This document shows positions 1 to 64,000 of a stretch of 64,000 nt of DNA, in pieces. The notes under the pieces were generated by a model that saw nothing but the letters and a program-made list of their open reading frames with translations, did not search any database and was not told the DNA's origin. Positions within the stretch are counted from its first letter, which is position 1. Each line of letters begins with the position of its first letter. This DNA is from Candidatus Zixiibacteriota bacterium (GTDB taxonomy: Bacteria > Zixibacteria > MSB-5A5 > GN15 > FEB-12), in NCBI GenBank assembly GCA_029860345.1, contig JAOUBJ010000006.1, positions 1 through 64,000 of the forward strand, read 5' to 3'. Made by a program: the position numbers and the translations under genes.

Positions 1-2
1 CA

Positions 3-575
3 CCCCTGAATGCATCTGGTAAACTGGATATTCTGAGCGAGTCGGATCAATACGGCATGTCCAACCCCGAGAATCTCCCCGGCCCGGCCGCCGATGCCAA
101 CCATGATTACGACTGGTTTATCAATGAGATGCAACGTGAGGCTCAGGCGCCGCCTGGTTCTAAAGAGTCGGATGATGCGTCGGCATCGCAGGGGCTGTCG
201 GTTACAGACCCGGCCTCGTTTGTCGACCCCATCACACCGCCGCCCGGCCCGCCCGCCGCTGGTGAAAGTGTCGTAAAGTTCATTGATGAGTTCAAAAAGG
301 AAGTAGACAAGATTCATGACTCAGAACCTGAGAGCATTGCGGTAGAGTCCGACAAAACCGGCGGCAAGCGACCATCGGACGACCGAGGTTGGGAAGATTC
401 TCTGGAAAAGATTACACCCGACCGGATCAATCTGTTCAAGCGGGAATTCGTTGATCTGCTGGCTGAAAAAATCGCCTCAAAAATCGTAGACAAGATTGAC
501 AGTCAAAAACTACTCAGTATGTTAAAGAATGAGATCATGGCCCAACAAACTCAGAAAAGCCAGGATTATTCTTGA
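3..575 (+). CDS. Hypothetical acidic protein, 5'-partial
   Basis: I do not recognise this protein. The reading frame is open from the first bases of the window, so it is probably the C-terminal part of a longer protein. An internal ATG at 57 would give a 172-residue product but has no convincing ribosome binding site. The middle is low-complexity, rich in Pro, Ala, Gly and Asp, like a flexible linker. The last ~50 residues look helical and amphipathic, with alternating Lys and hydrophobic positions (LLAEKIASKIVDKI), as in a short coiled coil or docking helix. The stop is followed by a 168-base gap before dsbD on the same strand. Function unknown. Confidence 0.55.
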   Translation, partial: PLNASGKLDILSESDQYGMSNPENLPGPAADANHDYDWFINEMQREAQAPPGSKESDDASASQGLSVTDPASFVDPITPPPGPPAAGESVVKFIDEFKKEVDKIHDSEPESIAVESDKTGGKRPSDDRGWEDSLEKITPDRINLFKREFVDLLAEKIASKIVDKIDSQKLLSMLKNEIMAQQTQKSQDYS

Positions 576-743
576 ACGACCGTGCAAAACCCACCGGCCC
601 ATATTTGAGAGGCCGGCTACAAGCATCAGTGGTATTCATCACCGACAAATTGGAATTGATGTCCGGGCAGACAGACTCGGATACAGTGTGAACATGGAAC
701 GACCTGACACCCTCGGGGGTACGGCAATCTGGAAAAACGATTC

Positions 744-2648
744 ATGAAAGACGCTCTTGGGCGACCACGCCATCGTCTGGCTACGGCTGTCCTGACCTTT
801 TTGATCCTTGGTTGGTTCGCAAACGTTGTTTTGGCCGAAATAGATTTTGGCGGTCCACCGACAGACTTCGATGAACCGCTGGTGAATGTCTCGACCGCCC
901 TGTCCTACAGCAGTGTGGAAGCAGGCGAATCATACAGGGCCGCCCTGATTGCCCAGATGATACCGGGCTGGCATATCAACTCTGCTCATCCCTACCAAGA
1001 CTGGCTTATTGCCGCCCAACTTTCTTTTGAACCACCCCCGGGCTTTCAGCTGTCCGACATCGACTTTCCCGAGGGGCACGATGTGGCCTTTTTGGATGAA
1101 CAGATTTCCGTTTACTCGGATCGGGCGGTTTTTCTTTTCTCCGTCACGGTGGCGGCAGATGTTGCCGACGGCGTGTATTCACTACCGGTCGCATTGAACT
1201 ATCAGGCCTGCGATGATTCGACCTGTCGGCCGCCGGAAACAATTGAGTCGATGCTGACAATCAACGTTGGCCAATTGGGTACGCTCACACACACCGATTT
1301 TTTCGATAACAGTGAAGCTCAGACGGCTTCGAACCAACCCCCCAACGGCGGCGAGACCAACGAGCTGCAACAGTTGGTCGACAAATATGGCCTTTGGGGT
1401 TACTTCCTGGCGCTCGGTTTGGCTTTTGTGACGGGTTTGTTGTTGTCGTTCTCGCCCTGCACCTATCCGATGATTCCGATCACGGTCAGCATCTTTGCCG
1501 GCCAGCAGCGTTCGTTGGGTCGAGGCTTTATCATGTCGTTGTTCTATGTCGGTAGTATGGCTGTTATTTACGGCCTTATGGGGCTGGTTGTATCGTTGGT
1601 CGGTGGCGTCTTCGGCGCCTGGCTGGCCAGCACACCGGTAGTGATCGGTATCGCGGTGATCTTTTGTGTGTTTTCCCTTTCGATGTTCGGCCTCTATGAG
1701 TTGCAGGTACCGATGTTTCTCCGACAGAAACTGGGAACCACTAAAGGCGGCGGTGGAATCGGTGGAGCCATACTGTTGGGTGCGGTCGCTGCTCTGGTGG
1801 TCTCGCCCTGTGTGGGTCCGTTTGTGGCCGGAATACTTCTCTATATCGCCACCCACGGTTCGCCGTTAATCGGCTTCATAGTGCTGTTCGTCTTCGCCAT
1901 GGGACTGGGAACCTTGTTCATCATCATTGGAACATTCTCTTCAGCCATCAATTCCCTGCCGAGAGCGGGCGAATGGATGGACCAGGTCAAAAAGTTTTTT
2001 GGCTTCGTCCTGTTGATAATGGCCTTGTATTTCCTTCGCACGATCATACCGCCGATAACGATGGCCATTCTGACCGGCCTGCTTTTGTTAGCCTTCGGCG
2101 TCTTCGGCGGTGGACTGGATCGACTCACCGGCGAAGCCGGCGGGTTCGCTCGCCTCAAAAAGTACCTGGGTCTAATCTCGCTGCTCATAGGTGCCTACTT
2201 GCTCATCGGGACGATTCTGCTGGAAGGACTAATCCTGCCGCCGGCCTCCCGGTGGCTGCCGGCCGTTGGAGCCGGAACCTCACAGCAACAAGAGCACGGG
2301 ATCGATTGGCTCACCGACCTGGACAAAGGGCTCGCTCAGGCCAGAGCCGAGGGCCGGCCGGTCTTTATCGACACCTGGGCAACCTGGTGCGCCAACTGTC
2401 GTGTTCTGGAGAAGAAAACATTCAGTCATCCCGACGTTATCAAAGAGGCCGATCGTTTTGTGCCGATTCGCGTGCAGCTTGAAAAGGCCGACTCTGAGAT
2501 AACCAGGAACTTCATGGACCGTTTCGGCTTGAAAATATACTCTCTGCCCACCACGCTGCTGTTGGACTCTGAGGGCGCCACACAGATGATTCGACAAGGC
2601 GTCATCTCTCCGGAGGACATGGTCGCTCGGATGCAGCAAGTGAAGTGA
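744..2648 (+). CDS. dsbD: Thiol:disulfide interchange protein DsbD
   Basis: Inner-membrane reductase that carries electrons from cytoplasmic thioredoxin to periplasmic thiol proteins. The 634 residues follow the family's three-part plan. A signal peptide (about 1-31) is followed by a periplasmic alpha domain with the cysteine pair in ACDDSTC (near 156-161). The membrane domain carries two Cys-Pro-type motifs, SPCTYP (Cys near 239) and SPCVGP (Cys near 356). The C-terminal thioredoxin domain has the active site WCANC (Cys near 549 and 552). Length is close to the family norm. GGAAA lies 7 bases before the chosen ATG. A trxB gene that could feed this chain lies at 48768. High confidence. Confidence 0.96.
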   Translation: MKDALGRPRHRLATAVLTFLILGWFANVVLAEIDFGGPPTDFDEPLVNVSTALSYSSVEAGESYRAALIAQMIPGWHINSAHPYQDWLIAAQLSFEPPPGFQLSDIDFPEGHDVAFLDEQISVYSDRAVFLFSVTVAADVADGVYSLPVALNYQACDDSTCRPPETIESMLTINVGQLGTLTHTDFFDNSEAQTASNQPPNGGETNELQQLVDKYGLWGYFLALGLAFVTGLLLSFSPCTYPMIPITVSIFAGQQRSLGRGFIMSLFYVGSMAVIYGLMGLVVSLVGGVFGAWLASTPVVIGIAVIFCVFSLSMFGLYELQVPMFLRQKLGTTKGGGGIGGAILLGAVAALVVSPCVGPFVAGILLYIATHGSPLIGFIVLFVFAMGLGTLFIIIGTFSSAINSLPRAGEWMDQVKKFFGFVLLIMALYFLRTIIPPITMAILTGLLLLAFGVFGGGLDRLTGEAGGFARLKKYLGLISLLIGAYLLIGTILLEGLILPPASRWLPAVGAGTSQQQEHGIDWLTDLDKGLAQARAEGRPVFIDTWATWCANCRVLEKKTFSHPDVIKEADRFVPIRVQLEKADSEITRNFMDRFGLKIYSLPTTLLLDSEGATQMIRQGVISPEDMVARMQQVK

Positions 2649-2700
2649 CTTCTGCCCTGATTTTTTACCTTATACACTTGTTTTTTTTGCGGACGAGTTA

Positions 2701-2729
2701 TTGACTCGGAGCTTGACCAACTTTATATT
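2701..2729 (+). promoter_or_regulatory. Promoter for the DUF2064-creatininase pair
   Basis: A -35 box TTGACT (2701-2706) and a -10 box TATATT (2724-2729) are separated by exactly 17 bases. The predicted start is near 2736, giving a leader of about 27 nt with GCAGG before the ATG at 2763. Confidence 0.65.
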
Positions 2730-2762
2730 CCCGCCGATTAAAAAATAGCAGGTTTACAAACA

Positions 2763-3512
2763 ATGCCAAGACAGAAGAAAAACTCAAGTGTAATCGCCGT
2801 CTGCATCCAGGAGCCTTTTGAAGATGGGTCCAGCATGGACCTCGGTTCCATACAGGGGGACGACCTGCGATTTCTACATCAGGCGTTCATCTCCGATACC
2901 ATCACGCACGCCCTGGATATTGAGACGGCCGATACACGACTGTACTACATCGACGACACGGACCGCAAACGATTCGTCCAGATCATACACGACTACCTCC
3001 AGAAGAAACTGACAAATCAGAAAGCCGAAGCGTTCAAGAAACGGTTTAACCTGTTTGAACAGGAAAAGGAACGCTGGGGCATCCGAGCGGAAAAACTGTT
3101 CGCAGACTGTTTCGCTTCAGGCTACGATAACGTCTTGTTAGTCGGTAGTCGCACGCCGACGATTAGAGCCAGCATGCTCAAAGCCGCGCTGCGAAAGCTT
3201 GAAACGTCGGATGCCGTTTTCGGTCCCACCCCCGAAGGACGCTACTATATCATAGGCATGTCCGGCGGCGCGAGAATCCAGCTGAGTGATTTCGACTGGA
3301 AGTCACCCTCGATTTATTCGGAAGTGGTCGAAGCTCTGACGGCCAAGGGTCTGGCCTGGTCCGAGCAGGAGATTTGGTACGCAGTAGAGACCACCGATGA
3401 ACTTGAAATGATGGTTCGCGACATCAACCAATACCGCTACGAGGGAGACGAATCCACGGCCATCGAAACCGAGAAGGTCATGGAAAGACTGCTGGCCAAG
3501 CTGGGAGAATAG
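2763..3512 (+). CDS. DUF2064 / CofC-like nucleotidyltransferase-fold protein
   Basis: A 249-residue GT-A-fold protein of the DUF2064 (TIGR04282) group, distant relatives of CofC and other nucleotidyltransferases. The clearest match is around residues 120-165: a strand, then VGSRTPTI, a helix, AVFGPTPEGRYYIIGM. This matches the family pattern in which a GSDCP-type motif is followed by GPxxDGGYYLIG. The usual Asp and Cys of the first motif are replaced (SRTPT), so catalysis may be altered or lost. It has its own promoter and ends directly against the GTG of the creatininase-family gene, so the two are cotranscribed. The substrate cannot be told from sequence. Confidence 0.75.
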   Translation: MPRQKKNSSVIAVCIQEPFEDGSSMDLGSIQGDDLRFLHQAFISDTITHALDIETADTRLYYIDDTDRKRFVQIIHDYLQKKLTNQKAEAFKKRFNLFEQEKERWGIRAEKLFADCFASGYDNVLLVGSRTPTIRASMLKAALRKLETSDAVFGPTPEGRYYIIGMSGGARIQLSDFDWKSPSIYSEVVEALTAKGLAWSEQEIWYAVETTDELEMMVRDINQYRYEGDESTAIETEKVMERLLAKLGE

Positions 3513-4247
3513 GTGGAACTCAAGCTACAGCGATTGAGTTGGCTGAAAGTCTCGGAACTCGTTCCCCGCAAAATCGACACCGTCATACTACCAGTGGGCA
3601 CTGTTGAGGCGCACGGCTCCGACTGTCTGGGCACCGACAATTTCATTCCTGAGAACATTGCCGAAGGGATCGCCGAGCGCGTCAACGCGCTGGTCGCACC
3701 CACGCTGCCCTTCGGAATCACCAAGTCCCTGCAGCGTTATGCAGGTTGTATCACCTTGAAACCGGAAACCTTTGCCAACGCCGTTACTGAGATCATCGGA
3801 TCGTTCAAGCAAGCCGGATTCAAGAACGTGATTGTGATGAACGGTCACGGCGGCAACAACAACGTGCTCAAAACAGTCGCGCACGATTGCCATCGTGACT
3901 ATACCGTGAATGTCTGTGTCATTCATTGGTGGATGTTGTGCGCTCAGATGACCGAAGAGTTCTTTGGACATGTCGGCGGCCATGCCGGTACCGATGAAAG
4001 CGCCATGGTTCAGGCTATCGATGAAACTCTGGTCGACAAAGATGCATACGATCCCAAACAGGCCTGGTACTTCCGTCCCGGCGCCGATGTCTACCCTGTT
4101 CCCGGCACGATACTGCTATACAAAGATGGCGTCGGTGCGCCTGAATACGATGCCGAGAAATCCCGGCAGTACCGCGAGAAAGTAATCAAGACGGTCGGCG
4201 AGTTTACCGAGCTTGTGCTTACACGCTGGCGCCAGCAGGGGCTGTAG
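3513..4247 (+). CDS. Creatininase-family amidohydrolase
   Basis: A 244-residue member of the creatininase / MftE / ArfB-like metal-dependent amidohydrolase family. Metal-site motifs are visible: a Glu and His in GTVEAHG with Asp in GTDN (residues ~29-43), the NGHGGN signature (~110-115), and HAGTDESAM (~154-162), which supplies further ligands. The start is GTG, immediately after the upstream stop codon, so translation is probably coupled. Family members cleave creatinine, process mycofactocin or hydrolyse formamidopyrimidine in deazaflavin synthesis. Nothing nearby fixes the substrate. The adjacent CofC-like protein hints at cofactor metabolism, which is inference only. Confidence 0.85.
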   Translation: MELKLQRLSWLKVSELVPRKIDTVILPVGTVEAHGSDCLGTDNFIPENIAEGIAERVNALVAPTLPFGITKSLQRYAGCITLKPETFANAVTEIIGSFKQAGFKNVIVMNGHGGNNNVLKTVAHDCHRDYTVNVCVIHWWMLCAQMTEEFFGHVGGHAGTDESAMVQAIDETLVDKDAYDPKQAWYFRPGADVYPVPGTILLYKDGVGAPEYDAEKSRQYREKVIKTVGEFTELVLTRWRQQGL

Positions 4248-4265
4248 ACCCAGACAGGCGTCTGG

Positions 4266-4325
4266 GGGGTGCGCGTAGCGCGAGAGACAGGCTTGCCTGT
4301 CACCCTGAGCGCAGTCGAAGGGTAG
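4266..4325. repeat. Intergenic repeat mosaic between convergent genes
   Basis: Holds one double-hairpin element (GCGCG-TAG-CGCG at 4271-4282, then the stem-loop ACAGGCTTGCCTGT at 4287-4300). It is joined to one copy of the CACCCTGAGCGCAGTCGAAG repeat (4301-4322). The element reads as a weak terminator for the minus-strand gene ending at 4330. Confidence 0.7.
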
Positions 4326-4329
4326 TCAG

Positions 4330-5046
4330 CTATTTCTTCATCGCTTCTTTACGCATGGCCGGGGGTAGCTTCTCAATAGCATAGCGCAAAGCCGTGCGCG
4401 GCATGACGGCGCGATGTTTCAAGACGTAGTTATAGACTTCATCCCGGAACTCGTGCGTGGCTTCTTTCAGCATCCAACCGTACCCCTTTTGCACCAGGTC
4501 TTCCTCGTCCATCATGAGTGTGTCGGCGACTTCGAAAGCGTCCGACAATGCCTGCTTCTTTCTGAGCGACACAATCAGACAGACGGCCGAGGCGCGACGC
4601 ATCCACATGTTTTTTGATTTCGCCCACTTCTTGGTGCGTGGAATCAATTCCGGGTACATCAGAATCAAGTGCCCCAAGGCGCGACAGCATAGATTGTCGA
4701 CCGTGCCCCAGTTGACAAGATGTTTCTTGGCCCATCGTTCGAACCGTGCGAAGTCCGATTTCGTAAAGTCCTTGCGGCACCGAAAGGCAAAGTCGAAAGC
4801 CAACCCTATGCGTGCTTCGAGATCGGAGGACAGCAGTTCTTCGCAATGACCGAAGATATCTTTCTTGGACTTCTTCTTGATCGTTTCCCAGATGTCGTTG
4901 GACAACTGTTTGAAGACCGGTCCTTTGAGCATCCAGGGTTGATCCAGTTTTTCCTTGAAGAAGCGCTGGGCGTTGATACGGTACTTGCGGGACTCGTATT
5001 TTTTCAACTCACGCGCGACCTGTTTTAGGAATGGTGATGTTTGCAT
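4330..5046 (-). CDS. AlkD-like DNA alkylation repair protein
   Basis: A 238-residue HEAT-like helical-repeat protein of the DNA alkylation repair family (PF08713-type). Known members (AlkC/AlkD) excise positively charged alkylated purines without flipping the base. Seen here are regularly spaced amphipathic helices, the conserved YGWMLKEA helix, and VNWGTVDNLCCRALG with the Trp and Asp typical of the AlkD active-site groove. The frame opens earlier at 5079, but the ATG at 5046 has AGAGGAG just upstream and fits family length. It is convergent with the creatininase gene across a short repeat mosaic. The substrate is not predictable. Confidence 0.85.
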   Translation of the reverse strand: MQTSPFLKQVARELKKYESRKYRINAQRFFKEKLDQPWMLKGPVFKQLSNDIWETIKKKSKKDIFGHCEELLSSDLEARIGLAFDFAFRCRKDFTKSDFARFERWAKKHLVNWGTVDNLCCRALGHLILMYPELIPRTKKWAKSKNMWMRRASAVCLIVSLRKKQALSDAFEVADTLMMDEEDLVQKGYGWMLKEATHEFRDEVYNYVLKHRAVMPRTALRYAIEKLPPAMRKEAMKK

Positions 5047-5140
5047 GTTCTCCTCTGACTTTGTCCTAACATGCCTCATATTGTGGACAAGTCAATCACA
5101 TTTTCTGAGATTCCCTCAATTTCGTCCTGAGTAATGCCCG

Positions 5141-5352
5141 GTAGGGTGGGTCCGTCTTCGCCTGCACGCCGTGGCGCGGACCCGCCTTTATTGTCTGTCG
5201 TTCCGGGCTTTGACCCGGAATCCAGTACTCGACTCGAAGGAAGTATGCCGGATCAAGTCCGGCAGGACAGCATCGGACGCGCGTAGCGCGAAAGAGTGAT
5301 CTATCACCTCACCCTGAGCCCACCACCTCATCCTGAGCGGAGTCGAAGGATG
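5141..5352. repeat. REP-type repeat cluster
   Basis: The 318-base gap 5047-5364 has no gene. It holds a GTAG-started REP variant (5141-5189) and paired inverted words around CCGGATCAAGTCCGG. These are followed by a double hairpin (GCGTAGCGCG then GTGATCTATCAC at 5296-5307) and two copies of the CCTGAGC...GTCGAAGG repeat. The double hairpin lies just beyond the stop of the barrel protein gene, in terminator sense for it. Confidence 0.7.
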
Positions 5353-5364
5353 AAGTATGCCCCC

Positions 5365-6192
5365 CTAAAACCGCTCTAGATACGTCAGGCGAAACGAACG
5401 TGTGAAAGTGTCTGAATCGCGGCGATTAATCAGGAGGTCTTTCAAAAGAAACTCCAGTTCCAGATTCTCGGTCACCAACCACTTGATCCCTGTGTTGAGA
5501 TAACCTCTCCCCTTGCCGGAATACGGGTTGGTACTACCGTTGGGTAGTTTGGATTTATTGTCATCTAGAGCAGCATCGAATTCGGCTACGACAGCCAGGT
5601 TGTACTGGAACGTGGCATCGAAACCGACGAAGACGTTGGGATCGGTTTCGTCATCCCCCTCGTTTTCCAGCGAATAGTTGACCCCGGCATGCCAACCGGA
5701 TGTCCAATTGTAAAAATAGAAGCTTCGACTGACCACAGCGTAGAAACCGCGTGACTTGAAAGTGTAGCGATCCAGAGAGCTATCGCTTATCCAGGCGCCA
5801 AAACCCTGCGAGCAAAAGCCGAAGGTCACGGCCGGGAAAACCTCGATCTCATCAACGACACGAAACTTGACATTGAACTGGATCTGCGGATTCCAATTGG
5901 GATCGCGATTGGACAGAATGTTTTCGGCCCCATAGGAGATACCGAGCGTGAGTCGATTGGACAGGCCGATATTAGTGTAAGCCAGGCAGCCGCCGTTGGG
6001 ATAGAAACGAAAGCCGGCTGAGTAGTAGGCGCGGGGTAGCGTGCCCGCCGTCGGCATGTCCACCAGCCAGCGCGGCGGCACATCGTAGAGGCTGGTTTGG
6101 GCGTCATTGATCACTTGTTGCGCTGAGACCACCGTCGGAGCGGCGTTCAGCATTAGAAGGCAGATCAGCAGGGATCGGATAGTTCTATTCAT
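5365..6192 (-). CDS. Predicted outer-membrane beta-barrel protein
   Basis: A 275-residue exported protein with a signal peptide (about 1-24, cleavage near VSAQQ). The remainder alternates aromatic and polar residues and turns in the manner of a beta barrel. It ends in Phe (LTYLERF), the typical C-terminal signature recognised by the BAM complex. YNWTSGWHAGVNYSLENEGD and NLELEFLLKDLL are similar in style to YjbH-like outer-membrane proteins, but I cannot name the family with certainty. The frame opens upstream at 6249. The ATG at 6192 has AAAGG before it and begins the signal peptide. Confidence 0.7.
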   Translation of the reverse strand: MNRTIRSLLICLLMLNAAPTVVSAQQVINDAQTSLYDVPPRWLVDMPTAGTLPRAYYSAGFRFYPNGGCLAYTNIGLSNRLTLGISYGAENILSNRDPNWNPQIQFNVKFRVVDEIEVFPAVTFGFCSQGFGAWISDSSLDRYTFKSRGFYAVVSRSFYFYNWTSGWHAGVNYSLENEGDDETDPNVFVGFDATFQYNLAVVAEFDAALDDNKSKLPNGSTNPYSGKGRGYLNTGIKWLVTENLELEFLLKDLLINRRDSDTFTRSFRLTYLERF

Positions 6193-6274
6193 AGCACGAC
6201 CTTTGTTTATCGCGGTTTCTAATCGTTGAAAGATAGATGTCCTCCTCAAGATCAGTCAAACAAAAACCTGGTGT

Positions 6275-6303
6275 GTGATAAATCACTTCTTGCGCTTCGC
6301 GCC
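6275..6303. repeat. Double-hairpin repeat element
   Basis: GTGATAAATCAC (6275-6286) is followed by a short T-rich link and GCGCTTCGCGC. This copy reads in plus-strand terminator sense although both flanking genes are on the minus strand, so it is not an obvious terminator here. Confidence 0.7.
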
Positions 6304-6435
6304 TTGTGAAACTAACAAGCAGATATTCAAGTGGTCTTGGGCGACCCCGCCCGACACCTCTCTCCCACCTGGGGGCCGTCAGGCGAGTCGCCAGACAGCA
6401 CCTTTGCCAGATACCCACCGCAACGAACAAGTCCC

Positions 6436-6576
6436 GTCATTGCGAGCCACGCCAAGCGCGTGGCGCGGCAATCTCAAATTGTAGATGGAAGGCGATCCTT
6501 CGACTGCACACAGGGTAACGGCGGATGAGATTGCCGCGTCGTCCCCCGCTGGCGGCGGGGGACTCCTCGCAATGAC
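6436..6576. repeat. Short inverted-repeat element (MITE-like, 141 bp)
   Basis: Bounded by perfect 11-base inverted repeats GTCATTGCGAG (6436-6446) and CTCGCAATGAC (6566-6576), with no coding capacity. The interior carries a further palindrome around CCCCCGCTGGCGGCGGGGG. It lies in the gene-free stretch 6193-6638. No target duplication is obvious. Confidence 0.6.
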
Positions 6577-6638
6577 TCAGTAGGAGACTCTGCCAAAAGC
6601 CCGGACGTCCAGGCCACCCAACCTGCGACGGGCCGCTT

Positions 6639-7481
6639 TCAGTTCACACCGACTAAGCGGTAGAACTGTTCGGCCAGGTCGGCGGTGATAGGTCCGGTTG
6701 CTACCCTGTGGCTCTTGCGTCCTGCTTTGACTAACGAAACACCGACAACCAGTTTCAGCGAACTGGAGATGAACAACTCGTCCGAGTCAAGCAGTTGCAA
6801 GAGTGAGCAGTTCTTCTCGGCGATAGAGTGACCGATCCGGCGGGCTTCTCTCAGCACGATCTTACGTGTAATGCCCTCAAGACAACCGGACGAAATGGGT
6901 GGCGTGAAAATGCGCCCGTTCTTTACCCAAAACACATTGGCCGACGTAACCTCGGCTACCTTGTCGTCCTGGTTAAGCAGAAGAGCATCATCGCAGCCGG
7001 CCCGACGCGACTGCAAGAGGGCGGCCGCGTGGATCACATACGACAGTGTCTTGATACGTCGAAAGACCGACTTGTGATCAACACGAAAGCGAGACACCTG
7101 GATGCGGAAGGGCCGTGCAGGCATGGTGTGCGGCGAGGCGCTCAGGATCACCTGCGGTTTCCCCTGACGTCCGACCCAGCGGGCCGCTTCACCGGCGGTA
7201 AGCGTCAGCCGCAACTTGGTAATCCGATCCGGGTGAGCGCGCACTGTTTTCTTCATCCAGCCAGTCAAACGCTCGGGCGTCACAGGTATGTCCAGGCCGA
7301 TCACTTTGGCGCCTCGGTACAAACGGCTCAAGTGCTCCTTGAGAAAGATGATACGATCATCGACAGCCAGCAGCGTCTCGAACAACCCCTCGGCATACAA
7401 CAGGGCGTTGTCAAAGACCGAGATGCGGGCATCCTCGCGGTCGTGAAACCGTCCGTTGATAGTCGTAACAGTCTTCAGCAA
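6639..7481 (-). CDS. pabC: Aminodeoxychorismate lyase / class IV aminotransferase
   Basis: A 280-residue fold-type IV PLP enzyme. It opens with the usual NGRF...ISVFDNALLYAEGLFET motif. The PLP lysine is most likely Lys144 in RRIKTLSYV, followed by the EVTSANVFWV motif (Glu near 177) and GCLEGITR. Branched-chain aminotransferases share this fold. Overlap with pabB by 7 bases makes 4-amino-4-deoxychorismate lyase the better call: PabB makes aminodeoxychorismate and PabC removes pyruvate to give p-aminobenzoate for folate. No glutamine amidotransferase (PabA) is in the window, so that subunit must be encoded elsewhere. Confidence 0.85.
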   Translation of the reverse strand: MLKTVTTINGRFHDREDARISVFDNALLYAEGLFETLLAVDDRIIFLKEHLSRLYRGAKVIGLDIPVTPERLTGWMKKTVRAHPDRITKLRLTLTAGEAARWVGRQGKPQVILSASPHTMPARPFRIQVSRFRVDHKSVFRRIKTLSYVIHAAALLQSRRAGCDDALLLNQDDKVAEVTSANVFWVKNGRIFTPPISSGCLEGITRKIVLREARRIGHSIAEKNCSLLQLLDSDELFISSSLKLVVGVSLVKAGRKSHRVATGPITADLAEQFYRLVGVN

Positions 7482-8755
7482 ACCGTTTCCTCCTGCTGCA
7501 CACCAAGCGACTTGAGCAGATTGCGGGCCTTCAGAAGCATCTCGTCATATTCAGAATCGGGATCACTATCAGCCACGATACCACCACCGGCATGGACTTG
7601 ATACTGCCCCCCGGCGTGAATCATGGTTCGGATAGCGATATTGAAATCGGCCTTGTCACCATCCACGTATCCGATGCAGCCGGTATATACCGACCGCGGC
7701 AGAGTTTCCATGTCGGCAATAATTTCCACGGCGCGCTTCTTCGGTGCCCCGGTGATCGAACCCCCGGGCATGAGAGTTGCCACAATATCTTTCAACCGGA
7801 CATCGTTCCGCAGTTCGGCTGAGATATCGCTTACCAGATGAATCAACGATGAATAGGTTTCTGTCTTGAAGAGACGTTCGACTTCCACCGTCCCGGTCCG
7901 CGCGATACGTCCGAGATCGTTACGTTCGAGATCGACTATCATCAACAGTTCGGCGCGGTCCTTGTCAGACTCAAGGAGCCGACGGCGGCTGTAGTCGTTG
8001 GCCATAGGGTCATCGCTGGCGGCAATGGTCCCTTTGATGGGACCGGTGCTGATACGCCCGCCCTCTTTTAGAAACATCCGCTCCGGTGATGTTGAAAGTA
8101 TCTGATAATCTCCAAAATCCAGGTAGGCACTGTATGGAGCCGGGTTAAGACGCCTCAAACGACGGTACACATCGAAGGGAGGGGCGTCCGAGTTCACATC
8201 GATACGCGTCGTGAAATTGGCCTGGTAGATGTCTCCCTCGCGGATGTGGTCCTTAATAGCTCGGATGCGTTCTATGTAGTCGGCACGACTGGTTTGGATT
8301 AAACACTCGCCGCCGGATTGGTCGACAGCATCATCAATACTATTGGCACCGACGCTTTCGGTGTGGTCGAATTTCTGCGCCCGATCAAAGAACAGAAACC
8401 GCACCGACGGGATCGAACCGTACACGGACGGCGTGACACCGACAAACGGCAACATTGCTTCATACGAGATATACCCAACCGAAAAGTACTGCCGGCTTTC
8501 CCACAAACCTGAAAGTTCATCCCAAATATCGCGCCCCGGAAGCACCTGAACCGCTTCGCCCGACTTGCGAACCTGCACACGATTCTCATGAAGTGCAACA
8601 TCAATCTGCGGATCACCGGCGACAAACGAGTTGTGCCCGCGATCATCAAAGCGCAGGGTTGAATCCAGCCAAACCGATCCGGGCCTGCCTGCTACCGTCG
8701 CAAAAAACGCTTCCGGTGAAGACACAACTTCTTTGGTGACAATTTCTGTTTCCAT
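7475..8755 (-). CDS. pabB: Aminodeoxychorismate synthase component I
   Basis: A 426-residue chorismate-binding enzyme that aminates chorismate for folate synthesis. It has the C-terminal signatures of the anthranilate synthase I / PabB family: GDIYQANFTTR, STSPERML-type (STSPERMF), KGTIAAS, ERNDLGR and PGGSITGAPKKRAVEII. The frame extends upstream to 8926, but those extra 57 codons translate a dispersed intergenic repeat. The ATG at 8755 starts a normal-length protein and sits just below a promoter. It overlaps pabC by 7 bases, forming a two-gene operon. PabB is preferred over TrpE because of pabC. Confidence 0.92.
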   Translation of the reverse strand: METEIVTKEVVSSPEAFFATVAGRPGSVWLDSTLRFDDRGHNSFVAGDPQIDVALHENRVQVRKSGEAVQVLPGRDIWDELSGLWESRQYFSVGYISYEAMLPFVGVTPSVYGSIPSVRFLFFDRAQKFDHTESVGANSIDDAVDQSGGECLIQTSRADYIERIRAIKDHIREGDIYQANFTTRIDVNSDAPPFDVYRRLRRLNPAPYSAYLDFGDYQILSTSPERMFLKEGGRISTGPIKGTIAASDDPMANDYSRRRLLESDKDRAELLMIVDLERNDLGRIARTGTVEVERLFKTETYSSLIHLVSDISAELRNDVRLKDIVATLMPGGSITGAPKKRAVEIIADMETLPRSVYTGCIGYVDGDKADFNIAIRTMIHAGGQYQVHAGGGIVADSDPDSEYDEMLLKARNLLKSLGVQQEETVC

Positions 8756-8766
8756 ATCAGAGCGCC

Positions 8767-8794
8767 AAGCTAACGACCAGAACCGATTTGTCAA
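8767..8794 (-). promoter_or_regulatory. Promoter of pabB-pabC
   Basis: Minus-strand -35 box TTGACA (8789-8794) and -10 box TAGCTT (8767-8772), 16-base spacer. Eleven bases separate the -10 box from the pabB ATG, so the leader would be only about 4-5 nt. Confidence 0.5.
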
Positions 8795-8937
8795 CCCCCA
8801 GCAACAAGTTGCTTCTGTTGGGCACCAGCTTGCGGCGGCAACACAGCACGAAACAAAAGAGACCCAGTTATGGGCAGGCTTGACCCTGTCACCCTGAACG
8901 CAGTCGAAGGGTGCTCGTTGAGGCAAGAAATTTGTGA

Positions 8938-8966
8938 TTGAGCCGGGCTGCCGGGCTGCCTATATT
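8938..8966 (+). promoter_or_regulatory. Promoter of rarA, predicted leaderless
   Basis: The -35 box TTGAGC (8938-8943) and the -10 box TATATT (8961-8966) are 17 bases apart. The ATG at 8973 begins 7 bases after the -10 box, which is where transcription would normally start. There is no ribosome binding site. Confidence 0.6.
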
Positions 8967-8972
8967 GGGCAC

Positions 8973-10313
8973 ATGGATATTTTCGAGAAAGACTCCCCCC
9001 TGTCGGAGGAGGCGGTGCACAATGCTTCCCCGCTGGCCGATCGGATGCGCCCGCAGACTATCGATCAGTTTGTGGGCCAGTCGCGGGTTTTCGGTGTCGG
9101 CACACCTTTGCGCCAAGCCATCGAGCGCGACCAGGTCGGGTCGCTGATTCTGTGGGGACCGCCCGGCTCCGGCAAAACCACGCTGGCCCGTTTGATCGCC
9201 AGTACTACACGGGGACAGTTTGTGCCGTTCTCGGCCGTGACTTCAGGCATCAAAGAGGTCAAGGCGGTCATCTCCAAAGCGGGCAACTATTTCAAATTGT
9301 CCGGTCGACGCACTTATATTTTCATTGACGAAATCCATCGTTTCAACAAAGCGCAACAAGACGCTTTCCTGCCCTATGTGGAATCGGGCGACATCGTGCT
9401 CATCGGGGCGACTACGGAGAACCCCTCGTTCGAAGTCAACTCCGCGTTGCTTTCACGCATGAGGGTCTATGTTCTTGAACGGCTCAGCCCAGCCGATATT
9501 CGAAAGTTGATCGAAAGAGCGTTGTCCGACAAAGAGTCTGGGCTGGGGGGCGGCAATGTGCAGATCGATGAGGACGGGCTCGATTTTGTGGCCGCGGCCG
9601 CCGATGGCGACGCGCGCCGGGGCTTGTCACTTTTGGAAGCGGCAGCAGCCTTTGTCGAGTCGGGCAAGACAATCACAGTCGATGACCTCAAGCAGGTGCA
9701 TCAGCGAGGGCTGGCTCTCTATGATAAAGCCGGCGAGGAACATTACAATCTCATATCCGCTCTGCACAAAACTATCCGGGGCGGCGATCCCGATGCATCC
9801 CTCTACTGGCTGGCCCGGATGCTCGAAGCCGGTGAGGAACCCATGTATATCATCAGAAGACTGGTGCGGTTCGCCACTGAAGACGTCGGCCTGGCTGATC
9901 CATACGCGCTGACTTTGACTCTCAACGCCCGTGATGCTTTTCATTTTCTCGGCCCGCCCGAGGGGGAGTTGGCCATTGCGCAGGCTGTCATCTACATGGC
10001 TTGTGCGCCGAAATCCAATTCTGTTTACACGGCCTTCAAAGCTGCAAGAGTCGATGCTGTGGAGAAAGGGTCCCTGCCGGTGCCGCTGGGATTGCGTAAC
10101 GCGCCGACTTCTCTGATGAAAGATATTGGCTACGGCTCCGGGTACCAGTACGCCCACGAGTTCAAAGATGGTGTAACCGGTCAGGAGTATTTCCCGGAGG
10201 AACTGGCCGGTACCAGCTACTATAAGCCCGGCGCGATCGGTCGTGAAAAGCGGCTGGCTGACTATCTGGCGCAGTACAAGGAATTCCGCGAAAAACTGAA
10301 GGACGACTCGTAG
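8973..10313 (+). CDS. rarA: Replication-associated recombination protein A
   Basis: A 446-residue AAA+ ATPase of the RarA/MgsA/WRNIP1 family, which acts at stalled replication forks with SSB and RecA. Walker A GPPGSGKTT lies near residue 62 and Walker B FIDEIHRFNKAQQDAF near 117. Sensor 1 is GATTENPSFEVNSALLSR, and the C-terminal tetramerisation region includes YWLARML and YQYAHEF. The frame opens at 8934, but the ATG at 8973 is preferred. Family members start near this point, and a promoter would begin transcription at this A. It stands alone on the plus strand. Confidence 0.95.
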   Translation: MDIFEKDSPLSEEAVHNASPLADRMRPQTIDQFVGQSRVFGVGTPLRQAIERDQVGSLILWGPPGSGKTTLARLIASTTRGQFVPFSAVTSGIKEVKAVISKAGNYFKLSGRRTYIFIDEIHRFNKAQQDAFLPYVESGDIVLIGATTENPSFEVNSALLSRMRVYVLERLSPADIRKLIERALSDKESGLGGGNVQIDEDGLDFVAAAADGDARRGLSLLEAAAAFVESGKTITVDDLKQVHQRGLALYDKAGEEHYNLISALHKTIRGGDPDASLYWLARMLEAGEEPMYIIRRLVRFATEDVGLADPYALTLTLNARDAFHFLGPPEGELAIAQAVIYMACAPKSNSVYTAFKAARVDAVEKGSLPVPLGLRNAPTSLMKDIGYGSGYQYAHEFKDGVTGQEYFPEELAGTSYYKPGAIGREKRLADYLAQYKEFREKLKDDS

Positions 10314-10330
10314 AATAAGGTGATTTGTCG

Positions 10331-10504
10331 AAACCTCGTCCTTCGACTGCGCTCAGGACGACACGGTCAAGCCGGCACAAATCACTGGAAAGGAACTGAC
10401 ATAGAGAGGCGGCGCGCGAAGCGCGAAAAACAGGCTTGCCTGTGGTTCGACTCCGCTCACCATGAGGTGGAAAACGCACGTAGCGCGAAAAAGTGATTTA
10501 TCAC
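10331..10504. repeat. Repeat mosaic between convergent rarA and SGNH gene
   Basis: Contains a TCCTTCGACTGCGCTCAGGA-type repeat and a double hairpin with stem ACAGGCTTGCCTGT. A CGACTCCGCTCA repeat follows, then a second double hairpin whose stem-loop GTGATTTATCAC (10493-10504) overlaps the stop codon of the SGNH gene. Read on the minus strand, both double hairpins are stem-loops followed by T-runs. Confidence 0.7.
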
Positions 10505-11268
10505 TCCCCCCCCAACACCTCACGCAAAACCGGACGGGCAGCATCGGAAACGATCTGGTAACCCTTGTCGTTCAAGTGCACCGGGTCAACCGAACAGTCG
10601 CGCGGCAATAATCCGTTTTCATCGCCGATTGCGGCTGCGAAGTCAATAATCGGGTAGTGGTTCGACTCGGCAAAGGCACGCACCCAGTCGTTGAACTTTG
10701 AGAGACTGTCGGCCACAGAAAAATCGCCGATCCGCGCCTCTGGTTTGCCCGACGGAATTATCGTCGACACAATCGGCACGATGTCATTCGAGTGGGCCAA
10801 CTGCGCCAACATGGTCATGCCATCTTCGAGAACCTTGTTGGGCATCTGCGGCCGGACGTTGATCGAACAAAACTTGATTATCACAGCCTTGGGGTCAAGC
10901 TCCAGCACGTCTCGCTTGTAGCGCGCCAGGATTCCGGGCACCAACTGTCCGCCGACACCCCTATTGACAAGCGGAAACTCAGGTAAAAACTTCTCGAAGT
11001 CCCAACGTTGGGTAATCGAGGCACCCAGAAAAACGATGCGCGACGAATCAGCTTCACCTCGTTCGATCTTCGCCAGGAGTTCAGCGTTTTCCTGAGCATA
11101 AGCGACCCTCGGAGCCGACTGTTTGGTCGTACCGGTCAGTTTGCGTTTGATATCTCCCAGCGGCGAGCCGCCGTACTTGACATAATTGAAAAAGGCCCAA
11201 ATCGCTACAATGTTCAAAAGCAGCGAACCGGCCAGCACCAGTATCCAGAAGTATCGCATGACATCCAT
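10501..11268 (-). CDS. Membrane-anchored SGNH/GDSL-family hydrolase
   Basis: A 255-residue esterase-type protein with an N-terminal membrane anchor (about 6-28) and an extracytoplasmic or membrane-facing SGNH domain. Block I is FLGASITQRW with the nucleophile Ser84 (GAS instead of GDS). Block V is VDPVHLNDKGY with the catalytic Asp228 and His231. The Gly block is probably NRGVGGQ. The Asn of block III is not clear. It is the last gene of the nadE-asnB-ACP-acyltransferase cassette, 26 bases after the acyltransferase, which suggests removal or transfer of an acyl group on the cassette's product. AGAAGGA abuts the ATG, and a start three codons later (ATG of MRYF) is possible. Confidence 0.85.
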   Translation of the reverse strand: MDVMRYFWILVLAGSLLLNIVAIWAFFNYVKYGGSPLGDIKRKLTGTTKQSAPRVAYAQENAELLAKIERGEADSSRIVFLGASITQRWDFEKFLPEFPLVNRGVGGQLVPGILARYKRDVLELDPKAVIIKFCSINVRPQMPNKVLEDGMTMLAQLAHSNDIVPIVSTIIPSGKPEARIGDFSVADSLSKFNDWVRAFAESNHYPIIDFAAAIGDENGLLPRDCSVDPVHLNDKGYQIVSDAARPVLREVLGGE

Positions 11269-11294
11269 TCCTTCTATTTGATTCTTTTCACTGC

Positions 11295-11879
11295 CTAAAG
11301 ATTTACTTTCCGGGCCGGGTTGCCCATGAATGTGCAGTTATCCGGCGCATCTTTGTAAAGCACGGCACCGGCCGCGACAGTACAGTTTTCCCCCACGTTG
11401 GCCATTACGATTGCTTCCTGCCCAATCCAACTATTGGCGCCGATTGTGATCAGATCGTACTGTTCGGTGGCGGTTTGATCAGAAGTTCGTTCATCCGGTC
11501 GCCCGTGCTGATATTTGCCGCTGATAACCGAGACGCGTGCGCCAAAAAGCACGTTGGGCCCAATATCGGCACAGCCAATAATCGTGTAGACGCCCAGAAC
11601 CACACCCGAGGCCACGCTGACGTCACGGTGTGACAACATACTGCCCAGCATGAAACTGGCATCGGGAGACACATTGCGACAGGTGGCCAGGTAGAAACCG
11701 AGCCTGAAGTATTGGCCGACTATCGTTGGAAAAAGCGACAAAATCTCTTTGCAGGCGCCGTACACGCGCTCGTATCGCCGACCCATAATGGCTGCCTCCA
11801 GCCAGGTGAGCAGGATAAGCGGTAACGTGCAAACGACACCACACACCAAAAGGAATCTTTTGACAACCAATCTGATCAT
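11295..11879 (-). CDS. Hexapeptide-repeat acyltransferase with N-terminal membrane segment
   Basis: A 194-residue left-handed beta-helix acyltransferase. A hydrophobic segment (about 7-27) precedes hexapeptide-like turns: VASGVVLGVYTIIG, IGPNVLFGARVSVIS, ITIGANSWIGQEAIVMANVGENCTVAAGAVL. The C-terminal GNPARKV is typical of serine/sugar O-acetyltransferases. His in SHRDVS and KYQHGRP are candidate catalytic residues. AGAAGG precedes the ATG. The donor could be acetyl-CoA or the acyl carrier protein encoded just upstream. It is separated from that ACP by a 193-base gap but shares strand and cassette. Confidence 0.85.
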   Translation of the reverse strand: MIRLVVKRFLLVCGVVCTLPLILLTWLEAAIMGRRYERVYGACKEILSLFPTIVGQYFRLGFYLATCRNVSPDASFMLGSMLSHRDVSVASGVVLGVYTIIGCADIGPNVLFGARVSVISGKYQHGRPDERTSDQTATEQYDLITIGANSWIGQEAIVMANVGENCTVAAGAVLYKDAPDNCTFMGNPARKVNL

Positions 11880-12072
11880 AAACCTTCTATCGGCTTACCA
11901 CACCTGTACAGTAATGCTACCGCCACCCGTATATGAAGGCAACTACAAAAAGGGAAAGTTGAGGGGCTTGTTTTGGTTGGCCGGAAACGAACAGAGAATA
12001 TGCGGCCTTCTCTGACATTTCGGCAAGACTCAAGTTGAGGTTTTCGTGTCTGCGTGGGACACAAGGGAAGTA

Positions 12073-12321
12073 TCAGGAACCGTTCTTTCGCTGGACGAAC
12101 TTAACCAGGTTGTCGATGGAATCCAGGTTGTCCGGTACCAGATCGTCATCGTCGACCGTGAACTGATAGGTTTCTTCAAGGAATCCGACCAGTTCGAGCA
12201 CGCCGGTAGAATCAATAATGCCAAGCTCCAGAAGTGATCCGGAGTCCGACAATTCGGAGGCATCCTGTCCCATCATGAAGTTTTCTACAACGAACTCTTT
12301 CAGTTGTGTTCGAGCGTCCAA
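12073..12321 (-). CDS. Acyl carrier protein
   Basis: An 82-residue carrier protein. The phosphopantetheine attachment motif is GIIDSTGVLEL with Ser38 (DST rather than the DSL of fatty-acid ACPs). The helix III region is acidic, DDDDLVPDNLDSIDNLVKFV. It starts with TTG, supported by a strong CAGGAGG seven bases upstream. The divergent DST motif, and its place between asnB and an acyltransferase rather than in a fab cluster, mark it as a dedicated carrier for a special pathway. It probably holds an acyl or aminoacyl intermediate on which neighbouring enzymes act. Confidence 0.92.
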   Translation of the reverse strand: MDARTQLKEFVVENFMMGQDASELSDSGSLLELGIIDSTGVLELVGFLEETYQFTVDDDDLVPDNLDSIDNLVKFVQRKNGS

Positions 12322-12406
12322 TCGAACCTCCTGGTCATGAACTTAGTACGTCGGCCAGAGCCCGGTCTCTTAAAGTTATCGACAAAACCTATTTACAGTA
12401 AAGCCC

Positions 12407-14440
12407 TTAACGAGGCAAGTGTCTTTCCCCGGGATTTTGCCGACCGGAGTCGGCTACACCGCTGCGATAGTCATATCGGACGGAAAACTCGTTTTGCTCA
12501 AGGGCTGTAGGCTTTTCCGACTGATCGATAAACTGCTGCACCAACAACTGGGTCGAAAGTATGCCAATGAACGACATGTTGTCCTTAAACGACAAATGAG
12601 CGTGCGAAAGTCGAGCGCACTTCGTTCTCAGTTTGGCCACGGCCTCCGGCTTGAACAAGCCGGTCCGGGCAAGACACTCTTCCGAAAGCATCTCTTCGAC
12701 ATAGGCCGGTGGATCCTCGCAGAAGAAACTATTGGAGTCTGGCGCCATGTATGGTTGTTTGACGCGCTCCACTATCCTTGGCGGCAGTTCTTTCTTCATG
12801 GCTCGTTTCAAGATCGCTTTCTCGTTCAAACCGCGAATCTTCAGCCAGGGAGGAATCCGCGATCCCAGTTCGACCACCCGGTGATCCAGAAACGGGTAAC
12901 GTCCCTCAACAGAATTGGCCGCCGACACGCGGTCTCCCTGAGACGACAAAAGGTAGCCCGAAAGCAACGATTTCGCCTCCAGGAATTGAGCCCGCAGTAG
13001 GTGATGCCAATCCTGAAACTGGTCGGGCAGGTCCCGGCCGAAGGCTTCGAGCGAGTCATGATCGCCGATTCGCTGCTTAGCCTCATCGGTGAAGTAATCC
13101 TTCAGTTTGACCGTGGTGTTGATGCGCGGCTGGTGCGAGAACAGCCAGGCATCGGACTCCGACAGACCGGCCTTGTAGAAAGTTTCAAGGTAAAACCGAG
13201 CCCGCCCCGGCGACAACGGCAGGGTCGGATAGAGCTTTCGCAGCAAAAGCGGACGCCATTCCGAATCAGGCTGACGTGACCAGAACTTGCGCACGAGTGT
13301 CTCTTTGAACAGATCATAGCCACCGAATATTTCATCCGCCCCTTCACCGGTGAGAACCACTTTGAAATTGTTGCCACGGACCAACTCAGACAGCATGTAC
13401 AACGGAGTCGGGGCCGTTCTGAGTATCGGACGCTCGGCATGACGGATTACGTGCGGGAAGTTCGTGGCAATGTCTTGATAGGTGCAGGAAACCTGGTGGT
13501 GATTGGTACCCAGATAGTCAGCCATTTCCCGCTGGTAGCCTGATTCGTCGTAAGCTTTGTCCTGAAAAGCTATCGAGAATGTCTCCACCCGGTTATCGGT
13601 GAACTGCCGGATAAGCGCTGTTGTCGCCGATGAATCCAAGCCACCGGAAAGGTAGGCGCCGACCGGTACATCAGCTCGCAAACGCAGGCGAACGGCATCG
13701 ACCAGTAGTTCGTGCAACTCCTCCGCCCATGAATCCGACGACCGGGAGCGGTCGAATTCAGTTGGGAAACTCATATCCCACCAGCGTCCGCTCTCAATCT
13801 GTTCTTCTTTGATTTGGAGAAAACTTCCGGCCGGAAGCTCGCTGATCCTTTCAAAGGCTGTCCGAGGCGGCGTCGTTGTCCACCAGGTGAAAATCTCGTC
13901 CAGCCCCTTGTAATCCAGACAAGGCTGGATCGACGGATCACAGAATATCCCTTTTATTTCTGAGGCGAAAACAAAACGGCCATCATGCACGGTATAGAAA
14001 ACCGGGCGAATCCCCAAACGGTCGCGGGCCACAAAGAGCGACCTTTTGTTTCGATCATAAATCGCAAAAGCGAACTGTCCGTTGAATCTGTCCAGACAAT
14101 CGCGCCCCCATTGCTCCCAGGCGTGGACAATTACTTCAGTGTCCGACTGGGTCCGGAAGTGATGCCCGGCCGTCTTTAGTTCTTCTCGCAACTCGATATA
14201 GTTATAGACCTCCCCGTTGTATACGATCCACAGCGATCCGTCCTCGTTGCAAAGCGGCTGGGAGCCGGAAGTAAGATCGATTATCGATAACCGTGCATGA
14301 CCCAGGACGCAATTGTCGTCAAGATAGACACCGAATTCGTCCGGGCCACGGTGTCGCATGATGTTCACCATGCGACCGATCAGTTGTTCGTCGGGTAAAG
14401 TATTAGAATTCAGTTTGAAGTATCCGGCAATCCCACACAT
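12407..14440 (-). CDS. asnB: Asparagine synthase (glutamine-hydrolysing) family amidotransferase
   Basis: A 677-residue two-domain enzyme. The N-terminal class II glutaminase starts MCGIAGYF with the nucleophile Cys2 and contains RHRGPDE, VYNGEVYNY and SDTEVIV. The C-terminal synthetase domain has the PP-loop SGGLDSSATTAL (near 266), GEGADEIFGGYDLF, and EGRYPFLDHRVVEL. AsnB relatives in polysaccharide and natural-product clusters amidate other carboxylates, so the substrate here need not be aspartate. It is second in the cassette, 60 bases after the nadE-like gene. No clear ribosome binding site precedes the ATG. The length is somewhat above housekeeping AsnB (about 550-620), as in exopolysaccharide-cluster homologues. 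Confidence 0.92.
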   Translation of the reverse strand: MCGIAGYFKLNSNTLPDEQLIGRMVNIMRHRGPDEFGVYLDDNCVLGHARLSIIDLTSGSQPLCNEDGSLWIVYNGEVYNYIELREELKTAGHHFRTQSDTEVIVHAWEQWGRDCLDRFNGQFAFAIYDRNKRSLFVARDRLGIRPVFYTVHDGRFVFASEIKGIFCDPSIQPCLDYKGLDEIFTWWTTTPPRTAFERISELPAGSFLQIKEEQIESGRWWDMSFPTEFDRSRSSDSWAEELHELLVDAVRLRLRADVPVGAYLSGGLDSSATTALIRQFTDNRVETFSIAFQDKAYDESGYQREMADYLGTNHHQVSCTYQDIATNFPHVIRHAERPILRTAPTPLYMLSELVRGNNFKVVLTGEGADEIFGGYDLFKETLVRKFWSRQPDSEWRPLLLRKLYPTLPLSPGRARFYLETFYKAGLSESDAWLFSHQPRINTTVKLKDYFTDEAKQRIGDHDSLEAFGRDLPDQFQDWHHLLRAQFLEAKSLLSGYLLSSQGDRVSAANSVEGRYPFLDHRVVELGSRIPPWLKIRGLNEKAILKRAMKKELPPRIVERVKQPYMAPDSNSFFCEDPPAYVEEMLSEECLARTGLFKPEAVAKLRTKCARLSHAHLSFKDNMSFIGILSTQLLVQQFIDQSEKPTALEQNEFSVRYDYRSGVADSGRQNPGERHLPR

Positions 14441-14500
14441 CGCGTTAACCAGACTGGATTACAGATTGGATTGGCTCGACTTTGTCAGTCTGCAATCCAT

Positions 14501-15466
14501 CTAAACGATTTCGAGCGGACTCATCCGCAGATATTCTGTCGCAACAATCTTGCGGTTGATATTGGCGTATGCTTTTTCCACTTGCTCTTCGGTCAAACCG
14601 AGTACCGAAGCAGCCTTGGCCGGCTCGACATCGTTCTCCATGGCGTACCAGAGCATATCCATATTGTAAAAGTCCAGACCGAAAAAGAACTCCTCCTGAG
14701 TAACTTCGGCCGAATAGGTGTCGGTGGTGGGTGTGCGTTCGATGATTTCGCTGGGAACACCGAGAAACTCGGCCAGTTGGTACACCTGGATTTTGTACAG
14801 GTGGGCGATCGGCTTCAGATCGGCCCCGCCGTCGCCGTACTTGACAAAGAAACCCTGCTGGTGTTCATCTTTGTTGCCGGTGCCGACCACCGCCCAATTG
14901 CGCAACTCGGCATGATAGTATAGGGTGGTCATGCGAAGCCGCTGCTTGAGATTTGAAGCAGCTACCACCTGTAGGTAGGCTTTCAACGGCATGCGTTTGG
15001 TGAGGGCCTCGCCCGTATCGGTCTCGGCGGCGAGATTGAAGAAATTGAATGTGTTTTTGTCGAGGATGTTCCCGGGGTTGACAATCTTGGTTTTCCAGGA
15101 ATCGTTGAAGTCCGGAAAGACGGACTTGATTGCTTCATCACGACGTTCGTAGCAACCCAGACCGGCCAGACCCTGCGAGATGTTCTCCATGACTGTTTCG
15201 AATCCGAACTTTGTAGCCAGGATTCCGGCCAGGTCGGCGCTTTCCGATGCTGAATCGGTTTCCGGCATCATGATCCCGACCACTTTCTTGGGGCCTAAAG
15301 CCCGGGCGCACAGAGCTGCCACCACCGATGAATCTATCCCACCGGAAATACCGATCACAGCGCCTGATTTTTTCAGCTTTCCGCGTATCTGTTCGAGGAT
15401 GGTCGTGCACATTTCATCGACGACCGCCTTGGCGTCAATCTTCAAACTATCCTTGTTGAACTCCAC
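14501..15466 (-). CDS. nadE: NAD synthase-like ammonia-dependent ATP-pyrophosphatase
   Basis: A 321-residue NadE-family protein. It shows the PP-loop ISGGIDSSVVAAL (near 40-50), RLRMTTLYY, VGTGNKDE and KYGDGGADLKPI, which in NadE bind ATP and the adenylated intermediate. Differences from housekeeping NadE stand out: NKDEHQQGFF in place of NKSE...GY, TPTTDTYSAEVTQEE in place of the ADL...QTDE motif, and an extra DKNTFNFFNLAAETDTGEAL loop. Together with asnB and an ACP this suggests amidation of another substrate, though NAD synthesis cannot be excluded. The ATG at 15541 lies upstream of the promoter. The GTG at 15466 with AGGAAAG before it is the likely start. Confidence 0.85.
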   Translation of the reverse strand: MEFNKDSLKIDAKAVVDEMCTTILEQIRGKLKKSGAVIGISGGIDSSVVAALCARALGPKKVVGIMMPETDSASESADLAGILATKFGFETVMENISQGLAGLGCYERRDEAIKSVFPDFNDSWKTKIVNPGNILDKNTFNFFNLAAETDTGEALTKRMPLKAYLQVVAASNLKQRLRMTTLYYHAELRNWAVVGTGNKDEHQQGFFVKYGDGGADLKPIAHLYKIQVYQLAEFLGVPSEIIERTPTTDTYSAEVTQEEFFFGLDFYNMDMLWYAMENDVEPAKAASVLGLTEEQVEKAYANINRKIVATEYLRMSPLEIV

Positions 15467-15511
15467 TTGCTTTCCTGCCTGCTGTTCGGTTAAGGCCTCC
15501 TGGCTGCCCAG

Positions 15512-15540
15512 TATATTACCACTACCGATGGCCCTTGGCA
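15512..15540 (-). promoter_or_regulatory. Promoter of the nadE-asnB-ACP cassette
   Basis: Minus-strand -35 box TTGCCA (15535-15540), 17-base spacer, -10 box TAATAT (15512-15517). The transcript would start near 15505, leaving a leader of about 40 nt before the GTG at 15466 and ruling out the upstream ATG. Confidence 0.5.
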
Positions 15541-15689
15541 ACCCGATATTTACGACTTCGCGACGCGGCTTTCACTCGGCCGACCGAGCCGTTCCTTCAG
15601 TTTATCGGCGACATCAGGACCGGCTTAAGCCCCATGGTCTTTCAGAGTTCGACGTGTATCGGGCCACTGATAAGGCCCATTGCAAGCCT

Positions 15690-16544
15690 CTACCGACGGG
15701 GGCCATCACCCAGCGGCCAGAAGGTGTAGCTGAGTCGCACTGCCCCCTGTCCGTTGTCAGCGTCGATTTTCAGCACTTTGATCATCGCCCAATGACCCTC
15801 GGACGTCAACATCCGAATGGAGTCACCCTCCCGGACCTCCACGCGGTTGGCGGCCTGCTTGGGAGCCAGGCCACTTCGAAAGTCTTCTGTTTCCCAATCC
15901 AACTCAGGGTTCGACGCCGGCCAGAACAGGTTGTGTCGCAGAAAACTGTCCAGGCGTGAAGGAGAGGCAATGAAGTGCGCGCCGTCTTTGGAATAGTAAT
16001 AAAGATCATTATCGATATTGTCGGCCCTTACATGCACACCCTGGGCCAACGAAAAACCGTCCAGGGCTCCTGAGTATCGCCGAACAAGTTCGAACTCTCC
16101 TTGCGGACCACACAAACCGCCAATCGGCTCGGATGGTGACGACAACGTCCGATCCGCAAAGACAACGCGCACGGCTACCTGGTACAACACACCGTTGTTA
16201 AGATTGGTAGCCTCATAGTAGATTATCCCGTCGTCCGGGTCGGTGTCACCGGGATAAACGACATCGTTGTGCGGTTCAAACGGCAACGCAGAAGTGTCCG
16301 CGAATCGTTCAATTGAAGTCGGACTGATGTAGATGTTGTAGCCGCTGATCAGACGATCACAATCGGTTTTCCACCCGATTTTCATGCTGCCGTCATTGGT
16401 TTCTACCATGGTACTATAGGGTTGACAGATCGCGGCTCGTTCATGAGCCGGTTTGGGTGGACCGCATCCGGCTGCGATGATCGCCACGCCGATAGCTACG
16501 AGGCTGATTCTGTGGGCGGCAGACGCCCTCGTCTGCCCCGGCAT
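15690..16544 (-). CDS. Hypothetical lipoprotein with fibronectin-III-like segment
   Basis: A 284-residue predicted lipoprotein. The signal peptide has a basic n-region, a hydrophobic stretch (SLVAIGVAIIA) and the lipobox AAGC, so Cys27 would be lipidated. Residues ~45-135 read like a fibronectin-III fold: GSMKIGWKTD, ISGYNIYIS, NGVLYQVAVRVV. The second half, with the YYYSKDGAHFIA and LTSEGHWAMIKV stretches, I do not recognise. The ATG used here and the start of the signal peptide lie inside a dispersed repeat (16513-16584) that continues upstream. No good ribosome binding site is seen. It follows the M24 peptidase by 71 bases on the same strand. Confidence 0.7.
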   Translation of the reverse strand: MPGQTRASAAHRISLVAIGVAIIAAGCGPPKPAHERAAICQPYSTMVETNDGSMKIGWKTDCDRLISGYNIYISPTSIERFADTSALPFEPHNDVVYPGDTDPDDGIIYYEATNLNNGVLYQVAVRVVFADRTLSSPSEPIGGLCGPQGEFELVRRYSGALDGFSLAQGVHVRADNIDNDLYYYSKDGAHFIASPSRLDSFLRHNLFWPASNPELDWETEDFRSGLAPKQAANRVEVREGDSIRMLTSEGHWAMIKVLKIDADNGQGAVRLSYTFWPLGDGPRR

Positions 16545-16584
16545 CCAGGTGGCGCACGAGGACGTACACCACGCACAACACCGT
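16513..16584. repeat. Dispersed repeat overlapping a lipoprotein gene start
   Basis: Two modules. A GTGGGCGGCAGAC...GTCTGCCCC hairpin (16513-16540) recurs almost exactly at 49802. A CACGAGGACGTACACCAC module recurs in reverse at 32130-32155. The first codons of the downstream lipoprotein are read from this repeat. Confidence 0.75.
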
Positions 16585-16615
16585 GGAAAGGCTGCTATAA
16601 AAACGGCTAGAAACT

Positions 16616-17785
16616 TCAAACTACGATCAACTCGAGTTGCCGGGGGCATAGAAACCTTGCTCCGCCATCCACTATCAGCACATCCTCTTCCAGACCGACA
16701 CAACCGATTCCCGGCAGGTTGATTTCAAGTTCAAGTGTAAAAACGTTGCCTGCTTCCAGCTTCATTTCCGCTGTCTTGCCATAACGCTCCCACTTAGGTC
16801 CGATTATCGCGCCGCCATCGTGAACGGCGCGGCCCAGCTGATGTCCCAGCGCATGTTGGTACTCGGCATAGCCGTTATCCAGGAGCATTTCGCGGGCAAT
16901 GGCGTCGATCTCGAAACCACGGGCACCCGGTTGAGCGCGGCCGGCCGTCTCGGTGATGATGTCACGCACCTGTTCGAACGCCTCGCTCAGATGTTCTGGC
17001 GGTCCAGCTTCATTGGGGCGACGAAAGTACACCAGTCGTTGCAGGTCTGAGCAGTAGCCTTCGATCCGAGCGCCGAAATCGACGTGCAAAAGATCACCCG
17101 GCTCCAGTTTGGCATCGGTCGGCAAACCATGTCCCGGCGATGTTTTGTCGCCGGCGTTGACTATAGTGCCAAAGGAATTAGCTGAACCTAAGCGATCAAT
17201 CTCAGCATCGATGACGGCGCCGATTTCCTTTTCGGTCATGGCGGTGCCGAATTCCGGAACCACGTTTTTGAATGCTTGATCGGCCAACACGGCAGCCCGG
17301 GCCACCAGGTCGACTTCGCTATCGAGTTTTCTCGCGCGGAGCTTTGTGCAAACATCGGAAGCCGACACCAGCCGGTCGGCGAAGTCGGTCCCGTCCAGGT
17401 AGCCCAGTATAGTAAGATACATGCCGTGCGTCAGACCGTCGGCAGCCGGATTGTCCGGAGAGTAATTGAGCGCAATCCGCGACGGGTTTAGTCGTTCGAT
17501 GGTTTTGCGAAAGTCATCGCGCACACCTTCGGTGTAGGCTGTTACTTCGGTAAACCAACCGCAACGTCTGTAATCCTCCACATCCAGATTGCCCACCAAG
17601 GCGATAGCATCACCCTCGCGCGTGTAAAAGAAAAACGACTGCCAGGTTGCCTGATGTCCAACCACCAGCGACAAAAGTGGGTCGGCCATGATCGATGTTT
17701 CGCGTACGGCCATCAGCCACAGGTCTATCTCCAGTTCCCCAAGAAGCCGATGGGCTTGTTGGATCTTCTGCCGGGTCAAACTCAT
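16616..17785 (-). CDS. M24 family aminopeptidase (Xaa-Pro type)
   Basis: A 389-residue metallopeptidase of the creatinase/aminopeptidase P clan: an N-terminal creatinase-like domain (about 1-140) and a C-terminal pita-bread domain. The five metal ligands are visible: two Asp in HVDFGARIEGYCSDLQR, His in HALGHQLGRAVHD, and two Glu in ELEINLPG and GLEEDVLIV. It probably removes N-terminal residues next to proline from cytoplasmic peptides. Extra codons up to 17953 translate a REP element (AGSKTDPP) and are not real. The ATG at 17785 begins 7 bases after a -10 box, predicting a leaderless mRNA. Confidence 0.9.
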   Translation of the reverse strand: MSLTRQKIQQAHRLLGELEIDLWLMAVRETSIMADPLLSLVVGHQATWQSFFFYTREGDAIALVGNLDVEDYRRCGWFTEVTAYTEGVRDDFRKTIERLNPSRIALNYSPDNPAADGLTHGMYLTILGYLDGTDFADRLVSASDVCTKLRARKLDSEVDLVARAAVLADQAFKNVVPEFGTAMTEKEIGAVIDAEIDRLGSANSFGTIVNAGDKTSPGHGLPTDAKLEPGDLLHVDFGARIEGYCSDLQRLVYFRRPNEAGPPEHLSEAFEQVRDIITETAGRAQPGARGFEIDAIAREMLLDNGYAEYQHALGHQLGRAVHDGGAIIGPKWERYGKTAEMKLEAGNVFTLELEINLPGIGCVGLEEDVLIVDGGARFLCPRQLELIVV

Positions 17786-17792
17786 GCCGGCC

Positions 17793-17821
17793 AAGATAGG
17801 CGGCAAAGATGGACTTAACAA
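17793..17821 (-). promoter_or_regulatory. Promoter of the M24 peptidase, predicted leaderless
   Basis: Minus-strand -35 box TTGTTA (17816-17821), 17-base spacer, -10 box TATCTT (17793-17798). The ATG follows after 7 bases (GGCCGGC), so transcription would begin at the start codon. Confidence 0.6.
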
Positions 17822-17899
17822 GCGGAAACCGGGAACGGAGATTGTGATACAGGTCAAAAGTGAAGCTGACAGCGCCAAAAGTAGGCACAGCCGAAATAA

Positions 17900-17927
17900 G
17901 TAGGGCGGGTCCGTCTTCGAACCCGCC
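17900..17927. repeat. REP element, GTAG type
   Basis: A complete 28-base copy of the family found around the RAYT gene: GTAG, then GGCGGGTCCG, a short loop, and GAACCCGCC. It lies in the 370-base gap between the M24 peptidase and the DUF5684 gene. Apart from the peptidase promoter I see no other feature there. Confidence 0.85.
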
Positions 17928-18155
17928 ACCTTCCTGAAGTGGGCGACAACCAAACCCCTCTAAACCGAAGCTGACAGGGGATAAGCCCACGGGCTCGAAA
18001 TTTGCCCGCAGGACGGCCCATAACCTCGTGTGACACATTGTGTTACATTCCGGGAAAGTCTTAAAGGCTGTTGGTGAATCGGTCGACATAGATAGGTAGC
18101 AGATCGAAAAAATCCAAACGGTTAGAATCGTGTTTCTCTAACGCAGGAGGACAGT

Positions 18156-18581
18156 ATGTACGATGCCGCAAATGACGGCAGTGGATTTGGCATGATGGGT
18201 GTGTTGATCATCCTGGCTGTCTACTTCTACTTTGCTTTTTCACAGTTTAAGATTGCGCAGAAAGTTGGCTGCGCCGACCAGGCATGGTGGTCGTTCATTC
18301 CGATCGCCAACACATTCCTGTTAATCAAAATGGCCAACAAGGACTGGTGGTGGTTTGTACTCTGCCTGGTGCCGGTGGTGAATATCATCTGTTTCGCCAT
18401 AATGTGGATGGAAACAGCCAAAGCGGCCGGCCACTCCCCGGTTTGGGGATTCCTGGTGCTGGTCCCGTTTTTGAATTTCGTCGCGATTGGCGTGATGGCG
18501 TTCAGCGGCGGGGCTACCGGTGGTGGTATGCCCTCATCGGGCCAGATCGACACTACGCGCAAACCGACGCATGTAGGGTAG
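18156..18581 (+). CDS. DUF5684-type small integral membrane protein
   Basis: A 141-residue protein with about four hydrophobic segments (MMGVLIILAVYFYF, WWWFVLCLVPVVNIICFAIM, and two near FLVLVPFLNFVAIGVMAF). It has the family's signature FKIAQKVG...AWWSFIPIAN. The C-terminal tail is Gly/Ser-rich and soluble. The DUF5684 assignment is from this pattern. No biochemical role is known to me. GCAGGAGGACAGT before the ATG is a strong ribosome binding site. It is monocistronic, closed by a hairpin terminator. Confidence 0.85.
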   Translation: MYDAANDGSGFGMMGVLIILAVYFYFAFSQFKIAQKVGCADQAWWSFIPIANTFLLIKMANKDWWWFVLCLVPVVNIICFAIMWMETAKAAGHSPVWGFLVLVPFLNFVAIGVMAFSGGATGGGMPSSGQIDTTRKPTHVG

Positions 18582-18608
18582 CGGACCAGATTCCGTATCG
18601 ATTTCGCA

Positions 18609-18638
18609 AAGGCGAGCCGGATGGCTCGCCTTCTCTTT
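18609..18638 (+). terminator. Intrinsic terminator after the DUF5684 gene
   Basis: AAGGCGAGCC, a GGAT loop, then GGCTCGCCTT, followed by a pyrimidine-rich CTCTTTG. The 10-bp stem is perfect. Confidence 0.8.
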
Positions 18639-18650
18639 GTGTAGATACCT

Positions 18651-19138
18651 GCAGGGGTCGGGCGGGGTCGCCCAACGCCACTTGGAACTCGTCCCCCGAC
18701 TCAGCTCGGGGTGACGTTGCATACGCGCGACGGGTGGCCGCCTCAAACCCGGTTTGGGGCGGAAGACAGTACAAGAGATTCACCCTTCGACTCTGCTCAG
18801 GGTGAGGTGGATGGGTGCTTCCGGTGAGTCTTCAAAACAGTAGGTCGAAACCCCTGTGGTTTCGACATCCCGCTCTTCGCGGTGATAAATCACATCTTCG
18901 TGCTTCGCGGGATTCTCTTCAAACAAAGACTGGATTCTGGCCTTCGCCAGAATGACCAATCTACAGGGTGCTGATCAGTCTTCGTAGGGCAGGATCCCTG
19001 TGATCCTGCCAGATTAGGCGGGTCCGAAGACGGACCCACCCTACTAAGCGAAAATGGATTCCCGCCTTCGCGGGAATGACAGAGGGGCGCGGAGAACATT
19101 CTTGCCTGTCGCCGCGAAGCGAAAAACCCATTTATGGG
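18651..19138. repeat. Dense palindromic repeat mosaic
   Basis: No gene fits between the terminator and proS. In order it holds a GTCGGGCG-GGTCGCCC repeat, a CCTCAAACCCGGTTTGGGG palindrome, a CACCCTTCGACT...AGGGTG repeat and a GTCGAAACCCCTGTGG palindrome. A double hairpin (GTGATAAATCAC, 18882-18893) follows, then a GTAGGGCAGGATCC...GATCCTGCC hairpin, a REP variant (19015-19045), and a double hairpin CCCATTTATGGG (19127-19138) ending one base from the proS stop codon. Confidence 0.75.
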
Positions 19139-19139
19139 C

Positions 19140-20666
19140 TCAATACGACTTGGCCCAAATGGCGTCGGTCTTGGCCGGGCCGCCGCAGATGACACAGGTA
19201 CCATCGGTGCCACTCTGATCAAGCGGCATGAGACGGATCGTAACCTTGAGCTTTGCCGCTTTATCTTCGCACTCCGGGTTGTCACAATACTTGGCCAGCA
19301 CGAACCCCCCGTGTATCTCAGGTTTCTCACTGTTATCCGGTGCAAAGAACGCCTCGAACGATGCAAAGTCGGTGATATCAGTGTGAGTGTGTTCCTCACG
19401 AAGAGCCAGCGCCTGGTCAAAGAGATTCCGTTGAATCTCGCCGAGCGCTGTCACTACCGTTTCAGCGACCTGGTCGCGACCGACCGACTCGGCTGCTTTG
19501 ACCGAACGATCACGACGGCCCATAAAGACAGAATCCGATTCCATATCGCGGGGACCTATCTCAATTCGGATCGGCGCACCCCGTTTGACCCATTGCCACT
19601 TTTTGTCGACCGGACGCATGTCACGTGCGTCGACCTGTACACTCACCGGCTGTCCGGCCCAGGATTGCTTGCGGATGTCATCGGCCACAGCGTTGGCATA
19701 GGCCAGCACCTGTTCTTCGGTGCCTGCTTTGTTCAGCATGGGGATTATCACCACCTGTTTCGCCGCTATCTTAGGCGGCAAACGCAGACCGTCATCGTCG
19801 GCGTGGACCATGATAACGGCGCCAATCAATCGGCTCGACACGCCCCACGAGGTGGTATACGCCAGTTCAACCTCACCTTCGGCATTGGAGAACTGAATCT
19901 CAAAGGCACGCGAAAAATTCTGGCCGAGATAGTGCGAGGTACCGGCCTGCAGCGCTTTGCGATCCTGCATCATAGCCTCGATACAATATGTGGCCACGGC
20001 GCCGGGGAATCGTTCGGCTTCGGTTTTTTCACCGACCAACACCGGCAGGGCCAGAGACTCCTCAGCAAACTTGCGGTAGACGTCGTGCAGTATCATCAAG
20101 GTTTCCTCGCGCGCCTCTTTCTCGCTTGAATGCGCGGTGTGCCCCTCCTGCCAGAGGAACTCGGTCGTGCGCAGGAAAATCCGCGGACGCATCTCCCAGC
20201 GCACGACATTGGCCCACTGGTTGATCAACAGCGGCAGGTCGCGATAGGACTGAATCCATTTTGCGAACGACCGTCCTATAATAGTCTCCGAGGTCGGACG
20301 CACGATTAGCGGCTCTTCCAACTCACCGGTCGGCACCAGACGCCCCTCTTTTTCGACAAGTCGGTGGTGCGTAACAACAGCGCATTCTTTGGCAAACCCC
20401 TCGACGTGCCCGGCCTCCAGTTCCATGAAGCTGAGCGGGATAAACAACGGAAAGTACGCATTCTCATGCCCGGTCTCTTTTATCAGATCATCCATCCCCC
20501 GTTGGAGTTTTTCCCAGATGCCGTATCCCCAGGGCTTGATAACCATACATCCGCGCACGCTGGACATTTCGGCCATATCTGCCGCTTTGATGACTTGCTG
20601 GTACCACTCGGGGTAGTCTTCCTGCCTGGTCGGTGCAATCGCGTTCTGTTGTTTTTTGGCGTTCAC
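19140..20666 (-). CDS. proS: Prolyl-tRNA synthetase (type without editing domain)
   Basis: A 508-residue class II aminoacyl-tRNA synthetase of the archaeal/eukaryotic-like ProS group. It begins ...EDYPEWYQQVIKAADMAE and keeps motif 2 WEMRPRIFLRTTEFLWQEGHTAH. The anticodon-binding domain contains IPMLNKAG. The C-terminal zinc-like region has Cys clusters (CDNPECED and CVICGGPAKTD), ending in the usual aromatic tail IWAKSY. It starts at GTG with no clear ribosome binding site; in-frame alternatives would truncate the conserved start. A terminator-like CCCATAAATGGG hairpin with a T-run abuts the stop codon. Confidence 0.95.
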   Translation of the reverse strand: MNAKKQQNAIAPTRQEDYPEWYQQVIKAADMAEMSSVRGCMVIKPWGYGIWEKLQRGMDDLIKETGHENAYFPLFIPLSFMELEAGHVEGFAKECAVVTHHRLVEKEGRLVPTGELEEPLIVRPTSETIIGRSFAKWIQSYRDLPLLINQWANVVRWEMRPRIFLRTTEFLWQEGHTAHSSEKEAREETLMILHDVYRKFAEESLALPVLVGEKTEAERFPGAVATYCIEAMMQDRKALQAGTSHYLGQNFSRAFEIQFSNAEGEVELAYTTSWGVSSRLIGAVIMVHADDDGLRLPPKIAAKQVVIIPMLNKAGTEEQVLAYANAVADDIRKQSWAGQPVSVQVDARDMRPVDKKWQWVKRGAPIRIEIGPRDMESDSVFMGRRDRSVKAAESVGRDQVAETVVTALGEIQRNLFDQALALREEHTHTDITDFASFEAFFAPDNSEKPEIHGGFVLAKYCDNPECEDKAAKLKVTIRLMPLDQSGTDGTCVICGGPAKTDAIWAKSY

Positions 20667-20699
20667 TGTTCTGTCATCTTTCGAAGTTGTGTTTTTCTT

Positions 20700-21420
20700 G
20701 TCAGCCTGAGCACCGTCGAATGGTGCATGCTTCGACTCCGCTCAACATGAGGTTGACAGGCGGCGTTCGTCCGATGGGTGGCACCCTCAAACTCGGTTTG
20801 GGGGTGATAAATCACTTTTTGTGCTTCGCACCTTGTTACTCACGCAAGCACTTCTTACGGCAGCACGCGCGGAGCGCAAAAAACGGGCTTGCCCGCCGCC
20901 CCAAATATGATCTGAGGCGGCCACCCACCAGTTTTATTAGCGAGAGGATAGCAGACGACACGGGGAGGCACAAGGAAAATCATCCCAACTTGCCAACTCA
21001 GTAGACGGAGATTTGGGGTCGAAACTTCTGGTTCGAAGGACCGCCCTGAGCGCAGTCGAAGAGTGTATGCTTCGACTCCGCTCAGCATGAGGTCGTCAGG
21101 CGACGTTTGTCGGTTGGGTGGCCGCCTCAAACCCGGTTTGGGTGTGGACACATCCGCTCCAAACAAGCAGGCTGTGTCATGAAGGGGGTGTCGCAGGGTT
21201 CTGATCTCGACGCAGTCGGGATTGTGACCCTGCGATTTTCGGCATCGTGTTGTGAGAGAGCAACCTCAAGAACCACCGGTTCACACGATTGCGACACGGC
21301 CTGAAGGCATGAGACGGCTACCTGTGGCTTGCCTGTCAGGAGCATGCGGTCCCCGACTTGCAAAGAGCCGTCACGCAAAGTCGCATGACGGCACAAGGAA
21401 GATAGAGTCCCACTTTCGCA
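20700..21420. repeat. Repeat mosaic in a 781-base gene-free gap
   Basis: Between proS and the small gene at 21448 there are several TTCGACTCCGCTCA...ATGAGGT repeats (20706-20755, 21046-21093) and CCCTCAAACTCGGTTTGGGG-type palindromes (20785, 21125). Two double hairpins also occur (GTGATAAATCAC near 20809; CGGGCTTGCCCG near 20889). The stretch 21160-21420 contains no repeat I recognise and no convincing ORF. Confidence 0.65.
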
Positions 21421-21447
21421 GGAGTGAGAAGACTTTCCGGGCGGTGG

Positions 21448-21738
21448 TTAGCGCCAGTAGCTGAAGTCTATTTCGAACTCGTCCGTGCGACCGTAGATGG
21501 ATGACTCGAACTGATGTCCGAATCCGGTGTTGAGCACCCAACGGTGCTGCGTGTTGTCGAATCGCAAGCCTGTTTCCCAGACTCTGACCAACGGTATGGT
21601 TATACCCTTGAGCATCGTTAAGGCCGTCGTCCGGCTCTTCGCGTTGGCCTTCTGCCAAACCGATTTGGCGATCCGGACTTTCATGACGCGAGGGCTTCCA
21701 TCCACCAGAACGGTGCAATCGGCGTCAAATTCCCACAT
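21448..21738 (-). CDS. Hypothetical small protein
   Basis: A 96-residue protein I do not recognise. It starts MWEFDADCTVLVDGSPRVMKVRIAKS, is rich in beta-forming residues, and ends with the aromatic-acidic stretch EFEIDFSYWR. The ATG at 21738 has AAGGGAG eight bases upstream; the frame opens earlier at 21780. It stands alone among repeats, with no signal peptide or membrane segment. The ribosome binding site and codon composition favour a real gene, but conservation is untested. Confidence 0.5.
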   Translation of the reverse strand: MWEFDADCTVLVDGSPRVMKVRIAKSVWQKANAKSRTTALTMLKGITIPLVRVWETGLRFDNTQHRWVLNTGFGHQFESSIYGRTDEFEIDFSYWR

Positions 21739-21903
21739 ACCGTAACTCCCTTTATTTAGAACTCCATCAGGCGCCTTCACCTGATTATCTCATTGGTCGG
21801 TCCAAAACTCCTTGTATTGCGCGCGCCAACTTTGCGGCACCCGCTAAGCTATACAAACATATAATACGTGTCAAGTTGAGCTTCTCGCAGGAAGTTAAAC
21901 TGG

Positions 21904-21933
21904 TTGCCTTTAATAAGTCGGCTCCCCTATCTT
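21904..21933 (+). promoter_or_regulatory. Possible promoter of the lolC-clpC operon
   Basis: A -35 box TTGCCT (21904-21909), 18-base spacer and -10 box TATCTT (21928-21933). The transcript would start near 21941, about 55 nt before the lolC ATG. A separate TATAAT at 21860-21865 lacks a matching -35 box. Confidence 0.4.
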
Positions 21934-21996
21934 GCCGGTGAAAGGAAGGACTCCGAGCCGGTTGGTGGGCAATCGGCCCGGACAGTGCGTGGTTGT

Positions 21997-23223
21997 ATGA
22001 GTCTGGAGAGATTCGTTGCCGGAAGATATCTGAGAAGCGGGCATGCGTTTCTTTCGGTATCCACCTGGATCACGATGGTCGGTGTGACACTGGGGGTGGC
22101 CGTCGTCTGCTTTGTGATGTCACTGCACAACGGTTTCGAGCGCGAGATTCGTTCACGGCTTTTGGGCACCACATCGCACATATCGATCTTCCCACTGCAC
22201 CACGAACTTATTGAAGAGTACGAGCAATTGGTCGATCAATTGGAATCGGTTGACGGTGTCGTGGCCGCCTCGGCGTTTATCTACTACAAAGTGGCTATCC
22301 AGTCGGCGTCAGCCGGTGACGGCATAATTCTGCGCGGTGTGGATTTGGAAATGGAGAAGAAGACTTCCAATATCGCAAGAGACATGAAGGTCGGCGAGTG
22401 TTCCTTCGAACCGAAAATGATCGACAGCGACACCGTGCCCGGCATGATCATTGGCAGCCATCTGGCCGAACGATTGAGTGTGTACCTGGGTGAGCCTGTC
22501 TGGCTGTATTCCATTCGAGGTGAGGACTTGCAGAAACGTTCACGCCCGCGCGTGGCCAAGTTTCAGATTTCCGGCATTCTGGAAACCGGGATGTATGAAT
22601 TCGACGCCCAGATGGCCTATATAGCGCTGGCCGACGCGCAGAAACTGTTCAAAACCGGCCATGCTGTCACGGCGGCACATCTTAAGCTGACCGACATATA
22701 TGATGCGGAATATGTCACGCCGGTGATCGACTCCATCCTCGAGTATCGCTACGATGTTGTGCCCTGGAACATCCTGCACAAAAACCTCTTCTCCTGGATC
22801 GCCATAGAAAAGAAGATATTATTCCTGGGTTTCATTTTGATTGTGGTAGTGGCAGCTTTTTCGATAATCTCCACCCTGGTAATGCTGACCATGGAGAAGC
22901 GCTCCGACATCGGCATCTTGAAGACAATCGGTCTGACCCCGGCCAAGGTGCGCAAGATATTCGTGTTGAACGGTCTGACCATTGCCTCAGTCGGTGTGGT
23001 AGGCGGCTGGGCTTTGGCCTTGGCAGCAGCTTGGGTACAGAACAGCTACGAACTGATATCGTTGCCACCTGATATCTACTTTATCAGCTACCTGCCGATT
23101 GAAGCGCGGTGGTTTGACTTTTTGGCGTCCGGGGCGGTGGCTGGGTTCATCTGTTTTCTGGCGGCGCTATATCCGGCCACCCGGGCGGCGCGACTCTCGG
23201 TGGTCGACATTGTGAGGCAATAA
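21997..23223 (+). CDS. lolC: Lipoprotein-releasing ABC transporter permease (LolC/E-type)
   Basis: A 408-residue MacB/FtsX-type permease. The N-terminal membrane helix (STWITMVGVTLGVAVVCFVM) is followed by a ~220-residue periplasmic domain. Three C-terminal helices (near 275-300, 325-350 and 365-390) are of the kind that extract lipoproteins for transfer to the outer membrane. Only one permease gene is present, so it may act as a homodimer (LolF-like). The ATG at 21997 begins the typical MSLERFVAGRYLRS start; upstream codons to 21904 are not family-like. The ATPase gene follows after 95 bases. Confidence 0.88.
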   Translation: MSLERFVAGRYLRSGHAFLSVSTWITMVGVTLGVAVVCFVMSLHNGFEREIRSRLLGTTSHISIFPLHHELIEEYEQLVDQLESVDGVVAASAFIYYKVAIQSASAGDGIILRGVDLEMEKKTSNIARDMKVGECSFEPKMIDSDTVPGMIIGSHLAERLSVYLGEPVWLYSIRGEDLQKRSRPRVAKFQISGILETGMYEFDAQMAYIALADAQKLFKTGHAVTAAHLKLTDIYDAEYVTPVIDSILEYRYDVVPWNILHKNLFSWIAIEKKILFLGFILIVVVAAFSIISTLVMLTMEKRSDIGILKTIGLTPAKVRKIFVLNGLTIASVGVVGGWALALAAAWVQNSYELISLPPDIYFISYLPIEARWFDFLASGAVAGFICFLAALYPATRAARLSVVDIVRQ

Positions 23224-23318
23224 GTCGATGTTTTTGAGTGCGAAACTAAACCTTTGCTGAAAAGTGGCGAAAATAGTAGTATAACCCGGGTTGGGTTAAA
23301 ACATAGGACGGCAAACGC

Positions 23319-24023
23319 TTGAATATGGATGACAAAGATTTGATCCTGTCGGCTACCGACATACACAGGCAGTTCAACACAGCCAACGGCATCCTCCCGG
23401 TGTTAAAAGGGCTTTCGCTGGGTTTCCGCCGTAAATCGATGGCTGCCATGACGGGTGCATCCGGTGTCGGGAAGTCGACTTTGCTGCATATCCTGGGCGG
23501 ATTGGATCGACCAACCCAGGGCAAGGTGGAAGTAGCCGGTGTCTCGCTGGTCGACAAAAGTGAAACAGAACTGGCTCAGTTTCGAAACGAAACAGTAGGC
23601 TTTGTGTTTCAGTTTCACTACTTGATGGACGACTTCACCGCCCTTGAGAATGTGATGATACCTTCTTTAGTGGCCAATCGAAAGCGAGGCGAGGCCAAAG
23701 CCAAGGCGGAACAACTTCTGACACTGGTGGGTTTAAGAGATAGAACAAGCCATCGCCCGAAGCAATTGTCGGGTGGTGAACAACAAAGAGTGGCGGTCGC
23801 TCGTGCTCTGGCCAATGATCCAAAGATTGTGCTGGCCGATGAACCGTCGGGTAATCTGGATACGTCCACCGGCCGCCGGCTTCACGACCTGCTTTTTGAG
23901 CTAAACGCAGAAAACGACACCACTTTTCTTATTGCAACGCACAACCGGGAACTCGCTGACCGATGCGACAGTGAGACACAGATTGTTGACGGTAAGGTTT
24001 TTGACCATATTACGCGCAGGTGA
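23319..24023 (+). CDS. lolD: Lipoprotein-releasing ABC transporter ATP-binding protein
   Basis: A 234-residue ABC ATPase. Walker A is GASGVGKST (near 43-51), the Q-loop is FVFQFHYLM, the signature [15 protein letters not shown], Walker [14 protein letters not shown], and the H-loop ATHN. These are the features of the LolD/MacB class that power lipoprotein release. The first codon is TTG at 23319 with AGGA ten bases upstream; an ATG two codons later (23325) is equally possible. It overlaps mcsA by 4 bases, which ties lipoprotein transport to the McsAB-ClpC stress genes in one operon. Confidence 0.9.
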
Positions 24024-24571
24024 TGAGTATGCTATGTCAGGACTGTAACAAGCGCGAAGCACATGTGCAGATCACGCAAATCGTGAACAATGACAAAACG
24101 ATGCTGTCGCTTTGTAAGGACTGCGCGGCTGCCCGCGGCTTCCATTCCCCGCTGGAGAATGCACCTTTCCCGCTGGCCGAGATTCTCTCCGGGCTGGCCC
24201 AGAGCATTCCCAAGGCGGGCGCGCAGCTGCCGGTAAGCACGGTGTCATGTCCCAACTGCGGCCTGGCCTTCGATGAGTTCGCACGGCAGGGTCGGTTTGG
24301 ATGCGGCGAGTGTTATAAGACATTTCGCGGTGATCTCGAAAAGATAATGAGGAAGATCCACGGCGCTTCTTTGCACCGGGGTAAAGCGCCGATTGTCGAA
24401 GCGCCCGTTACCGACTCAGGCGACGATAACGATCCGGCCATTCCCGTCAAAGAAGAAGAACGGCTTGAAGCCGAACTGAAAAAGGCGGTCGAGGCCGAAG
24501 ATTTTGAGCGGGCGGCAGAAATCCGCGACAAGCTCAAAACGATGCGGGATTCCTTTTCGGTCGAAAGCTAA
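24020..24571 (+). CDS. mcsA: McsA: zinc-finger activator of arginine kinase
   Basis: A 183-residue adaptor. Four Cys-x-x-Cys pairs (CQDC, CKDC, CPNC, CGEC) form two zinc-finger units in the first ~105 residues. A UVR motif (EEERLEAELKKAVEAEDFERAAEIRDKL) follows at about 145-175. In Bacillus, McsA binds and activates the McsB arginine kinase through these parts. It overlaps lolD by 4 bases and lies 14 bases before mcsB. The standard neighbour CtsR, the class III heat-shock repressor, is missing here; lolD occupies its place. Confidence 0.92.
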   Translation: MMSMLCQDCNKREAHVQITQIVNNDKTMLSLCKDCAAARGFHSPLENAPFPLAEILSGLAQSIPKAGAQLPVSTVSCPNCGLAFDEFARQGRFGCGECYKTFRGDLEKIMRKIHGASLHRGKAPIVEAPVTDSGDDNDPAIPVKEEERLEAELKKAVEAEDFERAAEIRDKLKTMRDSFSVES

Positions 24572-24585
24572 CGTGAGGACATAGA

Positions 24586-25650
24586 GTGGAAACGATGTTT
24601 GAAGAAATGGCCCGAACCCCGGCCGCCTGGTTGTCCGGGAAAGGCAGAGAGTCGCTGGTGGTTCTCTCAAGCCGTGTCCGTCTGGCCCGTAATGTCGCCG
24701 GGTGTCAGTTTCCCGGGTCGGCCGACAGCGCCACGCGTGATAGGATCGTAAATTACTTCGACTCCACGCGAGCTCGTTCCAAATTGTTGTCGGAGGGACT
24801 ATACTACAAGGCGACCGACCTGAGCAAACTGGATCAGGATTTCCTGGTCGAGCGTCACCTGATATCTCCCGGCTTTCTTAATGGCGAAAGTTCCAAAGCG
24901 CTGTACATCGATCCCCAGGAACGGTTGTCGGTCATGGTCAACGAAGAGGATCATCTGAGAATCCAGGCGCTTTCTCCCGGTCTCGACCCTGAAGGCGCCT
25001 ACAAATTGGCTACGACCTACGATGCTGAGATTTCCGGCCACCTGGAGTATGCCTACGATCCCGATTTCGGGTATCTCACCGCCTGCCCCACCAACGTCGG
25101 CACCGGCATGCGCGCTTCGGTTTTGATACACCTGCCGGGTCTGGTGTTGACACGCGAAATAGACAAAGTCATCTCGCATATCACCCGAAGCGGCCTGGTT
25201 GTGCGCGGTTTCTACGGCGAAGGCAGCGATGTGCTGGGGAATCTTTTTCAACTTTCCAACCAGACAACGCTCGGTGTCTCCGAAGATGAAACCTTAAGGC
25301 AGATCAACCGAGTGGCCGACGAGATTATCGAGAATGAAGCCGGCGCTCGTCAGCGACTGGTCAACGAGGCGGCCGATATGATCGAAGACAAAATCTGGCG
25401 AGCCTATGGGATACTCAAACACGCCCGCGTGCTGACATCCGAAGAGGTCATGAACCTCCTGTCGGCGGTGCGTCTGGGGCACGCCATGAAAATCATCGAT
25501 TTTCTGGACGTTGCTCTTGTGAATGAAATCCTGCTCTTGTCGCAACCGTCGCACCTGCAAAAATACTACGGTCGTGAGATGGATGCTACCCGTCGTGACT
25601 TCGTGCGGGCCCAGATGGTGCGTGAGAAATTGCGGAAGTTCGAGAACTGA
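24586..25650 (+). CDS. mcsB: Protein arginine kinase McsB
   Basis: A 354-residue phosphagen-kinase-fold enzyme that phosphorylates arginines on proteins and so marks them for ClpC. Key motifs are intact: VLSSRVRLARN, the catalytic NEEDHLRI, LTACPTNVGTGMRASV, and the C-terminal phospho-arginine-binding region with RRDFVRAQMVREKL. The start codon is GTG. The presence of the phospho-arginine site separates it from creatine or arginine kinases. It is followed by clpC after 74 bases, as in Firmicutes, but here in a bacterium with Lol genes. Confidence 0.95.
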   Translation: METMFEEMARTPAAWLSGKGRESLVVLSSRVRLARNVAGCQFPGSADSATRDRIVNYFDSTRARSKLLSEGLYYKATDLSKLDQDFLVERHLISPGFLNGESSKALYIDPQERLSVMVNEEDHLRIQALSPGLDPEGAYKLATTYDAEISGHLEYAYDPDFGYLTACPTNVGTGMRASVLIHLPGLVLTREIDKVISHITRSGLVVRGFYGEGSDVLGNLFQLSNQTTLGVSEDETLRQINRVADEIIENEAGARQRLVNEAADMIEDKIWRAYGILKHARVLTSEEVMNLLSAVRLGHAMKIIDFLDVALVNEILLLSQPSHLQKYYGREMDATRRDFVRAQMVREKLRKFEN

Positions 25651-25724
25651 TGGACTCAGAAAATGTTGACTTATGGATTTGCAGAAAAGTTTTTCGTTGA
25701 ACATACAGAGGAAGGATACAACGC

Positions 25725-28193
25725 ATGAATGAGATGTTCACAGAGCAAGCGCGCAAGGCGATTGAATTCGCTCGCGACGAAGCAGCCCGCTTGCGACATG
25801 ATTATATTGGAACCGAGCATCTCCTGCTGGGGCTTATACGCCTGGGTGAAGGGACAGCCACGGAAATCATCGCCAACCTCGGCCTGGAACTGAGCGACCT
25901 GAAAGCCTCGATTGAGGATGTGGTTCAGCCGGCCGGTGGCACCATGACAATGGGCCAGCTTCCTCTAACAGCACGGGCCAAAAAGACGCTGGAAGTTTCC
26001 GGCCAGGAAGCGCGGGCGCTGAAGTCCAAGGATATCGACACCGAACACATTCTGCTGGCCCTCCTTAAGGACGAGGAAGGGGTGGCCGCCCAAGTGCTTT
26101 CCACCTATGAGATCGACTACAAAGAAGCCTACGAAGAACTCAAGAATGTCCAGAACGGCAAGCCTTCGTCGTTCAAGAAGAAGCGTAAGAAATCGAAAAC
26201 TCCCGCCCTGGATCATTTCGGCCGTGACCTCACCGAACTGGCCCGCCGCGGCAAACTGGATCCTATTATCGGTCGCCATGAGGAGATCGAACGAGTGGCG
26301 CAGGTACTCTCCCGCCGCAAGAAGAACAACCCGGTGCTGATTGGTGAACCGGGCGTCGGCAAGACAGCCATTGTAGAGGGGCTGGCCCAGCGCATCGTGG
26401 AGAACCGTGTCCCGCAAATTCTTGAAAACAAACGAGTGGTAACTCTGGATATGGCCTCATTGGTCGCGGGAACCAAGTACCGTGGTCAGTTTGAAGAGCG
26501 TCTCAAAGCGGTCATGACCGAGATTATCAACGCCAACGATGTTATCATTTTTATCGATGAGCTGCATACAATCGTCGGCGCCGGTGGCGCCGAAGGATCG
26601 CTGGATGCCTCGAACATTTTCAAGCCGTCATTGTCGCGAGGCGAACTCCGCTGTATCGGCGCCACGACCCTGAACGAGTATCGCAAGTATATCGAGAAGG
26701 ACGGCGCACTGGAACGCCGTTTCCAAACGGTGATGGTTGAGCCGCCGAGCGAAGAAGATACTATCAAGATTCTCTCAGGCCTCCGTCATAAGTATGAAGA
26801 GCATCATCAATTGACCATTTCCGATGAAGCCATTGAGGCGGCGGTCAAGCTGTCGAACCGCTATGTGTCCGGCAAATTCCAACCGGACAAGGCTATCGAC
26901 CTGATCGATGAAGCCGGTTCGCGTTCGCATCTGTCAAGCTACACACGACCACCGGAATTCTCAGAGACCGAAAATGAGATTGTCGAACTGCAACAGAAGA
27001 AAGAGCAGTCGGTCAAGAACCAGGCCTTTGAAACCGCCGCCCAACTACGCGACGAGATCAAGGCCAAAAAGGACAAGCTCGATCAGATGCAGAAAGACTG
27101 GGAAGCCGCCCGCGAAGAACAGAAAATCATTCTTACCGATGATGAGGTGGCAACAGTGCTGGCCAAGATGACCGGCATCCCGCTGTTCCGCCTGGAGGAA
27201 AGCGAGTCTAAACGACTACTTAGAATGGAAGAAGAACTTGGCAAGACCATCATCGGACAGGCCGATGCGCTAGCCACTATTGCCAAGGCGATCCGCCGTG
27301 CCCGCGCGGGGCTGGCCGATCCGCGGCGACCCATTGGCGCCTTCATGTTCCTGGGACCTACCGGTGTAGGCAAAACCGAACTGGCCCGATCACTGGCGCA
27401 GTTCTTGTTCGATGATGTCGACTCGCTGATTCGTATCGACATGTCTGAGTACATGGAGAAGTTTGCCGTGTCGCGTTTGATCGGTGCTCCTCCCGGCTAT
27501 GTCGGCTACGAAGAAGGCGGCCAGTTGACCGAGAAGGTCCGTCGCAAACCGTACTCGGTCGTGCTCCTGGACGAAATCGAAAAGGCCCATCCCGATGTTT
27601 TCAATATTCTCCTGCAGTTGTTCGACGATGGATCGCTGACCGACTCGTTCGGTCGCAAGGTCGATTTCAAAAACACCGTGGTCATCATGACCTCGAACGT
27701 GGGTACCCGGCAGCTTCGTGACGGCAAGACGGTCGGGTTTGATGCTCAGCAGGTTGACGCAACTCACGAGAACATGGAAAAGAAAATCAAGGAAGAACTG
27801 AAGAAGATGTTCAATCCGGAACTACTCAACCGGATTGATGAAACGCTCATCTTCCACTCGCTCGATCGTGATCATATCAAGGAGATCATTCACATCCTGG
27901 TGGCCGATATTGCCACACGGATGGCTGAAAAAGGAATCAGCTTCCGATTGACGCCCGAGGCTTGCGAATTCCTGGCCGATAAGGGTTTCGATCCGGCCTT
28001 CGGCGCCCGACCTTTGAAGCGGGCGTTGCAGAAGTATCTGGAAGATCCAATGGCCGAGGAGATTCTCAGAGGTCAGTATGCCGGCGACTGTAACCTGATT
28101 GTGGGCGCAACCGAGGAGCAACTCACCTTCACCTTTGACAAGTCGTCATCGTCAAAGAAAGACACGCCGACGGAGATCACCAACTCGAATTGA
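25725..28193 (+). CDS. clpC: ClpC AAA+ unfoldase
   Basis: An 822-residue Hsp100 protein that unfolds substrates for ClpP. The N domain (two repeats, residues 1-145, [12 protein letters not shown]...) binds phospho-arginine in Bacillus. D1 has [13 protein letters not shown] and [14 protein letters not shown]. The middle domain contains a UVR-like motif ([22 protein letters not shown]), the hallmark of ClpC against ClpA/ClpB. D2 has [15 protein letters not shown] and [38 protein letters not shown] precedes the ATG. The gene closes the operon at a strong terminator. No clpP lies in the window. Confidence 0.97.
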
Positions 28194-28221
28194 TCGCTTA
28201 GGCACATGTTTTGACATACAG

Positions 28222-28252
28222 CGGCCGGGTCTCAGACTCGGCCGTTTTTTTC
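28222..28252 (+). terminator. Intrinsic terminator after clpC
   Basis: CGGCCGGGTCT and AGACTCGGCCG form an 11-bp stem with one mismatch, followed by seven T. Confidence 0.9.
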
Positions 28253-28269
28253 TTGTGTCACAGTGACGG

Positions 28270-28980
28270 TCAAAACTCCAGTAACTTGCCATTCTGATAA
28301 AAATCGACTCTTTTCTTATCCCCCTCAGGAGTCCACAGTATCCACTTGCCGTGCTTCTTGCCGTCGACTTGCTTGCCTACATAGAACTCCCGGTCCCATT
28401 TGTCCTTTTCGACGAAGACATCCTTGGCCGAATCGTAGTAGGTCTTGGCATGAAAGATATCATCATGAAAGAAAGTGCTATCCAGGGGTTTGAGGGTAGC
28501 GAGCAGAGCACCCTCGACATAGAACCAGATTGCCTCGAACCCACGGTGTACCCCATTAGCGAGGTCCCAATAAGGATCATACAGGATGCACTTACCATGA
28601 AGTTCACCGTCTCGGTATTGGTAGAACTTGTGAATCTTCAGATTCGGACGCCAGGTGACTTCTTTGCCATGCTTCTTCCCGGCGAGATAGGACACTTGCT
28701 CGATCTTTCTTCCAACGCTATCCCACCTTGTCCAGGTTAGAGCCTTCATATCATCCTCGTACGCACCATCGTATTCCAATTGCCCGTTCTGATACCATGA
28801 GCGATACGGCCCTTCCTTGAAAGTCCTCTCGTTGCCTCCAGTGTAGACCGTGTTATACCGTTCTCTGAGTCGACCATCCGGCCACTGCGTTTCTACGGTA
28901 TCGACGATGGTCTCATCCCAGGGCATCGCAGTGGTCAATGGCAGAGCGATTGCGAGAACCACCAGAATCAGTTGTCGCAT
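28270..28980 (-). CDS. MORN-repeat-like exported protein
   Basis: A 236-residue secreted protein with a signal peptide (MRQLILVVLAIALPLTTA). The rest consists of MORN-variant units: WPDGRLRERY, YQNGQLEYDGAYEDD, GKKHGKEVTW, YRDGELHGKCILY, GKKHGKWILWTPEGDKKRVDFYQNGKL. Such proteins are often annotated as YwqK-family antitoxins, but there is no toxin beside it and the signal peptide argues against that role. The start at 28980 is chosen because GGAGG lies 7 bases upstream. It converges on clpC across the terminator. Confidence 0.75.
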   Translation of the reverse strand: MRQLILVVLAIALPLTTAMPWDETIVDTVETQWPDGRLRERYNTVYTGGNERTFKEGPYRSWYQNGQLEYDGAYEDDMKALTWTRWDSVGRKIEQVSYLAGKKHGKEVTWRPNLKIHKFYQYRDGELHGKCILYDPYWDLANGVHRGFEAIWFYVEGALLATLKPLDSTFFHDDIFHAKTYYDSAKDVFVEKDKWDREFYVGKQVDGKKHGKWILWTPEGDKKRVDFYQNGKLLEF

Positions 28981-29117
28981 AATCATTCCTCCACTTGAGT
29001 TCCGGATCAACATAACCCAATTGCCTTCGCTTGGCTACTCTTATACAAACGCTGGCTCCAACCGCCCACTCTCGACTCCGATCAATCCCCTGCCCGACAA
29101 TCAGTTACAGATTTCGC

Positions 29118-29145
29118 TTGCAATTGGGCGCCGAATTGTTATAAT
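29118..29145 (+). promoter_or_regulatory. Promoter of rpmA
   Basis: TTGCAA (29118-29123) and a perfect TATAAT (29140-29145) with a 16-base spacer. The leader would be about 75 nt. Confidence 0.7.
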
Positions 29146-29227
29146 AGACGGCTGTAGTTGCCGCGAAATCCGGCGATATACAGCTTATAGGTATTGAGAA
29201 AAGAACGCTCAGTAGATAGAGGTCAGT

Positions 29228-29479
29228 ATGGCTCATAAGAAAGGTGTCGGTTCTTCCAAGAACGGTCGCGACTCAAACGGTCAGCGACGGGGAACCAAAG
29301 TATACGGCGGCCAGGCAATCCCGGCCGGATCGATAATCGTGCGCCAGTGCGGCACGAAGATAAAACCCGGCTACAATGTCGGCATGGGCAAAGACTGCAC
29401 CTTGTTCGCCAAAGTGACCGGCGTGGTCAAGTTCGAACGGGTCGGCAAGGATCGCAAGCAGGTATCCGTTTACGAGTAG
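29228..29479 (+). CDS. rpmA: 50S ribosomal protein bL27
   Basis: An 83-residue bL27 with the conserved [22 protein letters not shown] start and GNIIVRQ-type core ([23 protein letters not shown]). The N-terminal arm reaches the peptidyl-transferase centre. There is no N-terminal cleavage extension of the Firmicutes type. Its usual partner rplU (bL21) is not upstream; instead rpmA has its own promoter and terminator and is monocistronic, which is uncommon. Confidence 0.97.
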
Positions 29480-29515
29480 GGTCCAGAACGACCTTGGTCG
29501 TCACACAAGCAATCA

Positions 29516-29544
29516 ACCTCCGACCAGAAGGTCGGGGGTTTTTT
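29516..29544 (+). terminator. Intrinsic terminator after rpmA
   Basis: CCTCCGACC, loop AGAA, GGTCGGGGG, followed by six T. Confidence 0.88.
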
Positions 29545-29603
29545 CGTGGGCGGTGGTTACCAATAAAAACACCCACTCTGGTCAAAATGGACACTTAATG
29601 TCA

Positions 29604-29631
29604 TTGCTAATCACCAACCGCCGTGTATATT
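29604..29631 (+). promoter_or_regulatory. Promoter of pcrA
   Basis: TTGCTA (29604-29609), a 16-base spacer and TATATT (29626-29631). Thirteen bases remain to the ATG, so the leader would be about 6-7 nt, too short for a ribosome binding site. Confidence 0.5.
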
Positions 29632-29644
29632 CAACCCCGTTATT

Positions 29645-31840
29645 ATGAACCGATTGCTGGACGATCTCAACGAAGCGCAGCGCGCGGCGGTCACCACCAC
29701 TGAAGGGCCGCTTCTGATAATAGCCGGAGCCGGTTCCGGCAAGACGCGCGTGTTGACCAGACGGCTGGCTCATATACTTTATGAACGGTTGGCTGAGCCG
29801 TATCAGATTCTGGCCGTAACCTTCACTAACAAAGCGGCCGGTGAAATGCAACAGCGAGTGGCCTCGCTGCTTGGTGGTTGTATTGAGAAGCTCTCGGTGT
29901 CGACCTTTCACTCTTTTTGCGCCCGACTCCTGAGGCGTGAAGCGGGAGAACTGGGCTACGATACGTCGTTCACCATTTTTGATGACATCGATTCGGTCAG
30001 CCTGGTCAAGTCCTGCATAACCGAGCTTGGCGTGAATGTCAACCAGTTTGCGCCCAAAGCGCAACGTCGCAAAATATCCAACGCCAAAAACCAAATGACT
30101 TCGGCTGATGTCTTCGCCTCATCGGCATCGGGTTACTTTGAAGAGACCACGGCCAGAATATATCTGCTCTACGAAAAACGCCTGCGCGAATGCAACGGCA
30201 TGGACTTCGACGATCTGCTGTACAACACGGTGCTGCTGCTGAAAGACAATAAGGCAGTCGGCGAGCGCTACCGGAATCGGTTCCGATATGTCATGGTCGA
30301 CGAATACCAGGACACCAATCATGTCCAGTACCTGATGCTTAAACACATTATCGGAGCCCATCACAACGTCTGCGTCGTCGGCGATGAGGACCAGTCGATC
30401 TACGGCTGGCGCGGCGCCGACATTCGCAACATTCTCGATTTTGAAAAAGACTACCCCGGCGCAAAAGTAATCAAGCTGGAACAGAATTACCGGTCAACAC
30501 AGACGATTTTGGGAGCTGCTTCGGCGGTTATAGCCCACAACGAAGCGCGCAAAGGGAAGACTCTGCACTCGTCAGGACAAGTGGGCGATCCGGTAAAGCT
30601 ACTATACGTTGACAATGCCGAAACCGAGGCGGCCAAGATCGTGGACTACATTGATCAGGGACGTCTGGACACGCCGCTGAATGAAATGGCCGTGCTCTAC
30701 CGCACAAATGCTCAGTCGCGCGCCTTTGAGGAACAACTGCGTCGGCGCAATCTTCCGTACCAGATCGTGGGTGGCATCGCCTTCTACCAGCGTAAAGAGA
30801 TCAAGGATCTTTTGGCCTACTTGAAACTGATCGCAAATCCGCTCGATGACGTTTCATTCCAACGTATCATCAACTATCCCAAGCGGAGTCTCGGGGCCAA
30901 GTCGGTCGGCGTTATTATGGAGTTGGCGCGTCGGGAGAGTCGTTCCTGCTATCAGATCATTGCCAATGCGGATTCCTATCCTGAATTGGCGGCCATCTTG
31001 AGACGTCTGATGCCGTTTGTGGACCTGGTCGAACGGTTTCGCAAAAAACATCAGGAAATGCCAATCGATCTGTTTGCCCAGGAGTTGGTCGACGAACTGA
31101 AACTGATCAGTATCCTCCTGGATGAAGACAAAACTGTCGGACGGACACGCGTGGAGAATATCGAAGCCTTCATCGAAGGCGCCGCGACCTTCGCGCGCAC
31201 CAACGGTCCCACAACGCTGGTCGACTATCTGGAATCGATCTCGCTGTACACCGATCTCGACGCTTACCAGGCGACTGAGGACAAAGTGACCCTGTTGACG
31301 CTGCACGCAGCCAAGGGGCTGGAATACGACAGCGTGTTTATCGTCGGTTTGGAAGATGGTCTCTTCCCGCTGCAACGAGCCATGGATGACCCCATGGAAC
31401 TCGAAGAGGAGCGGCGTCTTTTCTATGTGGGCGCCACTCGCGCTCGCAAGCGGCTCTATCTTTCCACGGCCAGCAGCCGCTTTCGGTTTGGTGAGGTTAT
31501 GTCGATACCCTCACGCTTTATCAAAGAGATTCCCGAAGAATTGATCGATGCGGTCAATCTAAAGACATTACCAACCCGGACTCATCGACCGACCCCCGCC
31601 CGCAGCCTATTCGGCGATTCAACCACCGACGCGGCCGTTCCGGAGGGCGTACACTACGAATGGGACAACGATCACGCGGGGCTCAGACCGGGACGGATTG
31701 TGCAACACCCGACCTTTGGTCGTGGTAAGATCGTCGGGGCTGATGGTTTCGGTGAGTCGTTGCGATTGGAGATCATGTTCACCGGTATCGGTATCAAGAA
31801 GATCATGGCCAAGTACGCCCGCCTCAAAGTCGTGGGGTGA
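29645..31840 (+). CDS. pcrA: ATP-dependent DNA helicase PcrA/UvrD
   Basis: A 731-residue superfamily 1A 3'-5' helicase for nucleotide excision repair and clearing of replication conflicts. The Q motif LNEAQRAAV, Walker A AGAGSGKTRVLTRR, motif Ia TFTNKAAGEM, Walker B VDEYQDTN, motif III VVGDEDQSIYGWRGAD, motif IV LEQNYRST, motif V HAAKGLEYD and motif VI RRLFYVGATRA are all present. The C-terminus (IVQHPTFGRGKIVG...IMAKYARL) is the PcrA-type tail that contacts RNA polymerase. It has its own promoter with a very short leader and stands alone on the plus strand. Confidence 0.96.
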   Translation: MNRLLDDLNEAQRAAVTTTEGPLLIIAGAGSGKTRVLTRRLAHILYERLAEPYQILAVTFTNKAAGEMQQRVASLLGGCIEKLSVSTFHSFCARLLRREAGELGYDTSFTIFDDIDSVSLVKSCITELGVNVNQFAPKAQRRKISNAKNQMTSADVFASSASGYFEETTARIYLLYEKRLRECNGMDFDDLLYNTVLLLKDNKAVGERYRNRFRYVMVDEYQDTNHVQYLMLKHIIGAHHNVCVVGDEDQSIYGWRGADIRNILDFEKDYPGAKVIKLEQNYRSTQTILGAASAVIAHNEARKGKTLHSSGQVGDPVKLLYVDNAETEAAKIVDYIDQGRLDTPLNEMAVLYRTNAQSRAFEEQLRRRNLPYQIVGGIAFYQRKEIKDLLAYLKLIANPLDDVSFQRIINYPKRSLGAKSVGVIMELARRESRSCYQIIANADSYPELAAILRRLMPFVDLVERFRKKHQEMPIDLFAQELVDELKLISILLDEDKTVGRTRVENIEAFIEGAATFARTNGPTTLVDYLESISLYTDLDAYQATEDKVTLLTLHAAKGLEYDSVFIVGLEDGLFPLQRAMDDPMELEEERRLFYVGATRARKRLYLSTASSRFRFGEVMSIPSRFIKEIPEELIDAVNLKTLPTRTHRPTPARSLFGDSTTDAAVPEGVHYEWDNDHAGLRPGRIVQHPTFGRGKIVGADGFGESLRLEIMFTGIGIKKIMAKYARLKVVG

Positions 31841-31900
31841 CAGGGTCAAGCCCTGTTCTTGTGGCTTCGCCACGTTGCAGAACTAACTCTAATTATCACT

Positions 31901-32160
31901 AACCTCACTCTGAGCGGAGTTGAAGGGTGATAAATCACTTTCTCGCGCTCCGCGGTGATAAATCACTTTCTCGCGCTCCGCGCGCCACTTCTGTCGTTCC
32001 AGCGCAGGCCGGAATCCAGTTCTTCCCCCTTCAAGCTCACCCTGAGCACCACCCACCTCACCCTGAACGGAGTCGAAGCACAACTCTGTCGTTCCAGCGC
32101 AGGCCGGAATCCACCCGGTCTTTCTTGTGCGTGGTGTACGTCCTCGTGCACCACGTGTGT
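31901..32160. repeat. Repeat mosaic after pcrA
   Basis: Contains a CTCTGAGCGGAGTTGAAGGG repeat and a tandem duplication (two 28-base units, 31926-31981) of the GTGATAAATCAC double hairpin in terminator sense for pcrA. Two copies of GTCGTTCCAGCGCAGGCCGG (near 31991 and 32089) and a GTGGTGTAC...GTGCACCAC hairpin (near 32128-32152) follow. Part of the 874-base gene-free gap before mlaD. Confidence 0.75.
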
Positions 32161-32177
32161 TCTTTGCCGTTCAGCAG

Positions 32178-32331
32178 GGACCTGGCTTCACCAAAGGTGA
32201 AGGTGTGACCCTGCAGCTTATCAACGCGCAGGGTGTCAGCCCCCGCCCGTGGCGGGGGAAAGGACCTAGCGCAACTGCCAGGTCCGAGACAGCCCCTAAA
32301 GATCCCACCCGCCGCAAGGCCTCTGGGTGGG
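32178..32331. other. Candidate structured RNA or folded DNA region
   Basis: Four perfect local stems occur within 154 bases: CTTCACC/GGTGAAG (32186-32202), ACCCTGC/GCAGGGT (32208-32234), CCCCCGCC/GGCGGGGG (32240-32258) and CCCACCC/GGGTGGG with an inner GNRA-capped GCC-GCAA-GGC (32304-32331). The first three are enclosed by a 9-bp long-range helix, GGACCTGGC (32178-32186) with GCCAGGTCC (32277-32285), making a four-way junction. GGACCT also recurs at 32262-32267 as a competing partner. There is no match to an RNA family I know, and no promoter was identified. Confidence 0.35.
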
Positions 32332-32446
32332 GTACCGTGTGGTGCCCAAAGTGCGGTGTGTGTTTCTTCTTCGAGTGACTCAAATAACACACCCCTAAAC
32401 CGACTCTCAAGAGGGGACTTGGAAGAATGAACCTAATCGGTTCTGA

Positions 32447-32714
32447 CACTGTCACCCTGAGCGCAGTCGAAGGGTGAATCCCTACACCGTAGGGCTCATG
32501 CTTCGACTGCGCTCAGCATGACATCGTATGGTTGCGACATGACTTGCGCGCGAAGCGTAAGAAGCCGATTTATCGGTGTCAGGTCACAATTCCGTCGGTA
32601 CGGACTCAAGGCCTGACACAACAGTGCAGCGCTGAAGTTGGCGCGTCCGACGATGGACCCACCCAACTAAGAACCAAGCCTTACATCGCGGGCCACGAAA
32701 AACCCGTTTATGGG
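32447..32714. repeat. Repeat mosaic downstream of mlaD
   Basis: Two CACCCTGAGCGCAGTCGAAG-type repeats in opposite orientation (32453-32477, 32500-32522) are followed by a double hairpin with stem CCGATTTATCGG (near 32566-32577). A second, CCCGTTTATGGG (32703-32714), touches the mlaD stop codon. Read on the minus strand it is a stem-loop followed by five T. Confidence 0.75.
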
Positions 32715-33650
32715 CTAAAACACACTAAACTTGAAATACTTCTTGGGGTTGGCCTCAATGTCGGTAACAAGGTTGTTGATGCGAGCCATCATGTTGACCG
32801 CTTCGATGTAGAGCGCAGTATCGGCGACCAACAGACCGAGCGATCCTTCGGCAGTGTTGATCTTGTGGATGACCGAGTCCAGTCGGGCCGAAGTTGTAGC
32901 CAGATTGTCGTACAGGGCCGGATCGTTCATTAGACGCCCCAGTGTGCCGCTGTTGGAGTCGACCCGGTCGGCCAATCCGGTGACGGCATTCGAGGTTTGC
33001 TCAATCGACGAGACAATGCGCTCCTGGTTTTTCTGCAGCGCGGCCGTCAGTTTTGTCAGGCGCGCCAGCAACGCGGTCATATCGGTGTAGAGTTTGTCGT
33101 CGGTGGACAACTTACCGAGCGTGCCATCGCCACGGTTCATACGGGCGAGGACATCATCGAGATTGCTGACCATATCGCCTGCTTCGCTGAGCGCACGTTC
33201 GCCTTCGAGAAACATCGCTTGAGCGCTGCCGGCATCTCGGGTAGGCACAATGGCGCCGTTCTCAATCGGTACTCCGCCGGGTCGGCCGGGATCAAGTTCG
33301 AGATACTTGTCACCGAGAAAACCAATGGAGCCAAGTTGCACGCGCGCGTTATCGGTTATCATGTCCCACACCGAGCTTTTCACTTTGCACGTCACTTCGA
33401 CCTGTCTGAGTGAATCGATATTGACAAAGGTAACCCGACGCACATTACCGATTTCCACGCCCGACATCCAGACCGGCGAGCCCTTGACCAATCCATTGAC
33501 ATTGGCGAAGTAGCACAAGAAATCGCTCTTGGGATCAAAAATCGAAGTCCCGCCACCGGTGAGCGATGCCCACAAGGCGGCTGCAATCGCCACTACCAAT
33601 ACCGCTCCCACTTTCAGACTGCCCCACTTGGTCGACGACGATCGCTTCAT
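32715..33650 (-). CDS. mlaD: MlaD-type MCE-domain lipid transport protein
   Basis: A 311-residue protein anchored by one N-terminal helix (about 13-32). A single MCE domain follows (LCYFANVNGLVKGSPVWMSGVEIGNVRRVTF...GFLGDKYLELDPG). Next is a long helical region with heptad-like spacing (about 140-290) that in relatives forms a tunnel or needle for lipids. It belongs with the permease and ATPase upstream as an Mla-type ABC system for phospholipid transport between the membranes. No MlaB or MlaC gene is seen beside it. A terminator-like repeat hairpin directly follows the stop codon. Confidence 0.9.
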   Translation of the reverse strand: MKRSSSTKWGSLKVGAVLVVAIAAALWASLTGGGTSIFDPKSDFLCYFANVNGLVKGSPVWMSGVEIGNVRRVTFVNIDSLRQVEVTCKVKSSVWDMITDNARVQLGSIGFLGDKYLELDPGRPGGVPIENGAIVPTRDAGSAQAMFLEGERALSEAGDMVSNLDDVLARMNRGDGTLGKLSTDDKLYTDMTALLARLTKLTAALQKNQERIVSSIEQTSNAVTGLADRVDSNSGTLGRLMNDPALYDNLATTSARLDSVIHKINTAEGSLGLLVADTALYIEAVNMMARINNLVTDIEANPKKYFKFSVF

Positions 33651-33724
33651 CTATTGTTACCTTTAATATTCATGTTCTGTATACGCCTCTTTCGTAACAG
33701 CCGTAGCACTATATAATGTCGATT

Positions 33725-34507
33725 TCACACGGCGCCATCAACAAATTTCCGTTTGACCACTCCTTCCATCGAAGACCGAAAAGGCTCCAGGAATTCGACC
33801 ACTTGTTGATCAGTACTCTCTCGCAACTGCTCCAGCGACCCGTCAAAAGCCACCCGACCTTTGGATATAACCACGAAGCGATCCGACACTGCAAAGGCAT
33901 CGGCGATCTGATGTGTCACCACGATGGACGAGATCGAGCGCTCATGATGCAATTTGTTGATCAGGTTTATAACGTTTCGGGTAGCGTAGGGGTCCAGTCC
34001 GGTGGTCGGTTCGTCGTAGAGCATAATCTTCGGATCGGTCGACAGAAGCGCCCGGCCGATAGCTACACGACGGCGCATACCACCGGAGAGTTGGTCGGGT
34101 AGTTTGTCGATCAAGTCATCGGCATCGAGACCGACAAAACCGAGCATGGTGCGGGCTCGTTCTTCGATTTCCTCCCACGGGAGCCTGGTGTGTTCGATCA
34201 GGTAGTAGCCGATATTCTCACCGACGGTGAGCGAATCAAACAATGCGCCGTCCTGAAATACCATTCCGATTTTCTTGCGTACTTCTCGAAGCGCCTTTTG
34301 CTTCAACCGACAGATATTCTTGTGGTCGACCAGCACCTCTCCCTGATTGGGACACTCCAGACCCAGTATCAATCTCAAAACTGTAGACTTCCCCGATCCG
34401 GAAGGACCCATAATTACCACCGATTCGGAGTCCTGGATCTCAAATGTAACGTCGTTCAACACCGGCTTGTCGCCGTATGAAAAATGTACCTGCTTCAGTT
34501 CGATCAT
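33725..34507 (-). CDS. mlaF: Mla-type ABC transporter ATP-binding protein
   Basis: A 260-residue ATPase with Walker A GPSGSGKSTVLR, Q-loop FQDGALFDSLTV, signature LSGGMRRRVAIGRAL, Walker B KIMLYDEPTTGLDPYA and H-loop VVTHQ. The GALFDSLTV and GMRRRV wording is characteristic of MlaF/MkL ATPases. The frame opens at 34582, but the start at 34507 gives MIELKQVHFSYG and overlaps the permease stop by 4 bases (ATGA), so translation is coupled. Confidence 0.92.
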   Translation of the reverse strand: MIELKQVHFSYGDKPVLNDVTFEIQDSESVVIMGPSGSGKSTVLRLILGLECPNQGEVLVDHKNICRLKQKALREVRKKIGMVFQDGALFDSLTVGENIGYYLIEHTRLPWEEIEERARTMLGFVGLDADDLIDKLPDQLSGGMRRRVAIGRALLSTDPKIMLYDEPTTGLDPYATRNVINLINKLHHERSISSIVVTHQIADAFAVSDRFVVISKGRVAFDGSLEQLRESTDQQVVEFLEPFRSSMEGVVKRKFVDGAV

Positions 34508-35292
34508 AGGTAGCCCTTTATCCAGTTGAAGACAACGCGGGTGATGAAGAAATTGACGATCAGGATCGTTATTGAGGTCCACACCACCGACCGCGTAGTG
34601 GCTTGACCAACACCCTTGGTGCCACCTTCAGCGGTGAAACCTTTGTAACAAGCCATGAAGGCAATCACCAGTGAGAATACGATCGGCTTCAGAATACCGA
34701 CCAACAGATTGCCGAAAATCAATCGATCCCGCACAGTCGCCCAGTACATGGTGGAAGTGACATGGGCGACAAGGACGGCAATCATCCATCCGCCGAGCAG
34801 GGCAATGGCATCACAAATGATCGTCAGAACGGGCACCATCACTACCAGTGCGATAAGTCTCGGTACGGCCAGCTTCTTCAGGGGATCAATACCGAACGCT
34901 TCCATGGCATCGATCTGGTGGGCCGACTTCATGGCGCCGATCTCGGAAGTGATTCCGGCCGAAACACGCGCCGCAAACATCAGACCGGTCAGAACCGGAC
35001 CGAGTTCACGGATAATACTGATAGCCAGGATACGTCCCAGGTAATTCTTGGCGCCAAAGTCGGCCAGTTCCATCGAAAAGGCAAAAGCAAAACCCTGCCC
35101 CGCAAATATACCGGTGAGCACCACCAGATAGAGCGATCCGACGCCGATCACGTACATCTGCTCCATCGTCTCTGTGACGTACCACCGCCTGGAGAAAAAG
35201 GCTCCGATCATTCGCAGGCTGAAGAAGAAGAGACTCTGCGTCTCGTAGGCGAAGTTACTGAGCCAGTTGTTTATCAGTCGGAAAATGGACAT
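34504..35292 (-). CDS. mlaE: MlaE-family lipid transport permease
   Basis: A 262-residue permease of the MlaE/YrbE family with five or six hydrophobic segments. It has the conserved core GQGFAFAFSMELADFGAKNYLG, EIGAMKSAHQIDAMEAFGIDPLKKLAVPR (coupling region), and ACYKGFTAEGGTKGVGQATTRSVV near the C-terminus. It is the first gene of the mlaE-mlaF-mlaD operon. The ATG at 35292 follows a promoter at a short distance; upstream codons to 35337 lie in that promoter. Confidence 0.92.
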   Translation of the reverse strand: MSIFRLINNWLSNFAYETQSLFFFSLRMIGAFFSRRWYVTETMEQMYVIGVGSLYLVVLTGIFAGQGFAFAFSMELADFGAKNYLGRILAISIIRELGPVLTGLMFAARVSAGITSEIGAMKSAHQIDAMEAFGIDPLKKLAVPRLIALVVMVPVLTIICDAIALLGGWMIAVLVAHVTSTMYWATVRDRLIFGNLLVGILKPIVFSLVIAFMACYKGFTAEGGTKGVGQATTRSVVWTSITILIVNFFITRVVFNWIKGYL

Positions 35293-35313
35293 GTTTTCAA
35301 CACTTTGGCCGTC

Positions 35314-35342
35314 ATTGTACCGGCTATGTTCGGACAAGTCAA
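35314..35342 (-). promoter_or_regulatory. Promoter of mlaE-mlaF-mlaD
   Basis: Minus-strand TTGACT (35337-35342), 17-base spacer, TACAAT (35314-35319). The leader is about 14 nt and has no ribosome binding site. Confidence 0.65.
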
Positions 35343-35473
35343 GGCTAAAAGGGACTATCCTTTTCCTGGAAAATTCCTATATTGAGCCCTCAAAACTGCG
35401 ACCGTCTTACGTTATACATACGCCGGTTACGGCCGTTCAGTATCGTTGGACACGACATTATGTAAGGTTGATT

Positions 35474-36496
35474 TTGAACGATAGATCAAAGAAACGCGGA
35501 CACGCCATCGCCCTGTTTTCAGGCGGATTGGACTCGGCGCTGGCCATTTTATTAATGCTCAACCAAGACATTGAGGTGACCGCTCTGACCTTCATGACCC
35601 ACTTCGGTTGCGATCTGGGCGATCGCTCATCGTGTGGCTCCGATCCTTACCCGGCGGCGGAGAAGTTCGGGTTCAATGTCAAGCTGATGCACCTGGGTGA
35701 GAAGTTTGTCGACATCGTTAAGAACCCGCAATTCGGCCGGGGCAAGAACATGAATCCATGCACCGATTGCCGGGTATTGATGCTCAGCGAAGCGCGCGAG
35801 TTCATGGAGATGTCCGGCGCCGACTTTGTCGTCACCGGTGAAGTCATGGGCCAACGACCTATGTCGCAGGTCAAGGACAAACTGTTCCTCACCATCAAAC
35901 ACTCGGGGCTCAAGGGAAAACTGCTGAGACCGCTCTCGGCCAAACTGCTTCCGCCGACCGACGCCGAGCTGAGCGGCATGGTTGATCGGGAACAGCTCGA
36001 AGGAATCAGCGGACGGAGTCGCAAGAGACAGATGGAGCTGGCCCAGCAGTTTGGTCTTGATGACTACCCCTCACCTGCATCCGGCTGTCTGCTTACAGAC
36101 GCCGCTTATTCGGGACGGCTGCGTGACTTGTTGGGGCACTCGGAGCGGATTACTTTCGACGACCTCAATCTGCTGCGAGCCGGGCGTCACTTTCGGTTGA
36201 GTCCCAGCCTGAAGATCATAGTCGGTCGCCACGAAAGTGACAACCGGGCGATCGCTTCCTGCGCCAGACCCGAACACATTCGGCTGGAAGCGGAGGAGAT
36301 CGGTTCACCTGTCACATTACTAATCGGCGAGGCAAGTGAAGAGTCAATCGAAAAGGCGGCCGCAATTACAGCCCGCTACAGCTCCGCGCGCCACGAACCA
36401 CAGGTCGAAGTTACCGTGACTTCCGAGCAGGGCCGGCATCGTGTCAAGGTGCAACCGGCCACCGCCGAACAGCTGGGAGCGGCGCCGGTGGGCTGA
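35474..36496 (+). CDS. PP-loop ATPase of the tRNA-thiolation (ThiI/MnmA-like) type
   Basis: A 340-residue protein with an N-terminal ATP-pyrophosphatase domain. The PP-loop is LFSGGLDSALAI near residues 17-28, with the conserved NPCTDCRVLML and VVTGEVMGQRPMSQ motifs of the ThiI-like thiouridine synthase group. The C-terminal part (GRHFRLSPSLKIIVGRHESDN) resembles the NFACT-R-type RNA-binding domain found in this subgroup. There is no THUMP domain, so it is not canonical ThiI, and it lacks MnmA's full architecture. The catalytic Cys is probably in CTDC. The start is uncertain: TTG at 35474 has AAGG six bases upstream; earlier codons overlap the mlaE promoter. Confidence 0.75.
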   Translation: MNDRSKKRGHAIALFSGGLDSALAILLMLNQDIEVTALTFMTHFGCDLGDRSSCGSDPYPAAEKFGFNVKLMHLGEKFVDIVKNPQFGRGKNMNPCTDCRVLMLSEAREFMEMSGADFVVTGEVMGQRPMSQVKDKLFLTIKHSGLKGKLLRPLSAKLLPPTDAELSGMVDREQLEGISGRSRKRQMELAQQFGLDDYPSPASGCLLTDAAYSGRLRDLLGHSERITFDDLNLLRAGRHFRLSPSLKIIVGRHESDNRAIASCARPEHIRLEAEEIGSPVTLLIGEASEESIEKAAAITARYSSARHEPQVEVTVTSEQGRHRVKVQPATAEQLGAAPVG

Positions 36497-36602
36497 TTGT
36501 GTTTTTGTATCGCCGCCCAGCCAATTATTGACAAATTGGGATATACTGGTTTTCTTGCCGGGTGATTTGCTTTTGAATTTTTCCAGCCCGGAGGAACCAA
36601 CA

Positions 36603-37280
36603 ATGCCGCAAGTACGATTTCTCGGACACTCCTGTGTCACCATTACGGAAGGGGAGCACCGACTGATAATCGATCCCTTTCTGACCGACAACCCACAAGC
36701 GACGGTGAGCGCCGATGACATCAAGGCCAACTACGTGCTCGTCACTCATGGCCACGGCGACCATGTGGGCGACAGCGTCGCTATCGCCAAGCGCAACGGC
36801 GCAACAGTGATCGCTAACTTCGAATTGGCCAACCTGATCGCAAAAGATGGCTGCGAAATCCATCCTATGCATATCGGTGGCAGATTCGACTTCGATTTCG
36901 GCAGCGTTAAACTGACTATCGCTCACCACGGCGGCGGCTATGGCGAGGATGCCTCACGCTACACCGGCCCGCCGGTTGGTTTTCTGGTGACAATAGGTGG
37001 GAAGTTGATCTACCACCCGGGTGACACCGGTCTGTTTTACGACATGAAGCTGATCGGCGACATGAACAAAATCGACCTGGCTTTTCTGCCGATTGGTGAC
37101 AACTTCACGATGGGCATCGACGACGCCGCCAAGGCCGCCGAGTTCCTGCAGGCCAAAAAGGTGGTGCCATTTCACTATAGCACCTGGCCGGTAATTGAGG
37201 GCAGCCCGGATGAATTCGCGGCCAAGGTAACTTGCTCGGAGGTTGTAATCCTGAAACCGGGTGAGTCATTGGAGCTTTAG
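36603..37280 (+). CDS. UPF0173 metal-dependent hydrolase
   Basis: A 225-residue metallo-beta-lactamase-fold protein. The metal motif is THGHGDHVGD (near 47-56), with later ligands in HHGGGYG and HPGDTGLFYD. Opening residues PQVRFLGHSCVTIT and the closing FHYSTWPVI are those of the UPF0173 (YtkL-like) family, whose substrate is unknown. The ATG at 36603 has CCGGAGGA before it; the longer frame from 36441 is not family-like. Confidence 0.93.
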   Translation: MPQVRFLGHSCVTITEGEHRLIIDPFLTDNPQATVSADDIKANYVLVTHGHGDHVGDSVAIAKRNGATVIANFELANLIAKDGCEIHPMHIGGRFDFDFGSVKLTIAHHGGGYGEDASRYTGPPVGFLVTIGGKLIYHPGDTGLFYDMKLIGDMNKIDLAFLPIGDNFTMGIDDAAKAAEFLQAKKVVPFHYSTWPVIEGSPDEFAAKVTCSEVVILKPGESLEL

Positions 37281-37361
37281 CCGTTGAATTCCCGACTGAC
37301 TGCCGGAGTATACAGTTCATCGATACACCGACCGAAAACGTCAGTTCGAAAGGCGACAGGT

Positions 37362-37586
37362 ATGAGTGAACAAGACACGGCTGACCCGATGTCATGCCCA
37401 CGGTGCAGGACCTCTCTTGAGTACGTCGGCACCAAGAAATTCCACGAAGGCACCAACTGGGGATTCTTCGGAGAAATCGGCGAGTTGTTCGTCAAGAAAC
37501 AGCACTTTGACGTCTATGTCTGTTCACGATGCGGACGCGTGGAGTTGTTTGTAGACGGCATTGGCGAGGAATTCCGGCCACATTAA
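37362..37586 (+). CDS. Small zinc-ribbon protein
   Basis: A 74-residue protein with two Cys pairs, CPRC (12-15) and CSRCG (near 54-58), that would bind one zinc. Between them is the aromatic stretch GTNWGFFGEIGELFVKKQHFDVYVC, typical of small treble-clef zinc ribbons of unknown function. CAGG precedes the ATG closely. It lies between the UPF0173 gene and a methyltransferase on the same strand, with gaps of 81 and 48 bases. Confidence 0.75.
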   Translation: MSEQDTADPMSCPRCRTSLEYVGTKKFHEGTNWGFFGEIGELFVKKQHFDVYVCSRCGRVELFVDGIGEEFRPH

Positions 37587-37634
37587 AACGAGCCGGAGTG
37601 CGCTTGAGACTCTGTTTAACGGAGGTACGTTGTA

Positions 37635-38279
37635 GTGACCGAGAATTCCGAAAAACCTGAGTGGTCGTTTGACACCTGGGCCGAGACCTATGATCAAGAA
37701 ATAGCAACCGGCAACAGTTTCGACCGTTACGCAGACATTTTGGCCGCTGTGGTCGAGGTTGCCAATATACGACCAGGCTCGCAGGTACTCGACATCGGCG
37801 TCGGGACCGGTAACCTGGCCCTCCTATGCGCCGAATTGGGCGCCAGGGTCGTTGGGTTGGACCCATACAAGGGCATGTTGGCCAAAGCGGAAATCAAACT
37901 GGCCGGACACTCGGACGTGCGCCTGGCCTGGTGTGAAGACCCCTTCTTGTCTTTGCCCTCCGACGATGCATCTTTCGATGCGATAGTCAGCACCTTCGCT
38001 TTTCATCATGTACTGCACGAAGAAAAACCGGCGGCAGTGCAGGAACTCAAAAGAGCGCTCAAACCAGGCGGAGTAGTTTCTATCGGCGATCTCATGTTTG
38101 AAAACGCTCAGGCTGAAACCGCCGGGCTGAAGGAGCACGACTGGTTGGATGAGACTGAGTTTTTCTCCCGAATCGACGAGTTGAGCGACATGTTTGCCGA
38201 AAACGGAATGGAACTGATTTGTCAGCAGTTCACACCCGTGGCTTGGGTCGTGCACGCCACGAGGTCGAAAGAAAGCTGA
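37635..38279 (+). CDS. Class I SAM-dependent methyltransferase (YrrT-like)
   Basis: A 214-residue methyltransferase. Motif I is VLDIGVGTGNLALL (near 55-68), the acidic motif II VVGLDPYKGML, and motif IV is FDAIVSTFAFHHV. The N-terminal WAETYDQE is like YrrT, a Firmicutes methyltransferase of sulfur metabolism. The start is GTG with GGAGGT eight bases upstream. It is followed after 17 bases by a second methyltransferase of a different subgroup. The substrate is unknown. Confidence 0.85.
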   Translation: MTENSEKPEWSFDTWAETYDQEIATGNSFDRYADILAAVVEVANIRPGSQVLDIGVGTGNLALLCAELGARVVGLDPYKGMLAKAEIKLAGHSDVRLAWCEDPFLSLPSDDASFDAIVSTFAFHHVLHEEKPAAVQELKRALKPGGVVSIGDLMFENAQAETAGLKEHDWLDETEFFSRIDELSDMFAENGMELICQQFTPVAWVVHATRSKES

Positions 38280-38296
38280 GAATAGGACCTTCACTT

Positions 38297-39049
38297 ATGA
38301 GCAAAGACAAACCCTGGTACGAGCGGGAAGATTTCTGGGAAGACACCGAATCGCTGATATTCGGTGAGAAACGTCTCGAACAAGCATCCGACGAGATGGA
38401 ACAAGTAATTGCGCTGATGAAACTCGATCCCTCGATGAAAATACTCGATATGTGTTGCGGTGTCGGCAGACACACAATCGAACTGGCCCGTCGCGGCTTT
38501 GACGTGACCGGTGTGGATCGGACACAACGGTATATTGATCGAGCTGCCGCGCAGGCGGAGAAACAACAACTCGAAATCAGGCTCGTGTGTGAAGACATGC
38601 GCAACTTCTGTGAACCGGAGAAGTTTGACGCGGCTATCAATCTGTTTACATCGTTTGGATACTTCGATGATCCGGCCGACGATAAACTGGCGGCCCTGAA
38701 TATCTACAACTCTCTGAAACCGGGCGGCGTGCTGCTCATGGAAATGGGCGGCAAAGAAACCCTGGCCCGTATCTTTCAGCCAAGAGACTGGTACGAACAG
38801 GAGGATGGAACCATTATCCTCGAAGAGCGCAATACTGCCAGGGACTGGAGTTGGATGGAGAACCGTTGGATTTTACTCAAAGGGGACAAGCGCATAGAGC
38901 AACATTTCTGCCACCGTCCATACTCCGCGACTGAGTTGAAGAATCTACTTTTGGATTGCGGTTTTAGTACCGCGCAGGCGTTCGGTAGTTTGGAAGGTTC
39001 GCCATACGATCATGAAGCCAAGCGCTTGGCAGTGTTGGCTCGCAAGTAG
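38297..39049 (+). CDS. Class I SAM-dependent methyltransferase
   Basis: A 250-residue methyltransferase: motif I ILDMCCGVGRHTIELARRG (near 50-68), VTGVDRTQRYI, and FDAAINLFTSFGYF. The N-terminus KPWYEREDFWEDTESLIF and the LLDCGFSTAQAFG end are common to a widespread but uncharacterised family. The ATG at 38297 has AGGACC upstream. It is 17 bases after the previous methyltransferase, so the two are cotranscribed. Confidence 0.85.
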   Translation: MSKDKPWYEREDFWEDTESLIFGEKRLEQASDEMEQVIALMKLDPSMKILDMCCGVGRHTIELARRGFDVTGVDRTQRYIDRAAAQAEKQQLEIRLVCEDMRNFCEPEKFDAAINLFTSFGYFDDPADDKLAALNIYNSLKPGGVLLMEMGGKETLARIFQPRDWYEQEDGTIILEERNTARDWSWMENRWILLKGDKRIEQHFCHRPYSATELKNLLLDCGFSTAQAFGSLEGSPYDHEAKRLAVLARK

Positions 39050-39239
39050 ACGGTGGGAGAGACAAGTCGGTTCACCCTTCGACTCTGCTCAGGGCGCGGT
39101 TCTTATGCGATTCAAGAATAGGCTCTGGGAGTCGACATTATAAGCATAGGAACCGGGCTCGCCATTGCGTGAAAGTTCAGTCGTTCAGGCTCTGGTTAAG
39201 AAACAACCGTAACCAGTAACATGAGTGAGGAAACCCATC

Positions 39240-39656
39240 ATGGCATTGACTGATAACTTAGTTAAGCAGCACGCCGACCTGGTCAGGCTTGTCGAACAGA
39301 TCTCAGCCCATCTTGAGGTGGACAAAGTCACCAACGAAACCGACGAAATCTCAGACCTGTTGTCCCAGTTGGCCGGTAAGCTGACCATGCATCTGGCCAT
39401 GGAGGACAAATCTCTGTACCCGAAGCTGCTCGGACACCGCGATGACAAAGTCAAACAGGTGACACAAAAGTACATCGATGAAATGGGCCAGTTGGCCGAA
39501 GCGTTTCAGAATTACCTTGAGAAATGGCGCGGTGCAAGTGCCAAGCGTGACAACGCTCAGGGGTTCATCGATGACACCAAGGCAGTGTTCGGCGCCTTGG
39601 ACAAGCGGATCAAGTCTGAGAACAGCGAATTGTATCCACTGGTAGAATCCTGTTAG
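39240..39656 (+). CDS. Hemerythrin HHE-domain protein
   Basis: A 138-residue four-helix protein with the di-iron pattern of the hemerythrin/HHE family: His in VKQHADLV (11) and His with Glu in MHLAMEDKSLYP (50-54). Further acidic ligands lie in the last helices (ENSELYPLVES). Such proteins sense or bind O2 or NO or store iron. AGGAAA lies 7 bases before the ATG at 39240. It lies upstream of a repeat region and has no functional neighbour. Confidence 0.85.
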   Translation: MALTDNLVKQHADLVRLVEQISAHLEVDKVTNETDEISDLLSQLAGKLTMHLAMEDKSLYPKLLGHRDDKVKQVTQKYIDEMGQLAEAFQNYLEKWRGASAKRDNAQGFIDDTKAVFGALDKRIKSENSELYPLVESC

Positions 39657-40545
39657 TAGTCGGTAGCGGAAGCTCAGACCGTAGGTCGAAACCCCTGTGG
39701 TTTCGACATCACGCGCTTCGCGTGATTCCTTGGTATTGTCTTGTCTCTCCAGGAAGTCGAACCTTCGCCTTGCGTTACGTGCACGGCAGATGTCCACATC
39801 TGCCGATCCGGTCACCCTGAGCGCAGTCGAAGGGTGACAGGGAAACCTGTTTCTCGCACTTCGTGCGCTGTCATCAAACTTACAATATTGCGGCAGGTCT
39901 TGCGAATCATGCGTACCGCGTGATTTGTGTGACCTGCCGCTTTTGTTTAGCCGGTATTCATGTTGCAGGTGCAGTCAGGCGACTCGCCTGACTGTCCTTG
40001 GATAGCTCAGGGTGTCGGGCGAGGTCGCCCTACACCACTTGAAAGACGGACATTTTCGTGCACGGCAGATGTCCACATCTGCCGATCCGGTCACCCTGAG
40101 CGCAGTCGAAGGGCGACAGGGAAACCTGTTTCTCGCACTTCGCGCACTGGCCGAAGCCCTCATTACGATGTCAGAAAATTCGCTGCGAAAGAAGTGATTT
40201 ATCACCTCATGCTGAGCGGAGTCGAAGCATGAACGATTAGAAAGACTCACCCTTCGACTCTGCTCAGGGTTAGATTGGCAATTATGCAGTAGGGCGCCAC
40301 CGCTAAGGGGGTGCCGCCCCGCGGGGATCTACGGTACGAGCCGCCATTTAATTAACAGATGAAAAGTTGAAAGCGGGCCGCCTTACGACGACCCGCGTGT
40401 TACATTCAACGTAGGGCAGGTCTGTCCTCAGTCCTGCCGACAAAGGCGGGTTCACGCCGCGGCGCGCAGGCGAAGACGTACCCGCCCTACTTGTTTTGTT
40501 CTGTATTGGTACCCCACCCAACGGGTGGGTTTGTTTTGTCCGAAG
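39657..40545. repeat. 889-base repeat region between hemerythrin and PFOR genes
   Basis: No gene is seen. It contains an 86-base direct duplication (39778-39863 and 40057-40142, one mismatch), each copy made of a CGGCAGATGT/ACATCTGCCG hairpin, a CACCCTGAGCGCAGTCGAAG repeat and a double hairpin. Other elements are a GTCGAAACCCC palindrome (near 39684), a CAGTCAGGCG/CGCCTGACTG hairpin (near 39974), a GTGATTTATCAC double hairpin (near 40195), two TTCGACTC...CAGGGT-type repeats, and a paired REP variant starting GTAGGGC (40411) and ending CCCTAC (near 40490). Confidence 0.8.
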
Positions 40546-43500
40546 CTACCCTTCCACCTTCGCTGATGACCAGTCCATCGCAGCCAGTTGAGAGTACAGG
40601 TTCCAGCGACGGTCCACATCCTGCTGGCCCAGTTTCAGCAGATCGCGCGCGCGCTCCGGGTGGGAACCTTTGAGCTTTCGAAAACGACCCTCGGCATAGG
40701 CATAATCTTCAAACGAAATTGACGGCGCCTTACTGTCCAGTTGCAATGGGTTCTCACCCTTGGCGATGCGGTCCGGGTGGTACCGATAGAGCAACCAGTG
40801 GCCGGACTTGACAGCGCGGTTCTCGGCTTCGAGTCCCAATGACATATTGATACCGTGGGCGATGCAGTGGCTGTAGGCGATGATGCACGATGGACCGTTG
40901 TACGCTTCGGCTTCGGCGAACGCCTTGACCGTCTGGTTGTGGCTGGCCCCGATCGCAATCTGCGCGACATAGACGGACCCATACGACATCAGCATCATGC
41001 CGAGGTCTTTCTTGGAACCCTGCTTGCCGGAGGCGGCGAATTTGGCCGTTGAGCCGCGCGGTGTCGCCTTGGACATTTGGCCGCCGGTGTTGCTGTATAC
41101 TTCAGTGTCCAGCACCAACAGGTTGACATTGTCGCCGGAGGCCATGACGTGGTCGAGACCGCCGAACCCGATGTCGTAGGCCCATCCATCACCACCGATT
41201 CCCCAGACAGATTTATTGACCAGGAAATTGGCCACGTTTTGCAGGGCGGTAACGCGGTCGCTGGGGGGCAAGCCGCGCAGTTTGTCCATCAAGGCGGTAA
41301 CCCGTCCGCGTTGCGATTCGATTCCTTCCTGGGAAGATTGGTCGGCGCCTGCAAGATCATCGTACATCTCGGGGATAAGTTCACGCACCATTTCAAAGGC
41401 ATAGGTTTGCAGCCGGTCGGCGGTCAGACGCATGCCCATAGCGAACTCGGCACAATCTTCAAACAGCGAGTTCGACCAGGCCGGTCCCAGCCCATCGGCC
41501 CGTACCGCAAATGGTGTCGTCGGCAGATTACCGCCGTAAATCGAACTACATCCGGTGGCGTTCCCGCAGATGGCCCGGTCACCATACATTTGAGTCATTA
41601 GTTTCACATAGGGTGTCTCGCCACAGCCGGCGCAGGCGCCCGAGAACTCAAAAAGCGGTTTGACGAACTGGGAACCTTTGGTGGTGGCAACGTTGTACAG
41701 GGCCGGATCGGTCTCCGGGAGTTCGTCAACAAAGAAGGCCCAGTTCTTCGCCTCGACTTCACGCAGCGGCGCCTGCGGAGCCATGTTGATAGCTTTGCGC
41801 TCGGTCTTCTTGCCCTTGTCATCTTTGACATAGGCCGGGCAAGCGTGCACACATATCTCACACCCGGTGCAGTCTTCGGGCGCTACCTGGAGACTGTAGA
41901 ACATTCCCTGGTGCGGTTTCATGGCTTCGATACTCTTGAACCCGCTGGGAGCATTATTCAGATGTTCCTTGTCGTACAGCTTGGGTCGGATGGCTGCATG
42001 CGGACAGACAATCGAACAGACGTTGCACTGGATACAGGCTTTTTCCTCCCAGACAGGTATCTCGACGGCGATATTTCGTTTTTCCCATTGTGTCGTCGCG
42101 GTGGGATAGGTGCCGTCATCGGGAAAGGCCGAGACCGGCAACTGTTCACCACGTCCGGCTATGATCTCGGCGGTGACATTGCGAACGAATTCGGGGGCAT
42201 GCTCGGGCACGGTTGGCGGCATCCATAGTTTGCTGTCTGCCGTGCCGGGGTAGTCGACACTATGCAACGCATCCACAGCGCCGTCGACAGCGTCGTTGTT
42301 CATCTTGACAACCTTCTCCCCCTTGCCGGCAAAGGTCTTCCGGTTTGCATCTTTGATTGCCTGCTTCGCTTGGTCCTTGGGGAGAATCTCGGAGATCATG
42401 AAGAAAGCAGTCTGCATAATCACACTGATATGCTCACCGAGACCAAGTTCTTTGGCGAGTGAGAGAGCGTCAATTACGTAGAATGCAGCCTCTTTGTCGA
42501 TTATCTGCTGCTGAACCTCGCGCGGCATTCGGTCCCAGATTTCATCGGGCCCGAACGGCGAGTTCAAGAGGAAGGTCCCACCGTCGCACAGTTTGGACAG
42601 CATATCGTATTTCTCCAGGAAGGAGAAGTTGTGACAGGCGACAAATTGTGCCGAAGTAACCAGATAGGGCTTACGAATCAGGTCCTTACCGAACCGTACA
42701 TGCGAGACGGTCACGGCCCCGGCCTTCTTGGAGTCGTAAACAAAATAACCCTGGGCGAAGTTGTCGGTGTTTTCGCCGATGATCTTAATCGAATTCTTGT
42801 TGGCGCTTACAGTGCCGTCGGAACCGAGACCGTAAAACATTCCGCGGAAGTTCTCACCCTCAAGATCGAACGAAGTATCCAGAGCAAGTGAAGTCCGAGT
42901 GACATCGTCATTGATACCAACGGTGAAGTGGTTCTTGGGTGTATCACTCTTCAGGTTGTCGAACACCGCCTTGGCCATGGGAAGATTGAATTCCGCCGAT
43001 CCGAGTCCGTAGCGACCGCCGATCACCAACGGACGGGTCTTTGGACGCGGCCAGTCGTTGTCGTATGCTTCGCTTAGCGCCGACTGCACATCGGTGTACA
43101 TTGGTTCACCGACCGCGCCCGGCTCTTTGGTGCGGTCGAGGACGGCGATCTTAGTGACCGTGGACGGTAGTGCGGCGGCAAATGCCTCGGCCGAAAACGG
43201 TCGGTACAACCTCACTTTGAGCACACCCACGCGTTCATCACGCTCCATGAGTTCCTCGACGGTCTCGTGCACGACTTCAGCGCCGGTGCCCATGACAACG
43301 ACTAGATGCTCGGCCTCGGGATGTCCTATATAGTCAAAGAGATGATACTGGCGACCTACACCGGCTGCAAATTTGTCCATCTGTTCCTGGACGATCTCCG
43401 GCGTCGCTTCATAGTACTTATTGATCGTCTCACGCGACTGGAAGAAGACGTCCGGGTTTTGCGCTGTACCTTTAATAGTAGGATTGTCCGGTGACAGAGC

Positions 43501-44172
43501 GCGCAAGCGGTGTTGGGTAATCAGGTCTTCCGGCAGCAGGTCACGCATATCCTCGAAAGTTATCTGCTGGACTTTCTGTACCTCGTGTGAGGTCCGAAAG
43601 CCGTCAAAGAAATGCACGAACGGCACCCGACTCTTAAGGGCCACAGCTTGCGAAATCAAGGCGAGGTCCATCACCTCCTGCACCGAGCCGGAGGCGATCA
43701 AACCGAATCCGGTGGTACGGGTGGACATGACATCGGAGTGGTCACCGAAAATCGACAGCGCATGGCTGGCCACGGCGCGCGCCGTAACATGGAACACTGT
43801 CGGCGTAAGTTCACCTGCGATCTTGAACATATTCGGTATCATCAGCAAGAGACCCTGCGACGCGGTGAAGGTGGTGGTAAGCGCGCCGGTGGTCAGAGCA
43901 CCGTGCACGGCGCCGGCCGCACCTGCTTCAGATTGCATCTCGACCACGTTGGGTACACTGCCCCAGATGTTCTTCTCCCCCCGAGCCGACTTCTCGTCGG
44001 CTTCCTCGCCCATGTTTGATGAAGGGGTTATGGGATAAATGGCTATCACTTCATTCGTGGCGTGTGCTACATACGCGGCCGCCGTGTTGCCGTCGATTGT
44101 CACCATCTTGCGTCGGAGCGTATTATTCGTCACAGTCTCTTGCTCTATAGTCTGAACGTTCTCGTCGGTCAT
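40546..44172 (-). CDS. nifJ: Pyruvate:ferredoxin (flavodoxin) oxidoreductase
   Basis: A 1208-residue single-chain PFOR that splits pyruvate with CoA into acetyl-CoA, CO2 and reduced ferredoxin. In order: domain I (VTIDGNTAAAYVAHATNEVIAIYPITPSS), domain II, a ferredoxin insert with two 4Fe-4S sites (CIQCNVCSIVCP and CTGCEICVHACP), and the thiamine-diphosphate domain. The last has the proximal cluster CAGCGETPYV...CGNATGCSSIYGG, GDGWAYDIGFGG and NTGGQMSKATPRG. Length matches the fused type. The ATG at 44172 has GGGAAG upstream. It implies anaerobic or microaerobic metabolism beside citrate synthase. Confidence 0.96.
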   Translation of the reverse strand: MTDENVQTIEQETVTNNTLRRKMVTIDGNTAAAYVAHATNEVIAIYPITPSSNMGEEADEKSARGEKNIWGSVPNVVEMQSEAGAAGAVHGALTTGALTTTFTASQGLLLMIPNMFKIAGELTPTVFHVTARAVASHALSIFGDHSDVMSTRTTGFGLIASGSVQEVMDLALISQAVALKSRVPFVHFFDGFRTSHEVQKVQQITFEDMRDLLPEDLITQHRLRALSPDNPTIKGTAQNPDVFFQSRETINKYYEATPEIVQEQMDKFAAGVGRQYHLFDYIGHPEAEHLVVVMGTGAEVVHETVEELMERDERVGVLKVRLYRPFSAEAFAAALPSTVTKIAVLDRTKEPGAVGEPMYTDVQSALSEAYDNDWPRPKTRPLVIGGRYGLGSAEFNLPMAKAVFDNLKSDTPKNHFTVGINDDVTRTSLALDTSFDLEGENFRGMFYGLGSDGTVSANKNSIKIIGENTDNFAQGYFVYDSKKAGAVTVSHVRFGKDLIRKPYLVTSAQFVACHNFSFLEKYDMLSKLCDGGTFLLNSPFGPDEIWDRMPREVQQQIIDKEAAFYVIDALSLAKELGLGEHISVIMQTAFFMISEILPKDQAKQAIKDANRKTFAGKGEKVVKMNNDAVDGAVDALHSVDYPGTADSKLWMPPTVPEHAPEFVRNVTAEIIAGRGEQLPVSAFPDDGTYPTATTQWEKRNIAVEIPVWEEKACIQCNVCSIVCPHAAIRPKLYDKEHLNNAPSGFKSIEAMKPHQGMFYSLQVAPEDCTGCEICVHACPAYVKDDKGKKTERKAINMAPQAPLREVEAKNWAFFVDELPETDPALYNVATTKGSQFVKPLFEFSGACAGCGETPYVKLMTQMYGDRAICGNATGCSSIYGGNLPTTPFAVRADGLGPAWSNSLFEDCAEFAMGMRLTADRLQTYAFEMVRELIPEMYDDLAGADQSSQEGIESQRGRVTALMDKLRGLPPSDRVTALQNVANFLVNKSVWGIGGDGWAYDIGFGGLDHVMASGDNVNLLVLDTEVYSNTGGQMSKATPRGSTAKFAASGKQGSKKDLGMMLMSYGSVYVAQIAIGASHNQTVKAFAEAEAYNGPSCIIAYSHCIAHGINMSLGLEAENRAVKSGHWLLYRYHPDRIAKGENPLQLDSKAPSISFEDYAYAEGRFRKLKGSHPERARDLLKLGQQDVDRRWNLYSQLAAMDWSSAKVEG

Positions 44173-44227
44173 TGGAAGCTTCCCGTCTTGTCTTCGTAAA
44201 ACTTGTTGTCCATTTATTATCGGCTGG

Positions 44228-44782
44228 TTAGTCCGGTTTTGAGATTGTAATCTCTCTTTGTGCCTGGTACTTGCCGGCTTTGTCACGATACGAGTTTATG
44301 CACTCCTCTGCTGCCTCCAGGAACACCAGTTGGGCGATTCCCTGATTGGCATAAACACGGGCCGGAACCGGTGCACTGTTGGTGAGACTGATCGTGGCGT
44401 AGCCCTCCCACTCCGGCTCGAATGGAGTGACATTGACTATGACACCCATCCGGGCATAAGTCGATTTGCCGAAGCAGATAGTGAGGATATCGCGTGGAAT
44501 CTTGAAGTACTCAATAGTGCGCCCCAGAACGAATGAGTTGGGCTCAATCAAAATCGAGTCTGCCTTAATATCTCTGTAATCTTCCGGTCGGATTCCAGCC
44601 GGGTCAAGCTCCTTGATATTGGCAGCGTCGAGGATTTTGAACTCGTTGGATAAACGAAAATCATATCCATAAGAAGATGTACCAAAACTGATACCGGTAC
44701 GCACCTGAGATGCAGCAAACGGCTTGATCATCTCATGTTCACGCACCATATCTATGATCCATCGATCCGGTTTTACGGGCAT
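44228..44782 (-). CDS. dcd: dCTP deaminase
   Basis: A 184-residue member of the dCTP deaminase/dUTPase family that makes dUTP for thymidylate synthesis. Motifs: SYGYDFRLSNEFKI, CFGKSTYARMGVIVNVTPFEPEWEGYATISLTN (with the catalytic Glu), and GIAQLVFL. The N-terminus MPVKPDRWIIDMVREH is family-like, so the ATG at 44782 is chosen over 44836. It cannot be told from sequence whether it is mono- or bifunctional (with dUTPase). It lies 55 bases upstream of the PFOR gene on the same strand. Confidence 0.93.
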   Translation of the reverse strand: MPVKPDRWIIDMVREHEMIKPFAASQVRTGISFGTSSYGYDFRLSNEFKILDAANIKELDPAGIRPEDYRDIKADSILIEPNSFVLGRTIEYFKIPRDILTICFGKSTYARMGVIVNVTPFEPEWEGYATISLTNSAPVPARVYANQGIAQLVFLEAAEECINSYRDKAGKYQAQREITISKPD

Positions 44783-44861
44783 GGTTGCAACTTTCTCTTT
44801 CAACCGTTCTTTACCAGCCCGGAAGATACGGAGCAAACCGACAGATGTAAACTAAATACGT

Positions 44862-45305
44862 CTAATTGGCTACTTTCACCCCCGGCTCGACCTGCTTGGC
44901 CCGTTCCATCGCCACCAGGTCCTCCAAAGTGTGACCGGTGAAAACATCAAGCATCTGCTTCTCGGCGGTGGCCAACAAGTCGCGCATAGCACATTGAGAT
45001 GCACGCGGACAGCTGTCGGGATCCGGAATACACTTCGTCAGGTGATATGGTCCCTGAATCGATTCAAGGACATCCTTGACGGTAATATCACAAGGCGACT
45101 TGGCCAATGTGAACCCACCCCGAACGCCTCGATGCGATCTTAGAATACCGGACCGCGAAAGGGCCTGGAAAATCTTCGCCAGAAACTTCTCAGGTATTTC
45201 TCTGGCTTCAGAAATCTCAGAAAGAGGTGTAACCTTGCCCTGACCCTTGTCGGCCAGATGCAACACCCCTTGCATCCCGTATTCCTCAGCTTTTGTAAAC
45301 TGCAT
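44862..45305 (-). CDS. Rrf2-family transcriptional regulator
   Basis: A 147-residue winged-helix regulator. It opens MQFTKAEEYGMQGVLHLA with helix-turn-helix (ISEAREIPEKFLAKIFQALSRSGILRSHRGVRGGF), followed by a cysteine trio C-x7-C-x6-C (KCIPDPDSCPRASQCAM) as in Fe-S binding IscR/NsrR/RsrR-type members. It therefore probably senses iron-sulfur state, NO or redox. It is first in the run Rrf2-dcd-PFOR on the minus strand. A perfect palindrome over its own promoter suggests autorepression. Confidence 0.9.
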   Translation of the reverse strand: MQFTKAEEYGMQGVLHLADKGQGKVTPLSEISEAREIPEKFLAKIFQALSRSGILRSHRGVRGGFTLAKSPCDITVKDVLESIQGPYHLTKCIPDPDSCPRASQCAMRDLLATAEKQMLDVFTGHTLEDLVAMERAKQVEPGVKVAN

Positions 45306-45389
45306 AACGACCTTTCTGCAAACTGCGCCGTCGATCATTAACAAGCCGGTTAAACACGGCCTGTAATGACTGTTTTTAACTTCGCCGAC

Positions 45390-45418
45390 AATATACTCCA
45401 AATTGACCGTCCGTCAAT
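45390..45418 (-). promoter_or_regulatory. Rrf2 gene promoter with palindromic operator
   Basis: Minus-strand -35 box TTGACG (45412-45417), 16-base spacer, -10 box TATATT (45390-45395). A perfect inverted repeat ATTGAC-N5-GTCAAT (45402-45418) covers the -35 box and part of the spacer, the position expected of an autorepressor site. Confidence 0.65.
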
Positions 45419-45489
45419 AGGAATTCGTGACTTTTTTCACAAAATATCACTTTTTTTTTGATAAGAATATGCTGATAATAAAAGGTCTC

Positions 45490-45518
45490 TTGCGTTTTGT
45501 TTTAAGTTTAGTTATTGT
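45490..45518 (+). promoter_or_regulatory. Probable promoter of cobO
   Basis: TTGCGT (45490-45495), 17-base spacer, TATTGT (45513-45518), inside an AT-rich divergent region (45420-45545). No cobalamin riboswitch is seen between it and the gene; the leader is only about 25 nt. Confidence 0.45.
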
Positions 45519-45549
45519 AATAGCATGAGTTACAAAACAGATTGCTGCC

Positions 45550-46098
45550 ATGGTTGAGAAAAACGGAACAAGCACCGGATTAAAGATTGTCTATACCGGC
45601 CAGGGTAAAGGGAAAACCACGGCTGCCTTGGGTATGTGCGTCAGAGCCGTTGGGTATAGATGGAAAATCTGTTTGATCCAGTTTGTCAAAGGCAGCTGGA
45701 AATATGGTGAATTGGAGGGGCTGAAACGCCTCGAACCAAATCTGCAGCTACATGTCGTCGGCGAGGGGTTTGTCGGCATTGTAGATGATGACAAGGACAT
45801 TGAGGTACACAAAAAGGCAGCGGCTGATGGATTAGCATTGGCCACTGACAAGATCAAGTCAGGCGACTTTCAACTGGTCATCCTGGACGAGCTAAACGTT
45901 GCCTTGAAACTGGGGTTGGTCACCGACGATCAGGTTCGCGAGTTACTATCGGCATGTCCTGACAGGCAGCACCTCGTGATCACCGGACGCGACGCGCCTC
46001 AGTGGTTGATCGATCAAGCCGACCTGGTCACCGAAATGACTGAAATCAAACATCCGTTTCAGGACGGCATCCCAGCACAAAAAGGTATTGATTGGTGA
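45550..46098 (+). CDS. cobO: Cob(I)yrinic acid a,c-diamide adenosyltransferase
   Basis: A 182-residue CobA/BtuR/CobO-type ATP:corrinoid adenosyltransferase. The P-loop is GQGKGKTTAALGM (near 17-29), followed by QFVKGSWKYGELEGLKRL and the Walker B-like VILDELNVAL. The C-terminal ITGRDAPQWLIDQADLVTEM and KHPFQDGIPAQKGIDW are standard. It attaches the adenosyl group to cobalamin. No other B12 gene is in the window, so it may serve salvage. Its stop overlaps the start of the decayed epimerase gene. Confidence 0.94.
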   Translation: MVEKNGTSTGLKIVYTGQGKGKTTAALGMCVRAVGYRWKICLIQFVKGSWKYGELEGLKRLEPNLQLHVVGEGFVGIVDDDKDIEVHKKAAADGLALATDKIKSGDFQLVILDELNVALKLGLVTDDQVRELLSACPDRQHLVITGRDAPQWLIDQADLVTEMTEIKHPFQDGIPAQKGIDW

Positions 46099-46286
46099 GA
46101 GTCGGTGTAACCGGCTCCACTGGTTCTCTCGGTGGTCATTTGATCAAAAGGCTGCTGGCCGAGGGAAACAAGATCAGGGCATGGGTTCATCGCAACAACC
46201 CTGAGCCGACGTCCGACTCTCAAAAAGTCGCTTTGACTGGCTCTGTCGGCGACATCGATAGTCTGACTTCGGACCCGCCACTGTAG
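46095..46286 (+). pseudogene. Truncated NAD(P)-dependent epimerase/dehydratase fragment
   Basis: A GTG overlapping the cobO stop begins MRVGVTGSTGSLGGHLIKRLLAEGNKIRAWVHRN, a clear Rossmann nucleotide-binding start (GxxGxxG) of an extended-SDR epimerase. After about 55 residues the match stops at GSVGDIDSL and the frame runs into REP-like sequence (TCGGACCCGCCACTGTAG, then a full REP at 46295). About 250 residues of the expected enzyme are missing. It was probably once cotranslated with cobO and was lost by repeat or RAYT-associated rearrangement. Confidence 0.75.
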
Positions 46287-46294
46287 CCATTCTT

Positions 46295-46322
46295 GTAGGG
46301 CGGGTCCGTCTTCGAACCCGCC
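46295..46322. repeat. REP element left of the RAYT gene
   Basis: A complete GTAG-type copy: GTAG, GGCGGGTCCG, loop, GAACCCGCC. It lies 15 bases beyond the 3' end of the transposase gene. Confidence 0.88.
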
Positions 46323-46337
46323 ATCTTGAATGGCCAA

Positions 46338-46838
46338 TCACTCTCCATATACATCATTATCTGCGCTCACGCCTCCCTCTCCCCAATCGGCATCGTAATG
46401 ACCCGCACGCCGAAATCCATGGAATGAAGAAAACCGCCACTGTTTCGTAGAACCAACCAAACCATGCTTCACGGGATTGATATGAACGTAATCCACATGG
46501 CGAGCCATATCTTCTTCCGACCTAATAATGTGATCCCAATATCTATGCTGCCATATTCCGCCATCAGCCTTGGACAGTCGACGCCATTGAAGTGCGAATG
46601 AGAGTTTGATGCGCTGCACGATCGCAGAGATATCTCCATCGGGACTGTCGATGATAGCATGAAAATGATCAGGAAGGACTACCCAGGCAACTACGGTGAA
46701 ACGGGATTTGCGTTTTGCTTTCCTTACAGCACGAAATAGCAGACCGACGTGTCTATCGAGCACAGGCTGCCTATTGGCTGTTACACATGTTATGAAGCAG
46801 CATTGACCCGGTTCATAGTATCGCAGCAGTTTTGACAT
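46338..46838 (-). CDS. REP-associated tyrosine transposase (RAYT, Y1/IS200-like)
   Basis: A 166-residue single-domain Y1 transposase. The metal-binding HUH motif is PDHFHAII (near 56-63), and the nucleophile Tyr is most likely in GGIWQHRYWDHIIRSEEDM or the following YVHINPVKHGLV helix, the typical RAYT ending. RAYTs nick single-stranded REP hairpins marked by GTAG or GGAG at the 5' side. Here full GTAG-type REPs lie on both sides (46295 and 47017), with partial copies between. A -10-like TATCTT ends 6 bases before the ATG, with no good -35 box. It is single-copy in the window and intact. Confidence 0.92.
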   Translation of the reverse strand: MSKLLRYYEPGQCCFITCVTANRQPVLDRHVGLLFRAVRKAKRKSRFTVVAWVVLPDHFHAIIDSPDGDISAIVQRIKLSFALQWRRLSKADGGIWQHRYWDHIIRSEEDMARHVDYVHINPVKHGLVGSTKQWRFSSFHGFRRAGHYDADWGEGGVSADNDVYGE

Positions 46839-46860
46839 ACTGACAAGATAGGGTCTGACC

Positions 46861-46877
46861 CTGACAGAACATGTCAG
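46861..46877. other. Palindrome upstream of the RAYT gene
   Basis: Perfect inverted repeat CTGACA-GAACA-TGTCAG centred about 31 bases before the RAYT start codon. It could be an operator or a transposase recognition hairpin. Confidence 0.5.
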
Positions 46878-46901
46878 TCATTCTCTGAGTGAGCGGGAGA
46901 A

Positions 46902-47044
46902 AGTAGGGCGGGTCCTACGTCAAAGATTCCAATGTAGGGCGGTTCTGTATGGTCTTGTGCTGGGCTAAAGTAGGGCGGGTCCGTCTCAAAAAACCGCTAT
47001 TGGATTACCTCTTCATGTAGGGCGGGTCCGTCTTCGAACCCGCC
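46902..47044. repeat. REP array right of the RAYT gene
   Basis: Three partial GTAGGGCGG copies (from 46902, 46933 and 46970) with damaged right arms are followed by one intact 28-base copy (47017-47044). The graded decay suggests successive insertion or failed excision next to the transposase. Confidence 0.85.
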
Positions 47045-47073
47045 ATTAAACACTGTCGCGTTACGTTCCCTGA

Positions 47074-47955
47074 TCAATTGTCGGCGTTAAGCAAATCAAC
47101 TCGTTGCTGGATGTACCGTGCAATATCAGCCGGGTTATGATCTCGGCCGTCAATGTATCCATCGGTTTTTAACACTCCATCGACATGGCCGTCATCCATT
47201 CTGACGTACATGACCCTTTTGTTCTCGCGTTCCATTATGATCTCTTTGATTGCCCGGAATTCGATGCCACACCACTCTTTATTTTGAAAATCGCTACACA
47301 AGAAAGCCACGACCAGCTTGGAACGGTTACGATAAATGTCTTGTAGCAAATCATCAAGAGACGGCATGGCAAGTTGTGAGGTGAAGTTCTGGTCGTAGAA
47401 GCATGAATCTGGTCCGATTATGCTCTCAAGCTCGACGGCCACACTTCTCACGAATTCGCGTATTTCACCGGGGAACGACAAGGCTACATCGAATTCTTGT
47501 TTTGTTATATCAACCGCCTTGGTTGCGGTGCGTGCCCAGGGTGGCAATATGATGTCTCTTGATCGCAACTCAGTGGCAAGGTCTATGTCTTTGACGGCCC
47601 AATGTGTCCTATTCATTTCCCAATTGAGAATGTCGAGTTCAAAGGCCAAATTCTTCTCTAGATCCCATCCGGTGAGGAACTTGTCCAATTCTTCAGTTTC
47701 ATATTCAATCTTAGCCTTCCCTTGGCGTTTGGTTAGGTCGCGTAGGCGGCCAAACTTCGGTGCTTTGTTACACGAAGACTCGTAAGCAAATATACAGGGA
47801 AGGCGTAGCAGTTCAATAATGTCTCCGGCGGTCAAGTCACCGTATCGTGCGGTAATTGCTGCGTCGGTGTACTCGCATAAACATCTATTCAGCTCAAGAA
47901 AGTACGGTTCACTCTCCCAGTCTTCTTTGTGTCCAGAAACGAAAAGGTTGTACAT
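47074..47955 (-). CDS. TIR-domain protein, possible defence effector
   Basis: A 293-residue protein. The C-terminal ~140 residues form a TIR domain of the bacterial type: FDVALSFPGEIREFVRSVA (strand A and box 1), CFYDQNF, LDDLLQDIYRNRSKLVVAFLCSDF, and KEWCGIEFRAI. Here the Glu of the WC-x-x-E motif matches the catalytic Glu of NAD-cleaving TIRs. The N-terminal ~150 residues (MYNLFVSGHKEDWESEP...) are a separate alpha-rich domain I do not recognise, perhaps a sensor. The ATG at 47955 is the most natural start. Base composition is more AT-rich than its neighbours, and it sits beside the RAYT, consistent with acquisition. No partner gene (Thoeris ThsA, SIR2, CBASS) is adjacent. Confidence 0.82.
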   Translation of the reverse strand: MYNLFVSGHKEDWESEPYFLELNRCLCEYTDAAITARYGDLTAGDIIELLRLPCIFAYESSCNKAPKFGRLRDLTKRQGKAKIEYETEELDKFLTGWDLEKNLAFELDILNWEMNRTHWAVKDIDLATELRSRDIILPPWARTATKAVDITKQEFDVALSFPGEIREFVRSVAVELESIIGPDSCFYDQNFTSQLAMPSLDDLLQDIYRNRSKLVVAFLCSDFQNKEWCGIEFRAIKEIIMERENKRVMYVRMDDGHVDGVLKTDGYIDGRDHNPADIARYIQQRVDLLNADN

Positions 47956-48107
47956 TGACGAGTGTCTTCCTATATCTCCTGCCGTATCGCCCGAAGGCCA
48001 GCTTCCGCCAGTCCCTGGAAAAGTAGTCTGACGTCTGCCATTCTTTCGTCTGGCTCCTTTGTTGGGACACATGATAACACAAATCTAGGCTCTAAGAAAG
48101 CAAAAGC

Positions 48108-48135
48108 GGCGGGTTCGAAGACGGACCCGCCCTAC
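48108..48135. repeat. REP element, reverse orientation
   Basis: A complete copy on the minus strand: GGCGGGTTCG, loop, GGACCCGCC, then CTAC, the complement of GTAG. It lies upstream of the TIR gene. Confidence 0.88.
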
Positions 48136-48203
48136 AGGAGACAGAAACCGTGCCGATTACCACCAGATTGCGCCTGCACGTCGGCTTGTAAAAGGACCAG
48201 ACA

Positions 48204-48293
48204 ATGACTACCAAAGCAAAACAGACCGCCGCAAGTATCACCGCCCTACGTGCAAGACTCAGATTCAATACTACATCCGTTGAGCAAACTTAA
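48204..48293 (+). CDS. Possible 29-residue peptide
   Basis: A short ORF with AAAGGA seven bases before its ATG, encoding a basic, Thr/Ala/Arg-rich peptide (starting MTTKAKQTAASITALRARLR). It lies in the otherwise empty part of the 812-base gap between the TIR gene and trxB. It could be a small peptide gene, a remnant or chance. Confidence 0.2.
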   Translation: MTTKAKQTAASITALRARLRFNTTSVEQT

Positions 48294-48527
48294 AAAGGGC
48301 ACAAACGAACCCATTTGCACAGACAGGGCGCCACAGAAAAACTTTTTTCCGGAAAACAAACCCATTTCACTCAACCTGACAGGGAGCAGGCGCAAAGCGC
48401 AAAAGGCCATTTATGGCCCGGAAAAGCTTGAGTTTTTCGAAATCCACAATATCATTAGACTCACTGGCGGGTGATGAACCGTGAACTTCTGACTACCCCC
48501 ACCGTTGATATAGCTATGATACGGTGT

Positions 48528-48725
48528 GGCGGGTTCGAAGACGGACCCGCCCTACAAGTCGGCTGGCGGGTTCGAAGACGGACCCGCCCTACAAGTCGGC
48601 TGGCGGGTTCGAAGACGGACCCGCCCAAGAAAAGATGGATCCCGGATCAAGTCCGGGATGACAGAACGCGCGAAGCGCGAAAAAGTGGCTTGCCACTGGC
48701 GGGTTCGAAGACGGACCCGCCGTAC
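48528..48725. repeat. Tandem REP array upstream of trxB
   Basis: Three copies in the same (reverse) orientation, with a 37-base period and an identical 9-base link (AAGTCGGCT) between them (48528-48625), then a further copy at 48698-48725 ending 43 bases before the trxB ATG. Between them lies a double hairpin whose stem is GTGGCTTGCCAC (near 48686). The trxB frame stays open through the array, producing AGSKTDPP-like repeats that are not real protein. Confidence 0.88.
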
Positions 48726-48767
48726 GAAGACGAAAGATGGTTTGGAAAGATACATGAGGATTTGACG

Positions 48768-49709
48768 ATGGCCGAAGAGAAGAACTACGATATAGTAATC
48801 GTCGGTGGCGGACCGGGTGGATTGACGGCCGGATTGTATGGCGCACGAGCCATGCGCAAAACAATCGTATTGGAGAAAGGTATGCCCGGCGGACAGATTG
48901 CCAACACCGAAGAAGTCGAAGACTATCCCGGCTTCGAACATATCTCGGGCTTCGAGTTGGCCACCAAAATGTCCAACCATGCTCAGAAGTTCGGATTGGA
49001 AATGGTCACCGAAGATGTGGAAGAAGTGTATGTCGACGGCACAGATCGTGTCGCCCGATGTTCCTCCGGCATGCTTTACCGGGCCAAGGCTATAATTCTC
49101 TCGACCGGTGGCTCGCCGGTTCTGCTGGGTGTGCCCGGTGAATCGGAGTACACCGGCAAGGGAGTGTCATATTGCGCTATCTGCGATGGTGCCTTCTTTC
49201 GCAACCAGGTCATCGCCGTTGTCGGTGGTGGTGACGCAGCGGTGGAAGAAGCCGGGTTCCTCACCAAGTTCGGATCGAAGGTCTACGTGATCCACCGTCG
49301 CAATGAGTTGAGAGCAGCCAAGATCGTCCAGAAACGGGCCTTCGCCAATGAGAAACTCGAATTCATCTGGGATACAATCGTTGAATCGATCAACGGCAGC
49401 GACAAGCAGGTTACCAATCTCTCTCTGAAAAACGTCAAAACCGGCGAGAAATCTACGTTAGAAGTCGGTGCCTGTTTTCCCTTCCTCGGATTTGTGCCTA
49501 ACAGCAACATAACCCGCGAAGCATTGCGCAAGGATCAGGGTGGGTATATCATCACCGACCACAAGATGGAGACATCGATCAAAGGTGTGTTTGCTTGCGG
49601 CGACGTGCGTTCACAACTGGTGCGTCAGATTACCAACGCGGTCGGCGACGGCACGACCGCCGCCGTCGCGGCCGAGAAGTACATCGAAGAGATGGAAGAC
49701 CACGGATAG
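48768..49709 (+). CDS. trxB: Thioredoxin reductase
   Basis: A 313-residue NADPH flavoenzyme. The FAD site is VIVGGGPGGLTAGLYGAR (near 9-26), the redox pair is YCAICDG (Cys near 141 and 144), the NADPH site VVGGGDAAVEEAGFLTKFG, and the C-terminal FAD motif GVFACGDVR. AGGA eight bases before the ATG at 48768 fixes the start; the frame is open to 48471 only through REP sequence. It would supply electrons to thioredoxin and on to DsbD. A REP copy sits within 45 bases of its start, so its promoter must lie in or beyond the repeats. Confidence 0.95.
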   Translation: MAEEKNYDIVIVGGGPGGLTAGLYGARAMRKTIVLEKGMPGGQIANTEEVEDYPGFEHISGFELATKMSNHAQKFGLEMVTEDVEEVYVDGTDRVARCSSGMLYRAKAIILSTGGSPVLLGVPGESEYTGKGVSYCAICDGAFFRNQVIAVVGGGDAAVEEAGFLTKFGSKVYVIHRRNELRAAKIVQKRAFANEKLEFIWDTIVESINGSDKQVTNLSLKNVKTGEKSTLEVGACFPFLGFVPNSNITREALRKDQGGYIITDHKMETSIKGVFACGDVRSQLVRQITNAVGDGTTAAVAAEKYIEEMEDHG

Positions 49710-50147
49710 GTATCCCGACCCCACATTCTCTGTCACCCCACTTTATTCTGTCACCCCCGCGCAGGCGGGGGTCCATCTTCAGGTACAACCACAGAACATT
49801 CGTGGGCGGCAGACGCCCTCGTCTGCCCCCTGACAACCTGACGCACGAAGTGACATGCCACTTCTTCGCTGGGGAGGATAAGGCAAACCAATGAATCACG
49901 CGAAGCGCGACAAAGTGATTCATCACCGCGCTCCGCGTGATGTCGAAACCACAGGGGTTTCGACCTACGGTGTTCGGGATTCATGCTTCGACTCCGCTCA
50001 GCATGAGGTGGTTGCAGACGAGAACCTTCTGACCTCACTCTGAGCGACGGGTGGCACCCTCAAACCCGGTTTGGGGGTGAGGCTTCTTGAACCCGCCCCA
50101 AACAAGGTTTGAGACGGCCACCACAACACAACTGGCACAACGTCCAC
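49710..50147. repeat. Repeat mosaic between trxB and a lipoprotein gene
   Basis: No gene. In order: a second copy of the GTGGGCGGCAGAC...GTCTGCCCC hairpin (49802-49830), a double hairpin variant GTGACATGCCAC (near 49851) and another, GTGATTCATCAC (near 49914). These are followed by a TGTCGAAACCACAGGG palindrome (near 49938), TTCGACTCCGCTCA repeats and a CCCTCAAACCCGGTTTGGGG palindrome (near 50060). Confidence 0.75.
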
Positions 50148-50179
50148 AAAAAAAGCCCGCCGGTGAAAACCGACGGGCT
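50148..50179 (-). terminator. Intrinsic terminator of the first DNRLRE lipoprotein gene
   Basis: On the minus strand: AGCCCGTCGG, loop TTTTC, ACCGGCGGGCT, then a run of T. An almost identical terminator follows the paralogous gene at 51631. Confidence 0.88.
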
Positions 50180-50225
50180 ATAGTCATCGTGACAGGATAG
50201 AATCTGTCGAAACGGTAATCTCAGA

Positions 50226-51284
50226 TCAGTCGCAGTGCAAAGTCCCGAGGAGACCGTTGTTGTAATCGTCGAGCGTCGACTTCAAATCGTTGACCTCGTC
50301 TTTCTGATCCTTGGTCAGCGACTTCCAGTCCATGTAATCGTAATCGGCCAGGAAAGCGTCGGCGGCTGCGATCTCAGAATCAACCGGACTGGAGGCACCG
50401 GCGGCCACATTCAACTTGGCTCCCAATAGCTGCGCGTACAGCTTGGTGATACCGTTGGAGGCCTTACCGTAGACGTCCTGATTAAGATAGTCGACAGCGT
50501 CCTGAGCGGTGGCTACGGTTCTGGTCTTGGTACCACCGGCATCGCCGAGCAAGATCGGCAGGTACTGCGAGACTTCATCATCCTGCGGGCCGAAACCGGC
50601 GTGCGTCTTCCAGAATCCGATTGTCCGGGTGCAACCGTCCGGCGGCGGAGGCGGAGGCTCGGTCGGAATTTCGAAACGAACTAATGCCTGCTTCTCCAGT
50701 TCGGTTTCACTGCTATGGCCCGAGCGAATGACATGCACGGCGCCGAAGTTATCATCCGGGTTGAGTTCCCAGATGTATGAGTCGGCAATCGACTCAAACG
50801 TTTCGCAGACGAGATCACCTTCGAAGTAGTAGCAAACTTCGAGATAGGGAGCCACGCTGCCATAGTCACGGCTGAACCAGATCGAGCGCGGCCAGGTGAA
50901 GCCTTGCTCCAGCAGGAAGCCATAGTTCGGATAGGTGCCGTCAAGCCAGGCCTGGACCAGCGAGGTAGCATCGGTGGACACCCATCCCTCAGCGTCGACC
51001 AGGAAGGAGCTTTCGATTGCGCCATCGTAAGCGCCACCGAAGTTGCCCCATGTGACGGTCATCTCGTCCCAATCAGCGGTAATCCGGTGAGTGTTGACGG
51101 TCTGGTCGGAAAGCTGCCAGACATACAGGTTCAGGGTTGCAGATTCGATCACAGTCCCCTCAGGAATTGCCAAACCCAACAATCCTACCGGACCGTTGAT
51201 CTGTGTACCTTCGTCGTCGCCACAACCGGCCACCATCAGAGCCAGGGCTGCCACGGCCACGGTGAGAAAAAGTTTTTTGGTCAC
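50226..51284 (-). CDS. DNRLRE-type lipoprotein with C-terminal FWKTHAG-type domain
   Basis: A 352-residue exported lipoprotein. The signal peptide ends in the lipobox LMVAGC (Cys21). A DNRLRE-like jelly-roll region follows (about 35-210: SATLNLYVWQL, TADWDEMTVTWGNFGG, VQAWLDG.YPNYGFLLEQ, LEVCYYF). It contains a second half repeat (ADSYIWELNPDDNFGAVHVIRSG) and then a proline linker. The C-terminal ~125 residues begin GCTRTIGFWKTHAGFG and continue with NGITKLYAQLLGAKLN. This module recurs in secreted proteins of several phyla and has no known function. The start is GTG with TAAGGAGGT upstream. Paralogue of the gene at 51702. Confidence 0.85.
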   Translation of the reverse strand: MTKKLFLTVAVAALALMVAGCGDDEGTQINGPVGLLGLAIPEGTVIESATLNLYVWQLSDQTVNTHRITADWDEMTVTWGNFGGAYDGAIESSFLVDAEGWVSTDATSLVQAWLDGTYPNYGFLLEQGFTWPRSIWFSRDYGSVAPYLEVCYYFEGDLVCETFESIADSYIWELNPDDNFGAVHVIRSGHSSETELEKQALVRFEIPTEPPPPPPDGCTRTIGFWKTHAGFGPQDDEVSQYLPILLGDAGGTKTRTVATAQDAVDYLNQDVYGKASNGITKLYAQLLGAKLNVAAGASSPVDSEIAAADAFLADYDYMDWKSLTKDQKDEVNDLKSTLDDYNNGLLGTLHCD

Positions 51285-51630
51285 TACTACCTCCTTAAGG
51301 TAATTCAACACTTCGTTTGGTTTCTACTTTTTGGGCTCTTGGTTCGCTGCCCCCCTCACCGATGAGCACGGGACATTCAACAAAGAGATAAACCCTGTTT
51401 CTTCAACGAATGAAACCTACGCAAAAACCGTGCGAATTCGAGGCTGGTTCACAAATGACCAGATGACTTTTTTTTGCTCCAAAAAACGCCGTGCATCGGG
51501 CGTTTACGGCACTGTGACCGATCCTTTGGGAAACCGTTAGGTGCCAAAGTAAGAACTTGGCTTTACTGATATGCATGCGGTTGCAGGATTGTCGGTCGGT
51601 AAGCACTATCGAACCATGCCTAACAAGAAT
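51285..51630. other. Conserved 5' leader of the first DNRLRE lipoprotein gene
   Basis: A gene-free stretch whose sequence aligns along most of its length with the region upstream of the paralogue (52683-53000). Shared words include GAGCACGGGACA, CGCAAAAAC-GTGCGA, GCGTTTACGG and ATGCATG.GGTTGCAG. On the minus strand GGGC...GCCC can pair just before the ribosome binding site in both copies with different inner bases. This may be a shared promoter plus structured 5' UTR. No known riboswitch was recognised. Confidence 0.45.
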
Positions 51631-51657
51631 AAGCCCGCCGGTGAAAACCGACGGGCT
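51631..51657 (-). terminator. Intrinsic terminator of the second DNRLRE lipoprotein gene
   Basis: The same AGCCCGTCGG-TTTTC-ACCGGCGGGCT hairpin as at 50148, followed on the minus strand by TTATTCTT. Confidence 0.82.
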
Positions 51658-51701
51658 GTATCATTCAATGTCAAACGGTAGACTTAATCAGAAGAGCTAA
51701 A

Positions 51702-52682
51702 TCAGTCCAACGGACAGAGTCGGCCACCGGTTCTGCTGTAGCCGTCGAGGATCTCAAAGTCACCGGCGACCATGCCAATGTAGATCGGCTGTGAGCAACT
51801 GGTGTGGATCAATGTATGGTACTCTCCGTCCACATACAGATATATTTCCGGACTCAGAGTTCCCTGCTTGTCTGCGCCGACAAAGTTGATGCTGCCACCA
51901 GGAAGAACCTGACCGGAGAAGACGAGGCCACCCAGATCACCTTTTTTGCCTTTCATAAAGACTTCAACCGTGGCTTCGGCGGCACCGGAATAAGCCAGTG
52001 TCAACTCCGAGATCTTGCCTTCGCAAGGGCCGCAGTCGTCGGGCGGCTCCACGGGCAGATCAAATTGGATCACTGATTGCTTTTCCAAATCGGTGGCCAA
52101 CTGCCAACCGGTGCGCAGGGTTTCACTGCCGCCGTAGTTGTCATCGGGAGCGCCTTCCCAGAATTCAGCGTCGGCGATGGCAGGAAGCTGTTCGCAGACT
52201 TCCACTCCGCCCTCCATATAACAAACCTCGAGGAAGGGATCCATGTCGCCGTTATGCTCGCGGCTGAGAAAGATCGAGCGCGGATAGGTTGTTCCCTGCT
52301 CAAGCAGGAATCCGTAGTTGGCGTAGTTGCCGTCAAGCCAGTCTTGCACCAGCGCTGTAACGTCGGTGGATGTCCAGCCTACTGCCGCCACTGGGATGGA
52401 CCCGTCGATGGCCGCTGCATACGAACCACCGAAGTTGTTCCAGGTGATAGTCATCTCTTCCCAGTAATCGGTGACCCGATGAACATTGACGGTCTGGTTT
52501 GAAACCTGCCAGACATAGAGATTCAGCGTGGCTGATGTCAGCACCGCTCCGGGCGGGATGGCCGAACTAAGCATTCCGGCCGGTCCACCAAACGGTGTCC
52601 GGGTGCCTTCGTCGTCGCCACAACCGGCCACCAACAGGGCCAACGCGGCCACCATCAGGGTGAGAGTAAGTTTTTTGATCAC
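51702..52682 (-). CDS. DNRLRE-type lipoprotein with DUF7467-like C-terminus
   Basis: A 326-residue paralogue of the preceding protein. The lipoprotein signal (LLVAGC, Cys21) and the ~200-residue DNRLRE-like region are closely similar: SATLNLYVWQVSNQTVNVHRVTD, VQDWLDGNYANYGFLLEQ, ADAEFWEGAPDDNYGG. The C-terminal part is different, starting CGPCEGKISELTLAYSGAAEATVEV and ending YIGMVAGDFEILDG. This pattern (a DUF7467-like domain) is found at the end of many secreted proteins. The start is GTG with AAGGAGGT upstream. Both genes, their leaders and terminators were duplicated together, with exchange of the last domain. Confidence 0.85.
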   Translation of the reverse strand: MIKKLTLTLMVAALALLVAGCGDDEGTRTPFGGPAGMLSSAIPPGAVLTSATLNLYVWQVSNQTVNVHRVTDYWEEMTITWNNFGGSYAAAIDGSIPVAAVGWTSTDVTALVQDWLDGNYANYGFLLEQGTTYPRSIFLSREHNGDMDPFLEVCYMEGGVEVCEQLPAIADAEFWEGAPDDNYGGSETLRTGWQLATDLEKQSVIQFDLPVEPPDDCGPCEGKISELTLAYSGAAEATVEVFMKGKKGDLGGLVFSGQVLPGGSINFVGADKQGTLSPEIYLYVDGEYHTLIHTSCSQPIYIGMVAGDFEILDGYSRTGGRLCPLD

Positions 52683-53130
52683 TACTTTACCTCCTTGGGG
52701 TTGTTTAAAACTTCGCTTGGTTTCTTCGTCTTGGGCACCTCAGTAGCTGCCCGCCTCGCCGACGAGCACGGGACAGTTGACATAGAGATACACCCTGTCT
52801 GCTCAAGGATAGAAGACGACGCAAAAACTGTGCGAGATTGAGACAGATTCGTCTTCGGCCAGGTTCTTTTTTCACTTCGGGAATGTGGCTCATACCAAGC
52901 GTTTACGGCGTACCACAGGCCCTTTCGATTGCCGGCTGGCGGGCTAATGGGGAGTGCTGCCGCCCACTATGCATGGGGTTGCAGTTTATGTTCACGGGTT
53001 TGACCAATTGGCAGGCCAAATCATGGTGTCTGTTCACCGGCTCAAGATAAAGGCCAACAGAAGCTGTTGAGTCATCGTCTTGTAACTGAGCTACCCAAAC
53101 GCCAACAGCGTGTTGATAGGGCGGCATGTC
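52683..53130. other. Conserved 5' leader of the second DNRLRE gene and upstream gap
   Basis: Bases 52683-53000 align with the leader of the paralogous gene (51285-51630). From 53000 to 53130 I see no recognisable feature and no convincing ORF. Confidence 0.4.
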
Positions 53131-53132
53131 CT

Positions 53133-53161
53133 TTGCTGTTTTGGAGGGCATAAGTTATATT
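53133..53161 (+). promoter_or_regulatory. Promoter of a putative small RNA / kinase leader
   Basis: TTGCTG (53133-53138), 17-base spacer, TATATT (53156-53161). Transcription would start near 53168, with no coding sequence before a terminator-like hairpin at 53264. Confidence 0.6.
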
Positions 53162-53167
53162 GACCCG

Positions 53168-53265
53168 ATGATCTAAACGAAAATCGGGAGTGGTGCGCGC
53201 TGGTTTACCAGCCACCTGACGTTAGAGTCGGGCATCCCCCCTCCGCCACTCCCGTTTTTTTGTGC
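53168..53265 (+). ncRNA. Putative small RNA or attenuator upstream of a histidine kinase
   Basis: A predicted ~98-nt transcript folded by an outer stem CGGGAGTGG/CCACTCCCG (53186-53194 with 53248-53256). Inside are a CTGG-TTTA-CCAG hairpin and a CCTGAC/GTCGGG helix, and it ends in seven T. It has its own promoter and ends 60-90 bases before the histidine kinase start. It could be a free small RNA or a transcription attenuator for the kinase gene. It does not match tRNA, SRP RNA or a riboswitch I know. Confidence 0.45.
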
Positions 53266-53353
53266 CATTTTTGCACGGTAACAGCCGTTCATAACTGCCC
53301 ACCCACTGCCGATAAACCAATGATAAGTGAACTTTGTGTCGAGGAATTCGCTT

Positions 53354-55318
53354 TTGAACAAGTGGCTGTTTCGTCCGTTTCGACCGGCTCTGCTCTCCAG
53401 ATTGGGCCATATTATTGTCGTGCAGGTGATCTTCGTTTTTGCCGCCTTTGCGCTGATACTGTTTTTCCCCCACAGGGAGGCCTCTGTTGATTTCAGCACG
53501 GTAGAACGTGGTTTTCGTTCTCTGGCGCAAGACGTGGCGGAATATCTTGTCACCGCTACGCCCAGTTCCGGGACCATTCAGAGCGATCCCCTCATTGACG
53601 AATCTCTCAGCCGACTGGTTCAGTCTCAGACCAACATCATGAAATCGTCGATCTATCTTCTGGAGATGGATGGAGGGACTGCTCGCGTGTTTGATTACAC
53701 TTCGGGCTCCAGTCATCAAGCGGGCCCCACCGACGACTCTGATCTTGGTGTTGTAGCAGAACCTATACTGCGCAACATGACCGAAAAACACGCGATCGGC
53801 CGGCTGGTCCCGATAAGTCTGAGCACAGACCGGCTTGTCTACGCATATTGTTTCGAGTTGGGTGACCAACGTCGGGCCGTAATGGTGGCCGCGCTTCGCC
53901 AGGAGTTGCTGGTCTCCAATCGGGATACTGTTCTGTACGGGTTGCTGCTTTTGTTTCTCGGATCGATCCTTGTGTCACTGCTGACAGTTTATCTGATTTC
54001 GCAACGTTTCAGAGGACCTCTAAAAAGACTGGAACATGGTCTTGCCAAGACGGCCGCGGGAGAGCTCTTCTACCTGCTTGAGGAGGGTGGTGATGCTGAA
54101 GTCAATCGGTTGGTGGCGTCGTTCAATCAGATGTCCAAAACGCTGTGGAAGAACCATCAGGCGCTCAAGCGTTACAACCAGCTACTCAAAGATGCATACT
54201 TTACCCAGACCGAATCGCAGGTCTTTCTCGCCACCTTGATCGACTGCTCCCCCTGTTGTGTGGTGGCAGCCACCTCAGAAGGGGAGGTGGTGATTTTCAA
54301 CCGCAAAGCCGGCGAAGTTTTCGGATATGAGAACGGGCAAGCGCTCGGCCTGACAATAAACGAATTGTTTGCCACCTCGCGTGATAATGGAGGCATTGAT
54401 ACTTCCGGGCCAACATCTGAAACTTCCGGCGAAGTCGTTTGTCAACGCCAGGATGGTTCAATGTTCCCGGCCTATCTGGTTGTCTCGAAAGTCTCGGCTG
54501 AGACAGATCGCCTTCCGGTTCATCTTTTCATATTCCTGGACATTTCAGAGAGTAAGAACTTCCAGGAAATGATGGTCAGCATCGACCGTTACTACACGCG
54601 CGGTGAGATGGCCGGCGATATCGCTCACGAGATCAACAACTACCTGGCCGTGTTGGGTGGGAATATCGAACTGATGCCTTTGTTCCTAAAACGGGGTGAC
54701 CAGGAGAAGATAAATAAGAAACTGGAATTGATGAAGACTACTGTGGACAAAATTGCCCGTTTCTCCGATGGTCTGATGGACATAAATCAGGGCGAGTCGA
54801 GATTCGAACCGGCTGATCTTAACCAGCTAACCCAAAACATAATGGCTTTCCTGATGCCGCAGAATCGCTTTGACGGCGTCCACATCAGTACTGATCTATC
54901 CTCCGAGTTGCCGCTGGTGCAACTGGACCCAAACCAGATTCAACAGACCCTGGTCAACCTGATCCAGAATGCCGCCGACGCCTTGGCTGACTGTCCCGAT
55001 AACCGCCGGATTGTGGTGCGCACCGAGCTTTCAGATGATAAGAGCCACGCCCGGGTTGTGGTCTCAGACAATGGACCGGGTGTGGATAGCGAACATGAAG
55101 GATCGCTGTTTGAAAAACGGTTCACCACCAAGCGCAAAGGACATGGTTACGGCCTCGTGACCTGCAAGAGAATCATCGATGCGCACAACGGCAACCTCCG
55201 CTATCAGCGAACCGACACGACAGAGTTTTTATTTGATCTGCCCATCAAGCACGCCAAGACGGAGAGCGAGATTTCGTCCGAACCCGCTGCGACCGAAGTG
55301 GCTTGCCGACCCGTCTAA
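53354..55318 (+). CDS. Membrane sensor histidine kinase (HAMP-PAS type)
   Basis: A 654-residue kinase. Membrane helix 1 (near 15-40), a ~130-residue extracytoplasmic sensor, membrane helix 2 (LLLLFLGSILVSLLTVYLI), HAMP, PAS (LIDCSPCCVVAATSEGEVVIFN), then a histidine-phosphotransfer region with H-box AGDIAHEINNYLAVLGGNIEL. The ATPase motifs are N-box LVNLIQNAADAL, G1 DNGPGVD and G2 GHGYGLVTCKRI. The start is uncertain: TTG at 53354 has GAGGA nine bases upstream; GTG at 53327 would add nine residues. It is followed by a second kinase but no response regulator. Downstream of the putative attenuator at 53168. Confidence 0.88.
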   Translation: MNKWLFRPFRPALLSRLGHIIVVQVIFVFAAFALILFFPHREASVDFSTVERGFRSLAQDVAEYLVTATPSSGTIQSDPLIDESLSRLVQSQTNIMKSSIYLLEMDGGTARVFDYTSGSSHQAGPTDDSDLGVVAEPILRNMTEKHAIGRLVPISLSTDRLVYAYCFELGDQRRAVMVAALRQELLVSNRDTVLYGLLLLFLGSILVSLLTVYLISQRFRGPLKRLEHGLAKTAAGELFYLLEEGGDAEVNRLVASFNQMSKTLWKNHQALKRYNQLLKDAYFTQTESQVFLATLIDCSPCCVVAATSEGEVVIFNRKAGEVFGYENGQALGLTINELFATSRDNGGIDTSGPTSETSGEVVCQRQDGSMFPAYLVVSKVSAETDRLPVHLFIFLDISESKNFQEMMVSIDRYYTRGEMAGDIAHEINNYLAVLGGNIELMPLFLKRGDQEKINKKLELMKTTVDKIARFSDGLMDINQGESRFEPADLNQLTQNIMAFLMPQNRFDGVHISTDLSSELPLVQLDPNQIQQTLVNLIQNAADALADCPDNRRIVVRTELSDDKSHARVVVSDNGPGVDSEHEGSLFEKRFTTKRKGHGYGLVTCKRIIDAHNGNLRYQRTDTTEFLFDLPIKHAKTESEISSEPAATEVACRPV

Positions 55319-55325
55319 CTTTTAG

Positions 55326-55354
55326 TTGCCGCGACCTGAGTCCACGACTACATT
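55326..55354 (+). promoter_or_regulatory. Promoter of the second kinase, predicted leaderless
   Basis: TTGCCG (55326-55331), 17-base spacer, TACATT (55349-55354). The ATG at 55361 begins 6 bases after the -10 box and has no ribosome binding site. Confidence 0.5.
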
Positions 55355-55360
55355 GATCTT

Positions 55361-57388
55361 ATGCCAGGTAGTCGCGCGAACAGTCCCACCGGGAGGGATC
55401 CCCGTTTTCTTGCGACGCTTCTGCTGGTTCTTGCCCTGGTAATAGTACTTGTCACCTGGATTGGTATTCGTGAGAATCGTTTGGACAGTCTGCAACTGTT
55501 GAGGATGCAGGGCGGCGCCTTTACCGAGGCACTGGCCCAGGCGGCGGAGAGCGCTATGGCCTCTGAGTCCTTTGTCGATTACCTGATCCACCTGCGATAT
55601 GCCGAGGTGGTGCGCAATGTCACCCGCCACGACCTGGCAAACGTGTCCGATCAACAGTTGGTACGAACGGCTGTTGAACATGATCTGTTTGGGCTGTTTG
55701 TTCTCGATTCTACGGCGACCCTCACCACAGGTGGCGTAACTCGCGGTCCGGCCTCGGGTCCGCCTCAGTTTGTATTCGACGAAGCGGCGCAGCTTTTGTC
55801 ACAACCAGAGCACAGGTATGTCCTCTTGCTCGACGAAGGGGACGATCCGGGGGAGATCATACATTACTATCTGGAACTCACCAACGACCTGCGCTGGGTG
55901 GTCGTGCTGGCCGCCGATGCATCATACTATATCGAAGCTCTGAGGGAAACGCAGATCGGATACCTGACCCAGAACATGGCTCGGGAAGAGGGCGTCGAGT
56001 ATATCATATACCAATCGACCGAGGGAATCATCTTTTCCTCACGCAAGACCGGCCAGTTACTGGCTATTGAGAGTGACCCTTTTCTGACCGAGTCGCTCGA
56101 CAGCGACAGTATCCGGTACCGCACCTACGAGTTCCAGCAAAGGCAGGTGCTCGAACTGGTGCGTCCGTTCGCTTCGGAGGATTACCCCTTCGGTCTCTTG
56201 CGCGTCGGAATCTCTCTGGAGGGATACAATACGGTGTCACGCAGTTTCGACAGATTGATGCTCTCGCTGGCCGCCGTGATGTTCGGGTTGATCCTGGTCG
56301 GACTGTTGTACTTGAGAAGCCGACGTAAACGAAGAGAGTTGTCCGAACGGTACAGCCGTATCAAAACAACCACCGATAGGATCTTTGATGAAATGCGAAC
56401 GGGGGTGGCAGTAGTTGACCACCACGGTATTGTGACACTCGTCAACGCTGCTTTTGAGAGTGTCTTCGGTGTTTCAAACATGCTGGGTCGGCAGTTCTCC
56501 AGCGTAGTATCCGAACCGCAACTTGATCATGCAACAACCGGATCGGGTCGGGGAACTTCGACTGAAACCGAAATCATGATCGAACGCAAAGGCGCCGCCG
56601 TGCATCTACTGGCAGCCACATCGGCCCTGCAGTTTGACGGTGCAGAAACGGCCGGGACGGTTATAGTTGTATACGACGTCACGCGGCTGAAACAGTTTGA
56701 ACGTGAAGCGGTCCGTCGTGAACGGTTGTCGGAAATGGGACACCTGGCGGCCGGAGTGGCCCATGAGATCCGAAATCCGCTCAACACCATCTCTATCGCC
56801 GCCCAACGACTGGCTGGGGAGTTCACACCCGAGCAGAATCAGCAAGAGTACTCAGGCATGACTTCGCAGATCAAAGAGGAAGCGACACGTCTCAATGAAA
56901 TCATAACACGTTTTCTGGCGCTGGCTCGTGAAGAGAAAAAGAGATTTCAGCCGATTGCGCTCGATAGTTTCATCGAAGAGTTCGTGCATTTCATCACACC
57001 GGAAGCAGAACAGTTGGGCATTGAGTTGTCTGTTGATTTGGTGTCCGGATGTACAATCCAGGCGGATGACGGCAACCTGAAACAGGTCTTCACCAACCTG
57101 TTCAACAACGCGAAGGAAGCACTGAACAAGCAGCCCGGCCATGTCCGGATAAGGACGGAATCTACAAAAGACAAAGTACAGATTCTTCTGGCCGACAGTG
57201 GACCTGGAATCAAAGAGTCTATACGAGAAAAAGTATTTGCTCCTTACTTCACGACCAAGGATGCCGGTACCGGGCTGGGCCTTCCGACTGTACACAAAAT
57301 CATCTCGGAGATGGGCGGCGAAATCACCATCGCAGACTCCGACCTCGGCGGCGCGGAGTTTGTGATTACATTGCCGGTACAAAAGTAG
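55361..57388 (+). CDS. Membrane sensor histidine kinase (NtrB-like)
   Basis: A 675-residue kinase. Membrane helix 1 (LATLLLVLALVIVLVTWIGI), a large periplasmic domain (about 40-290), membrane helix 2 (LSLAAVMFGLILVGLLYL), and a PAS domain (DEMRTGVAVVDHHGIVTLVNAAFESVFG). Its H-box is GHLAAGVAHEIRNPLNTISIAAQRL, and its ATPase motifs are FTNLFNNAKEAL, ADSGPGIKE and GTGLGLPTVHKIISEMGG. The H-box and ATPase wording is that of NtrB/ZraS-like kinases that usually pair with sigma-54 activators. No such regulator follows; the next feature is a pseudogene on the other strand. Confidence 0.92.
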   Translation: MPGSRANSPTGRDPRFLATLLLVLALVIVLVTWIGIRENRLDSLQLLRMQGGAFTEALAQAAESAMASESFVDYLIHLRYAEVVRNVTRHDLANVSDQQLVRTAVEHDLFGLFVLDSTATLTTGGVTRGPASGPPQFVFDEAAQLLSQPEHRYVLLLDEGDDPGEIIHYYLELTNDLRWVVVLAADASYYIEALRETQIGYLTQNMAREEGVEYIIYQSTEGIIFSSRKTGQLLAIESDPFLTESLDSDSIRYRTYEFQQRQVLELVRPFASEDYPFGLLRVGISLEGYNTVSRSFDRLMLSLAAVMFGLILVGLLYLRSRRKRRELSERYSRIKTTTDRIFDEMRTGVAVVDHHGIVTLVNAAFESVFGVSNMLGRQFSSVVSEPQLDHATTGSGRGTSTETEIMIERKGAAVHLLAATSALQFDGAETAGTVIVVYDVTRLKQFEREAVRRERLSEMGHLAAGVAHEIRNPLNTISIAAQRLAGEFTPEQNQQEYSGMTSQIKEEATRLNEIITRFLALAREEKKRFQPIALDSFIEEFVHFITPEAEQLGIELSVDLVSGCTIQADDGNLKQVFTNLFNNAKEALNKQPGHVRIRTESTKDKVQILLADSGPGIKESIREKVFAPYFTTKDAGTGLGLPTVHKIISEMGGEITIADSDLGGAEFVITLPVQK

Positions 57389-57399
57389 GGGAGGACTGT

Positions 57400-57647
57400 C
57401 CGCAGAGTTGTAGCAAAGGTAGTGTTGAAAAAGCTCCTTCTGAGTTGCGGTGGGTCCTGCGTATTCGCGCCAGCGAATCCGTGTGACCCGCCGGCGAGGT
57501 TCTTGTAGATTCGAAAGGTCAGGTCTACGGTAGTATCGATCGGGGTTCCGTGACTATCGGTCACCCGCCCCTGGTAGCTGTTGTGCCCGGCACTGAGGCC
57601 TGGGCGGCCGATGTCACAAGTATCACAAGACAAAACAGTTTTCGCAT
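57400..57647 (-). pseudogene. Frameshifted remnant of a secreted protein gene
   Basis: GAGAGGA precedes an ATG at 57647 that encodes a clean signal peptide, MRKLFCLVILVTSAAQASVPGT. One base is then missing: the next frame continues NSYQGRVTDSHGTPIDTTVDLTFRIYKNLAGG, the usual mature start of a family of tail-fibre-like secreted proteins. Further frame changes follow (a third frame reads THRNSEGAFSTLP), after which the match ends. So only the first ~70 residues survive, with at least two frameshifts. The stretch 57648-57939 shows no other feature. Confidence 0.65.
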
Positions 57648-57939
57648 TGGGATTCCTCTCGTCAGTTTATCTAATGGCCACTCGAATTGTAGTCGTATGG
57701 GTCAGGGCTTATATGGTTCGCTCTGAGTTCATACCGGTAAGGAACTTCCAGGCTGTCTACGCCTTCGTACTCTATCGGAGATGTATCTGCCCACATAATA
57801 GCACAAAAGCGGATTTCGTCAATAGGCAGTTACCCTTTGGACGTCACGACATACAAGTCTTCGGACCCGGTCACGAATCTAGCAGGCGATGCCGGCCCGC
57901 GCGACTCAAACGTCACGCGGGCGCGTGAACAAGTCAGGA

Positions 57940-60900
57940 CTATGGACAAGCCGCGGGCGCCGGTCCGCCGGTGAACATGTAATCTACCAAGTACACCAGA
58001 TCGACAATGTCGATATCCGTCAAGCTCTCGCTGGGAGGAGTGGCGCAGCAAGAACCGTCGACATTGGCTTCTTTCACACAGAGCGGCGGATCGCCCTCGG
58101 AGAACATGAAGTCCACCAATGTGACCAGGTCGCTGATGTCGATGTTGCCCCGAGTATCTCCGCCTGCATTTCCTCGCATGCCCTCGCAGCAGCTTCTCAC
58201 CTGCCCCACGGTCAGTTCATAGATCTGGTTGTATCCTTGCGGGTAGACCGAAGTCGTGTCGGTATCCAGCATGTACTGAATTCGAACGACACCGGTGGGG
58301 TCGACGGCCAGATCGCCCGGGTAGGTGTCGATCGTGTCACTGGTAAGAGTCACTGGAGCTATCCAGCCAAGAGCCAGGTTATCGAAGTTGAGTTGGGTGA
58401 ATCTGATTTCTCCATCGTACAGCACACCGTCATCGCGCTCGAAACCTACGAACGCCATCAGCACCTGGTTGCCAAGCATTGTTAACTTAGGCGTTGTTCC
58501 ATACCCGGTACTATCGACTACACCAATCGTATCAACGGACCAGCCGGAGGTCGTTCCGACCGAGGCTGCGATTCGCGTGTTGTCGCCAAAGACGACCGAA
58601 TCGACTATGGCGCCAACGCTGTCGTACTGGTATCCCCAGAATTCGTAAGCCACCACCACCGATTGATCGACGGGGCTTAAAGCAATACTTGGATTGAGCG
58701 GACCGCGAGCGGTGAGAAAGGCGTAGTTACTTCCCGACGGGATACCGGAGCTGCTGATGGAGGTCACCAGAAGTTCGCGAGTGCTGGGGCTGCTCACACC
58801 GTCCTGAGGTGCGGGGTCGTGCACCCAGACGATAACCGCCTCACCTGACCAGTCATAAAAATCCACCGTGGGTTGGGCATTGTAGCCGTCCTGATTGGGC
58901 AATTCCCCCATTGTCCATCCGGCGCCATTGTTGTAGGCATAGGCGATACGCTGATTGGTCGGATCGTAGGAGGTGCCTGTGTTGTAGCTCCAGACGGCGC
59001 AGAGACGGCCGTTCGAACTCGCGATGGCAGGCGCGGCGTCGGCATACCCGTCCGACGTTAGCCGCTCCGGCGGCTGCCATCCGGTGACATGGTTGTATCT
59101 GGCGGTGAATATCTCGTGTTCCCTGGCGATGTTATATAGACTGTCCAGAAGAACGCTGTCAGGTGCAATTGGATTCACGTTTTCCGCCCAGACAGCAACG
59201 AAAGAACTGTCGCCGTGGGCGGTAACGTCGGGGTGGACCTTCGGTCGGCCGGAGGATGTTAACGCCACCGGCGTGCTCCAGGACGAGCCGGGGTCAAGTT
59301 CGGAAAAGTAGATTTCCTGATCTTCGAAACCTTCTGTGCGCACGAAGACGGCCATTGTCTTCAAGGCATTCGAGGCCAGCGCCGGTGGTCCGTAATAGTT
59401 GTCGTCCTCGACGTTGGTGAGTGATAGGCCGGCAGTAGCGCCGGTGAGGAAATCATCGATGTATAGCTTCCCCCCGGGGCAACTGTCCATCAAAGTAAGA
59501 TGCCCGCTGTACTTTTTGGTTTTCCAGAGAAACTTCAGGGTGGCTTTCCAATCCAGCTTGAATATTCTGCAGAGTTCAGTATTGATCTCCAGCGTGTCGG
59601 GACCGCGTGAAATACCCGTAGCAATATCATACCGGAAGTCACTCGTGATATCGACCTTTGCCGAGGCAAGCCCGGCGAGTATCTTTATCTCCCCAAACGC
59701 CTTGGCCGCAATTTCCAGTTCGGACACAAAGTCCAATCTACCCCAGAAGGGTTCGGGCGGTGCGTACAACGTACCATCCACCGTCCACGATCCATCGGTG
59801 TGCTTGATGGTGCCACCGACGGTAACACTCAAAATGTCTCCCCCAACCGTGAACTGCACCCACACACCCTCGAAAAGTTTGAGAGGGCTGGTCGTCAACC
59901 CGACCACGGGCGAGGCAAAGTTGAAAACTCGGGGATCCTCCTCCTCCCACACCGACACGCCAGCGTCTGTGGATAGTACAGAGGCGCCAAACAGGATGAA
60001 ACGAATAGTATCATCCAAGGTGATGTCCTGCGAACCGTCCAAATTGAAGTCCTGATAGATGTAAACGTCGTAGGACAACCTGTTTTCCATGAGGCGCTGG
60101 AACAGCGTGAAAGTGTCTCGGTACAGGTAAGGCGCCGACCACTGCGGTACGATTGAATTGATATCGTAGAACTCACCCAGGGTGTCGAAGGATGCGTCGG
60201 AATGGGCGAACCAGGCATCGGCCAAAGGTTTGTCTTCAGTGGCGAAAAGCCTCTCGCAGGTGACTATATCACCGAGATTTGCCTGATACAAATGCTCCCC
60301 CTCGGGGAGCTTCCACATCAAAGTGTCTTCGTATGTAAGCTCGTGATTTATCAAATCTATGTCACCTACCTCGAATTGATAACCCGATTCCTCGTCATCG
60401 TACAGAATGGTGATCGGTGTCTGCGGCGGTAGCACATGCACAAACGGTTGGAACCTGACGTAGACGGAATCCGGACGCTCGATATTAGTGGCGAAGTGAA
60501 CCGTGTCAGGACTATCGGCATCGTACTGGAAATAGATGGTGTCACAGAAGCTACCCCCCACTTGAAGCGCAAAACAATAGGGCCCGCCCCACTTTGGATT
60601 CGTGCTGCCCCCTCCCCCCAGATTCCAATGCCAATTACCACTCGGCGGAAACCAGCAGGAATCGATACAGTACGTGGCGCCGGTGTCGGCACAGTCCAGC
60701 TCGGTAGTGATGGTCCATAGGTAGCCCACAAAATCCGGCGGCAAACCCGGCCCCAAATCGCCGTACCCAGCCTCCAGACCGATGGTGTCTGCGCCGCTGC
60801 CGTCCAAGCTCCCCAGATAAGGAAAGACATCCGGCCCGAAGTACGTTAAAAGCAATTCCGGGTTGAGACCCAGGGTGGGAACTGCCCAGGTAGCGCCCTC

Positions 60901-61239
60901 CGGCGAGTAGAGTCGAAAGCCGAGGTCGAACTCCGAGATGTTTTCGTCGGTACGGTTGTACAACCAGATGGTAAAGTTGAACGGTTGACCGCACAAAATG
61001 GTGCTCCCGATGCCGGCGCCGTCTCCAGTAAGCGTGATGGTCAAATCCTTTGGAATGAGGGGGGCGATATCCGGTGTTGTGTAGACTTCTCTATTCGTGG
61101 ATACGGTTTCCGGCACCCCACGGGAACTTCGATTGACGGGCGAAGGATCTCCTGAGCCACCGGGGCCAGTGAGAGCCCACGCGGTCAGCGCCAATAGACT
61201 GATAGCGAGCACCGCCGGAATTGTCTTACAGCGTTTCAT
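57940..61239 (-). CDS. Large secreted protein with C-terminal dockerin-like repeats
   Basis: A 1099-residue exported protein with a signal peptide (MKRCKTIPAVLAISLLALTAWA). The body is beta-rich. Residues ~600-950 contain repeated beta-propeller-like stretches (GSSWSTPVALTSSGRPKVHPDV, GWQPPERLTSDGYADAAPAIAS, GWIAPVTLTSDTIDTYPGDLAVD), similar to BNR or sialidase-like repeats. The C-terminus has two dockerin-like units, DTRGNIDISDLVTLVDFMF and DIDIVDLVYLVDYMFTGG, each with the Ca-binding Asp/Asn pattern. This C-terminus is common in Zixibacteria-like genomes and may anchor or sort proteins at the surface. AAAGGAG precedes the ATG. The enzymatic role, if any, is not evident. Confidence 0.82.
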   Translation of the reverse strand: MKRCKTIPAVLAISLLALTAWALTGPGGSGDPSPVNRSSRGVPETVSTNREVYTTPDIAPLIPKDLTITLTGDGAGIGSTILCGQPFNFTIWLYNRTDENISEFDLGFRLYSPEGATWAVPTLGLNPELLLTYFGPDVFPYLGSLDGSGADTIGLEAGYGDLGPGLPPDFVGYLWTITTELDCADTGATYCIDSCWFPPSGNWHWNLGGGGSTNPKWGGPYCFALQVGGSFCDTIYFQYDADSPDTVHFATNIERPDSVYVRFQPFVHVLPPQTPITILYDDEESGYQFEVGDIDLINHELTYEDTLMWKLPEGEHLYQANLGDIVTCERLFATEDKPLADAWFAHSDASFDTLGEFYDINSIVPQWSAPYLYRDTFTLFQRLMENRLSYDVYIYQDFNLDGSQDITLDDTIRFILFGASVLSTDAGVSVWEEEDPRVFNFASPVVGLTTSPLKLFEGVWVQFTVGGDILSVTVGGTIKHTDGSWTVDGTLYAPPEPFWGRLDFVSELEIAAKAFGEIKILAGLASAKVDITSDFRYDIATGISRGPDTLEINTELCRIFKLDWKATLKFLWKTKKYSGHLTLMDSCPGGKLYIDDFLTGATAGLSLTNVEDDNYYGPPALASNALKTMAVFVRTEGFEDQEIYFSELDPGSSWSTPVALTSSGRPKVHPDVTAHGDSSFVAVWAENVNPIAPDSVLLDSLYNIAREHEIFTARYNHVTGWQPPERLTSDGYADAAPAIASSNGRLCAVWSYNTGTSYDPTNQRIAYAYNNGAGWTMGELPNQDGYNAQPTVDFYDWSGEAVIVWVHDPAPQDGVSSPSTRELLVTSISSSGIPSGSNYAFLTARGPLNPSIALSPVDQSVVVAYEFWGYQYDSVGAIVDSVVFGDNTRIAASVGTTSGWSVDTIGVVDSTGYGTTPKLTMLGNQVLMAFVGFERDDGVLYDGEIRFTQLNFDNLALGWIAPVTLTSDTIDTYPGDLAVDPTGVVRIQYMLDTDTTSVYPQGYNQIYELTVGQVRSCCEGMRGNAGGDTRGNIDISDLVTLVDFMFSEGDPPLCVKEANVDGSCCATPPSESLTDIDIVDLVYLVDYMFTGGPAPAACP

Positions 61240-61395
61240 CGTGCGTCTCCTTTCACGATTCGTACTTCCCGTAAACGTCGATTCAAAATGTGAGCGAAAT
61301 ATCACCGGAATCTATAGCAAACAAAGCCGGAGCGCAACGACCATTTTTACCGCCTTTCCTCCCTTCCAGGTTCGAGCATGGGTATATCGCCCCCC

Positions 61396-61427
61396 AAAAA
61401 AAGCGGCCCGCTGGATGCGAGCCGCTT
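61396..61427 (-). terminator. Intrinsic terminator of gltA
   Basis: On the minus strand AAGCGGC, a ~15-base loop, GCCGCTT, then seven T; lies 34 bases beyond the gltA stop. Confidence 0.82.
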
Positions 61428-61460
61428 GTGATGCACAACTGATTGACTGAGAGTCGGTAA

Positions 61461-62738
61461 CTACTTCACCTGGTCAAAGAGCCACTTGGTACTGACCGAC
61501 TTGGGCCGGGTGATAGCCGTACCCAAGGCGCGATTGAGAACCAACTGCGCAAGCATACCCATGCAACGCGACACACTGAACAGCACCGTGTAATACTCGA
61601 ACTCTTTCAAGCCATAGTAATACAACAGCGCGCCGGAACCGGCATCGACATTCGGCCAGGGGTTGGCTGCCTTGCCGTGCTCCTTGAGGACCTCGGGTAC
61701 GATCTTGAAGACGCGATCAACTGTCTGGAAAACCGGATCGTTCTTCATGTATTTTTTGCCGAAGGCGTTGAAGGCACTGAAGCGCGGATCGGTTACCCTT
61801 AGTACGGCATGTCCATAACCCGGGATCACCTTACCGCCACGCAGCGTCTCCCAGGCGTAGTCGCGGATATCTTCATCGGTCGGCGCGCCGCCGAATCTCT
61901 CCATAGTCTTTAGCACCCACCCAAGACATTCCTGGTTGGCCAATCCGTGTAAGGGGCCAGCCAGTCCATTGAGACCTGCCGAGACTGCATAGAAAGCATC
62001 AGACAAAGCCGAGCCTACGGTGTGACAGGTGTTGGCGGAAACGTTACCACCTTCATGATCACAGTGCAGGGTCAGGTACAAGCGCATCATCTTTGCCGTG
62101 TCACCCTTCTTGGGCGGCAGACCAAGCTGCCTGGCATAGTCGGCGGCCCAGTCGAGTTTTTTGGACGGCTCGATCAGGGCGCCTTTCTTGTACTTTATGC
62201 GATAGACACCGGCGGCGATGGTGTGAATCGTACCCATCAGACGCATAGCATCTTCCAGGGCCGGCTCCCAGTACTCGGTTTTGTGCATGCCGGCCGTATA
62301 GCGCGCACGAAAGGCCGATTCGTTTTCCATCGTCATGATGGCCGTGTCAAGCATAGCCATAGGATGCGACGATTTCGGCATCGCCCGAAGGACCTTCCAC
62401 ACGTATTCGGGTACTTTGCCGGCTGCTCTCAACTCTTTCTGGAACAGTTTAAGCTCATCCGCTTTGGGAAGCTTGCCCGTGATCAACAGCCAGAAAATCT
62501 CCTCCGGCAGTTTCTCGGTCAACTTCATGATGGGATAACCACGAATGATCAAACCTTTGTCGGGTTCCACCAACGAAGTGTCGCAAACCATTCCCTTCAC
62601 TCCACGCATCCCCCCGAAAGCCTGCGCCACCGTAACTTCCGAGATCTTTTGAGTGCCGTGCTCTTTCATCAGTTTGCCGCGCTCGTCTCGCAGTTTCGGG
62701 ATCAAACCGGCCAGGGTTTCTTTGAGTGTCTTGGCCAT
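61461..62738 (-). CDS. gltA: Citrate synthase (eukaryote-like type)
   Basis: A 425-residue citrate synthase. Active-site regions are present: ANTCHTVGSALSDAFYAVSAGLNGLAGPLHGLANQE (with His in GPLHG), VIPGYGHAVLR (second His), and the catalytic Asp in NPWPNVDAGSGALLYYYGL. The wording MRGVKGMVCDTSLVEPDKGLIIRGYPI and the PNVDAHSG-like motif place it with the mitochondrial-type si-citrate synthases found in some bacteria, rather than the GltA type of E. coli. AAAGGAG precedes the ATG. It is monocistronic with promoter and terminator. With PFOR it feeds acetyl-CoA into the citric acid pathway. Confidence 0.95.
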   Translation of the reverse strand: MAKTLKETLAGLIPKLRDERGKLMKEHGTQKISEVTVAQAFGGMRGVKGMVCDTSLVEPDKGLIIRGYPIMKLTEKLPEEIFWLLITGKLPKADELKLFQKELRAAGKVPEYVWKVLRAMPKSSHPMAMLDTAIMTMENESAFRARYTAGMHKTEYWEPALEDAMRLMGTIHTIAAGVYRIKYKKGALIEPSKKLDWAADYARQLGLPPKKGDTAKMMRLYLTLHCDHEGGNVSANTCHTVGSALSDAFYAVSAGLNGLAGPLHGLANQECLGWVLKTMERFGGAPTDEDIRDYAWETLRGGKVIPGYGHAVLRVTDPRFSAFNAFGKKYMKNDPVFQTVDRVFKIVPEVLKEHGKAANPWPNVDAGSGALLYYYGLKEFEYYTVLFSVSRCMGMLAQLVLNRALGTAITRPKSVSTKWLFDQVK

Positions 62739-62839
62739 GGGAAACTCCTTTGTAACTATCTCCTACCCAATCTACATTTTCAAGGCCGAAAAGTTGCCTT
62801 TTTTACCCTCAAGTGAAAGATTTCACAATGGGGATAAAT

Positions 62840-62868
62840 AAGGTACGGCGGATGAGATTACTTGTCAA
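62840..62868 (-). promoter_or_regulatory. Promoter of gltA
   Basis: Minus-strand TTGACA (62863-62868), 17-base spacer, TACCTT (62840-62845), with a leader of about 95 nt. Confidence 0.6.
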
Positions 62869-62962
62869 GCTCCTCTGCAAAAAAAAGTGGACCTGTCATC
62901 GAAGATGGAGTTTTCACTCGCCTTGCCGCAACAAAGGAGCAGTAGATTATTCCTGTAAACAC

Positions 62963-64000
62963 CTACCCACAGCGGATATCCGTGAATACCTTGCCCGGAT
63001 TCATGGTATTGTCGGGATCGAAGACTTTTTTGGCTCTCTTTATGGTTGCCAGGGTCGGGGGGTCAAACTCCCAGTGCAGATAGGGCGCTTTGTGCTTGCC
63101 GATACCGTGCTCACCGGAGAGAGTGCCACCAAGCTCAAGTGTCTTGTGAAAAAGTTCCTCAACTCCCTGGTGAATCAGCTTCTTCTCGTCGGGGTCACCG
63201 GTCATCGAAAGAAAGCTGACATGCAGGTTGCCGTCCCCGGCATGACCGAAAGCATTGATGCGAAGAGGGCTGTCTTCATTCATCGCTGCAACGAACGACA
63301 CCAGTGTCATAAACTCCGAGACCGGTACGGCTACATCCTCGTTGTAGCGCACCGCGGCCATCGCCTTGACTGCTTTGGAAAGATTGCGCCGCACCCGCCA
63401 CAGCCGAGCGGCTGTCTCTTGATCATCGGACCAGCTCAGATATGAACAATGATTCTGCTCGCACAACTTACGTACTGCGGCTGTTTGCTGTTCGTCTCGG
63501 TCGCCTGCTGTTTCCACCAGCAGAATTGCACCGGCCTTTTCAAGCCCGTCGATCTTCTCATACTTGTTGGAACAGTCGGCAGCGTCACCATCGATATACT
63601 CCATCACGGTCGGCACGATTCCGGCGGCGATGATAGCAGCTACCGTTCGACCGGCGTCGGTAGGTTCATCAAAAGTGGCCAAGAGCGTGCTGCCCACAGT
63701 CGGCATGGGAACAAGGCGCACCGCGATCTCGGTCACAATCGCCAGCGTTCCTTCGGAGCCGATGAGCAGGTCGTGATAATTGAAACCGCGCCGAGAACCG
63801 AAACATCCCGTTTTTAGCAACGCTCCGTCAGCCGTGACGGCTTTCAAGCCGATGATATAGTCACGAGTAACACCAAACCGTTTGCACCGTAGCCCACCGG
63901 CGTTCTCGGCAACATTGCCGCCGAGTGTACACTCTTCGTAGCTGGCCGGGTCAGGCGGATAGGTCAGCCCGTGCACGGCCGCGGCATCGAGCAGTTCTTT
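62963..64000 (-). CDS. glcD: FAD-linked oxidase (GlcD / D-lactate dehydrogenase type), 5'-partial
   Basis: The C-terminal ~345 residues of a flavoprotein that oxidises 2-hydroxy acids; the frame remains open to the window's right end, so the N-terminus is missing. It includes the second half of the FAD-binding PCMH domain (TLGGNVAENAGGLRCKRFGVTRDYI, IGSEGTLAIVTEI) and the FAD-oxidase C-terminal domain (NAFGHAGDGNLHVSFL, SGEHGIGKHKAPYL, DPDNTMNPGKVF). The His in GHAGDGNLH and in GEHGIG are active-site residues. Glycolate or D-lactate are the likely substrates. A dehydrogenase partner (GlcE/GlcF) is not visible. Confidence 0.92.
   Translation of the reverse strand, partial: KELLDAAAVHGLTYPPDPASYEECTLGGNVAENAGGLRCKRFGVTRDYIIGLKAVTADGALLKTGCFGSRRGFNYHDLLIGSEGTLAIVTEIAVRLVPMPTVGSTLLATFDEPTDAGRTVAAIIAAGIVPTVMEYIDGDAADCSNKYEKIDGLEKAGAILLVETAGDRDEQQTAAVRKLCEQNHCSYLSWSDDQETAARLWRVRRNLSKAVKAMAAVRYNEDVAVPVSEFMTLVSFVAAMNEDSPLRINAFGHAGDGNLHVSFLSMTGDPDEKKLIHQGVEELFHKTLELGGTLSGEHGIGKHKAPYLHWEFDPPTLATIKRAKKVFDPDNTMNPGKVFTDIRCG

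Follow-up and report, generated by a model that had tools for sequence, protein, structure and literature searches.

A NadE-like ATP-pyrophosphatase, an AsnB-family amidotransferase and a dedicated carrier protein in a Zixibacteria genome: a probable fragment of a module for surface-glycan decoration

The five-gene locus described here is read as a lineage-specific, rearranged piece of an accessory module for the decoration of surface glycans of the exopolysaccharide type, a reading to which a probability of roughly 0.6 is assigned. It lies in a window of 64,000 nucleotides, the whole stretch of Candidatus Zixiibacteriota DNA that was analysed. The five genes, together with a sixth gene located elsewhere in the genome, are probably part of a widespread and uncharacterised toolkit for the acyl and amide decoration of surface polysaccharides, and the gene labelled 'NAD synthase' at the locus very likely does something other than making NAD. 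This reading is built on the gene content, the location of an AMP-forming ligase, the co-occurrence of the genes, the exopolysaccharide context across the family, and the catalytic residues and altered loop of the NadE-like protein.

All five minus-strand open reading frames listed in an earlier note on this DNA were found in place, and their families were confirmed by profile searches. They encode a NadE-like ATP-pyrophosphatase of the PRK00876 subfamily, here called NadE2 (14501..15466), an AsnB-family amidotransferase (12407..14440), a small dedicated acyl/peptidyl carrier protein (ACP) with a TTG start (12073..12321), a left-handed beta-helix (hexapeptide) acyltransferase with a hydrophobic N-terminus (11295..11879) and an SGNH/GDSL hydrolase with an N-terminal signal anchor (10501..11268). 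The single promoter proposed for them is unproven, as 2 promoter-like sites were found against 2.9 expected in shuffled sequence, and the promoter and terminator scans of the locus both gave counts at chance level. The spacer of 193 nt between the ACP and hexapeptide genes is poorly conserved and yielded no convincing conserved element. A predicted lipoprotein encoded upstream of NadE2 on the same strand (15690..16703, no Pfam match) belongs to a cluster, c5, whose members lie upstream of NadE2 in several relatives and which in one genome (G037) is retained beside a NadE2 remnant; it is probably a conserved neighbour of NadE2 that stands outside the pathway. The neighbours of the locus in the source genome are a peptidase, this lipoprotein and genes reading as RarA and pabB types.

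NadE2 scored 441 bits against the NF002048/PRK00876 profile (cut-off 313) and is thus a member of that family. Its open frame (14501-15541) extends to a TTG at 15541, but translation most likely starts at the GTG at 15466, as M(E/D)FNKDSL at the corresponding position opens the proteins of the relatives. The structure predicted by AlphaFold (pLDDT 87) has NAD synthetases as its nearest folds, with 2e18 as the best. In B. subtilis numbering, the catalytic residues of the ATP-pyrophosphatases (SGGxDS, Thr157, Glu162, Asp173 and Lys186) are kept in 88-89 of 89 NadE2 sequences, and the pocket residues Arg137 and Asp177 are likewise retained. The departure from housekeeping NadE in the substrate loop, which the earlier note had pointed out, is borne out across the family. 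Leu211 is Thr in all 89 sequences, Ala209 is replaced by Thr, Pro or Ser, Lys205 by Arg, and Asp220-Glu221 mostly by Thr-Gln. The inserted segment is also present, as about 50 residues conserved among the relatives, and the protein falls in a clade of its own as a divergent paralogue, separate from canonical NadE. The canonical nadE of the source genome is found on another contig (G000:C11:127294-128016, E 3.3e-75), which makes it improbable that NadE2 is the housekeeping NAD synthase; nearly all genomes of the family carry canonical NadE, with or without NadE2. The large family annotated as 'NAD(+) synthase' (PRK00876) probably does not make NAD, and its reannotation would affect metabolic models.

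The AsnB protein starts with MCGIAG, Cys2 belonging to an N-terminal class II glutaminase that is followed by an asparagine-synthase domain (PF13537, PF13522 and PF00733; TIGR01536, 528 bits); its nearest solved structure is 7ylz, named a hydroxyamidotransferase. The ACP matched PF00550 above the cut-off (25.7 bits) and carries its phosphopantetheine serine in the DS motif of GIIDSTG. Among solved structures, peptidyl and D-alanyl carrier proteins come closest to it, and it scored below the cut-off of the nearest NCBIfam models (ornithine-lipid ACP and AmcB). The DST at this site had been called atypical; it is present in 46 of 61 homologous ACPs of related loci. The hexapeptide protein shows its repeats by profile (PF00132/PF14602) with a mostly conserved His in SGKYQHG that may be catalytic, and the SGNH hydrolase (PF13472, 57.9 bits) has the blocks GAS, NRG.G, CSIN and DPVH conserved in 12 homologues. 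These last two genes are paired in about ten genomes of the family and form a separate unit, which is joined to NadE2 only in the genus of the window.

NadE2 clusters with ACP, AMP-ligase and AsnB genes in 80 relatives' loci from at least seven phyla, and where at least 5 kb was available on both sides (n=32), the ligase was found in 27, the ACP in 26 and AsnB in 20. Proteins above the NF002048 cut-off occur in 71 of the 132 genomes sampled in the phylum and in at least six other phyla. The five-gene order itself was kept in two loci only, L038 and L073, both from the genus of the window, and is therefore not a chance juxtaposition; in G033 and G044 the genes are split or headed by a ligase. 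The earlier note had described a stand-alone pathway lacking an AMP-ligase. The tie of the NadE-like protein to AsnB and a dedicated ACP is upheld by gene context, but the stand-alone part is not, since a ligase gene sits at G000:C3:44961-46520 and its distribution in the family follows that of NadE2. It has 51% identity to the cluster ligase of the relatives (E 8.7e-168) and is the sole strong match to it in the source genome. Among 54 family genomes, both genes were present in 35, each alone in one and neither in 17 (Fisher p 7e-12), so that the ligase accompanies NadE2 in 35 of 36 NadE2-bearing genomes, and the two are jointly present or absent within the genera g1 (G037), g2, g4, g10, g18 and g28. 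The two discordant genomes are G032 (91% complete), in which NadE2 and AsnB are present, a ligase was not detected and the contig has no ACP, and G043, with the ligase and no NadE2. The C3 ligase may act on the ACP of the window.

No recognisable polysaccharide locus surrounds the module in the source genome, neither an exosortase nor glycosyltransferases were found among the window genes scanned, and the exosortase of this genome lies on G000:C32. In better-assembled relatives, the module genes stand inside or beside exopolysaccharide loci. G039 has the order AsnB-ACP-x-x-hexapeptide-SGNH-Wzx-x-Wzy_C; in G018 an exosortase shares one locus with a deacetylase, Wzy_C, glycosyltransferases and a hexapeptide protein, followed by NadE2-ACP-ligase; and in G010, Wzz and hexapeptide/SGNH genes are divergent from NadE2-ACP-ligase-AsnB. 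The neighbours in other phyla include glycosyltransferases, sugar epimerases, FemAB, hexapeptide acyltransferases and XrtA-type glycosyltransferases. A literature search for NadE, AsnB, ACP and ligase together in polysaccharide loci returned nothing relevant. Bordetella WbmE was considered as a NadE-like O-antigen amidase and was dropped, as the literature describes it as a periplasmic enzyme modifying the polymer after assembly.

Amidation and acyl transfer to an envelope acceptor are still the most economical chemistry for the locus. In the proposed scheme, in which we infer every substrate, the sequence of reactions and the ultimate acceptor, the AMP-forming ligase on C3 would activate a carboxylic acid and attach it to the dedicated carrier protein. 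With free ammonia as the nitrogen source for NadE2 and glutamine for AsnB, the two enzymes would adenylate free carboxylates and turn them into amides; these carboxylates could sit on the acyl group held by the carrier or on a uronic-acid sugar. The membrane-linked hexapeptide acyltransferase would then pass an acyl group to the glycan or its lipid-linked precursor, while outside the inner membrane acyl groups may be trimmed or re-transferred by the anchored SGNH protein. The hexapeptide-SGNH half and the NadE2 half may also have unrelated jobs, because G038, a genome devoid of NadE2, has the former together with AsnB and ACP. More tentatively, NadE2 could be the founder of a group of NadE-fold amidases acting on carrier-bound acyl groups and not on a dinucleotide, and with the ACP, AMP-ligase and AsnB it could define an undescribed pathway, spread over many phyla, for amide-bearing acyl substituents of surface glycans. 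The set provides a testable hypothesis for amide and acyl placement on bacterial surface polysaccharides, and the isolates among the matches (Ancylomarina sp. DW003 and Geothrix sp. SG200) could allow tests outside the uncultured Zixibacteria.

It is possible, though less likely than the main reading, that two independent jobs merely travel together: AsnB and NadE2 would make uronamides from uronic acid sugars, the ligase, ACP and acyltransferase would serve the N- or O-acylation of the same sugar or a different one, and the acyl group on the ACP would never be amidated. WbpS, a characterised relative of this type of AsnB (TIGR03108), forms the uronamide of a surface sugar that is also aminoacylated (PMC7468200); AsnB-ACP-hexapeptide genes occur without NadE2 in G038 and NadE2-ACP-ligase loci occur without AsnB; and the ligase of the source genome has the motif LYYIYG, in which the Asp of the motif for amino-acid adenylation, seen in the other ligase type (SFDYG), is missing. 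Against this separation of jobs, NadE2 is found more often near the ACP and the ligase than near AsnB (26 and 27 versus 20 of the 32 loci), which links it to the carrier and not to the sugar amidotransferase.

It is also unlikely that the decoration module makes a linking sugar of the Porphyromonas Wbp/Vim kind, through which secreted proteins (cargo of type IX secretion or substrates of the exosortase) would be attached to a surface glycolipid. Proteins with type IX sorting tails do adjoin the genes in several relatives (L217 and L219 by Pfam; subtilisins of cluster c10), SGNH paralogues lie beside the exosortase in several genomes, and AsnB and the ligase have XrtA-type relatives. However, such tails are frequent throughout the source phylum, and the profile of the type IX (PorU-type) sortase matches all 54 genomes, so it shows no correlation with NadE2. 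The co-occurrence of the exosortase is loose (43/54 genomes); it is missing from some single-contig genomes bearing NadE2, among them G015 and G016, where the ligase is present too. Chloroflexi and Acidobacteria are also among the carriers of the module.

That NadE2 is a plain second NAD (or NMN) synthetase with unrelated neighbours is very unlikely. The NCBIfam name, the kept ATP site with Arg137, Asp173 and Asp177, and the inclusion of an NMN synthetase (3fiu) in the NadE fold speak for such a role, but the loop positions that are fixed in NadE are fixed to different residues in NadE2, canonical NadE is present in nearly all family genomes regardless of NadE2, and the clustering with ligase, ACP and AsnB crosses phyla, with tandem NadE2 paralogues even seen inside one operon. 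Least probable of all is a self-contained, ligase-free five-gene pathway on whose ACP an acyl intermediate would be built and amidated, as first proposed, since the order conserved within the genus is set against a ligase ortholog in the source genome that tracks NadE2 and against another ligase, in place of NadE2, at the head of the AsnB-ACP-hexapeptide-SGNH block of G033.

The module shares parts with several known systems. In comparison with NAD synthetases (2e18, 1nsy/1ee1, 1xng), NadE2 has the same fold, ATP-pyrophosphatase motif and catalytic residues and, by analogy, would be expected to form an acyl-adenylate which ammonia then attacks; on the other hand, its substrate loop is recoded, it bears the conserved insert, and it coexists with canonical NadE while clustering with ACP, AMP-ligase and AsnB. 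It belongs to NF002048/PRK00876, but the NAD role in that name is opposed by the context and the active-site changes. The AsnB of the window resembles WbpS and the XrtA amidotransferases of TIGR03108 (492 bits), with an intact glutaminase and relatives in polysaccharide loci, whereas it stays under the 817-bit cut-off and is coupled to NadE2, ACP and a ligase. The XrtA/PEP-CTERM acyl-CoA ligases (TIGR03098) are matched by the C3 ligase at 347 bits and by the G033 ligase near the hexapeptide and SGNH genes at 390 bits; the module ligases are nevertheless below the cut-off of 592 bits, and in the source genome the gene lies away from the locus, on contig C3. For the ACP, the closest relatives of solved structure are stand-alone peptidyl and D-alanyl carrier proteins (2my5, DltC-type). 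The linking-sugar pathway of Porphyromonas (PMC7468200) is alike in AsnB-type uronamide formation and in moving an (amino)acyl group onto a surface sugar, whereas as described there it comprises no NadE-like enzyme, ACP or AMP-ligase, and its VimA is absent from the genes of the window.

All five minus-strand genes that the earlier note had proposed were found as open reading frames in their proposed places, with small corrections only, and GTG 15466 is the better placed and preferred start site of NadE2, the NadE-like protein. NadE2 belongs to NF002048/PRK00876 (441 bits against a cut-off of 313) and AsnB to TIGR01536 (528 bits), the second-ranking model for AsnB being the XrtA amidotransferase TIGR03108 with a score under the cut-off of that model. 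The ACP was assigned to the PP-binding family, and the hexapeptide acyltransferase and SGNH/GDSL hydrolase were placed by profile, with the SGNH catalytic blocks found to be conserved on sequence comparison. Gaps of 60 nt (NadE2-AsnB), 85 nt (AsnB-ACP), 193 nt (ACP-hexapeptide) and 26 nt (hexapeptide-SGNH) separate the genes, and the claimed single promoter for all five was not demonstrated. Elsewhere, the plus strand of the window encodes a McsB-like guanido-phosphotransferase followed by a ClpC-like ATPase (24586-28193), a pairing typical of arginine-phosphorylation protein quality control, and a 409-aa protein with a ThiI-like and an NFACT-R_2 RNA-binding domain (35267-36496); a minus-strand ORF of 1121 aa (57940-61305) has zero Pfam matches.

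For the comparison, 89 NadE2 proteins were aligned with 29 canonical NadE proteins of relatives and with B. subtilis NadE, whose reference sequence is identical to PDB 1ee1. The putative ATP-site and catalytic residues Ser46, Gly48, Asp50, Ser51, Thr157, Glu162, Asp173 and Lys186 are retained in NadE2, as is Arg137. The proposed divergence of the substrate loop from housekeeping NadE is borne out by a recoded acceptor-side loop, with Lys205 changed to Arg, Ala209 to Thr/Pro/Ser, Leu211 to Thr in 89 of 89, Asp220-Glu221 mostly to Thr-Gln and Tyr228 to Phe. The inserted segment was also found; it covers about 50 residues (about 131-190) missing from the relatives' canonical NadE, and Tyr131, Arg134, Asp135, Asn166 and Gly177 are near-invariant across the 89 NadE2 proteins. 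In the tree, NadE2 groups away from the canonical enzymes (support 0.91), the relatives' canonical group having a support of 0.99, and the AlphaFold model (pLDDT 87) has NAD synthetases as its structural matches, 2e18 being the best. A second, canonical NadE is present at C11:127294-128016 of the own assembly (4.76 Mb, 99% complete), separate from NadE2, and canonical NadE occurs in nearly all 54 family genomes, NadE2 carriers and non-carriers alike. A NadE-fold enzyme has apparently been repurposed among probable surface-glycan decoration genes.

Neighbourhoods were compared in 80 loci of relatives, by record title Zixibacteria, Ignavibacteria, Calditrichota, Chloroflexi, Acidobacteria, Bacteroidetes, Verrucomicrobia and Aminicenantes, where NadE2 is found together with AsnB, a carrier protein and a roughly 517-aa AMP-ligase, and sometimes with a second NadE2. 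Among named records, Candidatus Zixiibacteriota MAGs are the nearest. In the 32 loci whose flanks reach 5 kb or more in each direction, the ligase occurs in 27, ACP in 26, AsnB in 20 and a NadE2 paralogue in 6. In some operons, a paralogue of about 40% identity forming a separate clade, NadE2b, lies 3' of the ligase (NadE2-ACP-ligase-NadE2b; L059:12925-13929, L061:12942-13931 and similar). The DST site of the ACP, earlier called atypical, is the rule in related loci (46 of 61 ACPs). Loci in other phyla have FemAB, sugar epimerases, hexapeptide acyltransferases and glycosyltransferases, some of these last of XrtA type, as neighbours.

No AMP-ligase lies in the window, as had been claimed, but an ortholog is encoded in the own genome at C3:44961-46520, with 51% identity to the ligase of the relative locus L040 (E 8.7e-168; runner-up in the genome, E 3e-28). 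Its neighbours (around L125:8932-10524, the same gene) resemble Kdo/LPS biosynthesis genes when translations are read by eye, with putative KDO8P synthase, phosphatase, isomerase, lipid A acyltransferase-like and LptC-like products. Across the 54 family genomes, 35 carry both ligase and NadE2, one NadE2 only (G032), one ligase only (G043) and 17 neither (Fisher p 7e-12, kinship ignored), and joint presence or absence is seen inside six genera (g1, g2, g4, g10, g18, g28). Genome G037, which is without the ligase, retains a NadE2 remnant with in-frame stops (L234, G037:C86, about 2473-2640) at the site of the intact gene in relatives, adjoining conserved M24 peptidase and lipoprotein genes, which suggests joint loss of both. 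Candidate carriers detected by the PP-binding profile in the own genome are the window ACP, one further small ACP, probably the fatty acid synthesis carrier, and a domain in a 1959-aa frame.

Because of the gene arrangements in relatives, the window cluster is best read as the fusion of two exopolysaccharide-type units, one with NadE2 and one with AsnB-ACP-hexapeptide-SGNH, with the ligase left elsewhere. Hexapeptide and SGNH homologues are adjacent as a pair in about ten family genomes. G033 has ligase2-AsnB-ACP-hexapeptide-SGNH, where a second ligase type (L216:8635-9975, TIGR03098-like, SFDYG motif) occupies the place of NadE2 at the head of the block and NadE2 lies on a separate contig; G038 has AsnB-ACP-x-x-hexapeptide, NadE2 being absent; and G039 has AsnB-ACP-(type IX-tailed protein)-x-hexapeptide-SGNH-Wzx flippase-x-Wzy_C. 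G010 has its hexapeptide-SGNH genes and one for a Wzz protein divergent from NadE2-ACP-ligase-AsnB, and in G018 NadE2-ACP-ligase closely follows a region of about 35 kb with exosortase, SGNH, MBOAT, GNAT, deacetylase, Wzy_C, glycosyltransferase, UDP-GlcNAc 2-epimerase and hexapeptide protein. Small type IX sorting-tail proteins lie between or beside the ACP/AsnB and hexapeptide-SGNH genes in L217 and L219, and SGNH paralogues directly adjoin an exosortase gene in L243:3340-5105 (G047), G046:C146, G007:C336, G048:C7 and G049:C42.

Ligase and ACP would together hold a carboxylic acid on the carrier, and both NadE2 and AsnB would be expected to form amides via adenylation. Adenylation followed by amidation is common to NadE, AsnB and GuaA, and ammonia is the nitrogen source of single-domain NadE (PMC3376133). 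The A4-type motif of the C3 ligase, LYYIYG, is without the Asp present in the SFDYG type, so an amino acid is not the favoured first substrate, even though the closest ACPs of solved structure are amino-acid carriers. The substrates and order of steps are what we infer.

The earlier interpretation is partly supported, as NadE2 is divergent and a second NadE exists, but the ligase is not absent from the genome. The cassette probably comprises surface-glycan decoration genes, a known kind; no description of NadE2-ACP-ligase-AsnB was found in the literature searched, subscription journals being outside its coverage. The closest experimental precedent comes from Porphyromonas, whose AsnB-type WbpS forms a uronamide in an aminoacylated linking sugar, and the authors of that work also remarked on VimA-like and AsnB-like genes in XrtA loci (PMC7468200).
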